Shown in pieces: positions 1-37,045 of a stretch of 37,045 bases of DNA. A program made the translations under genes and the position numbers. Location of the stretch: positions 1 to 37,045 of the forward strand of contig NZ_CAJQTX010000013.1 of the NCBI RefSeq assembly GCF_907163085.1, written 5' to 3'. The notes under the pieces were generated by a model. The model was given only the letters and a program-made list of their open reading frames with translations, searched no databases and was not told where the DNA came from. The stretch comes from Candidatus Accumulibacter sp. ACC003 (GTDB taxonomy: Bacteria > Pseudomonadota > Gammaproteobacteria > Burkholderiales > Rhodocyclaceae). Positions within the stretch are counted from its first letter, which is position 1. Every line of letters starts with the position of its first letter.

Positions 1-1
1 C

Positions 2-373
2 GCGCCGCCCAGCGACCCGATCAATCTCGATATCGGCACGCCGCCGGTGATCATCGTCAGGCACACGCTCGCGCAACGAAGCTCGCGACTGGTCTATTTC
101 TACGATCCCGGGATCATCGGCCTCGGTAACGACGGCATGATCAAGATCCGTGACGGCAGCCGGCTCAACCTGGCGCAACGGCAGATCGCCGAGAAACTCA
201 TCGACCAGGAAAACCCGGACCGCAACTCGCTGATCTACGCCCTTGCCGAAGCGCACGGCGGCCAGGACGCCGAGCCGGCCGCCCGCGAAGCGCAGGTCAA
301 GCGCTGGAAAGCGCAGTTTCATTCCGGCTGGTGGGTCGAGGACGCGCAAGGCAACTGGCACCAGAAGCCCTGA
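2..373 (+). CDS. YdbL/DUF1318 family protein (5'-truncated)
   Basis: The reading frame is open from base 2, so the gene begins outside the window and only about the last 123 codons are present. The visible part has the layout I know from proteobacterial YdbL proteins: a 'FYDPGIIGLGNDGMIKIRD' stretch, then 'ENPDRNSLIYALAEA', then a C-terminal 'GWWVEDAQGNWHQK' tail. YdbL proteins are small periplasmic proteins encoded next to YdbH/YnbE-type envelope lipid-transport genes. Those partners would lie to the left and cannot be checked here. A GTG at 47 is an internal codon, not the start. The family call is from pattern memory; the molecular role of DUF1318 is poorly defined. Confidence 0.7.
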   Translation, partial: APPSDPINLDIGTPPVIIVRHTLAQRSSRLVYFYDPGIIGLGNDGMIKIRDGSRLNLAQRQIAEKLIDQENPDRNSLIYALAEAHGGQDAEPAAREAQVKRWKAQFHSGWWVEDAQGNWHQKP

Positions 374-478
374 ACGCGGCCAGCTAGGCAAGCGTCGCTT
401 GCGGCATTTTGTCGCAGCCGCGCCGCGCCGGGCCGCCGTCTATAATCCAGCCTCCCCTGAACGACCGAGGAGTACAGC

Positions 479-995
479 TTGAAAGCAAGAAGAATCAACT
501 GGCGCTGGCCATCGTGCTTGGCGCCGCGGCGGCGAGCGCACTCGCCGGCGACGTCGAGGTCAAGGATGCGTGGGTACGCGGCACCGTCAGCGGCCAGCAG
601 GCAACCGGCGCCTTCCTGGAAATCACCAGCAAATCCGGCGCGGCGCTGGTCGGGGTAGTCAGCCCGGCAGCCGGCGTCAGCGAAATCCACGAAATGAAGA
701 TGGACGGTGGGATCATGAAAATGCGCGCCGTCGAGCGCCTGGCCTTGCCTGCCGGCACGCCTGTGCACCTGGCCCCGGGTGGCTACCACGTCATGTTGCT
801 GAACCTCAAACAGCCGCTGAAGAGGGTGATTCGGTACCGCTGACGCTGCAAATCGAGGGCCCCGACAAGCAGGTCGAGACCGTCCAGATCAAGGCCGAGG
901 TCCGCGACCTGACGGCGATGGCGGCACCGGCCAGCGACCACCAGCACACACTAGACGAGGCCGCTGGGTGCGCGCCAGGCGGCGCCGCGTCCTGA
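479..995 (+). CDS. PCu(A)C-type periplasmic copper chaperone (two apparent frameshifts)
   Basis: Periplasmic copper(I) chaperone that delivers copper to CuA centres of heme-copper oxidases. The conserved metal-ligand pattern is visible: a His-x-Met pair in 'EIHEMKMDGGIMKM' and a downstream 'GGYHVMLLNL'. This fits the CuA subunit encoded at 3471. A TTG at 479 follows a GGAG (469-472), and adding one base near 493 joins it to a signal peptide (NQLALAIVLGAAAASALA). A second single-base loss near 822 (AAGAGGGT, expected AAGGAGGGT) shifts the last third, 'EGDSVPLTLQIEG', into another frame that ends at 995. Both sites are short purine runs, so sequencing error is the simpler explanation. TATAAT at 441-446 is a possible -10. 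The stop lies 7 bp from the convergent ctaA-like gene. Confidence 0.8.
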
Positions 996-1002
996 AGTGT
1001 AG

Positions 1003-1986
1003 CTAGCGTCGGCGCAGGCTGCTCAGCGCCGCCAGCAGCACCGCGGCACCGACGACATGGGCGAACCGCCAGCGACAGATTGAAGCCGCTGCGCACCACC
1101 AGCCCGCCGAGCGCAACTTCGCTGGCGAGCAGCAGCAAGCAAAATCACGGCCAGCTTGCGCGTGGCGCCGTCAGTAGAGTCCCGCAGCGCAGCAGCAGCA
1201 GCAGCAGCAGCAGCGCGGCAAGCGCCCCCCAACGGTGCAACAGATGCAGCGTCACCGCCGCCGCATCGCCGGCCGGCGGCACCACAGCCAGCGTCGCGAA
1301 GCCTTGCCAAGCCGGGCCAGCCGACCGCCGCGGCAACCACTGGCCGCCACAGTCGGGAAACGAAGGGCAAGCCAGTGCGGCCGAACCAGCACCGATCAGC
1401 GCGCCACAACGACCGTCAGTGACAACACGGCCGCACCGAGACGCAGCGCCAGCGTCGGCGTCGAAGCGCGCCGCGCGCGTTCCGGGTAGGCGGGGCTACT
1501 GGCGAGCACCACTCGCCACGAGCAAGTCACCAGACCGAGGCCACCGAGAATATTCAGAAAACCGACCAGCAGCAGGCGCGGGTCCGAACTCCAGAAGCCG
1601 AGCACTGCCAGCGCCAGTACCAGCACGGCCAGCAGCGTCGCCGGACGCACCAGCGGCCGGATCGACGGACGACGCAGGCACAGCCAGAGCAGGTAGCCGA
1701 CCAGCAACAGGATCAGCGACGCGGCAGCACGATGCAGCAGTCGCGGCAAGGCCAGCGCCGGCGCCTGCACCTCGCCGCGCAGCAGCTGCCCGTAACACGC
1801 GGGCCAATTCGCGCAAGCCAGGCCAGCGCCATCGAGCCGCAGGTAGGCGCTGAGCAGCACCACCAACAGCGACAACGCGGTCAGCAGCAGCGCTGTCTGG
1901 CGGATTCGCCGCAAGCGCCAAGCCGGGCTGCTGATCAACGGGTAGAGCTCGTCACACGCGCCACTCGCGCGCCACCCGCAATTCAT
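1003..1986 (-). CDS. Second CtaA/COX15-like heme A synthase paralog (frameshifted)
   Basis: Polytopic membrane protein of the heme A synthase family. The N-terminal frame shows 'AYLRLDGAGLACANWPACYG', the signature of the short betaproteobacterial CtaA type, followed by a helix with 'LLHRAAASLILLL'. The second half is spread over other frames: 'ACPSFPDCGGQWLP', then 'LHLLHRWGALAAL' and a helix 'LLLASEVALGGLVVRSGF', ending SLRRR at 1003. Shifts lie near 1400, 1140 and 1062. The second Cys-rich loop and the His-Arg motif show that both halves of the family's duplicated four-helix fold are present. The proposed start at 1986 overlaps the upstream ctaA by 35 bp and a later TTG start is possible. 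A (CAG)8 run at 1190-1213 encodes a poly-Leu helix segment. Confidence 0.7.
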
Positions 1987-2998
1987 GGTTCAACCACAGC
2001 AGCATCCCGAGGACGAGCATCGCCCCGCCCTGATGCGCAGCGCCCAGCCCGACCGGAACGGCCAGCAACAGCGTCGAAATTCCGAGCACGATCTGCACCA
2101 ACAGCATCACCAGAAGCAGCGTCGCGACCCGCCGCGCGGTGGCCGACACCGCCGCCGCCAATTTGATCTTCCACCAGAACCACGGCACCAGGAAGGCCAG
2201 CAGCCAGGCGCCCAGGCGATGGTCGAACTGAACCAGCGCCATGTTGTTGAAGAAGTTGAGGTACCAGGGATCGATGACGAAGCTTTCCGGCGGCAGGATG
2301 TGGCCGTTCATCAGCGGAAAGCTGTTGTACGCCTTGCCGGCGCGAATTCCGGCGACAAAACCACCGCTGACGACCATGTAGCCGACCAGGATCAGCAGCC
2401 AGAAGCCGATGCGCTGCAAGCCTCGCAGCGTCGCATCGCTGGTCGTGCGGGTGCGCTCGGCGAGCAGCCCGAGCGCCAGCCAGAACATCGCCACGAAAAT
2501 CAGGAAAGCCAGCGACAGATGTGCAGTCAGCCGGTAGTGGCTGACGCGCGGGTCATCGACCAGGCCGCTCTTGACCATGTACCAGCCCATCGCCCCCTGC
2601 ATGCCGCCGAGCAGGAAGATCCCGAGCAGCTTCGGCACCAGCGCCCGCTCGACCTTGCGTCGCCAGCAGAAATAGAGGAATGGCAGCAGGAAGACGACGC
2701 CGATCAGGCGCCCCAGGACACGGTGCCAGTACTCCCAGAAAAAGATGCCCTTGAACTCGTCGAGCGACATCTGATGGTTCACTTTCTGGTATTCGGGCGT
2801 CTGCTTGTACTTGTCGAAGGTTTCGTCCCATTCGCTCTGGTTGAGCGGCGGCACGACGCCGATGAGCGGCTTCCACTCGACGATCGACAGACCCGAATGC
2901 GTCAGGCGGGTAACGCCGCCGACGACCAGAATCGAGAAGACCATGGCGCTGCAGATCAGCAGCCAGAGCGCGATTTGCCGACGAGCGACTTTGTCCAT
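1952..2998 (-). CDS. ctaA: Heme A synthase, COX15/CtaA type
   Basis: Inner-membrane heme A synthase that oxidises the C8 methyl of heme O to the formyl group of heme A. The 348-aa protein has a first helix 'LLICSAMVFSILVVGGVTRL' followed by 'THSGLSIVEWKP', the classic start of the long COX15 type. It then has 'EYWHRVLGRLIG' and a C-terminal 'FDHRLGAWLLAF', which carry heme-ligand histidines, and eight predicted membrane segments. It is divergent from the heme-copper operon starting at 3291 and is followed by a shorter CtaA paralog that it overlaps. Its presence implies that an A-type heme is made, presumably for the reductase encoded next door. Family assignment is firm; the client enzyme is inferred from position. 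Confidence 0.93.
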   Translation of the reverse strand: MDKVARRQIALWLLICSAMVFSILVVGGVTRLTHSGLSIVEWKPLIGVVPPLNQSEWDETFDKYKQTPEYQKVNHQMSLDEFKGIFFWEYWHRVLGRLIGVVFLLPFLYFCWRRKVERALVPKLLGIFLLGGMQGAMGWYMVKSGLVDDPRVSHYRLTAHLSLAFLIFVAMFWLALGLLAERTRTTSDATLRGLQRIGFWLLILVGYMVVSGGFVAGIRAGKAYNSFPLMNGHILPPESFVIDPWYLNFFNNMALVQFDHRLGAWLLAFLVPWFWWKIKLAAAVSATARRVATLLLVMLLVQIVLGISTLLLAVPVGLGAAHQGGAMLVLGMLLWLNHELRVAREWRV

Positions 2999-3156
2999 AC
3001 CAGGAACCCGGCCAAGAGAGGATGAGCGAAGCGCGGATTATAGGCCGATTAAGCGCCTCCCCGAGCGCTCCGGCGGCTGCGACGATGAGTCGCAGGGCCG
3101 GGCCTGCAAGCCCCGTCCTTGCTGGCTTTGCCGGCAACCACCGTCTTTCCGCGTTC

Positions 3157-3199
3157 TTGACGTGCATCAAATCAAAAGCCCGCCAAGAGCGGGTATCCT
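3157..3199 (+). promoter_or_regulatory. FNR/DNR-type box and -10 element upstream of the heme-copper operon
   Basis: TTGAC-GTGC-ATCAA (3157-3170) differs from the FNR/DNR consensus TTGAT-N4-ATCAA at a single base. A TATCCT hexamer (3194-3199) lies 23 bp beyond it, which puts the box near -41.5, the class II activator position. This suggests anaerobic or NO-dependent activation of the genes from 3291. A ribosome site GGAGG (3279-3283) precedes the first gene. No other obvious element was seen in the 2999-3290 intergenic region. Confidence 0.65.
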
Positions 3200-3290
3200 T
3201 CCGCCAATTGTGCCCCGAAAGCCCAAGAAATTCGCCGCTAGCGGCAAATGCCAAGCGCCACGAGCGCCAATCAGTGATGGAGGACTACCC

Positions 3291-3440
3291 ATGGTCGACG
3301 AGAAAGATGACGACATCCCGTTCATGCAGAAGCTGCTGGACAACCACTTCCTGCTGCTGTTTCTCGGTGTGGCGTCGCCTGGCTTGCTCTACATCCTGTG
3401 GGGCATCATCGACATCATGAACACGCCGGTTGCCAAGTAA
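3291..3440 (+). CDS. 49-aa single-helix membrane protein, first gene of the heme-copper operon
   Basis: Short protein with an acidic cytoplasmic-looking N-terminus (VDEKDDDIPF) and one hydrophobic helix at about residues 19-42, ending NTPVAK. A strong Shine-Dalgarno (GGAGG at 3279-3283) sits 7 nt before the ATG, and it is the first reading frame after the FNR/DNR-type promoter. It ends 30 bp before the CuA subunit. I do not recognise a named family. One-helix accessory subunits such as subunit IIa of ba3 oxidase occur beside B-family heme-copper enzymes, so a small structural subunit is the best inference. Confidence 0.75.
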   Translation: MVDEKDDDIPFMQKLLDNHFLLLFLGVASPGLLYILWGIIDIMNTPVAK

Positions 3441-3470
3441 GCCAGTCAGTCACATCAGGGAGAAAGAAAT

Positions 3471-4022
3471 ATGAGTGCAATTCTGCCGCCGTCAGATCGG
3501 CTCTGGTGGAAGCAACCCATCGACAAGGTCGAATGGGCGTGGATAGCGATCGCCTTCGTGTGGGGGATGATCATGTTCGGAATGATGATTTACTGGCACG
3601 TCTACGGGAAGCAGAACCTGTCCAACGAGGCGTACAGGATCACCCCCGAGCTGTTCGCCGCCAAGGCCGAGAAATTCATCGCCGAGAACACCATCCGTAC
3701 CGAGACCGACCAGGACATCCCGGTGGTCAAGGTCCCCGCTGGTGGTGACGGCTACCTGATCGCCCGCCTGTGGGCCTGGTACCCGATCCTCGAACTCGAG
3801 GAAGGTCAAACCTACAAGATCCACCTGTCGTCGATGGATTACCTGCACGGCTTTTCGCTGCAACCGGTCAACATCAACATCGAGGTGATCCCCGGCTATG
3901 AGCACGTGGTCAAAATGACGCCGACCAAGGCAGGTACTTACGCCGTGGTCTGCAACGAATACTGCGGTATCGGCCATTCCTCGATGCTCGGCCGTATCTA
4001 CGTGACGAAAAAGGGGGAGTAA
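3471..4022 (+). CDS. CuA subunit II of a heme-copper reductase
   Basis: Membrane-anchored CuA domain that accepts electrons from cytochrome c and passes them to subunit I. At 183 aa it is short, like subunit II of ba3-type enzymes. One membrane helix lies at about residues 22-42, followed by a periplasmic cupredoxin domain. All CuA ligands are visible: His126 (LHGFS), Cys161, Glu163, Cys165, His169 and Met172 in 'CNEYCGIGHSSM'. A Shine-Dalgarno AGGGAG (3457-3462) precedes the ATG. It is followed after 4 bp by the catalytic subunit. A complete CuA site means the donor is a soluble or membrane cytochrome c, or another periplasmic carrier, and not quinol directly. Confidence 0.9.
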   Translation: MSAILPPSDRLWWKQPIDKVEWAWIAIAFVWGMIMFGMMIYWHVYGKQNLSNEAYRITPELFAAKAEKFIAENTIRTETDQDIPVVKVPAGGDGYLIARLWAWYPILELEEGQTYKIHLSSMDYLHGFSLQPVNINIEVIPGYEHVVKMTPTKAGTYAVVCNEYCGIGHSSMLGRIYVTKKGE

Positions 4023-4026
4023 ATAG

Positions 4027-5722
4027 ATGGCAACCACGTACCGTACCTGTCCGATCTCGGGAATGCAGTTTGAGGACCAGGCCGAGAAACTGATGCGCTG
4101 GAATGCCGTCGCCGGCGTCCTCTGGCTGCTCGTCGGCGGCGTCACCGCGCTGCTGGTGATCCTCACCCGCTGGCCGGCGATCAAGCTGCTGCCCGCCGAC
4201 CAGTTCTACCTGATCCTTACCGCCCACGGCATCGACATGCTGATCCTGTGGATCCTGTTCTTCGAAATGGCCGTTCTTTACTTCGCCTCATCGACGCTGC
4301 TGCGTTGTCGAATAGCGGCACCGAAGGTCGCCTGGCTAGGCTTCTGGCTGATGGTCGTCGGCGGCATCATCACCAACGTCGCGATCTTCCAGGGTGAATC
4401 GAGCGTGATGTTCACCTCGTACGTACCGATGCAGGCGCAACCGCACTTCTACCTGGGCATCATCCTGGTCGCCGTCGGTGCATTGCTCGGCACTTGCGTC
4501 TTCTTCGGCACGCTGGTCGTCGCCAAGAAGGACAAGACCTACCAGGGTTCGCTGCCACTGGTGACCTTCGGCGCGCTGACCGCGGCGATCATCGCCACCT
4601 TCACCATCCTCTCCGGCGCCGGCATCCTGATCCCGACCTTCTTCTGGTCGATGGGCTGGATCAAGGAAATCGACGCGCAGTTGTACCGCATGGTGTGGTG
4701 GGGCCTGGGGCACTCGTCGCAGCAGATCAACGTTGCCGCACACGTCTCGGTCTGGTATCTGACCGCCGCCGTGCTGTTCAACGCCAAGCCGCTGTCCGAG
4801 AAAGTTTCAGCGCTTTGCCTTCCTGCTCTACATCCTCTTCCTGCAACTGGCCAGCGCGCACCACCTGCTGTCCGACCCGGGCATGAGCGCCGAGTGGAAA
4901 GTGCTCAACACCTCGTACTTCATGTACTTCGCGGTGATGGCGTCGATGATCCACGGTTTCACGGTTCCCGGTGCGATCGAAGCCGCGCAAAGGCGCAAAG
5001 GTTTCACCAACGGCCTCTTCGAGTGGCTGCGCAAGGCTCCCTGGGGCAACCCGGTGTTCTCGGGCATGTTCATCTCGCTGGTCAGCTTCGGCTTCCTCGG
5101 CGGCATCTCCGGTGTCGTCCTCGGTACCGAGCAGATCAACATGCTGATGCACAATACCTTCTACGTCCCGGGCCACTTCCATACCACGGTTGTCAGCGGC
5201 ACGACACTGGCCTTCATGTCGATCACCTTCCTGCTCGTTCCGGTGCTCTTCCGGCGCGAGCTGATCCTGCCGAAGCTGTGCCAGATCCAGCCCTACCTGT
5301 ACGGCATCAGCATGGGCATTCTCGGCCTGGTGATGATGGGCGCCGGCACGCTGGGCGTTTCCCGCCGGCACTGGGACATGGCCTTCTCGGGCGCACCGTT
5401 CCAGTATGAATGGCCGGGCGCTGCCTACCTGATGATGGGTCTGACGGGTATCTTCGGGGTGCTCGCGGTGATCGGTGGCGGCCTGTGGATCCTGCTCATC
5501 GTCGGCTCACTGCTGTTCGGCAAGAAGCTTGACGGTGGCAAGGTCTCCGACAAGCCGACACCGATCCCGGCGAACACGCAGGCGGCATCGGCCGTCGCGC
5601 ATGGTAACGACCACGTGCCGGTCCCCGGCACCGTTGTCCTGGCTCTGTTGCTGTTCGTGACCTTCGTCCTCTACTACTTCGTGAACTGGAAGTACCTCTC
5701 CGAAGTCTGGCTGCTCAGCTGA
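4027..5722 (+). CDS. Heme-copper subunit I lacking the active-site Tyr (probable NO reductase, eNOR/sNOR-like; one frameshift)
   Basis: Catalytic subunit of a B-family-like heme-copper enzyme, about 564 aa after repair. Removing one A from the AAA run at 4801-4803 joins the frames (GAG AAG TTT CAG CGC). Ligands are complete: His67 (low-spin heme), His229 (CuB, 'WWGLGHSSQQIN'), His278-His279 (CuB), His383 (high-spin heme) and His385 (low-spin heme). The residue four after the helix-VI CuB histidine, the crosslinked Tyr of A- and B-type oxygen reductases, is Gln233. Loss of that Tyr is known from nitric oxide reductase branches of the superfamily; as I recall, Gln-type sites were described for eNOR. 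Neighbours supply CuA, heme A synthesis (ctaA, ctaB) and SCO. The alternative is an oxygen reductase using another Tyr; Tyr268 on helix VII, ten residues before His278, is the only nearby candidate I see. The frameshift is probably a sequencing error. Confidence 0.85.
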
Positions 5723-5731
5723 TCGAGCCCT

Positions 5732-5824
5732 CCCCCACGCCGTCGGCGTGGGGGCCTGCCTCAATCGGGCCTGGAGCTGCTGCAGGCCCGATTCAAGCAG
5801 GTCTGAGCCGCCCGCAAAGCGGCT
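5732..5824 (+). terminator. Three consecutive hairpins between subunit I and ctaB
   Basis: Three perfect inverted repeats follow the subunit I stop: CCCCCACGCC/GGCGTGGGGG with a 3-nt loop (5732-5754), AATCGGGCCTG/CAGGCCCGATT with a 9-nt loop (5763-5793), and AGCCGC/GCGGCT followed by TT (5806-5826). Only the last has a short T run. They may attenuate or process the transcript between the reductase genes and the assembly genes ctaB-SCO, rather than stop it completely. Confidence 0.55.
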
Positions 5825-5866
5825 TTCACGGCAAACCATTACCTCAAGCTACCGCTATCGAGACTC

Positions 5867-6763
5867 ATGCAATCCACGCTCCCACCGAACAGCACTTCCG
5901 GCTTTCCCTTCCGTGCCATTCTGGGCGTCTTCAAGTTGCGTATCGGCGTCGTCATCACCTTCACCGCGCTGGCTGGCCTGGCGGTCGGCCCCGGACCCAG
6001 CCTGAGCCCGCTGCAACTGCTGGTACTGACGCTTTCGGTGCTGATCTCGTCAGCCAGCGCCGGCGCCTTCAACCAGTATTACGAGCACGACAGCGACCAC
6101 CTGATGGCGCGCACCAGCAAGCGCCCCTTCGTCACCGGCGAACTGCGCCACGGCCCGATCTGGCTGCTGATCATTGCCGGCCTGATGGCGCTGTCGGTGG
6201 GCGCCGCCTGGCTGGCACTCAACGCCTGGTCGGCGCTCTTCGTCTTCCTCGGCGGCTTCTTCTACGCCATCGTCTATACCGTCTGGCTGAAGCGCCGGAC
6301 CTGGCTGAATATCGTCTTTGGCGGGCTGGCCGGTAGCTGGGCGGTACTCGCCGGCGCCACCGCCGCCGACCCGCAGGTCGGTGCGGTGCCGCTGGCGCTG
6401 GCGCTGGTCCTCTTTCTGTGGACGCCACCGCACTTCTGGAGTCTGGCGATCGCCTTCCGCGACGACTACGCGGCCGCTGGCGTGCCGATGCTGCCGGTCG
6501 TCGTCGGCGACCAGCGCGCCGCCCGGACGATCTTCTACAGCACCCTGGCGCTGGTTGCCGCGTCCTTGATTCCGCTGGCCTTCGGCCTCGGCGTGATCTA
6601 CTTCGTCGGCGCCGCCGTCGGCGGCTTCCTGTTCATCCACAAAGCCTGGCTGCTGACTCGCGAAACCAACCGCAAGACAGCGATGACCTGCTTTCATGCC
6701 TCGCTGATACAGTTGACACTGGTGCTGCTGGCAGCCATCGTGGACAGCCAATTGGCGCCTTGA
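5867..6763 (+). CDS. ctaB: Protoheme IX farnesyltransferase (heme O synthase)
   Basis: UbiA-superfamily membrane prenyltransferase that makes heme O from heme B and farnesyl diphosphate, the step before CtaA. The 298-aa product has the first Asp-rich substrate motif 'NQYYEHDSDHLMARTSKRP', the conserved 'LWTPPHFWSLA' loop, the second motif 'DDYAAAGVPMLPVVVG', and about nine membrane helices. It sits between the heme-copper subunits and a SCO1 homolog, a classic oxidase assembly order. As I recall, some NO-reducing members of the superfamily carry modified A-type hemes, which fits its position. Family assignment is secure. Confidence 0.95.
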   Translation: MQSTLPPNSTSGFPFRAILGVFKLRIGVVITFTALAGLAVGPGPSLSPLQLLVLTLSVLISSASAGAFNQYYEHDSDHLMARTSKRPFVTGELRHGPIWLLIIAGLMALSVGAAWLALNAWSALFVFLGGFFYAIVYTVWLKRRTWLNIVFGGLAGSWAVLAGATAADPQVGAVPLALALVLFLWTPPHFWSLAIAFRDDYAAAGVPMLPVVVGDQRAARTIFYSTLALVAASLIPLAFGLGVIYFVGAAVGGFLFIHKAWLLTRETNRKTAMTCFHASLIQLTLVLLAAIVDSQLAP

Positions 6764-6799
6764 CGCGCCGACTTCCTGATCCACAACTGGCAGCTTTCG

Positions 6800-7695
6800 A
6801 TGATTGGTCCTTGCGTTGGTCCGTACTTTCGCGCCCTGGTGGCGGCGCTGCTCTTTCTCGCCGCACCTGCGCTGCTTGCCGAGCCGGCAGCGGCCGAAGC
6901 TCCCAAGCTCACTGCTCGCCCACAAGGGCTGCTCAGCGGCGGCCTGACGCTGACCTCGCTCGACGAAAAAGCCGCCTTCGCTTTCTCGCAAAGCGTCATC
7001 GGCAAGCAGCTTGGCGACTTCGTTCTGCTCGATCGCCAGGGCCAACCCGTCGAGCTGTCGCGCTATCGTGGCAAGCCGCTGCTGGTCAACTTCATCTACA
7101 CGGCGTGTTTCCAGGTCTGCCCGACGACCACCCGTAACCTCCAGAAAGCGCTCGAAAACACCGTCGCCGTGATGGGAGCCGACCGCTTCAACGTGATCAG
7201 CATCGGCTTCAACCAGCCCTTTGACTCGCCGGCGGCCTTGAAGGATTTTTCGCGGCAGTACGGCATCGACCTGCCGAACTGGAACTTCCTCAGCCCGGCG
7301 CCGGCGATCGTCGACGCGCTGGCGGCACAATTCGGCTTTCGCTTCGTCGCCACCGCGGCCGGCTTCGACCACCTCAACCAGGTGACGATGGTCGACGCCG
7401 AAGGCAAGATCGTCCGCCAGGTCTACGGTGAAAATTCACCGCCGAAGACCTCGGCGAGCCACTGAAGGTGCTGATCACCGGTTCGGCGATTCCGCCCGAA
7501 GTGGGCACCCTGCAGGAGATCATGCAGCGCGTGCGCATCATCTGCTCGGTCTACGACCCGCTCACCGGCAAGTACCGCACCGACTACTCGCTGTACTTCA
7601 TGTTCGCCGGCTTCCTGACCTTCGTCGGCTTCATGATCTTCCTGTCGATCAATTTCTGGAAGAATCGGCGCCGCGAGCAGCCCAGGACGCCGTGA
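6800..7695 (+). CDS. SCO1/SenC family copper chaperone with C-terminal membrane helix (one frameshift)
   Basis: Thioredoxin-fold copper chaperone for CuA assembly. It has a signal peptide or anchor at residues 10-32, a redoxin domain with the metal site 'CFQVC' (CxxxC) and the conserved late His in 'FDHLNQVTMVD'. The frame breaks at GAAAATTC near 7431-7437. Adding one A restores 'FTAEDLGEPLKVLITG' and carries the protein to a stop at 7693-7695. The restored tail contains a membrane helix ('YFMFAGFLTFVGFMIFLSI') and a basic end, which makes it longer than the minimal SCO. The last four bases overlap the trmL start. A senC gene beside NOR-type heme-copper genes recalls the norSY-senC arrangement I remember from ammonia oxidisers. 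Confidence 0.88.
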
Positions 7696-8156
7696 GCGCT
7701 GTCGTCCTCTTTCGGCCCGAGATCCCGCCGAACACCGGCAACGTCATCCGTCTGTGCGCCAATACCGGCTGCGAACTGCACCTCGTCGAGCCGCTCGGCT
7801 TTCGCTGGGAAGACCGCTCGCTGAAGCGCGCCGGCCTCGATTATCACGAGTTCGCGCGCGTCTTCCGCCACCCGGACTGGGAGGCGTGCAAATACGCCCT
7901 GGCCGGGCGGCGGCGCTTCGCGATCAGCACCCGCGGCAGCAGCCGCTTCGACAGCCCCGCTTTTCGTAGCGACGACGTCTTCGTCTTCGGCCAGGAAACC
8001 AGCGGACTACCGGCCGAAGTGATGGCCGAATTTGCCGACGAGCAGCGCCTGCGCCTGCCGATGCTGCCCGGACAGCGCAGCCTGAATCTCTCGAATGCCG
8101 TCGCGGTGATGGTCTTCGAGGCCTGGCGGCAAGGGGGTTTTGCCGAGGGCGTCTAG
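7692..8156 (+). CDS. trmL: tRNA (cytidine(34)-2'-O)-methyltransferase
   Basis: SPOUT-class methyltransferase that 2'-O-methylates the wobble base of tRNA-Leu. The 154-aa protein has the small single-domain TrmL layout: 'FRPEIPPNTGNVIRLCANTG' at the N-terminus, 'FGQETSGLP' in the middle, and the knot-forming 'RSLNLSNAVAVMVFEAWRQ' at the end. The GTG at 7692 overlaps the SCO stop (GTGA), indicating translational coupling. The frame remains open upstream, but that part is only the shadow of the SCO gene. It is a housekeeping gene downstream of the respiratory cluster and probably unrelated to it. Confidence 0.93.
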   Translation: MSAVVLFRPEIPPNTGNVIRLCANTGCELHLVEPLGFRWEDRSLKRAGLDYHEFARVFRHPDWEACKYALAGRRRFAISTRGSSRFDSPAFRSDDVFVFGQETSGLPAEVMAEFADEQRLRLPMLPGQRSLNLSNAVAVMVFEAWRQGGFAEGV

Positions 8157-8195
8157 GGCAATGGTGCACGCCGGCGCAGCCAGGCTCGTGGCGAT

Positions 8196-8341
8196 CGTCA
8201 TTGCGAGAAGGTGCAGCCGACGCGGCAATCCAGAGCTTTGGCTCCTGGCGTTGTCGACGCCGTGATGGAACGAAAATTAGCGGGTAGAGCTGGATTGCCG
8301 CCTCGGCTTTGCCTCCTCGCAATGACGGTTTGGCTGCCTGA
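8196..8341. repeat. Inverted pair of a dispersed 38-bp repeat
   Basis: A 38-bp element beginning CGTCATTGCGAG and ending GGCAATCCAG (8196-8233) is followed by an inverted copy at 8290-8327. A third copy, in the same orientation as the second, lies at 19947-19984. Homology between the second and third copies extends outward (8248-8341 versus 19906-19998), with shared words such as GCGTTGTCGA upstream and TGCCTGA downstream. This is the well-known 'CGTCATTGCGAGGAG' type of intergenic palindromic repeat seen in many bacteria. It occupies most of the trmL-cytochrome b intergenic region. Confidence 0.75.
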
Positions 8342-8457
8342 CGCGTGTTGGCTGTGGCCGCTGCCAATGCCAGCGGCGGCGCGGCGAACGCTGCCAAGCG
8401 GCAGCAAGCCCTGAGGTCGGCCAACGCTCCTCTGGCCCGTCCTGGCTTGTTTTCAAT

Positions 8458-8499
8458 TTGACTCGTGTCAAGTCGCCTCCTGCCCGCAAGCTATATAAT
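8458..8499 (+). promoter_or_regulatory. FNR/DNR-type palindrome and TATAAT upstream of the cytochrome b6 fusion operon
   Basis: TTGAC-TCGT-GTCAA (8458-8471) is a perfect palindrome of the FNR/DNR type. A perfect TATAAT (8494-8499) follows 22 bp later, so with a start near 8506 the box is centred at -41.5. This is nearly the same geometry as the element at 3157. The first gene starts at 8547. Confidence 0.7.
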
Positions 8500-8546
8500 C
8501 AGCGGCTAATAATTATTCTCAACCAAGCTTCAGAGGCCCCCAGCAC

Positions 8547-10118
8547 GTGAGCGTCCACGCCGCATTGCGCAACGGCACGAAGAGCGTTTTTCTGCGTGTT
8601 GAAGAAGCCTTCGATACGCCGTTTGGGGGCCAGGACAACCCCCTGCGCCATCTCGGCGCGATGGCTCTCTATCTGCTGTGGATCATCGTCGGCAGCGGCC
8701 TCTATCTCTACACCGTCCTCGACACCGGCATCGACGCCGTTTACAGCTCGATCGGCTACCTCTCGAACGAGCAGTGGTACCTCGGCGGCGTTCTGCGCAG
8801 CCTGCATCGCTACGCTTCCGACGGCTTCATGCTGGTGATGCTGCTGCACCTCGTTCGCGAATGGTCGTACGGCCGCTACTTCGGCTTCCGCCTGTACTCG
8901 TGGATGACCGGCATCCCGCTGATCTGGCTGGCGTATATCGCGGGAATCGGTGGCTACTGGATCGTCTGGGACGAACTGGCGCAGCTTTCCGCCACCGCGA
9001 CCACCGAACTGCTCGACTGGCTGCCGATCTTCAGCGAGCCCTCGGCACGCAATTTCCTGTCGCCGAGCGCGCTCAGCGACCGCTTCTTCACGGTCCTGAT
9101 CTTCATCCATCTCGGCGTCCCGCTGCTCCTGATCCTCGGCCTGTGGGCGCACGTTCATCGCGTCAGCCACGTCGACTACCTGCCGACGCGACGCGTCATG
9201 CTGAGCACCGCCGCCGCCCTGACGCTGCTGGCGCTGTTCAGACCCGCGCTCAGCAACCCACCGGCCGATCTGGCGACCGTTCCCGGCGCACTCGCTTACG
9301 ACTGGTTCATCCTCTTCATTCATCCGCTGACCGACCTCAGCTCGCCGGCAATTGTCTGGTCGCTGCTCTTCGGATTGACGGCACTGCTCTTCGCGCTGCC
9401 GCTGCTACCGCACGCCAGGGCGCAGCCAATCGCCGTCGTCGACCCGGCCAACTGCACCGGCTGCGACCGCTGCCACGTCGACTGCCCCTACGCGGCGATC
9501 ACCATGGCGCCGCACCCGGGCCGACCCGGCTTGAAGCTCGCCGTCGTCGACGCCGACCTCTGCGCCAGTTGTGGCATCTGCGCCGGCTCGTGCCCATCAT
9601 CAACGCCTTTCCGCCGGCGCGAGACGCTGGTCACCGGCATCGACATGCCGCAACTGCCGGTCAACGCGCTGCGCCAGCAGCTCGAACACGCGCTGGCGCA
9701 ACTCGCCGGCCGCACGCGCATCGTCGTTTTTTCCTGCGCGCGCGGTGCCGAAGCCGCGCCACTGGCCGCCGCCGACACCGCGGTCATCGACCTGATCTGC
9801 GCCGGCATGTTGCCGCCAGCCTTTGTCGAATATGCGCTGCGCGGCGGCGCCGATGGCGTCGTCGTCGCCGCCTGCCGCGGCGGCGGTTGCGATTTCCGCC
9901 TCGGCGAGCGCTGGACCAGCGAGCGCCTGCGCGGCGATCGCGAACCGCACCTGCGCCACAACGTGCCGCCCTCGCGACTGCAACTGCTACTCGGCTCGGC
10001 GCACGACAGCGGCGCGCTGGCCGCCGCGGTAAGCGAACTCAGAACCCGGATCGAGACCCTCGAGGTTGCGACCGACCGCCTTCCACCCTATCTGCGGAGT
10101 GCTTCACATCATGCTTAA
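8547..10118 (+). CDS. Cytochrome b6 - 2x[4Fe-4S] ferredoxin - MvhD fusion protein
   Basis: A 523-aa fusion of three electron carriers. Residues 1-230 are a cytochrome b6-like diheme domain, with His pairs 87/101 and 188/202 each 14 residues apart, plus further helices to about 290. Residues 299-355 hold two [4Fe-4S] motifs (Cys303/306/309/313 and 339/342/345/349). Residues 390-475 resemble MvhD/FlpD, the [2Fe-2S] subunit that links electron-bifurcating heterodisulfide reductases to their donors: Cys397, Cys418 and 'AACRGGGC' (443, 448) with 'GGADGVVVAAC'. The start is a GTG at 8547 with AGAGG (8532-8536) upstream. It is the first gene of a three-gene operon under an FNR/DNR-type promoter. I infer electron exchange between the quinone pool and ferredoxin or a soluble partner; direction and partner are unknown. 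Confidence 0.88.
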   Translation: MSVHAALRNGTKSVFLRVEEAFDTPFGGQDNPLRHLGAMALYLLWIIVGSGLYLYTVLDTGIDAVYSSIGYLSNEQWYLGGVLRSLHRYASDGFMLVMLLHLVREWSYGRYFGFRLYSWMTGIPLIWLAYIAGIGGYWIVWDELAQLSATATTELLDWLPIFSEPSARNFLSPSALSDRFFTVLIFIHLGVPLLLILGLWAHVHRVSHVDYLPTRRVMLSTAAALTLLALFRPALSNPPADLATVPGALAYDWFILFIHPLTDLSSPAIVWSLLFGLTALLFALPLLPHARAQPIAVVDPANCTGCDRCHVDCPYAAITMAPHPGRPGLKLAVVDADLCASCGICAGSCPSSTPFRRRETLVTGIDMPQLPVNALRQQLEHALAQLAGRTRIVVFSCARGAEAAPLAAADTAVIDLICAGMLPPAFVEYALRGGADGVVVAACRGGGCDFRLGERWTSERLRGDREPHLRHNVPPSRLQLLLGSAHDSGALAAAVSELRTRIETLEVATDRLPPYLRSASHHA

Positions 10119-10608
10119 ACCCGCCGCCATCGTCGGCCAGGTGATCCTCTACGGCGCCTTTGCCGCTTTCATCGGCTACTTCGCCACCTCGCCGAAATAT
10201 CACCAGATCCCCGACGACGTCGCCCTGATCAAGCTTTCGATCAGCCACCTCGGCGACCGTGACTGTCGCAAACGGACACCCGAAGAGCTCGCCAAGATGC
10301 CGCCGAACATGCGCGCACCGATGGACTGCCCGCGCGAGCGCTCGGACATCAAGCTCGAAGTCGACCTCGACGGCAAGGATGTTTTGCGAACCGTGATGCA
10401 CCCCACCGGCCTCTACAAGGACGGCGTGTCAACCGTGTACAAGCGCTTCGAGGTCAAGGCCGGCACCCACCAGCTGGCGGTCAGGATGAACGACAAGCTG
10501 ATCAATCCCGGCTTCAAATTCGTCCAGGAGGAAGAGATCACTCTCGCCCCGCGGCAGGTGATGGTCATCGACTTCAATCCGGACCAGGGCGGCTTGTACT
10601 TCAAGTGA
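10111..10608 (+). CDS. Membrane-anchored protein of unknown function between two cytochrome b6 fusions
   Basis: A 165-aa protein with an N-terminal anchor (about residues 7-25, 'IVGQVILYGAFAAFIGYF') and a soluble beta-rich domain. There are two cysteines (Cys52 in 'DRDCRK', Cys73 in 'MDCPRE') and repeated basic-acidic strands ending 'DFNPDQGGLYFK'. It overlaps the upstream fusion gene by 8 bp, so translation is coupled. I recognise no family. Position between two related membrane fusions suggests a structural or assembly subunit of the same complex, facing the periplasm if the anchor is uncleaved. The two Cys could form a disulfide or bind a cofactor, but no CxxCH or Rieske motif is present. 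Confidence 0.82.
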   Translation: MLKPAAIVGQVILYGAFAAFIGYFATSPKYHQIPDDVALIKLSISHLGDRDCRKRTPEELAKMPPNMRAPMDCPRERSDIKLEVDLDGKDVLRTVMHPTGLYKDGVSTVYKRFEVKAGTHQLAVRMNDKLINPGFKFVQEEEITLAPRQVMVIDFNPDQGGLYFK

Positions 10609-10704
10609 TCGCCACCACTGCCAATCACTCCAGACGCTGCTGCCGGCACATGCCCCCGCCAACAGGCACGCACGCCTAATCAATTTCCCGAGCTGACATC
10701 AAAA

Positions 10705-12624
10705 ATGGTCAAAATCATTCAACAAGTCATCCGCTGGCTGTTCATGCGTATCGAGAACGTGTTCAATATCGCTTTTGGCGACAAGTTGAACCCCTTCTAC
10801 CACCTCGGCACGATCAGTTTCTGGCAATTCTGGTTGCTGCTGGGCTCGGGTCTCTATCTCTACATCTTCGCCGACACCGGCGTTCATGACGCTTTTGAGT
10901 CGGTCGAGAGCATCACCCACAACCAGTGGTGGCTGGGCGGCATCCTGCGCAGCGTGCACCGCTACGCCACCGACGGCATGATCCTGACGATGCTGTTGCA
11001 CATGCTGCGGCACTTCGCCTACGACCGCTATCGCGGCTTCCGCTCTTTTTCCTGGCTGACCGGCGTCGCGCTGCTGTGGCTGATCTACATTGCCGGCGTC
11101 AACGGCTTCATGCTCGTCTGGGACAAGCTGGCGCAATTCGTGGTCATCGCCACCGCCGAATGGTTCGACATCCTGCCGATGTTCAACGGCACGCTGATCC
11201 GCAACTTCCTGTTCCTCGAAAGCGTCAACAGTCGCCTGTTCACGCTGCTCGCCTTCATGCACATCGGCGTCCCGCTGATCATCGCCATCGTGATGTGGGT
11301 ACACGTCCAGCGTGTCCCGCGCGCGCACATCAATCCGCCACGGCCGGTCGCCATCGCCGTGACACTGATGTTCGTGATGCTCGCGCTGGTCAAGCCGATT
11401 CTCAGCCAGGGCGGCGAAGCCGACATGTCGGTGGTACCGACCGGCATCGCTTTCGACTGGTTCGAGTTGCCGGTGCTGGCGCTGGTCTATGTCACCAATC
11501 CGCTGCATCTCTGGTTCTGGGTTCTCGGCCTGACCGGCCTGCTCTTCCTCGTTCCCTGGCTACCGCCGAAGCGGCTCGGATCGGCCAAGGCACTGACCTC
11601 GATCACTTTCCAGCCCGATCACAAATCGGTCAGCGCGCGCTTTGGCGAAACGCTGCTCGACGCCGGCCTGCGCCAGGACATCAACCTGCCCTACGAATGC
11701 CGTAACGGCGGCTGCGGCGTCTGCAAATGCACCGTCCTGCAAGGCAAGGTCGACCCCGGCCTCTACCAGCCGAGCGCACTCTCCGACGCCGAACTGGCGC
11801 AAGGCAAGGTTCTGTCGTGCTGCGCCACCGCGCTCGAGGACGTAATCATCGAGTACCAGGCCAGCACCGTCGTCAGCGGCATCCAGGAATACACCGCGCG
11901 CGTCGTCAAGATGGAGAAGCTCACCTACGACGTGATGCGCGTCCTGCTCAAGCTGCCCGAAGGCCAGCAGATCAAGTTCAAGGCCGGCCAGTACATCAAC
12001 ATCATCCTCGACGACGAGCAACGGCGCGCCTTCTCCTTCGCCAACCCGCCGCACGAACCCGAGTTCGTCGAACTGCAGATCCGCCTGATGACCGGCGGCA
12101 AGTTCACCACGCACGTCTTCGAGAAGATGAAGGAAGGCGACGAAGTCCGCTTCGAAGGCCCGATCGGCGACTTCAGCCTGCGCGAATCCGAGCGCCCGAT
12201 CGTCTTCGTCGCCGGCGCCACCGGCTTCGCACCGGTCAAGAGCATGGTCGAAGACGCCTTCCAGCGCGGCCTCAAGCGCCAGATCCACCTCTACTGGGGT
12301 GTCAAGACGCTGCAGGACCTCTACCTGCCGGAACTGCCGGCGCGCTGGGCGAAAGAACACGACAACTTCCACTTCATTCCGGTACTCTCCGAACCCGAGT
12401 CGGAAACCGCCTGGAGCGGCCGCACCGGCCTGGTCCACGAAGCCATCCTCGAAGACTTCCCCGAGCTCAAGGAACACGAAATCTACGCCTGCGGCTCGGT
12501 GCGCATGGTCGAAGCGATCTTCCCCTTCCTCAAGCAGCACGGCGCCGAAGACGGCGCGTGTTTCTCGGACGCCTTCAGCGTCTCGGCCAGGTCGATGGCG
12601 TTCCAGCCAAGACAGGGTTCGTAG
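10705..12624 (+). CDS. Cytochrome b6 - [2Fe-2S] ferredoxin - FAD/NAD(P) reductase fusion protein
   Basis: A 639-aa fusion. Residues 1-230 are a diheme cytochrome b6 domain (His85/99 and His186/200), clearly paralogous to the gene at 8547. Residues 295-380 are a plant-type [2Fe-2S] ferredoxin (Cys332, 337, 340 and 372, in 'CRNGGCGVC' and 'LSCC'). The rest is a ferredoxin-NAD(P) reductase module with the flavin motif 'RAFSFAN', the nucleotide loop 'GATGFAPVKSM' and the C-terminal 'ACGSVRMVE'. This matches my memory of the novel cytochrome b/b6 fusion in the Accumulibacter metagenome, proposed to move electrons between quinol and NAD(P)H and allow anaerobic TCA flux. Direction in vivo is not settled by sequence. 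It is the last gene of the operon, 96 bp after the small anchored protein. Confidence 0.9.
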   Translation: MVKIIQQVIRWLFMRIENVFNIAFGDKLNPFYHLGTISFWQFWLLLGSGLYLYIFADTGVHDAFESVESITHNQWWLGGILRSVHRYATDGMILTMLLHMLRHFAYDRYRGFRSFSWLTGVALLWLIYIAGVNGFMLVWDKLAQFVVIATAEWFDILPMFNGTLIRNFLFLESVNSRLFTLLAFMHIGVPLIIAIVMWVHVQRVPRAHINPPRPVAIAVTLMFVMLALVKPILSQGGEADMSVVPTGIAFDWFELPVLALVYVTNPLHLWFWVLGLTGLLFLVPWLPPKRLGSAKALTSITFQPDHKSVSARFGETLLDAGLRQDINLPYECRNGGCGVCKCTVLQGKVDPGLYQPSALSDAELAQGKVLSCCATALEDVIIEYQASTVVSGIQEYTARVVKMEKLTYDVMRVLLKLPEGQQIKFKAGQYINIILDDEQRRAFSFANPPHEPEFVELQIRLMTGGKFTTHVFEKMKEGDEVRFEGPIGDFSLRESERPIVFVAGATGFAPVKSMVEDAFQRGLKRQIHLYWGVKTLQDLYLPELPARWAKEHDNFHFIPVLSEPESETAWSGRTGLVHEAILEDFPELKEHEIYACGSVRMVEAIFPFLKQHGAEDGACFSDAFSVSARSMAFQPRQGS

Positions 12625-12698
12625 GACCTGACTGCGACGGGCCATCGCGGCGCCCTTGCGCGGCTGGACTAAACTGACCACGCCAACAGCCCACCAAG

Positions 12699-12737
12699 CC
12701 CCTCGCCCCTCGCGGGAGAGGGCTTGGCGAGAGGGGG
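12699..12737. repeat. Short CCCCTCGCC/GGCGAGAGGGG intergenic repeat
   Basis: An imperfect hairpin of CCCCTCGCC (12699-12707) with GGCGAGAGGGG (12726-12736), enclosing CGCGGGAGAGGG. Its minus-strand translation, 'PLSPSPLPRG', is the familiar signature of a widespread bacterial intergenic repeat. It abuts the decayed gene at 12752-13178 and supplies its last codons. Confidence 0.5.
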
Positions 12738-12751
12738 AAGAAGCTGCCCTC

Positions 12752-13178
12752 GGGCGTGAATTCAATGAATCCAGCGGCGACCAGCTTGTCGAGTTGGCGG
12801 CCGAAATGCAATTTCAGCCCATCGCTGTCCTTGTTGGCGGTCTGGAAATGGCCCAGCGCTTTCAGCGCGCCTGGAACGTTACACAGGCTTGCCAGCTCAG
12901 CTCGGTCGGCGCTGCCAATGCTGACCGGTGCCTGCATGCAGTCGGTGAAGATGACTGGCTTGCCGGTCGCCTAGAACTGCCCGAAAGCGTTCGCGAACTC
13001 TTCTTCGGCCTAACGGCCGACCTTGCTGCAGAACAGCATGACGAAGATATCGCGCCGTTCGTCGGCGAGTTCCGATGACGACGCCAGGAAGAGCTTCTTC
13101 TTGTTCTTTTTTACGGTCTCCGCCAGCTTCATTCGCGCCGGTATAAGACTCAAGGCGCCGACCCGATAACTGCATCAA
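12752..13178 (-). pseudogene. Decayed copy of the DUF4062/TIR-like gene
   Basis: Degenerate relative of the intact gene at 20264-21304. Pieces in register are 'KKLFLASSSELADER', 'DIFVMLFCSKVGR', 'SIGSADRAELASL', 'LGHFQTANK' and 'KLVAAGFIEF'. About 48 codons between ELADER and DIFVMLF are deleted, stop codons follow KVGR and GQF, and the C-terminal half is missing. The surviving DNA, and 180 bp of upstream sequence to 13355, are clearly similar to the corresponding part of the other copy. This is one arm of a segmental duplication, in divergent orientation to the HD-GYP gene at 13356. Confidence 0.8.
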
Positions 13179-13355
13179 GCTTTCTCGGCACCCCCGGGAT
13201 GGCCAGCAGCGTCGACGCGATCCGGATAGAATGCGCGATCAACACCATCGCTTCCGGCGCCGATCAATCAAGCTCAATCAGAAGAGCCGCTTCCGTTAGG
13301 CACGTGGACCTTCGCGTCCACGGCACTCGCCAGCGCCCCCGACAATAAAAAAGTC

Positions 13356-14706
13356 ATGAGTAATAACGGCGACAAACATTATCTACGGGCGGCAACTCGG
13401 CTGGGAGATTTTCAGCCGGTGATTGCTCACCAGGCGATCTATTCAAGCGTTGGCGTGAAACTGATCGACAGTGGCGTGCGCGTCGACAGCGCGCTTTATG
13501 ATCGGCTGCTCAAGCACAAGCTGCGAGTGCCGATCGAGAAATGCCTCAGAGCAGAAAACACGGTCACCCGGGACGAGTTAGGCGCTCTGGCAGAACGCCT
13601 GGTCGCTGAAAGATCTTTCTACGGCCAGTTGGTCGCCGATGTCGACGATCGCGCCGCATTGCTCGGTGCCATCGCCAGGATCGGTCTGCCGCCGCCGATT
13701 GCCTTCCGCTTGACCGTCGCCCGCGATTGCCACAGCGCCGTCTTCGAGCACAGCATGCAAGTGACGCTGATCGCGCTGTACCTGGGTATCCGCCAGCAGT
13801 TGGCGGCAGGCGAGTTGCGGGCACTGGCGGCGGCAGGCCTTGCTGCATGATCTCGGCATGCTGCATATCGACCCGAAAATCTTCGCCGCCGGCCGTTTGT
13901 TCACGGCCGCCGAGCGGCGACAGATGCGCGCGCACCCGCTGACCGCCGGAATGATCGTCAAACAGCAGCCGGAATACCCACCGGCAGTCGCGCGAGCGAT
14001 CCTCGAGCACCACGAACGACACGACGGCAGCGGTTATCCACGCGGCCTGAATGGCGACGAGATCAGCGTCGCGGGGCGCATTCTGCTGCTCGCCGAGGTG
14101 ATCGCTGCGCTCCTGGAAAAGAACGCTCGCGAGCCTGAAAAGCAACTGTCGGTGATCCTGCGCCTGAACCACAGCAAGTTTGACCACGCAATGACCACGC
14201 AGATCCTGAAAGTGCTCGAGCAAGAACAGCCGGCGGCTGAAGAGGCCGATCTGGACCCGGCACAGGTGAACGCCGAGCGCGTCAAACGACTTTCCGGGGA
14301 GTGCGACAAATGGCTGCAGCTGCGTTCGGATCTGGAAAAGTACACGACAGACGCGCCGGCTATCGGCGAATTCCTGACCGATCGAGTCGCGATACTCGAA
14401 CGTTCGCTGGCGGCCGCCGGACTGCACCCCGATCAGATCGCTTCGGCCGGCATCGATCTGTGCGAGCAGCCGGACGCAGTGAGCGAGCTGGCGATGCTGA
14501 TGCGTGAAACCAGCTGGCAGCTAAAAACCATCGTCGACGATGTCTTTGCTCGTTTTCCGACGCTGGAAGCGACCGACAAGCCAGGCGAGCGCGCGATCCG
14601 TGACTGGCTTCTGCAACTGCAGGCGGACTTGAGCGCTGGACAAGTACCGCGCGACGCTGTCGCTCGCTCCAGCGCGTCGCCGGGCCCGGCACGTAGTGGC
14701 ACATAG
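13356..14706 (+). CDS. HD-GYP domain protein, copy A (one frameshift)
   Basis: Probable cyclic-di-GMP phosphodiesterase or related HD hydrolase. An N-terminal segment (residues 1-110, 'GVKLIDSGVRVDS') precedes the HD domain: 'FEHSMQV', 'LLHDLGMLHID' (HD pair), 'HPLTAGM' and 'HHERHDGSGYPRGL', which contains the GYP motif. A coiled or helical C-terminal region follows. One extra base near 13836 (GCGGCAGGCCTTGCTGCAT) breaks the frame; the other copy reads through without it. The last codons, 'SGT', come from a fused fragment of a NACHT gene, so the true C-terminus is altered. It is divergent from a decayed DUF4062-like gene. No transmembrane or receiver domain was seen. Confidence 0.8.
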
Positions 14707-14748
14707 GCCACCTCAAGCGGCAAGGACACCACCAGCGCGCCACCACGT
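14690..14748 (-). pseudogene. 59-bp fragment of a NACHT gene
   Basis: Matches 17493-17553 within the NACHT gene almost base for base. On the minus strand it reads 'VVSLPLEVAYVPL' against 'VVSLPLEAAYVPL'. It is fused to the 3' end of HD-GYP copy A and evidently marks a recombination or deletion endpoint. Confidence 0.7.
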
Positions 14749-14754
14749 CACTGG

Positions 14755-14964
14755 TTGAAGTCTCAGGGATTCCGAGTCATGCGCTTCTGGAACAACGACA
14801 TATTGAGGAATACCGCGACGGTGCTTGAGGCGGTGATGGCGGCGGTGGACAAGTCGGCATCGGTCACTTCGCCAGGAGACGCACGGGAAATCGAGAGCTT
14901 CGCCGGGCATCGAATGATGGCGGCTGGCGCGAATGGCCTGGCGGACCGAGCAGGCAAAAAGTAA
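14755..14964 (+). pseudogene. Fragment of a DUF559-type endonuclease-like gene
   Basis: The start of this frame, 'LKSQGFRVMRFWNNDILRN', followed by 'TVLEAVM', is the C-terminal strand-helix end typical of DUF559 proteins, which have a Vsr-like nuclease fold. The catalytic N-terminal part is absent and the sequence before it belongs to a NACHT fragment. No Shine-Dalgarno is visible. I take this as a remnant, not a functional gene. Confidence 0.6.
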
Positions 14965-14968
14965 CGTG

Positions 14969-14988
14969 GCGGGGGAAGTCTCCCCCGC
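14969..14988 (-). terminator. GC-rich 8-bp hairpin downstream of the NACHT-FGE gene
   Basis: GCGGGGGA and TCCCCCGC pair perfectly around a 4-nt loop. The hairpin lies 59 nt after the stop codon of the minus-strand NACHT-FGE gene, and TTACTTTTT follows on that strand. It can act as a terminator. It also resembles in size and position the hairpins found downstream of variable regions in diversity-generating retroelements, but its loop (GACT) is not the GRNA type. Confidence 0.55.
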
Positions 14989-15046
14989 ACCCCCTCCAGA
15001 GTCAGCGCACCAAAGGCACAGAGTTCAGAGGAAGCAGAGGACACGG

Positions 15047-18000
15047 TTACGCATCAGGGGACGAACGCAACACCACCCGAAAGCCGATGAAGTAGCTACG
15101 GGAGCCGGGAACGAGGCAGCCGCGAAAGGCGCAGCGGGCGCTGCTACGGTTGAAGTTCCACGAGCCGCCGCGAACGACCCGCTTGATGTCGTTCGCAGCG
15201 TCAAGTGCCTCGCGTTTGCGGTCGTCGAAGGGGTAGGGATAGCCGAAGTCAGGCTTCTCCCAGTCCGTTCCCCAGACGCTACGCGTCGATTCAAATACGT
15301 TGCCAATCATGTCGTATAGGCCAAGATCGTTGGCCGGAAAACAGCCGACGCCCGACGTATCGCCAATCTCCGAGTCATCATAGTTAGCCCGAGCCGGGTC
15401 GGCGTCATTGCCCCATGAAAACAGCGCATCCCGCACCCCACCGCGCGCAGCTTTCTCCCACTCCAGTTCGCTGGGCAGCGCAACTCGCCAGTGGCGCTCG
15501 CGTACGAGCATGGTCGCGTCACGTCCCTCGAACAGCGGCGAGCGGGCAAGCATCTGGTTCAGCCAGTTGCCGTAGGCGATCGCCTCGTGCCAGCCCACGT
15601 AGCGCACCGGTCGGCTGTCCGCGTCACGCAAAGCGTCAGCATCGCCGATCTCGTATTGTGTCGCCTCGACGAAGGCGCGGAACTGTGCAACGGTGACCGG
15701 GTAGCGCGCGATAAGGAACTCGGGCGTTGGCGTGGGCGCATCATTGATTTCGTAATTGTCTACTTCGCTGCCGGTGACCTTCCCGACCCGCTTTGCGTCC
15801 GCCTTGCGCGTGCCGATCCTGAACTCCGAATCCGCCGCAATGCGCAGGAAGCCGAGCATCTCGTCGGCCGGTAGCCAAAAGCGCTGCGGGTCAAAACGCG
15901 GATCGCCCAGGGCCGCCAGAACCTCGCCCGCACGAGCGCGCACGAGCGGTGTCGCGCCGAGCAGCGTCGTCTCGTCGCCGAGCAATTCGACGATCCGCCG
16001 CGCGCAATCAGCGCGGGTCGCTTCGCCGCATTCGCGCCATTCCAGCGCCGCCGAATCCGCCAGTTCGGCGGCCGAGAACTGCGCATTCGGCTCGTCACCG
16101 GCTCTGGCCAGCGCGCCGAGTAGATCGCGTGCCGGCCTGGCAGCGTTGCTGGCCCAGTAACCAGCCAGCAGCAGGATCGGCTCGCGCCACCACGGATCGG
16201 CGAGGCGATCACCGAGAACGGCCAGGATCGCTTCACGGCCCTCGCCGCCGGTCACTTCGCGCAGGTAGCGCGCCACCAGGAATTCCTGCAAAGCCAGATG
16301 AATGAAGCGATAGGCACCCTGGCGCTCCTCCAGTACGCTGCCGCGATGGCGGGCGTGGCTGAGGAAGTGCTCGATGTGCGGCTTGAATTCGCTCTCCTCG
16401 CACAAGACTTTCTGCAGCGCGCGTTCGCCGATCTCGCGCCCCTGGTCACGCCCTTGCTGGTGCATGTGGAAAGCGAGATGCTGAGCCATGTCGCGAAACA
16501 CTTTCCAGTCGCTTGCCAGCTCGCGGATGTCGGCCTGCTCGCGCCCGTAGTCGACTTGCAGCAGGGCACTGATCGCCTTGTCGAAGAGCTCGGCGCGCCC
16601 GTCAGGGAGCGTGCGGTTGTTCACATGCACGATCAACAGCAGGCGCACCATCAGCGGACTGTCCACCAGCACGTGAGCATCGTCGCCGAGGCGCGCGCGG
16701 CGCTCTTCTTCGAGCCGCTGAATGCCGCCCAAGAGCTCCTCTACGCGCTCGTTGCGCAAATCGGCGTCCTGAGGGTGGATACAGGCGTAGGCCTGCCGCA
16801 CCATCGGTACGACGTGTTGCTCGAAATCGAGCGGCTGCACGGCAATCTCACGGAATTTCACACCGAGTGCGGTGCCGCCACTGCGGTAGGCGATGGTGCG
16901 GCAGGTGACGACGACGCGCATGCGCTCCTGGCCACTGACCAGTTCTTCGACCGACGCACGCACTTCGGCGCGCTCTGCTTCATTGGCGACCTCATCGAGC
17001 CCGTCGAGCAGCAGGATCACCGGCCGCCCATCCCTGAGGAGTTGCACGAAGAAATCGTCGGGCAGATCGACGTCGGCCTGCTTCCTGATCAGGTGATACG
17101 AGATGAAGTGCGCCAGCGTTCGCGCGCGCGCCCCCCGCGCTGGCCGGCAGCTCGCGGCGAAAGCGGGCGAACGACGCCAGCGGCACGAAGATCGGCAAGG
17201 GCAGTTCGCTGCCAGCAGCCACCGCCAAACCGAGGCGCGACTGCGCCGGCTCTGCCTGACCGGTGAGCAGCGACGAGGCCAGCGCCCACGCCATGTGCAG
17301 CAACACCGTCGTTTTTCCCGAGCCCGGCCCGCCGATGATTACCAGGCGATTGCCAAGACCGAGCACCTCGTTGAGGTCGATATCGCTGTCGCGCTCATCG
17401 GCTTCTGTGTCCTCGCCAGCGTCGCCGCTGCTGCGGGCACGGCGCGACGCTACGACTCGGTCCTGCGCGTCACCGGGCCGCGGGATCGGCCGCGCACGTA
17501 GTGGTACATAAGCGGCCTCCAGCGGCAAGGACACCACCAGCGCGCCACCAGCGCGTTCGATGCCGCGCAGCTCAATGGACTCCGTATGGCTGCGCAACCA
17601 GCGCAGATAGCCGTCGACCGGGTAGGTCCTGCCGGCGATCGCGCCAGCATCGCCGCTGGGTGGCTTTTGCGACTGCTGCGACGCGAATCCGATCGAGCCG
17701 CTTGCTACCAGCTTATCCAGTTGTTGATTGAACTCATGCTTCAGCTGGTCCATGTTCGTGTAGACGGTCGGGAAGTGCTCCAGGACCTTGAGCTTGTCCT
17801 CAAACGCCCACAGGCTTGCCAGATCCTCCCGGTTGACGCTGGTGGAACTGAACTGCACATCCTTGAAATAGGTGAAGATCAAGGGCCTGCCGCTGGCCTT
17901 GAATTGCGCGTGGGCCGTCTCGAATTCTTCGGCCGAGTAGCGACCAACCTTGCTCCCGAACAGCATCACAAAAAGATCGCATTCGCGAATCGCCTGGTTG

Positions 18001-18179
18001 TACTCGTCCTGCAGCCGAGTCTTCGACATGGCATTAAGAAAGTCTTCCCAGAGCACCACATCTATGACGACGCCCCGAGGGCGCAATTCCTTGCTCTTGC
18101 GGGCGATGGAGAGCTCAAACTCCTTCCGCTCGTCGCAGAATTCGGAGGACGAGGCAAGAAAGAGTTTGTTGGTGGTCAT
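15047..18179 (-). CDS. DUF4062/TIR-like - NACHT - FGE-sulfatase STAND protein (one frameshift)
   Basis: About 1044 aa after repair. Residues 4-108 are the same Rossmann-like DUF4062/TIR-like domain as in the gene at 20264 ('LWEDFLNAMSKTRLQDEYN', 'CDLFVMLFGSKVGRYS'). A NACHT NTPase follows, with Walker A GGPGSGKTT at 283-291 and Walker B 'VILLLDGLDE' about 100 residues later, then a helical region containing 'FIHLALQEFLVARYL'. The last 230 residues are an FGE-sulfatase domain with C-type lectin fold ('VRYVGWHEAIAYGNWLN', 'GGSWNFNRSS', 'IGFRVV'). The frame breaks in the C6 run at 17131-17136. The layout is effector, switch, sensor, as in bacterial NACHT defence proteins. Codons at 15086-15160 look like a hypervariable region. 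The ATG at 18177-18179 aligns with the start of the intact paralogous domain. Confidence 0.82.
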
Positions 18180-18567
18180 CGTGAGGGTTCCGTTTAGGCG
18201 GTTCGCGGGACAGTATAGCCAAGCTAGCCGGAGGGAAAACGCTCGATGCCGCCGATACGACCTTTCCCGCCGGCAATAGAACGATCCACGCTGGCGGTCG
18301 AACGATGCGGCTCGGGCGCCGTGACGGCGAATGGCTGCACCGCCAAACCGCTGGCCACGATCGTCGTCAAAAACCGCGTGCGGATAATGCAAGCGTACGA
18401 TGAACGCCACAGGCACTACGCCGCCAACACGACCAACGCCGCGCTGGAGCCTGCTGACCACGCGCAGCGCCGAAATGACTTGACCACTACACTGGCTGCC
18501 GCCGGCCGGTCAAGCAGTGCCGCTTCCAGCAAAACAGGCGGTTCGCGTTGCGGAAAGGCGGATTGAC
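18180..18567. other. Intergenic region without a recognisable gene
   Basis: This 388-bp stretch lies between the NACHT start and the Fic stop. Open frames exist on both strands (for example 18246-18566), but none has a Shine-Dalgarno, a recognisable domain or plausible composition. The minus-strand frame running into the NACHT gene from 18461 looks like read-through of non-coding DNA. Confidence 0.5.
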
Positions 18568-19752
18568 TCATGCGCTCTCTTCGACACCGGGACCGCAGTC
18601 GTTGAAAAGCGCGATGTAGGGTGCATAACGGAAACGCCGGTTGCGTGCATAGCCCGTCATCTCGCTGAGCACACCCAGTTCGACCAGGCGGGAAACGAGA
18701 TTATTGGCCGCGGGGTAGGTGGTGCCGGTCATCTGCTGGATATCGTTCACGGCGACGATCGGCCGGTCGAACAAGGACTCCAGGACCTTATGACCGCTAC
18801 CGGCCGCTCGGCCCAGCCGATCTGCAATCGCGGCGCGGTGCTGCTCGCGCAGTAGGAGGATACGCCGCGCGGTTTCAACCGCCTCACCCCCCACCTCGAT
18901 GACGCCGCGCAGAAAGAACCCCAGCCAGGCTTCCCAGGCGCCGCGCTCGCGCACCGCTTGCAGATGCTCGTAGTAAGCCTGTCGATGTCGTTTGAAGTAG
19001 TGCGAAAGGTACAGCACCGGCTTGTGCAGCTCGCCGCACTCGGTGAGAAGAAAGGTGATCAGCAGCCGGCCAACACGCCCATTGCCGTCGAGAAAAGGGT
19101 GGATGGTCTCGAACTGTACATGCGCCAACGCGATCTTGACCAGTGGCGGCAAGCTGTCGTCGGCGTGCAGGAACTTCTCCAGATCACTCAAGGCTTCGGG
19201 AACGACGTGATGCGGCGGCGGCACGAAGCTCGCCGTGCTGAGCGTGCAGCCCGCGGAGCCGATCCAGTTCTGGCTGGTGCGAAGCTCGCCCGGTTGCAGC
19301 TCGCCACCACGCACGCCGTGCATCAGCTCGGCGTGGATCTCGCGGATCAGCCGCACCGAAACCGGCAACTCGCGTAGCCGCGCGAGGCCGTGGTTCATCG
19401 CACGTACATAGTTGATGACCTCATCGACGTCGCGCGGCAGATCCTGGTCGAACATCTGCGCCTCGGCGGCAAGCAAATCTTGTAGCGAGCTTTGGGTGCC
19501 TTCAATCTGGCTGGAGAGCACCGCCTCCTTACGCACGTACATAAAGACGAAGAGGTCGGGGTTCGGCAGCGTCAGCACCGAACCGTCGAGCCGTCCAAGC
19601 GCCCGATCCGCTGCCGACAGCAGACTCGGCAGCTCGCCGGTGAACTCCAATGCCGGCTCTGGCGGAAGACGCGCCGGGATGAAGGCGCGGTAGCCGGTCG
19701 CTTGGCTGATGTAGCGTCCGGCACGCGTCGAGGTTTCGGCACCAATCACCAT
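18568..19752 (-). CDS. Fic family protein (AMPylation domain) with C-terminal winged helix
   Basis: A 394-aa stand-alone Fic protein. The catalytic motif 'HPFLDGNGRVGR' (HPFx[D/E]GNGRxxR) is complete. The inhibitory motif 'SSQIEGT' ((S/T)xxxEG) lies N-terminal to it, which makes it a class II, self-inhibited Fic protein. The last 80 residues look like a DNA-binding winged helix ('VNDIQQMTGTTYPAANNLVSRL'). Such proteins transfer AMP to Tyr/Thr/Ser hydroxyls and are often mobile and autoregulated. A strong Shine-Dalgarno (AGGGAGGG) precedes the ATG at 19752, and an inverted repeat at 19769-19795 lies in the leader. It sits in the accessory island between two conflict-type genes. Confidence 0.92.
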   Translation of the reverse strand: MVIGAETSTRAGRYISQATGYRAFIPARLPPEPALEFTGELPSLLSAADRALGRLDGSVLTLPNPDLFVFMYVRKEAVLSSQIEGTQSSLQDLLAAEAQMFDQDLPRDVDEVINYVRAMNHGLARLRELPVSVRLIREIHAELMHGVRGGELQPGELRTSQNWIGSAGCTLSTASFVPPPHHVVPEALSDLEKFLHADDSLPPLVKIALAHVQFETIHPFLDGNGRVGRLLITFLLTECGELHKPVLYLSHYFKRHRQAYYEHLQAVRERGAWEAWLGFFLRGVIEVGGEAVETARRILLLREQHRAAIADRLGRAAGSGHKVLESLFDRPIVAVNDIQQMTGTTYPAANNLVSRLVELGVLSEMTGYARNRRFRYAPYIALFNDCGPGVEESA

Positions 19753-19768
19753 GCTGTTCCCTCCCTTG

Positions 19769-19795
19769 CATATGGATCTGAATACAGCCCATATG
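19769..19795 (-). promoter_or_regulatory. CATATGG-N13-CCATATG inverted repeat in the Fic promoter region
   Basis: Seven-base arms CATATGG (19769-19775) and CCATATG (19789-19795) flank a 13-bp spacer directly upstream of the fic start. A TATCAT hexamer on the minus strand overlaps the outer arm. The placement suits an operator for the protein's own winged-helix domain; this is inference only. Confidence 0.45.
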
Positions 19796-19836
19796 ATAGG
19801 CAGCGTTTAGCATGGAAGGGAAGCATGATTCTTGTT

Positions 19837-20253
19837 TTAGTTTCGCGACACCATGCCTCCGCCCCCCTCGGATGAAATCGCCGCGCTGGCATCGTTTGAC
19901 CGTTCGCGTTGTCGATGCGGTGGCCGAAAAAAATCAGAGTGTGGAACTGGATTGCCGCGTCGGCTGCGCCTCCTCGCAATGACGGTGTGGGTGCCTGAGG
20001 AGGATGGGTGCCAGATATGGGTCCGCCGGCATGAGGATGCCCTGACGATCTGCGTACCGGTGACTATCGTTCCGGTGACTATCGTTCCTGAGTTGTCGCC
20101 GCCGACCTTCGCGCCGCGCTCGCCGAGTACGTCGCCGCCGCCCTGCGCGAGCGCGCCCGCGGCACTGACGCTGGCGTGCTGGGCGCCCTCGAGTTCGGCG
20201 ACGCGACGCCTCAGCGCCTCGACGTCGTTCAGGTCAATCGGCATCGATGCCAT
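19837..20253 (-). CDS. Truncated conflict-system protein with glycine-rich repeat motif
   Basis: A 138-aa frame starting 10 bp after the stop of the DUF4062-like gene, with GAGGGA overlapping that stop, so it is translationally coupled. The N-terminus has a short heptad helix ('DLNDVEALRRRVAELEG'), then a Gly/Ala-rich stretch ('GALAQGGGDVLGERGAKVGG') like the one at residues 186-208 of the upstream protein. A 15-bp tandem duplication (20057-20086) repeats TIVTG. From about residue 70 the frame runs into the dispersed repeat at 19906-19998 and its sequence becomes basic and unstructured. The original gene was probably longer and lost its 3' end to the repeat. Function unknown. Confidence 0.55.
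   Translation of the reverse strand: MASMPIDLNDVEALRRRVAELEGAQHASVSAAGALAQGGGDVLGERGAKVGGDNSGTIVTGTIVTGTQIVRASSCRRTHIWHPSSSGTHTVIARRRSRRGNPVPHSDFFRPPHRQRERSNDASAAISSEGGGGMVSRN
19906..19998. repeat. Third copy of the dispersed CGTCATTGCGAG-type repeat
   Basis: Homologous to 8248-8341; the core palindromic unit is at 19947-19984. It interrupts the 3' end of the truncated gene at 19837-20253. Confidence 0.7.
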
Positions 20254-20263
20254 CGCCCGTCCC

Positions 20264-21304
20264 TCAGCTGCCGCGCAGCTTATTCAAGACGAACTTCGTC
20301 ACCGGCCCGGCGACACCCGCGAGCAGCGGCGACGCGAAGGCACTGACGATGGCGCCGATCGCTGCCGGCACCATCGCCGCCAGACCTTCAAGGATCTTTC
20401 CGACCTTGTCGTCAGCAGCTTGTGGGCCTTGGGCAAGCTCGGTCTTGAGTTGCCGGACCTGCTGCACGGCCGCAGTTTTCTCGGCGGCTGGCGCGTGCTG
20501 CGCGACGGCGACCAGCAGGGGCGCGAACAGCGCCTCGAGATCGTGCGGCGAAAGGCCGGACTTGATCTGGTCACGGCCAACAAAATCGCCGCCGCCGGTG
20601 TGCACACTGCCGCCAATGTGAGTGCCTCCAGCGGAGTTGGTATGCGACTGCGTGCCGGTGTTGATGTTGCTGCTGTTGTTGCCGCCGACCAGTACCCCCC
20701 CGGCGCCGACGGCTTGCGCGCCGCGCCCCTGCGCGATCGCGCCCGAGCCGGTCAACGTCGCCTGGTAGTTATCACCGGCAGGCGCCGCAGCGGCGCCTTG
20801 CTCGGGCTTGAATTCAATGAATCCAGCAGCGGCCAGCTTGTCGAGTTGCTGGTTGAAATGCAACTTCAGCGCATCGGTATTCTTGTAGGCCGTCTGGAAA
20901 TGGCCCAGCTCTTTCAGCTTGTCCTGGAACGTCCACAGGCTGTTCAGATCGGCTCGGTCGGCGCTGCCGGTGCTGACCTGCGCCTCCCTGAAGTAGGTGA
21001 AGATGAAAGGCTTTTTGGTCGCCTCGAACTGCTTGAAAGCGGTCGCGAACTCTTCTTGGGTGTAGCGGCCGACCTTGGTGCAGAACAGCATGACGAAGAT
21101 ATCGCAGCCGCGAATCGCCTTGTTGTATTCGTCCTGCAGTCGCGTCGGCGACAGCGCGTCGAGAAAATCCTCCCAGACGACGAGTTCCAGGAAGACATCA
21201 CGAGCGACCCAGTCCTTGTTCTTGCGATTGATGAAAATCTCGAATTCGCGCCGGTCGTCGGCGAGTTCCGCTGACGACGCCAGGAAAAGTTTCTTCGTTA
21301 ACAT
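20264..21304 (-). CDS. DUF4062/TIR-like domain protein with Gly-rich repeat and hydrophobic C-terminus
   Basis: A 346-aa protein. Residues 4-108 form a Rossmann-like domain ('FLASSAELADDRREF', 'VVWEDFLDALSPTRLQDEYN', 'CDIFVMLFCTKVGRYT'), the same effector-like domain as at the N-terminus of the NACHT protein. Residues 110-165 are helical. Residues 186-245 carry short glycine repeats ('GSGAIAQG', 'GAGGVLVGG', 'GTHIGGSVHTGGG') that could form a small beta-helix. The last 90 residues are helical with a hydrophobic stretch (310-335) that could enter a membrane. The start at 21304 follows GGAGG at the right spacing; the frame extends upstream to 21370 without a better start. Likely an anti-phage or conflict protein, by domain analogy only. 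Confidence 0.78.
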   Translation of the reverse strand: MLTKKLFLASSAELADDRREFEIFINRKNKDWVARDVFLELVVWEDFLDALSPTRLQDEYNKAIRGCDIFVMLFCTKVGRYTQEEFATAFKQFEATKKPFIFTYFREAQVSTGSADRADLNSLWTFQDKLKELGHFQTAYKNTDALKLHFNQQLDKLAAAGFIEFKPEQGAAAAPAGDNYQATLTGSGAIAQGRGAQAVGAGGVLVGGNNSSNINTGTQSHTNSAGGTHIGGSVHTGGGDFVGRDQIKSGLSPHDLEALFAPLLVAVAQHAPAAEKTAAVQQVRQLKTELAQGPQAADDKVGKILEGLAAMVPAAIGAIVSAFASPLLAGVAGPVTKFVLNKLRGS

Positions 21305-21557
21305 TTTGCCACCTCCGCCAGATTCATTAGGGCCGGGATAGGACTCAAGGCGCCGACCCGATAAGGGCATCGAGCTTCCTTGGCACTGCCGGGAAAGTCG
21401 GCACGGTCGACGGGATCTGGATAGAATGCGCGATCAGCGCCAGCGCTCCCGGCGCCGATCAAGCGACCGCGATCAGGATAGCCGCTTCCATTTCCTTATG
21501 CACGCGGACTTGGCGTCCGCAGCGCACGCCAACGCCTCCCACGAAAGCAGACAAGTC

Positions 21558-21883
21558 ATGGGCAATAACGGCGACGAACCTTTTCTCCAGGCGGCAACGC
21601 GGCTCGGTGATTTCCAGCTGGTGATTGCTCACCAGGCGATCTATTCAAGCGTTGGCGTGAAACTGATCGACAGCGGCGTGCGCGTCGACAGCGGGCTTTA
21701 CGATCGACTGCTCAATCACAAGCTGCGAGTACCGATCGAGAATTGCCTGACGGCAGAGAACAGCGTCACCGTGGACGAGTTACGCGATCACGCCGAGCGC
21801 CTGGTCGCCGAAAGAGCTTTCTACGGCCAGTTGGTTGCCGACCTCGGCGATCGCGCCATCTTGCTGGCCGCCATCGCCAGGAT
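21558..21883 (+). pseudogene. HD-GYP protein copy B, 5' part (interrupted by insertion element)
   Basis: The first 108 codons of a paralog of the gene at 13356 ('ATRLGDFQLVIAHQAIYSS', 'GVKLIDSGVRVDSG'), cut at 21883 by the mobile element. The frame runs 49 bp into the element before a stop at 21932, so at most a 124-aa stub without HD residues is made. The gene resumes at 24312. Confidence 0.88.
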
Positions 21884-24311
21884 CAGACAACCTGATCTCG
21901 GCGCCATGACGTTTGCACGATCGTCATTCTAAATCCGTAGCAGTTCATGAGGTTAGGTTGCCGGACGAGCAGCAGTTCGGGTTTGTGGCGGGGGGGTGTG
22001 TCGGATATTGCGAAGATACCGAGAAAGGTAGATAGTACGCGTTTTTGCTCGGCGCCACGCGGAGCTTGCTGGAGATTCGGATGCCCCAACTGCTGTTGCC
22101 GATTTTTCCTGATGCCGTCACGCCGGTCAAGGAACTGCTGTCTGTCGGGAAAGAGGATGGACAAGTCGTGTATTTCCACGGGGTCCTGCCGGTGTTCAGT
22201 CATGCCGAGGACGATCTGGCGACGTTCCGGATGATTACGGCGCAGTTTATCGCGCAGGGTCATTTACGCGTGGTGGACGTGTCGCGCGCCTTCGGGGTGC
22301 CCGCGTTGAGTGTCAAGCGTGCGTTGAAGCGCTATCGGCAGGAGGGGCCGAAAGGATTCTATGTTCCGCCGCGGCGCCGTGGTCCGGCGGTGCTGACGGC
22401 AGAGGTGTTGAAGCAGGCGCAGGCCTTGTTGGACGAGGGCCAAACGGTACCCAGCGCGGCGGCTGAACTGGGGATCAAAAGCGACACCCTGTCGAAAGCG
22501 GTGCGCGCTGGGCGGCTGCATGTTCCGGCGGCGAAGGGGACCTGCGCGCTCGTCGTGAGCACCAAAAGCGAGCGGAGCGCACTCGACAGCGCCGCCCCGA
22601 TGGGGGTTGGGGCCAGCAACGTGGAAGCCCGGGTGGCGGCTAGCGTGGGTGGGCTGAATGCGGTGCTCCCGCAGTTCCAGTTGGCCGTCGACGTGCCGCG
22701 TGGCGGCGTGTTGTTTGCGCTGCCCGCCTTGCTGGCAGTTGGGCTGCTCGAAGGAGCGGAGGGGCTTCCCCTGCCACCGGGCTACTATGGGATTGACAGT
22801 CTGTTGATGTTGATCGCCTTCATGGCCTTGGCACGGCTGGAATCGGTCGAGTCCCTGCGCACTTGTGCGCCTGGCGAATGGGGCAAACTGCTGGGTCTGG
22901 ATCGGATTCCCGAAGTGCGCACCCTGCGCGAGAAGATTCAGCTCCTGAGTCAGGGTGATCAGGCCGAAAAATGGAGTGCCGATTTGTGTCGGCGCTGGAT
23001 GGCGGCGGCGCCGGCACAAGCGGGCATCCTTTACGTCGACGCGCATGTGCGGGTGTATTACGGCGAGCAGACCAAGCTGCCGCGCCACTACATCGCGCGG
23101 CAGCGGCTGTGCCAGCGGGCGACGGCCGATTACTGGGTCAACGCGATCGACGGGCAGCCCTTCTTTCGGGTCACGCAAGCCGTCGATCCCGGCCTGATCA
23201 AGGTCCTCGAGGGCGAGATTCTACCCCGTCTGGAACGGGATATCCCGGGCCAGCCGAACGCCGAAGTGCTGGCAGCCGAACCGTTGCGCCATCGCTTCAC
23301 CCTGGTTTTCGATCGCGAAGGCTATAGTCCGGAGTTGTTCAAACGCCTGAAGGCTCGTCGCATTGCCTGTCTCTCCTATCGCAAGTACCCCGGTGACGAT
23401 TGGTCAGCCGAGGAGTTTGTCGACGGAACGGTCGAGTTGCGCAGCGGTGAACGGGTACGCATGCAACTCGCCGAACGGGGCACGCTTCTCGGTGGCGTGT
23501 TGTGGGTACGCGAGATACGCAAGCTCTGTCACACCGGTCGCCAGGTCGCCCTGATCAGCACGGATTACCAATCCGGCATAGGGCTCCTGGCGGCCACCCT
23601 GTTCGCCCGGTGGTCTCAGGAAAATTTCTTCAAGTATGCCCGTGAACACTTTGCCCTGGACCGCTTGGCCGACTATCAGACCGAACAAATTCCTGATACC
23701 GCACGCGTCGTTAACCCGGCTCGCAGAACCCTCGACGGCCAGGTGCGCTCGCTGACCAGCAAGCTCAGCCGCCGGCTCGCCCAATTCGGCGCGCTCAACC
23801 TCAACGAGACGATTGACCCCGTGAAAGTCGATGCTTTTGTCGCAAAAAAGGCCGCGGCCCACGACGAGATCGAACATCTGCAAGACGAACTCAAGACCCT
23901 GAAGGAACAACGCAAGGAGACACCCTCTCATCTCGACATTAAGGACTTGCCCGAAGAAAACCGATTTCGCCGGCTGAGCACCCACAGCAAGCAGCTGCTC
24001 GACACGCTCAAGATGATTGCCTATCGCGCCGAAACGGCCATGGCCAACGTCCTGGCACCCTTGCTCGCGCGCCCGGACGAGGCACGCAGCTTGCTACGCG
24101 CGATCTACACGACCGAAGCGGATTTGCTCCCCGACGCTCAGGCTGGAACCTTGACCGTACGCCTGCACCACATGGCCCATGGCGTGTCTGACCGCGCCGT
24201 CCGAAAACTCTGTGACGAGTTGAACTCTACCGAGACTGTCTTCCCACGCTCCAACCTCCGCTTGATCCTGCAACTCGGTACATCGCAAAATCCGTGAGAT
24301 CAGGTTTTCTG
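21884..24311 (+). mobile_element. 2428-bp insertion element with 16-bp terminal inverted repeats
   Basis: The left end CAGACAACCTGATCTC (21884-21899) and the inverted right end CAGAAAACCTGATCTC (24296-24311) match at 15 of 16 bases. The element is flanked by a direct repeat AGGAT (21879-21883 and 24312-24316). Copy A of the HD-GYP gene shows the uninterrupted site (CCAGGATCGGTCTGCC), which confirms the boundaries. It carries one large transposase gene. I could not assign an IS family with certainty. Confidence 0.9.
22081..24297 (+). CDS. Large putative DDE-type transposase (738 aa)
   Basis: The only gene of the insertion element. The N-terminal 170 residues contain two helix-turn-helix-like parts ('VDVSRAFGVPALSVKRALKRY' region and 'SAAAELGIKSDTLSKAV'). 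The middle has probable catalytic acids in 'ILYVDAHVRVYYG' and 'LVFDREGYSPELF', and later 'LISTDYQSG'. The C-terminal part is helical, with a likely coiled coil ('DEIEHLQDELKTLKEQRKE'). The ATG at 22081 is preceded by GGAG; a TTG at 22045 in frame is less likely. The product ends 14 bp before the right terminus. The D-D-E assignment is by eye. Unusually long for an IS transposase. Confidence 0.82.
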   Translation: MPQLLLPIFPDAVTPVKELLSVGKEDGQVVYFHGVLPVFSHAEDDLATFRMITAQFIAQGHLRVVDVSRAFGVPALSVKRALKRYRQEGPKGFYVPPRRRGPAVLTAEVLKQAQALLDEGQTVPSAAAELGIKSDTLSKAVRAGRLHVPAAKGTCALVVSTKSERSALDSAAPMGVGASNVEARVAASVGGLNAVLPQFQLAVDVPRGGVLFALPALLAVGLLEGAEGLPLPPGYYGIDSLLMLIAFMALARLESVESLRTCAPGEWGKLLGLDRIPEVRTLREKIQLLSQGDQAEKWSADLCRRWMAAAPAQAGILYVDAHVRVYYGEQTKLPRHYIARQRLCQRATADYWVNAIDGQPFFRVTQAVDPGLIKVLEGEILPRLERDIPGQPNAEVLAAEPLRHRFTLVFDREGYSPELFKRLKARRIACLSYRKYPGDDWSAEEFVDGTVELRSGERVRMQLAERGTLLGGVLWVREIRKLCHTGRQVALISTDYQSGIGLLAATLFARWSQENFFKYAREHFALDRLADYQTEQIPDTARVVNPARRTLDGQVRSLTSKLSRRLAQFGALNLNETIDPVKVDAFVAKKAAAHDEIEHLQDELKTLKEQRKETPSHLDIKDLPEENRFRRLSTHSKQLLDTLKMIAYRAETAMANVLAPLLARPDEARSLLRAIYTTEADLLPDAQAGTLTVRLHHMAHGVSDRAVRKLCDELNSTETVFPRSNLRLILQLGTSQNP

Positions 24312-25310
24312 AGGATCGATCTGCCGCCGCCGATTGCCTTCCGCTTGACGGTCGCCCGCGATTGCCGCAGCGCCGTCTTCGAGCACAGCGTGCAAGTGAT
24401 GCTGGTCGCGCTGTTTCTGGGCATCCGCCAACAGTTGGCGGCAGGCAAGTTGCGGGCGCTGGCGGCGGCCGCCCTGCTGCATGATCTCGGCGTGCTGCAT
24501 ATCGATCCGGAAATTTTCCTCGCCGGCCATATCTTCACGGCCGCCGAGCGGCGACAGCTACACGCGCACCCGCTGACCGCCGGAATGATCGTCCAGCAGC
24601 AGCCGGAATACCCGCCGACCGTCGCGCGAGCGATCCTCGAGCACCACGAACGACACGACGGTAGCGGCTATCCTCGTGGCCTGAAAGGCGACGAGATCAG
24701 CGTTGAGGGACGCATTCTGCTGCTTGCCGAACTGGTCGCTGCGCTCCTCGAAAAAAACGCGCGCGAGCCCGACAAACAACTGTCGGTGATCCTGCGCCTG
24801 AACCACAGCAAGTTTGACCAGGCGATGACGACGCAGATCCTGAAACTGCTCGAACAAGAGCACGCGGTGGCTGACGAGGCCGATCTGCAGCCGGAACAGC
24901 CGCAGGCCGAGCGCCTCAAACGGCTTGCCGGGGAGTGCGACAAATGGCGCCAGCTGCGCTCACAGCTGGAAAACTACACGACGGACGCGCCGGCCATCGG
25001 CGAATTCCTGGCCGATCGAGTCGCGGTACTCGAACGTTCGCTGGCCGACGCCGGACTGCACCCCGATCAAATCGCCTCGGTCGGCATTGGTCTGCGCGAC
25101 CAGCCCGCCGCGGTGAGCGAGCTGGCGATGCTGATGCACGAAACCAGCTGGCAGCTGAAGGCCATCGTCGACGATGTCTTCGCTCGTTTTCCGACGCTGG
25201 AAACGACCGACAAACCAGGCGAGCGCGCGATCTGTGACTGGCTTCGGCAACTGCAGGCGGGCTTGAGCGCCGGCGAAGGCGCCGGGCCAGGCGACGCCGC
25301 CCTGCCCTAG
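24312..25310 (+). pseudogene. HD-GYP protein copy B, 3' part
   Basis: Continuation of the gene at 21558 after the insertion, beginning with the duplicated AGGAT. All HD-GYP motifs are here ('FEHSVQV', 'LLHDLGVLHID', 'HPLTAGM', 'HHERHDGSGYPRGL'), in one unbroken frame to 25310. It shows that the frameshift in copy A is not ancestral. A product could be made only if translation starts inside the element or at an internal codon; the ATG-like frame beginning at 24294 overlaps the transposase stop. Confidence 0.85.
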
Positions 25311-25375
25311 CGGCTTGCCCGGCCCTGGCCGCCAGCGATGCCGGCGGCGGCGAGCGGGGCGCGTGTCGGCACGCT

Positions 25376-25999
25376 TTACTGGCCGAGCAGCTGCTCGATA
25401 ATCGGCGCCAATCGCGCCTCGTCGAGCCGTCCCAGGTGGCTGTCCGCGAAACGCCCGTCGCGGCCGATGATCACCGTGTACGGCAAGGCCTTCGGTTGCA
25501 GGCCGGCGTTCGGGATGGCGTTCGGGATGGCGTTCGGGATGGCGTCCCTTCCGCCGACCAGCAGCGGGTAGGCCAGCGGCGTCGAGTCAGCCAGGCTGGC
25601 GGCGAAGCGGCGCATCTTGTCGAGGTCGTCGATGCCGATACCGACGAACTGTACGCCCTGCGCCGCGTAGCGGTTTTGCAGGCGCGAGAAGGCGGGCATT
25701 TCCTCGACGCAGGGTTGGCACCAGCTGGCCCAGTAATTGACCACCAGCACCTTGCCTCGCCACTGCGCGATCGCCTGCGGGCGGCCATCGAGGTCGTCGA
25801 GCGTCAGCGCCATGATCGCGTCGACCTCGGCCTGCGCTTCTGCCGGCGACAGTTGCGGCATCGTACGCAGGCCGGGCGGAATGCTGTCGCCGGGCGGCAA
25901 GGCGTCGTGGCTGGCCAGGCGATAGGCGAGTAGACCGACGGTAGCCATGGTCAGCACGCCGGCGAGCACCGCCAGCAGCAGCGCGCGCCCCGGTGTCAT
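25376..25999 (-). CDS. TlpA-like membrane-anchored thioredoxin
   Basis: A 207-aa periplasmic thiol-disulfide protein: an N-terminal anchor (residues 5-27) and a thioredoxin fold with the active site 'WCQPC' in 'NYWASWCQPCVEEMPAFSRL', cis-Pro in 'ALPYTVII'. The ATG overlaps the stop of the upstream heme-copper gene by 4 bp, so the two are co-translated. TlpA/SCO-like proteins often keep CuA or CuB sites reduced during oxidase assembly, which fits the neighbour. An in-frame 12-bp unit is repeated three times (25506-25541), giving an IPNA repeat in a surface loop. Confidence 0.88.
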   Translation of the reverse strand: MTPGRALLLAVLAGVLTMATVGLLAYRLASHDALPPGDSIPPGLRTMPQLSPAEAQAEVDAIMALTLDDLDGRPQAIAQWRGKVLVVNYWASWCQPCVEEMPAFSRLQNRYAAQGVQFVGIGIDDLDKMRRFAASLADSTPLAYPLLVGGRDAIPNAIPNAIPNAGLQPKALPYTVIIGRDGRFADSHLGRLDEARLAPIIEQLLGQ

Positions 26000-27360
26000 C
26001 GCTGGCGTCGCCGCGACATCGCCCGCAGGCAAACCAGCACGAACATCAGGCCGCCGATCACCGCGATCAGGCCGCCGAGTCCCATCATTCCCATGCCGAT
26101 CTTCTGCGGCAAGGTGGTCAGCATCTGTTCGGCACCGGCGACCTTGCGCTGTACGCCGTAGCCGCCCGACCACGCCAGACCGAGGACATGAATCAGTTGC
26201 CCGCCGCCATAGACGTAGGGCTGCCAGAGCGCCATGCGGCCCTGCGGGCGGTCGAAACCGAGGCTGGGGAGCAGCGCGTAGGCCAGGCCCATGAAGGCCA
26301 GCGTGACGCCGACCGTCGACCCGTGGTAGTGCGCCGGTATGACGACGTTGACGCCGTGGATCATGTAACCGAGGACGCCGCCGAGCGCAAAGAGGCTGAA
26401 CGAAGCGACCAAGGCCGACTTGGCCGGCGCCGCCGGCAGTCCGCGCACTCCCCACAGCGACCAGGCGCCAAGGACGATCAGCGGCGCCATGTAGGGATGA
26501 CCCCATTCCATCAGCTTGGCAAACACTTCGACGTGCGGCAGCGAGCCGACCGGCAGCAGCAGGTAGATCGCCGGCACCACCAGCAGCGGCAGCGCGCCGA
26601 CCAGGAACAACACCGAAACCGCGCGCGGCGACGCCGCCGACGGACGCCCGAGATGACCGGCAATCCACAGCCAGGCGACGACCATCAACAGCGCGTGCTG
26701 AAACTGCAGGGTGTGCCCGCCACCCCAGAACAGCACTTCGTAATAGATCGTTCCCTCGACCACCGGCACCAGTGCCCACGACCAGTAGAAAGCGGCCAGG
26801 GCCAGGAAGGCGGCGAAGGCGCCGAGGAAAGCGCCGAGGCGCAGCGGCTCGCCGAGAAAACGTTGCGGCCAGGTAGTGACCAACGCGCGCAACACGGTCA
26901 GGCTCATGCCGGCGCCGAAGGTCAGCAGCGCGGTGAAGAACAGCGGCTGTTTGAGCACCGGGATATAGTTGTTGAGCACCGGCTCGGCGCCCGGGAAAAA
27001 TGGCGAGACGGTCATCAGCGCCGTCCCCAGCGCCGCCAGCGCAAAACCGCTCCAGCCCAGCCACGCCAGACCGGGGCCACCGAGCGCGCTCCAGATCACC
27101 GCCGCGAAGGCCATGAACCACACCGCCACCGACAGATCGACGTGCACCACCAGCGCCGCGCGGAACAGGTCCTTGAGCGGAAAGACGTCCTGGATACCGG
27201 GCGTGCGTGACAAGACCAGCAGCACCGCCAGCAGGCCCGAACCGATCAGCGCCAGCACGCCCAGCCACAACCAGGCGCGCGCCAGGCTCGTCGGCGCCCC
27301 GGAAGAAATGCTCGGCAGCAAGGGTGCCGCCGAAGAAACAGTCACTGCTTGCGAATCCAC
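25996..27360 (-). CDS. Divergent heme-copper subunit I lacking Tyr and one CuB His (probable NOR-type)
   Basis: A 454-aa integral membrane protein with about 12 helices and a heme-copper fingerprint: His73 ('VVHVDLSV', low-spin heme), His216 on helix VI in 'WGGGHTLQFQ', His288 on helix VII ('MEWGHPYMAP'), and His344/His346 in 'IPAHYHGST'. The position four after His216 is Phe220, not Tyr, and the usual HisHis of helix VII is Gly287-His288, so one CuB ligand is missing; Glu285 is nearby. As I recall, gNOR-type NO reductases show altered CuB ligands, but I cannot decide the family. No CuA or cytochrome c subunit is adjacent. A GTG at 27360 with GAGG upstream is my chosen start; an ATG at 27429 in frame is the alternative. 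TlpA follows; a DNR-like regulator is divergent. Confidence 0.8.
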   Translation of the reverse strand: MDSQAVTVSSAAPLLPSISSGAPTSLARAWLWLGVLALIGSGLLAVLLVLSRTPGIQDVFPLKDLFRAALVVHVDLSVAVWFMAFAAVIWSALGGPGLAWLGWSGFALAALGTALMTVSPFFPGAEPVLNNYIPVLKQPLFFTALLTFGAGMSLTVLRALVTTWPQRFLGEPLRLGAFLGAFAAFLALAAFYWSWALVPVVEGTIYYEVLFWGGGHTLQFQHALLMVVAWLWIAGHLGRPSAASPRAVSVLFLVGALPLLVVPAIYLLLPVGSLPHVEVFAKLMEWGHPYMAPLIVLGAWSLWGVRGLPAAPAKSALVASFSLFALGGVLGYMIHGVNVVIPAHYHGSTVGVTLAFMGLAYALLPSLGFDRPQGRMALWQPYVYGGGQLIHVLGLAWSGGYGVQRKVAGAEQMLTTLPQKIGMGMMGLGGLIAVIGGLMFVLVCLRAMSRRRQR

Positions 27361-27598
27361 CGCCGCCTCGCGCAAAAAAACCTCGCGAGTATAGGGCCAG
27401 GCGGCGCGATATGCCAAACGCTGCTGCACCGATGATCGCTACCAACAAATTCCATACGCAAGTCGTTTATCATATCCGTTCAACTCGGCCAAGCCCTGGC
27501 AAGGCGGCATCGCAAGGATCTTGCGACTTGCTTGCCCCTGACCGGAACACATGCGAATATTGGCTTCCTGCTTTTTGCTGAATGTTCGGAAACTGCCC

Positions 27599-28291
27599 AT
27601 GACCGTTGCTCCACACGGCATCAACATCGAAGGGCTGCTGGCACACGTGCCGCTGTTCAACGAATTGGCGACAGAAGAAATAGCGCGTCTGGCGCGTGGC
27701 ACGCGTGAAATCAACGCCAGCCGTGGCGACATCCTGTTCCACAAGGGCGACACGCCGACCGGTTTCTACCTGATCGTTTACGGCCAGGTGAAACTCGCGT
27801 TCACCTCGTCACAAGGCGGCGAGAAGGTCATCGCGATCCTGCCGCAAGGAAACACCTTCGGCGAAGCGGTGATGTTCTCGGACAAGCCGTTCATGGTTTA
27901 CGCGCAGACGCTTGCCGATTCGCTGGTGCTGCACATTGCCAAGACGGCGATCCTCGCCGAACTCGACCGCGACCCGCAACTCGGTCGCCGGATGATTGCC
28001 GGCCTGTCGAAGCGCTTGCATCAGGTGATGAACGACGTCGAGTCGTATTCGCTGCATTCGGGTCGCCGACGAATCATTGGCTATCTGCTGCGCGAGCACG
28101 AAGGCGCCAGCGAGCAATCCGTAACCATCACGCTGCCGACCAACAAGGGTGTCATTGCCTCGCGCCTGAACCTGACACAAGAACACTTTTCACGCATCCT
28201 GCATGAACTGTCCGAAAAAGGCCTGATCGTCGTTGACGGCCGAAGAATCCACATCGCCGATGTCGCTGCACTACGTGCCTACGATCTCTGA
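27599..28291 (+). CDS. Crp/Fnr family regulator, DNR-like
   Basis: A 230-aa transcription factor: an N-terminal cyclic-nucleotide-type sensor barrel ('RGDILFHKGDTPTGFYLIVYG', 'FGEAVMF'), a long dimerisation helix, and a winged helix with recognition segment 'TQEHFSRILHEL'. The E-x-x-S-R residues are those that read TTGAT half-sites in FNR. There are no Cys ligands for an FNR [4Fe-4S] cluster. The sequence layout, including 'RLHQVMNDVESYSLHSGRRR', resembles the NO-responsive DNR of Pseudomonas. The ATG at 27599 is preferred over 27551. It is divergent from the NOR-like gene at 25996 and may control the boxes at 3157 and 8458. Confidence 0.88.
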   Translation: MTVAPHGINIEGLLAHVPLFNELATEEIARLARGTREINASRGDILFHKGDTPTGFYLIVYGQVKLAFTSSQGGEKVIAILPQGNTFGEAVMFSDKPFMVYAQTLADSLVLHIAKTAILAELDRDPQLGRRMIAGLSKRLHQVMNDVESYSLHSGRRRIIGYLLREHEGASEQSVTITLPTNKGVIASRLNLTQEHFSRILHELSEKGLIVVDGRRIHIADVAALRAYDL

Positions 28292-28334
28292 GCTCTGCTG
28301 CACCTACAATAACTTCACCGGGAGACACTCAACA

Positions 28335-29813
28335 ATGGCATTGGAAACCGAGATCAAACTGAGCATACCGGCGGCCGCCGTACGCCGCCTGTCGACCCAC
28401 CCACTGCTCGCCGACAACAAGCCGCTACGGATGAAGCTGGTCAACACCTACTACGACACCCCCGATCGACGCCTTCGCGACAAGCGGATAGCCGTCCGCT
28501 ATCGCCACAAGGGAACGGCATGGCTGCTGACCGTCAAGAGCGACGCACCAGCGCCCGGCGGCCTGGCGCAGCGCAACGAATGGGAAGTCCCCGGGCAGCC
28601 GGGCGAGTTCGATTTCTCGCACGTCGACAATCCGAAGCTGCGCCGCTTCCTCGAAGCGGCAACACCGGAGCTGCAGCCGGTGTTCAGCACCGACTTCACG
28701 CGCGCCGCCTGGATCATCACGCCGCAGGAAGGTACGCGCATCGAGGTCGCGCTCGATCGAGGCAAGATCGACGCCAATGGCCGTCAGGAGACAATCTGCG
28801 AGGTCGAACTCGAACTGCTCGAAGGAAGCGTCCAGGATCTTTTCGAAGCGGCGCTGGCGCTACAAAAAGAGCTGCCGCTGCATCCGGAAAGCCCCAGCAA
28901 GGCCGAACGCGGCTACCGGCTGGCGGCCGATACACCGCTGGCAGCGATCAAGGCGGTGAACGTCTGCCTGCAACCGGGAATGACGACCATCGCCGTCTAC
29001 CGCAGCACGGCTTTCGCCTGTCTGACGCAACTGCAGGCCAACGAGGGTGGCGCGCGCAGCAGCAAGGCACCTGAATTCATCCACCAGGCGCGCGTCGCGA
29101 TGCGCCGCCTGCGCTCGGCGATCCGGCTCTGGAAGTCGCTGCTGCCAGAGGACTACATCAGCAACTTCGACGCACGCTGGCGGACGCTGGCCAACCAGCT
29201 CGGCGACACGCGCAACTGGGACGTTTTCCTCACCGAGATCCTGCCGCCAATCAGCAAAGCCTTTCCCGAGCACGGCGAACTCCAGCAGATTGCCAAGAAC
29301 GCCGCGAACAAACTGACCGCGTGCCGCAAGAGCGCACAGGCGGCGATCACTGCGCCCGCCTACTCGCAATTGCTCCTCGAATTCACCGCTGCAACGCTGA
29401 GCTTGCCGGAAAAGAAGAAGCCCAAGCTGGCCGCCTTTGCCCCGGCCTCGCTGAAAAAGCGCGCCAGACGCGTCGCCGAGCTGGCGGCACTGACCAAGGA
29501 TTCGCATCCGGAAGCCCGCCACGAGCTGCGTATCGCCCTGAAGCGGCTGCGCTACGCGCTCGAATTCCTGGCGCCCCTGTTCCCGGCGCGCGGTATGCAG
29601 CGCTACCTGCAGAGCGCCACCGGCCTGCTCGACCTGCTCGGCCGGATGAATGACTTCAGCGTCGCCGAACAGCTGGTCGACGAGGCCCTGCCCGGCCACG
29701 ACAGCGACCTGGCGCGCGCCTGGTTGGCCGGCCGCAGCGACCTGCTGCTCGGCCAGCTGGACGGGCTGCTGAGCGAATTCCTCAGCCATCCGGCGCCCTG
29801 GGAACAAGGCTGA
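28335..29813 (+). CDS. CYTH-CHAD domain protein
   Basis: A 492-aa protein. Residues 1-200 are a CYTH triphosphate-tunnel domain with the ExExK signature 'ETEIK' (residues 4-8) and conserved strands ('NTYYDTPDRRLRDKRIAVRYR', 'EVELELLEG'). Residues 220-485 are a CHAD domain, rich in conserved His/Arg/Lys ('HQARVAMRRLRSAIRLWK', 'HELRIALKRLRYALEFL'). CYTH enzymes hydrolyse inorganic triphosphate; CHAD domains bind polyphosphate and localise to polyphosphate granules. In a polyphosphate-accumulating organism a role in polyphosphate metabolism is likely. The start has GGGAGA about 10 nt upstream. The gene stands alone. Confidence 0.93.
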   Translation: MALETEIKLSIPAAAVRRLSTHPLLADNKPLRMKLVNTYYDTPDRRLRDKRIAVRYRHKGTAWLLTVKSDAPAPGGLAQRNEWEVPGQPGEFDFSHVDNPKLRRFLEAATPELQPVFSTDFTRAAWIITPQEGTRIEVALDRGKIDANGRQETICEVELELLEGSVQDLFEAALALQKELPLHPESPSKAERGYRLAADTPLAAIKAVNVCLQPGMTTIAVYRSTAFACLTQLQANEGGARSSKAPEFIHQARVAMRRLRSAIRLWKSLLPEDYISNFDARWRTLANQLGDTRNWDVFLTEILPPISKAFPEHGELQQIAKNAANKLTACRKSAQAAITAPAYSQLLLEFTAATLSLPEKKKPKLAAFAPASLKKRARRVAELAALTKDSHPEARHELRIALKRLRYALEFLAPLFPARGMQRYLQSATGLLDLLGRMNDFSVAEQLVDEALPGHDSDLARAWLAGRSDLLLGQLDGLLSEFLSHPAPWEQG

Positions 29814-29947
29814 ACAAGAGCTACCGAAGTCGCGGGAGTCGCGTCGCTACGGCCTACCGACGCGCTCCTGCGGGCCGCGCGGAAGACGCCGTCGCGACGC
29901 TTTCTTGCCGCGACCCCGGGCCGCCCATCACCAAGCAGCGTGCAGCG

Positions 29948-31373
29948 ATGAGCCGGCTGGGCCGATCGTGGCACTCGGCAAGAAGTGCCTTTCTGGCGCT
30001 GCTGAGCCTCTTCCTTGCCAGCGTGCCGGCCGCCCGTGCCGCCGACCTGCCGAGCGCTTTCAGCCAGGCGCTGCAGGCAGGCCAATATCCCGGCCCAGGC
30101 GGTGGCCGTCGTCGTGCAGGCGGTTGACGGCGGCCCGCCGCTGCTCAGCCACAACGCCCGGCAGGCGATGAACCCGGCTTCGGCAATGAAGCTGGTGACG
30201 ACTTACGCCGCCCTGGAGATGCTCGGACCCGCGCATACCTGGCGCACCGAAGTGCTCGCCGACGCCGGCCCGGTCGACGGCCGCGTCAACGGCAACGTCT
30301 ATTTGCGCGGCAACGGCGACCCCAAGCTGACGCTCGAGCAGTTCTGGCTGTTGTTGCGGCAGCTGCGACTGCACGGCGTACGCGAAATCGCCGGCGACCT
30401 GGTGCTCGATCGCCGCGCCTTCGCGCTGCCGGCGCACGACCCGGGCGAGTTCGACAATCAACCGCTGCGGCCCTACAACGCGGGCCCGGACGCGCTGCTG
30501 GTGAACTTCAAGAGCGTGCGCTTGCTGCTCCAGCCAGACCCGGCCGGAAAGGCCGTCAGCGTCGTCGCCGAAACGCCCAGCGAAGGTCTGCGCATCGACA
30601 ATCGACTGCGCCTGGCGAGCGAGCCCTGCGGCGACTGGCGCGAAAAGCTGCAGGTGACGGTCAGCGGCCTGCGCATCGAACTTGGCGGCGCTTACCCGGC
30701 GGCTTGCGGCGAGCAGGCGCTGAATCTGGCGCCGTGGGCCGCCGACGTGCAGCTCGAAGGACTGTTTCGGGCGCTGTGGCGCGAACTCGGTGGCCGCTTC
30801 AGCGGCAGCGTCCGCGAAGGCGCCGCGCCGGCCAACGCGCGGACGCTGGCGGTGCAGGAATCAGCGCCACTCGCCGAACTGGTGCGCGACATCAACAAAT
30901 ACAGCAATAACGTGATGGCCCGGCAGCTCTTCCTGAGCCTCGACAGCGAGCGCCCGGCGACCATCGAAGGCGCGCGCCGACAGCTCGCCGCCTGGCTGCA
31001 GGCGAACGCGCTGCAACTGCCGGAACTGGTCATAGACAACGGCTCCGGCCTGTCGCGCAACGCACGTATTTCGGCCGCCGGCCTGGCGCAGCTGTTGTCC
31101 GCCGCGTGGCAAAGCCCGCTGATGCCCGAACTGATCGCCTCGCTGCCGCTCGCCGGCGTCGATGGGACGTTGCGCAAGCGCTTGCAGAATGGTCCAACGG
31201 CTGGCCGCGCCCACCTCAAGACCGGCTATCTCGAAGGCGTGCGAGCGATTGCCGGTTATGTGCTCGACAACAGCGGCAAGCGCTGGATCGTCGTCGCGCT
31301 GATCAACGACGCCAACGCCAGGCTTGGCAAACCGGCACTTGACGCGCTGCTGCAGTGGGTGGCGGAGCGCTGA
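29948..31373 (+). CDS. dacB: D-alanyl-D-alanine carboxypeptidase/endopeptidase, PBP4 type (one frameshift)
   Basis: Periplasmic class C penicillin-binding protein that trims or cuts peptidoglycan peptides. The signal peptide is 'FLALLSLFLASVPAARA'. Active-site motifs: SxxK in 'PASAMKLVTTYAALE', SxN in 'KYSNNVMARQLFL', and KTG in 'HLKTGYLEGVRAIAGY', with the large insertion of PBP4 between the first two. The ATG at 29948 begins the signal peptide in one frame; the rest is in another, and the frames meet near 30080 (GCAGGCCAAT, one G too many for 'AANIPAQAVAVVV'). Probably a sequencing error. Confidence 0.92.
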
Positions 31374-31380
31374 AGCAGCG

Positions 31381-31397
31381 CTGGCGAGCGTCGCCAG
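31381..31397. terminator. Hairpin between convergent dacB and GGDEF-EAL genes
   Basis: CTGGCGA-GCG-TCGCCAG, a perfect 7-bp stem between the two convergent stops (31373 and 31402). It could serve both strands; no T run is present on either side. Confidence 0.45.
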
Positions 31398-31401
31398 GGC
31401 G

Positions 31402-34400
31402 TCAGCGCGGCGTGCGTTCGCCTACCCAGGCGGCAAACGCCGTTGCCGACAAGGGCTCGCTGAACAGGTAGCCCTGCCCTTCGTCGCATGCTCTGTTGCG
31501 CAGGAATGCCAGCTGCGCCTCGCTTTCGATGCCCTCGGCGACGGTCTGCAGACCCAGGCTGTGCGCCAGGCCGACGATCGCGACGACGATTGCTTCGCCG
31601 TCCGGATCGCCACTGATGTCGGCGACAAAGGAACGACTGATCTTGAGCTTATGCACACGAAAACGCTTGAGGTAGCTCATCGACGAATAGCCGCTGCCAA
31701 AATCGTCGATCGCCAGCCGCAAGCCCAGCGCGCGCAGCTTGTCGATCATCGCGATCGCCGTCAGCGGGCTTTCCATGGCCACGCGCTCGGTCAGTTCCAG
31801 TTCGAGACAGTGCGCCGGCAGCCGCTCTTCGTCGAGAATCCGCGCCAGCAGCTGCGGCAGCTGCGGTAGCCGGAACTGCGCCACCGAGACGTTGACGGCG
31901 ACGCTGATCGGCGGCAGGCCGGCTTGCTGCCAGACGCGCAGCTGCCGAACAGCGGTCCGGAGCAGCCACTCGCCGATCGGCAGAATCAGCCCCGACTCCT
32001 CGGCGATCGGGATGAATTCGGCCGGCTCGACCATCCCCAGTTGCGGATGCTGCCAGCGCAGTAGCGCCTCGGCGCCAAGCAGACGCTGATCGGCCAGCGC
32101 CAGCTGCGGCTGGTAATACAGCTGCAGTTGACCGCGCTCCAGCGCCCGCCGCAACTCGTTCTCGAGCTGCAAGGTGCGCGCCGAGCGCTCCTGCAGGTCG
32201 GCCGTGAAGAAGCAGTAGGCGTTGCGACCGCTCTCCTTGGCCCGATACATCGCGCTGTCGGCGCTCATCGACAAGGCTTCCAGCGTCGTGCCATCGGCCG
32301 GGTACAGGGCAATGCCCAGCGACGCGGTGCACGTCAGCTCGTGCTGCTCGAGGCGATACGGCGGCGCAGTGACCTCAAGCAGCTTGGCCGCGACGTGCGC
32401 GGCGCCGTCGGCGTCGGTATTCGGCAAGACCAGAATGAACTCGTCGCCGCCCAGACGGGCGACGGTGTCCTCGTCACGGACGGCGCCGGTCAGGCGCTGC
32501 GCGACTTCGATCAGCAGCTGGTCGCCAACGCGGTGACCCAGCGAATCATTGACGTGTTTGAAACGGTCGAGATCGAGGAAGATCAGCGCCAGCGGCTCGC
32601 GGCCGCGCTGCGCCCGTCGCAGATCGTGGCGGACGCGCTCGGCGAGCAGACTGCGGTTGGGCAGGCCGGTCAGTGAGTCAAAATGCGCCAGCCGCTGGAT
32701 GCGGGCTTCGGCTTCCTTGTGCTGGCTAATGTCGATGAAGGTGCCGATATAGTGCGTCGTCACGCCATCGTCCTGGACGCGGCTGATCGACAACCACTCC
32801 GGGTAGACGCTGCCGTCCTTGCGGCGATTCCAGATCTCGCCCTGCCAGCAGCCTTGCGACTCGATCGCCGCCCACATGCCCTGGTAGAACGCCGCATCGT
32901 GCCGGCCCGAGGCGAGCAGGCGTGGGTTGTCGCCGAGCGCGTCGGCCTCGCTGTAGCCGGTGATCGCGGTGAATGCCTGATTGACCATCACCATCCTGCA
33001 CGCCGCGTCGGTAATGGCGATCCCTTCGCCACCCTGCTCGAAAACCTTGGCCGCCAGCTTGAGCTGTGCCGCCGCCTGCTGTTGCGCGCTGATGTCGACG
33101 ACCGTTCCGAGGTAACCAATGAGCACTCCCGCCGGCGTGCGCAGCACGGTCACCGCCAGGCGCACGGCGATCCGCCGGCCATCCTTGCGCAGGTAAGTCA
33201 TTTCGCGCTCGTCGGCCTGATCGCTCGTCCGTGCCTTGACGACCAGCGCCTCGAAGCCGGCTTCGAGAGGACGACCGAGCTCGACGCTCAAGGCCCTGGC
33301 CGTCGCCGCCAACTCGGCGGGGTCGTGGAAAATGAGCGGCGTCTGCTGGCCGATGACTTCGTCGGCGCGGTAGCCGAGGATCGCTTCGGCGACCGGGTTG
33401 AAGACCGTGATCAATCCCTGCGGGTCGGTGGCGATCATCCCGCAGGCGGCGCCGGCAAGCACCGAAGCCTTGAGCGCCTCGCTGTCGCGCAGCGCCTGCT
33501 CGGCTTGCCGGCGTTCGCCGAGCAGGGCGGTATTTTCCAACGCAACGGCGGCACTCGCCGCCAAGCCCTGCAGCAAACCGACGTCGGCGTCGTCGAAACC
33601 GCCGGGCTTGTTGTGAATCTCGAAGCAACCAAGCAGTTCGCCGTGACGACTGATGATCGGCGTGTCGAGGAGGTTTTCGAAGCGCAGCGCCTGCTGGATC
33701 TCGGCGATCACGTGCGGATCGTTCTCGGCATCGTTGCTCAGGTACGACCTACCGGTCTGCAGCACATGTCCGGGAACACCGTAACCCGGGCCAAAACGGT
33801 AATCGACCGGCGTCAGCTGGCCACCCTCGTTGTACTCGCCGAACACCAGCTGGCCGCCACTCATCCGGGCGGCGGCTCCCGACGCGGCGCCGGTCAGCTG
33901 CAGCGCAGCGGCGACCAGCTGCCGCAGGATCACCGGCAGGTCGAGCTCGCTGTTGATCTGCTGACTCGCCACCGACATCAATTGCAGCTGTTCGCCGCGG
34001 CGCAATAGCGCCGCCTCGGCCAGCTTGCGGCCGCTGATGTCGCGCGACAGGACGATAAAGCGCGGCTCCTGGCCACGACTACTACGCTTGCGGGCCACCG
34101 ACAGCTCGAACCAGAATCTGCCGTGCGCCAGATCGAGCGCAAACTGCTGGCCACCCGAGTAACCCACTTCGTTGGCCTCGCGCAAGGCCGCCAGACAAGT
34201 CGCAGCGGCCGCTGGCGGCAGAACATCGGACAGCAGGCGGCCGCGCAGCGATTCGGCGGGCGCCGCCAGCAAGTCGGTACGCGGCGAATGGAAGTCATGG
34301 TAGCAACCGTCGAGTCCAAGCTCGAACATCAGGTCGGGAACGGCATCGAGAGTCGCCTGCAGCCTGGCGGTGCGCCGCGCGACGACGCGCCGCAAGCTGA

Positions 34401-35247
34401 TCACCCAAAGCAACAGCACAGCGGCGACCAGGGTTCCGACCAGCAGCGCGTAGCCGAGGTAGCGAACATAGGGCGACGGCGCCAGCGGCGTCCCCATCCA
34501 CTTCTCGTGCAGGGCCCGCTCTTCGGCCGGCGTGATGCTGGAAAAACCACGCTGTACCAAGGCCAGGGTATCGACATCGCCTTTGCGGACAGCGCGATGA
34601 AAGTCACCCGAAGCCAGTGAAAAGGCCTTCTTGAACTGCTCACCGGCGTCGTTCAGATAGAGCAGGTAATTGGCCGGCGGCTCGTCAAGGCAGAACACGC
34701 GCACCTTGCCAGCGATTGCCCCCTGCACCAGCGCCTGATAACTGGCGAAGCGCTGGACCGTTGGGATGCCGGCGGCGGCCAGCTTCTCGATACACGCATC
34801 GCCGTCCTTGGCGCCAACCAGAAAGCCTCGCAGGGTGTTCAGATCGACGATGCCGCCGATGCTCGCATGCGTGTAGATGGCCACCGGAATCTGCGCGTAC
34901 GGCGGCGTAAAATCGAGCGTACGAGCGCGCGCCGGCGTCATGAACAAAGTGTCGATGACATCGGCCTGGCCGTCGGCCATCCGCTGCAGTGCCGTCGCCC
35001 AGTCGCTGGCGCGCAGGTCGACGCGCACGCCGGTCTTTGTCTCCCACAGTTTCCAGCTGTCTACCAGGTAGCCGACGAGCCGCCCTTCGCCGTCGCGAAA
35101 AACGTAAGGCGGATAATTATCGTCGGTCACCACGGTCAGAACGGTGGCTGCGGCGAGCTCGGCGCGCGCGCCAGCGCCGGCCCAGACACTGAGCAGCACG
35201 CTGACAAGACCCAGGAGAAGCAGGTAGCGGCGACGGGGGAAGCGCAC
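31402..35247 (-). CDS. SBP3-PAS-GAF-PAS-PAS-GGDEF-EAL sensor protein
   Basis: A 1281-aa membrane-bound cyclic-di-GMP enzyme. After a signal peptide it has a periplasmic solute-binding (SBP_bac_3) domain (about 35-260, 'VVTDDNYPPYVF'), a membrane helix near 275-297, a PAS domain, a GAF domain ('GYGVPGHVLQTGRSYLSND'), two more PAS domains, GGDEF and EAL. The cyclase motif is intact ('RLGGDEF'), with an RxxD inhibitory site (RDED) five residues before it. The phosphodiesterase motif 'EALLRW' and 'DDFGSGYSS' are also intact, so either activity is possible. The single long frame has no frameshift. The periplasmic domain suggests control by an amino acid or similar small molecule. Monocistronic, with no linked receptor partner. 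Confidence 0.93.
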   Translation of the reverse strand: MRFPRRRYLLLLGLVSVLLSVWAGAGARAELAAATVLTVVTDDNYPPYVFRDGEGRLVGYLVDSWKLWETKTGVRVDLRASDWATALQRMADGQADVIDTLFMTPARARTLDFTPPYAQIPVAIYTHASIGGIVDLNTLRGFLVGAKDGDACIEKLAAAGIPTVQRFASYQALVQGAIAGKVRVFCLDEPPANYLLYLNDAGEQFKKAFSLASGDFHRAVRKGDVDTLALVQRGFSSITPAEERALHEKWMGTPLAPSPYVRYLGYALLVGTLVAAVLLLWVISLRRVVARRTARLQATLDAVPDLMFELGLDGCYHDFHSPRTDLLAAPAESLRGRLLSDVLPPAAAATCLAALREANEVGYSGGQQFALDLAHGRFWFELSVARKRSSRGQEPRFIVLSRDISGRKLAEAALLRRGEQLQLMSVASQQINSELDLPVILRQLVAAALQLTGAASGAAARMSGGQLVFGEYNEGGQLTPVDYRFGPGYGVPGHVLQTGRSYLSNDAENDPHVIAEIQQALRFENLLDTPIISRHGELLGCFEIHNKPGGFDDADVGLLQGLAASAAVALENTALLGERRQAEQALRDSEALKASVLAGAACGMIATDPQGLITVFNPVAEAILGYRADEVIGQQTPLIFHDPAELAATARALSVELGRPLEAGFEALVVKARTSDQADEREMTYLRKDGRRIAVRLAVTVLRTPAGVLIGYLGTVVDISAQQQAAAQLKLAAKVFEQGGEGIAITDAACRMVMVNQAFTAITGYSEADALGDNPRLLASGRHDAAFYQGMWAAIESQGCWQGEIWNRRKDGSVYPEWLSISRVQDDGVTTHYIGTFIDISQHKEAEARIQRLAHFDSLTGLPNRSLLAERVRHDLRRAQRGREPLALIFLDLDRFKHVNDSLGHRVGDQLLIEVAQRLTGAVRDEDTVARLGGDEFILVLPNTDADGAAHVAAKLLEVTAPPYRLEQHELTCTASLGIALYPADGTTLEALSMSADSAMYRAKESGRNAYCFFTADLQERSARTLQLENELRRALERGQLQLYYQPQLALADQRLLGAEALLRWQHPQLGMVEPAEFIPIAEESGLILPIGEWLLRTAVRQLRVWQQAGLPPISVAVNVSVAQFRLPQLPQLLARILDEERLPAHCLELELTERVAMESPLTAIAMIDKLRALGLRLAIDDFGSGYSSMSYLKRFRVHKLKISRSFVADISGDPDGEAIVVAIVGLAHSLGLQTVAEGIESEAQLAFLRNRACDEGQGYLFSEPLSATAFAAWVGERTPR

Positions 35248-35352
35248 GAGAAGCAGCCATTGACTTGACTAATGGTTCATGATACCTGCCAGCCGATAGG
35301 GATTTCGTAATGCGGCCAAAAAAACCCTCTGGCCGGCGAGACCGACGGCACT

Positions 35353-35757
35353 TCAGGCGCTGTCGATCGGCCGCCTTCCAGACAGCGCCAGCCAGCCGCG
35401 AATCACGCGATAGCCCACCCACAGGCCCAGGATGACGATCAGCAACCAGGCGATCGGAATACCGACGATGGTGATGATCAACATGCCGTAGACCAACAGC
35501 CACAGGACAGTGAACCAGAAAGTCCGGATCTGCCAGCGATAGTGGCTGTCGAGCCAGGTCCCCTGAACCTCGCTGCGCTTGATGTAATTGAGGACGACGG
35601 CGATCAGCGACGGCACGCCAAAGACAAAGGCACCGGCGACCGTCGCCGCGCCGGTGACGCCGATGACCACCGCCAGCGCGTGCAGGCCGTAGATCACATG
35701 GCACCAGGCGCGGGCACCCTCGAGGTCGCTGCCGGCGGGGATCAATTCTTGATTCAT
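35353..35757 (-). CDS. DUF4870-like four-helix membrane protein
   Basis: A 134-aa protein with four hydrophobic helices ('LHALAVVIGVTGAATVAG', 'FVFGVPSLIAVVLNYI', 'FWFTVLWLLVYGMLIITIVG', 'AWLLIVILGLWVGYRVIRG') joined by a conserved-looking loop 'GTWLDSHYRWQIRTFW'. This matches small DUF4870-like membrane proteins found next to ubiD in betaproteobacteria as I recall. Function unknown. It lies 62 bp downstream of ubiD on the same strand and may be co-transcribed with it. Confidence 0.82.
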   Translation of the reverse strand: MNQELIPAGSDLEGARAWCHVIYGLHALAVVIGVTGAATVAGAFVFGVPSLIAVVLNYIKRSEVQGTWLDSHYRWQIRTFWFTVLWLLVYGMLIITIVGIPIAWLLIVILGLWVGYRVIRGWLALSGRRPIDSA

Positions 35758-35818
35758 GGCCTTCTCCAGTCGCGCAGCGGCTTCGCCGCGATGCGCTCAA
35801 TTGCCGTGTCGCGGTCGC

Positions 35819-37045
35819 TCACAGCCCGAGTTCGCTCCACATGGCGTCAACGCGCTGCTTGACGGCGGCGTCCATGACGATCGGCGTTCCCCATTCGCGG
35901 CTCGTTTCGCCGGGCCACTTGTTGGTCGCGTCAAGGCCCATCTTGCTGCCGAGGCCGGCGACCGGGCTGGCAAAGTCGAGATAATCGATCGGCGTGTTTT
36001 CGGCGATCAAGGTATCGCGCGCGGCGTCGACACGCGTGGTCATCGCCCATATAACTTCCTTCCACTGGCGGATATCGACGTCGTCGTCGACGACGATGAT
36101 GAACTTGGTGTACATGAACTGGCGCAGGAAACTCCAGATGCCGAACATCACGCGCTTGGCGTGCCCCGGGTACTGCTTCTTGATGCTCACCGTCGCCAGT
36201 CGATACGAACAACCCTCGGGCGGCAGGTAGAAGTCGACGATCTCGGGAAACTGCTTCTGCAACAACGGCACGAAGACTTCATTGAGCGCGAACGCCGAGC
36301 ATCGCCGGTTCGTCGGGCGGCTTGCCGGTGTAGGTGCTGTGGTAGATCGGCTGCCGGCGCATGCTGATGCGCTCGATGGTGAACACCGGAAAAGTGCGCC
36401 TGCTCGTTGTAATAGCCGGTGTGGTCGCCGTAGGGTCCTTCGAGGGCGGTTTCCGGCCGGGTCGATGAATCCTTCGAGGACGATCTCGGCGGCCGCCGGC
36501 AACCTGCAGGTCGGAGCCCAGGCATTTCACCAACTCGGTGCGGGCGCCACGCAGCAGACCGGCGAACTGATATTCCGAGAGGCTGTCGGGAACCGGCGTG
36601 ACGGCGCCGAGAATGGTCGCCGGGTCGGCACCCAGCGCGAAACCGCTACGTGGAACGGCTGCCCGGGCCTGGCCAGGCAGTGCTCACGGAAAGTCGAGCG
36701 CGCCGCCGCGATGCGCCAGCCAGCGCATGATCACCTTGTTCGCTCCGAGCACCTGCTGCCGATAGATGCCCAGGTTCTGGCGGCTCTTGTGCGGCCCGCG
36801 GGTCACCGTCAGCCCCCAGGTGATCAGCGGCGCGCGTCGCCCGGCCAGCACAGCTGGATCGGCAGGCGCGAGCAGGTCGACGGTCGGGCCCTCCCAGACC
36901 ATCTCCTGGCACGGCGCCGACGACCGCAGGTGCGGCTCATGTTGTAGCCCTGCTTGGCACCGTCAGCTTGTCCCAGGCGTCCCGAACCCCTCGGACGGCT
37001 CGGGCTCCTTCAGATAAGCGAGTCAGCTTGCCGACCTCGCGCAGC
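35819..37045 (-). CDS. ubiD: UbiD, 3-octaprenyl-4-hydroxybenzoate decarboxylase (5' end outside window; several frameshifts)
   Basis: Prenylated-FMN-dependent decarboxylase of ubiquinone synthesis. The C-terminal 160 residues are in one clean frame ('[19 protein letters not shown]', '[19 protein letters not shown]', '[19 protein letters not shown]', '[12 protein letters not shown]'). Upstream the gene hops frames at least four times between 36280 and 37045: '[13 protein letters not shown]', '[19 protein letters not shown]', '[18 protein letters not shown]', '[14 protein letters not shown]' and '[10 protein letters not shown]' all belong to one UbiD sequence. About the first 90 codons lie beyond the right edge. 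The density of shifts indicates low-quality sequence at the contig end, not a decayed gene. Confidence 0.9.

Follow-up and report, generated by a model that had tools for sequence, protein, structure and literature searches.

Parts of the gene cluster considered here have counterparts in several described systems. In the eNOR-type nitric oxide reductases, glutamine replaces the cross-linked tyrosine of COX1 while the metal-site histidines are kept, and subunit II is of the CuA type; our cluster shares these features, but it also encodes two cytochrome b fusion proteins (A and B), a small anchored protein (S) and a CuB-less COX1 relative (H). The anammox complexes Kuste4569-4574 and Kustd1480-1485, as presented in part of PMC12954380, have a b6-like cytochrome b, with helices resembling subunit IV, linked to an iron-sulfur/flavin NAD(P) module on the cytoplasmic side; their coupling to nitrogen-oxide reduction has been proposed there. 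Here, in contrast, A and B are each fused in one chain, neither a Rieske protein nor a multiheme cytochrome c was found in the window cluster, and MvhD takes the place of a flavin reductase at the end of one of the two modules. A resembles HdrA2/MvhD in that a ferredoxin with two [4Fe-4S] clusters is followed by MvhD, with the cysteines conserved, although it lacks the HdrA flavin domain, no HdrA gene was found, and the module is joined to a membrane cytochrome b. B has the [2Fe-2S]-FAD-NAD order of the BenC/NqrF-type NADH reductases, but fused to a diheme cytochrome b. For the cytochrome b parts of A and B, the best NCBIfam match is ExtP of the selenite/tellurite reduction operons; however, it is far below the cut-off, and the ExtP/ExtQ models have no fused cytoplasmic module. 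Lastly, the b6 core of A and B has the four heme-ligating histidines of bc1/b6f, but the PEWY-type ef loop is replaced by xDWF in A, whereas the bc1 of the same genome has PVWY.

The window is a stretch of 37,045 nucleotides from Candidatus Accumulibacter sp. ACC003 (contig NZ_CAJQTX010000013.1). The gene order of the conserved cluster is COX2-COX1-CtaB-SCO-A-S-(H)-B, and in the window the following features were found:

3157..3170, + strand: FNR/DNR-like dyad TTGACGTGCATCAA, upstream of the eNOR genes, one mismatch to TTGATNNNNATCAA
3471..4022, + strand: COX2, predicted eNOR subunit II, CuA type, single N-terminal helix (Pfam COX2)
4027..5722, + strand: COX1, predicted eNOR subunit I, GHSSQQ present; homologues with GHS[SA]QQ / AHH / PGHFH
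5867..6763, + strand: CtaB, heme O synthase (UbiA family)
6800..7692, + strand: SCO1/SenC copper assembly protein, in two frames in this assembly
8458..8471, + strand: perfect FNR/DNR-type dyad TTGACTCGTGTCAA, in front of A
8547..10118, + strand: protein A, 523 aa, cytochrome b + 2[4Fe-4S] + MvhD/FlpD
10111..10608, + strand: protein S, 165 aa, single membrane helix + Ig-like beta-sandwich
10705..12624, + strand: protein B, 639 aa, b6-type cytochrome b + [2Fe-2S] + FAD/NAD(P) reductase (BenC-like)
25996..27429, - strand: protein H, COX1 superfamily, CuB-less, start codon uncertain
27551..28291, + strand: Crp/FNR-family regulator, divergent from H, FtrB/FNR-like (below equivalog cut-offs)

In this assembly, COX1 is split between two frames (about 4027-4818 and 4799-5722). 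The signature GHS[SA]QQ was observed in the window COX1, in 69 of 69 COX1 matches of at least 1350 nt, and in all ten phylum-search loci holding COX1. Hence glutamine replaces the catalytic, cross-linked tyrosine of oxygen reductases in the window COX1 and its homologues; in alignments, the ba3-type structures 4gp4 and 7deg have tyrosine at this site. A passage of PMC8756737 describes glutamine here as the mark of eNOR nitric oxide reductases. The metal-site histidines are kept (TM6 H, TM7 HH, TM10 HxH; the L050 frame ends before TM10), the window COX2 has the CuA motif CNEYCGIGH, and CNE[YF]CG..H is present in 10/10 distant loci holding COX2. As glutamine stands in place of the catalytic tyrosine, we read the oxidase as eNOR, and these residues suggest that the enzyme of the cluster should reduce nitric oxide. 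In the section of PMC6446978 that deals with it, the Accumulibacter oxidase is annotated as ba3, and the window COX2 is probably the cbaB subunit of that annotation. In the ACC003 genome the COX1 family otherwise comprises only aa3 and cbb3 (both by our reading) and H; therefore, eNOR is the sole candidate found there for a heme-copper NO reductase. Three places in the same genome have a cytochrome d1 domain, the best of them (1.9e-156) being NirS-like.

The first-pass annotation had described two fusions at 8547-12624, and Pfam finds both of them, with correct coordinates and a GTG start codon for A. In A, residues 35-203 match Cytochrome_B (whole-protein E 3.1e-13) within a diheme b6-type region of approximately residues 20-290, residues 295-352 are a 2[4Fe-4S] ferredoxin with a Fer4-type match at 295-351, and residues 409-505 match FlpD/MvhD (1.8e-12; 47.8 bits against a cut-off of 22.3), as had been claimed for the C-terminus. 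The alignment of residues 296-507 to the C-terminal ferredoxin and MvhD part of HdrA2 agrees with this (NCBIfam; 1.3e-23), its 83 bits being far below the whole-protein cut-off of 1100 bits. Nothing in the ACC003 genome scored above the HdrA2 cut-off, and besides A only short matches were seen. Since no HdrA was found in the genome, the MvhD domain of A has no heterodisulfide reductase partner there, and we rejected flavin bifurcation of the Hdr type. In the alignments (51/51 and 19/19 rows), A never varies at its four heme histidines or its twelve cysteines; C397, C418, C443 and C448, invariant in the aligned sequences, are presumably the [2Fe-2S] ligands of the MvhD/FlpD domain. W141-D142 of the cd loop and D252-W253 of the ef loop are likewise invariant (51/51 aligned), and A matches b6/bc1 structures in the four-helix b6 core with its four heme-ligating histidines. 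A pattern search missed the TM4 histidine pair at 13-residue spacing in 13 of 16 phylum-set loci; both histidines align in all 19 rows, and in the rows displayed they are separated by one additional residue. The DW[FY] pattern, sought in A within a fixed residue range, was found in 67/89 A versus 81/81 B sequences.

In B, all domains are above the Pfam cut-offs: Cytochrome_B (26-201), Fer2 (303-376), FAD_binding_6 (398-490) and NAD_binding_1 (501-605), the reductase half being closest to BenC-type NADH reductases (NCBIfam, below the equivalog cut-off). The first-pass annotation had taken this second fusion for the known Accumulibacter novelty; a passage of PMC2289847 mentions "a novel cytochrome". 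The heme-histidine region of B was aligned with those of A and the bc1 of the same genome, and the xDWF ef loop of both fusions aligns with the PVWY of this bc1. In the cytochrome b tree (77 of 192 sequences left after thinning at 80% identity), B forms one clade (28 tips) within A when bc1 is used as the root; this root is unreliable (0.84, long outgroup).

S has a predicted helix at 4-26, a confidently predicted beta-sandwich, and the invariant C52 and C73. Neither Pfam nor NCBIfam assigns it to a family at E 0.001, and the aligned sequences contain no recognized cofactor ligands or site. We rejected S as a Rieske protein, cupredoxin or cytochrome (no motif, no Pfam family, fold matches not significant, best E 5.8e-3), and also as the FixG C-terminal domain, as the FixG family is absent among its profile matches. 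In the 38 aligned H sequences, H95, H238, H366 and H368 are invariant; the TM7 CuB histidines (HH) are not conserved in them, and a complete CuB set was not seen. Many distant betaproteobacterial loci have H placed between S and B, and both B and H look like lineage additions.

Within the genus, A was found in 27/27 genomes searched, two of these being partial matches. The genome scan for A yielded 150 contig stretches, from which 80 loci were kept; the fusion is thus no chance product. These comprise S (n = 78), as expected for the small anchored protein assigned to the fusions in the first-pass annotation, the cytochrome b of B (n = 74), COX1 (n = 69) and SCO (n = 77); in the two loci without S and the six without B, the fetched sequence ends before the place of the gene in relatives. 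The cluster is also present in Sulfuritalea, Comamonas, Simplicispira, Rubrivivax and others. In the host's order, eNOR was found in 19 of 200 genomes, all of which have A or B and all of which have H. Among 398 genomes of the host's phylum, eNOR was found in 30, A in 34, and both in 29; the co-occurrence was assessed at the genome level by hypergeometric p values. Five genomes have A with eNOR not found (four are 69-82% complete, and one has 6% contamination), G303 has eNOR without A, and in G057 and G136 eNOR is kept and A is missing. As these scans scored the best few candidates per genome (three in most genomes of the phylum), they do not firmly establish that a second, weaker gene (B, for instance) is absent.

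The set that recurs beyond the host's order is eNOR-CtaB-SCO-A-S, and nirS or heme d1 genes often lie close to it. Of the 16 phylum-set loci, one has B on its fetched stretch, 13 have no H there, and 10 have cytochrome d1-domain genes there: seven at >50% identity to the NirS of L145 (the query itself counted in), and three (L139, L143, L144) at 25-28%, next to NirJ. The other 93 loci have d1 matches only in L053 (67%) and L060 (24%), and NirJ only in L103. Thus, the proposed pairing of the fusions is seen in Accumulibacter, where they are adjacent, but they are not an obligate pair: L107 has A, S and H without B, L102 and L103 have B, S and H without A, and B is on only one of the 16 phylum-set stretches. 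Each of A and B can thus be absent. In the literature searched, we found no published link between these fusions and eNOR.

In 62 of 104 loci, the 300 nt preceding the A match contain a dyad, while the density over all loci is 0.024 per 300 nt. This is a feature of the order set (60/88, including the window) as opposed to the phylum set (2/16). Dyads are rare before B (6/88), H (1/50) and S (1/109), and not conserved before COX2 (2/75 within 300 nt). We take the 8458..8471 dyad to be an FNR/DNR-type site, with TATAAT downstream of it (8494-8499) at what would be class II spacing. The setting of the fusions is an eNOR-type cluster with such a site before A, and not the free-standing one initially assumed.

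That A, S and B are partners of eNOR we regard as very probable. The conserved cluster and the near-exclusive co-occurrence with eNOR genes argue for it, as do the d1 or heme d1 neighbors in most phylum-search loci and the dyad before A within the order. Whether A and S serve as its dedicated membrane electron-transfer partners, joined by B and H in the betaproteobacterial lineage, is evenly balanced in our judgment. As the fusions are inherited together with eNOR, a link of cytoplasmic carriers to NO reduction is suggested, and the earlier idea of an electron link between quinone and cytoplasm is retained. The MvhD domain and 2[4Fe-4S] ferredoxin of A and the [2Fe-2S]-FAD-NAD module of B would be cytoplasmic and in electron exchange with heme bH, followed by bL and a quinone site presumably formed by the cd-loop WD and ef-loop DWF, with S as a putative periplasmic scaffold docking the cytochrome b to the reductase. 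That electrons run outward, with a ferredoxin-like carrier (A) or NAD(P)H (B) as donor and the quinone/periplasmic side as destination, falls a little short of an even chance; such an outflow, feeding NO reduction, would bypass both complex I and bc1 in cells low in oxygen or rich in NO. All redox ligands are conserved in the aligned sequences, and the reductase half of B resembles NADH-oxidizing enzymes. On the other hand, electron transfer and complex formation are deduced from sequence, there is no evident p-side acceptor, S having no recognized cofactor ligands, and an outward flow that starts at NAD(P)H or ferredoxin is energetically wasteful. Further points against it are the published ba3 label, with transcripts little changed in strain UW-LDO-IC and grouped with FNR-repressed genes in the pertinent part of PMC6446978, the scarcity of dyads before A in the phylum set, and the six phylum genomes with A or eNOR singly (the five with A, and G303).

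The bc1-like quinone-site features of A also exceed what a plain wire needs. They would fit an NO-driven quinol bifurcation, with a split at the p-side site of the cytochrome b, one electron entering the high-potential eNOR branch and the other passing via bL and bH into the iron-sulfur module, to reduce ferredoxin (A) or NAD(P)+ (B). The b6/bc1 fold with its four histidines, the invariant W141-D142 and D252-W253, the ef loop aligned with PVWY, and a cytoplasmic low-potential module in all A and B compared are consistent with it, and a precedent has been proposed for anammox, where Rieske/cytochrome b complexes carrying NAD(P) reductases would be coupled to the reduction of nitrite (part of PMC12954380). 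However, the glutamate and proline of PEWY are replaced, S has no cofactor ligands, and H, the sole other redox protein, is off the fetched stretch in most phylum-set loci. Pfam detects neither a Rieske protein nor cytochrome c1/f or another periplasmic cytochrome among the cluster genes of the window, and neither Rieske nor c1/f was found in the two extra L077 genes; the lack of a Rieske protein weakens the bifurcation, which we consider rather unlikely. Its Rieske-free form, where NO reduction by eNOR would drive quinol electrons to ferredoxin through the MvhD domain of A and to NAD(P)+ through B, possibly in an A/B heterodimer with H as the high-potential acceptor, appears quite unlikely. 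A role of A and S in the maturation of eNOR, as a transmembrane reductase providing electrons for copper or heme insertion or heme modification, is likewise unlikely; the analogy would be with the polyferredoxin protein CcoG of the cbb3 oxidase. CtaB and SCO beside A fit such a role equally well as electron transfer: A and S usually follow these assembly genes, with CtaA often nearby, the beta-sandwich of S is anchored in the membrane and has two invariant cysteines, and A occurs in 29/30 eNOR genomes of the phylum sample. Nevertheless, four strictly conserved b-heme ligands plus quinone-site residues exceed the needs of a copper reductase, S does not match the FixG C-terminal family, and eNOR is kept without A in G057, G136 and G303.

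If the complex were free-standing, exchanging electrons among quinol, ferredoxin and NAD(P)H for anaerobic feast-famine metabolism, the domain content, the adjacency of the fusions in Accumulibacter, and the "ba3" transcripts of UW-1, high in the anaerobic stage according to an excerpt of PMC6446978, would be accounted for. The linkage to eNOR is, however, kept in many other organisms, A and B are separable and no HdrA partner was found in the genome, so this reading is very improbable, and the feast-famine role claimed initially is not specifically supported. Mere neighborhood of A, S and B with functionally unrelated oxidase genes is hardly credible. COX1 and COX2 are off the fetched stretch around A in L138, L140, L141, L142, L146 and L150, but five of these six genomes have eNOR elsewhere, about 20 kb off on the same contig in G299 and on another contig in G283, G387, G268 and G367 (none was found in G452, which is 74% complete), and the hypergeometric p values also argue against it.

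If electron transfer to eNOR by A, S and B is the correct reading, eNOR gains near-constant partners in A and S, and the electron supply of this enzyme family becomes testable. These proteins would constitute a genetically simple relative of bc1/b6f, apparently without a Rieske protein, whose cytochrome b is permanently joined to modules of the ferredoxin or NAD(P)H type. What has been reported as a "ba3 oxidase" from every Accumulibacter clade would then be an NO reductase. This would explain genomes in which NirS produces NO although norB/norZ are missing, and would bear on the release of N2O from wastewater plants.

The first-pass annotation had proposed two cytochrome b fusions, one to two [4Fe-4S] clusters and MvhD (A) and the other to a [2Fe-2S]-FAD/NAD reductase (B), and both were borne out by Pfam domains. 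The annotation overlooked, however, that they lie in an oxidase gene cluster, with COX2, COX1, CtaB and SCO (Pfam) upstream of A. Features discussed in the window include:

8458-8471 and 8494-8499: palindrome and TATAAT, respectively, in front of A
8547-10118, plus strand: A, 523 aa, GTG start; cytochrome b, two [4Fe-4S], MvhD/FlpD (A and B span 8547-12624)
10111-10608, plus strand: S, between A and B, 165 aa; one membrane helix and a beta-sandwich
10705-12624, plus strand: B, 639 aa; cytochrome b, [2Fe-2S], FAD and NAD domains
25996-27429, minus strand: H, COX1 superfamily; adjoins a Crp/FNR-type regulator

The C-terminal part of A had been taken for MvhD, and it indeed contains an FlpD domain, the only one found in the search of the whole 5.39 Mb genome, of which the window covers 37,045 bases. 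HdrA was not detected in this genome, as the HdrA2 profile gave nothing over the cut-off; below it were the C-terminal part of A and nine short matches. A profile of 51 A proteins matched cytochrome b6 and bc1 structures over positions ~17-290, polyferredoxins or the HdrA C-terminus in the middle part, and MvhD chains over positions ~384-501. The predicted structure of A (mean pLDDT 86, pTM 0.83) has six membrane-length helices and matches bc1 cytochrome b (Foldseek, best E 6.2e-7). The heme histidines H87, H101, H188 and H202, the eight ferredoxin cysteines, the MvhD cysteines C397, C418, C443 and C448, and the pairs W141-D142 and D252-W253 are invariant in the alignment (n = 51), and also in the window together with 18 A proteins of 16 further loci, fifteen of these from outside the order. 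Those of the displayed rows that come from beyond the order have one residue more between the TM4 histidines. In the aligned ef loop, A has YDWF, B has FDWF and the bc1 cytochrome b of the same genome has PVWY.

Since the membrane topology of b6/subunit IV is established, the fused modules of A and B would face the cytoplasm. In the cytochrome b tree, B forms one clade (support 1.0) within A, in line with a duplication of A in which the cytoplasmic module was exchanged; the tree is weakly rooted. The model of S has a mean pLDDT of 93, with no family in the Pfam search and no significant match in the structure search. Two loci (L109, L112) contain two S copies, one behind each cytochrome b fusion, suggesting that S pairs with each cytochrome b.

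The genome scan yielded 150 relatives, and 80 loci were kept. The recurrent gene order is COX2-COX1-CtaB-SCO-A-S-(H)-B, with B-S-A-H in a minority; the fetched stretches contain S in 78 loci, SCO in 77, the B cytochrome b in 74, COX1 in 69 and H in 54. S and H are kept both in L107 (98% complete genome), which has A but no B, and in L102 and L103, which have B but no A. H is another member of the COX1 superfamily, and its position varies: distant betaproteobacterial loci have it between S and B, and in Propionivibrio and Sulfuritalea-type loci it follows B on the opposite strand. Across 38 H sequences, H95, H238, H366 and H368 are kept, and the CuB histidines of TM7 are not. In the window, a Fic-domain protein (18568-19752) and a Transposase_29-family transposase (22045-24297) come between A-S-B and H, whose separation in this lineage may be due to an insertion. 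A more distant H homologue (L105, 4985-6220) was found in G181, a genome in which none of A, B and eNOR reached the thresholds applied. Further genes were observed in two other loci:

L077, 10644-11756, minus strand: membrane protein with no assigned family, between H and B
L077, 11775-12122, minus strand: DUF2249 gene, between H and B
L075, 233-1402: NnrS gene, 5.6 kb ahead of A

NnrS and DUF2249 are associated with NO metabolism.

The cluster COX1 aligns with ba3 oxidases, which have the cross-linked tyrosine four residues past the TM6 histidine. In the cluster it is replaced by glutamine: GHS[SA]QQ occurs in 69/69 homologues (matches of at least 1350 nt), and GHSSQQ in the window and in all ten COX1-holding loci of the phylum-wide set. 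Subunit II has a CuA motif. According to PMC8756737, glutamine at this site marks eNOR, the corresponding residue being Tyr in oxygen reductases, Glu in cNOR/qNOR, Asn in sNOR and CuANOR, and Asp in gNOR, and many eNOR homologues are apparently misannotated as cytochrome c oxidases. Judged by its sequence, the cluster "oxidase" is eNOR-like.

Within the COX1 family, the genome encodes eNOR (plus a partial second copy), H and members that we read from their sequences as aa3 and cbb3; cytochrome d1 domains occur in three places, the best being NirS-like. In the window, COX1 (4027-5722) and SCO (6800-7692) are both broken into two frames, unlike their intact homologues. These splits are probably assembly or sequencing errors, as the very similar partial eNOR copy at the start of contig C3 (G000:C3:62-1431 versus 3471-5722 in the window) has broken frames too; the presence of this copy suggests an overlap or a duplication between the window's contig, C13, and the end of C3.

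The palindrome TTGAYNNNNRTCAA, which we take to be an FNR/DNR-type site, lies no more than 300 nt ahead of the A match in 62/104 loci, its first base being 77-132 nt away in 57 of them; the background density across all the loci is 0.024 per 300 nt. It precedes A in 60/88 loci of the order set versus 2/16 of the phylum set. The 32-nt centre-to-centre spacing to TATAAT is that of class II FNR promoters. The published Accumulibacter ba3 oxidase is here equated with the present COX1 on family and genus only, not on locus tags. In PMC6446978, ba3 is annotated in all Accumulibacter clades, norBC in none of the genomes and norZ in only a few, and FNR regulation of the ba3 operon is inferred. The same paper describes ba3 transcripts as high anaerobically and dropping upon aeration in strain UW-1; in UW-LDO-IC, the small response and the grouping with FNR-repressed genes tell against simple anaerobic induction.

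In the order-wide sample of 200 genomes, 20 have A or B (E <= 1e-50), 20 have H and 19 have eNOR COX1, and all 19 of the latter have both A/B and H; the exceptions are G189 (A/B only) and G181 (H only). Among 398 genomes of the phylum, A occurs in 34, eNOR in 30 and both in 29. G303 has eNOR without A; G352, G368, G376, G452 and G499 have A without eNOR, and are 69-82% complete or (G376) 6% contaminated. The hypergeometric p is 1e-25 for the order, 8e-38 for the phylum and 5e-21 by genus (14/15), with the window's own genome included and relatedness beyond genus ignored.

The sixteen phylum-set loci (fifteen sharing only the phylum, plus L143 within the order) all contain A and S, while their fetched stretches have COX1 in 10, H in 3 (L141, L142, L143) and B in 1 (L143). 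Five of the six genomes lacking COX1 on the stretch have eNOR elsewhere (G299, G283, G268, G387, G367); in the sixth (G452, 74% complete) it was not found at the threshold used. Thus, A and S accompany eNOR almost constantly, and B and H seem to have been added. Cytochrome d1-domain genes occur on the same stretch in 10/16 phylum-set versus only 2/93 order-set loci, several phylum-set loci having NirJ or NirDL heme d1 genes. L141 and L142 contain a tandem pair of A fusions next to S and H, and two A matches each were also obtained in G429 and G499, two other genomes of that family.

We consider it very probable that A, S, B and H belong to an eNOR system. As the mechanism, we favour an outward delivery of electrons, because the reductase half of B is closest to NADH-oxidising reductases (NCBIfam), the reaction is downhill, and the p side shows no high-potential acceptor that could take up single electrons in a bifurcation. 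Two alternatives compete most closely with it: bifurcation of quinol driven by NO, and a role of A/S as a maturation reductase of eNOR. Bifurcation has a published precedent in anammox Rieske/cytochrome b complexes that include NAD(P) reductases (PMC12954380), but, unlike there, no Rieske protein was found among the genes scanned here; this and the lack of cofactor ligands in S are jointly the strongest points against it. Obligatory maturation is countered most strongly by G057, G136 and G303, which keep eNOR without A.

eNOR itself is already known. In a literature search whose reach excluded the main eNOR paper, we found no earlier description of the cytochrome b-ferredoxin-MvhD architecture, of the S partner, or of the close association of A/S with eNOR in Pseudomonadota. 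H, which co-occurs tightly with eNOR in the order, itself merits study.
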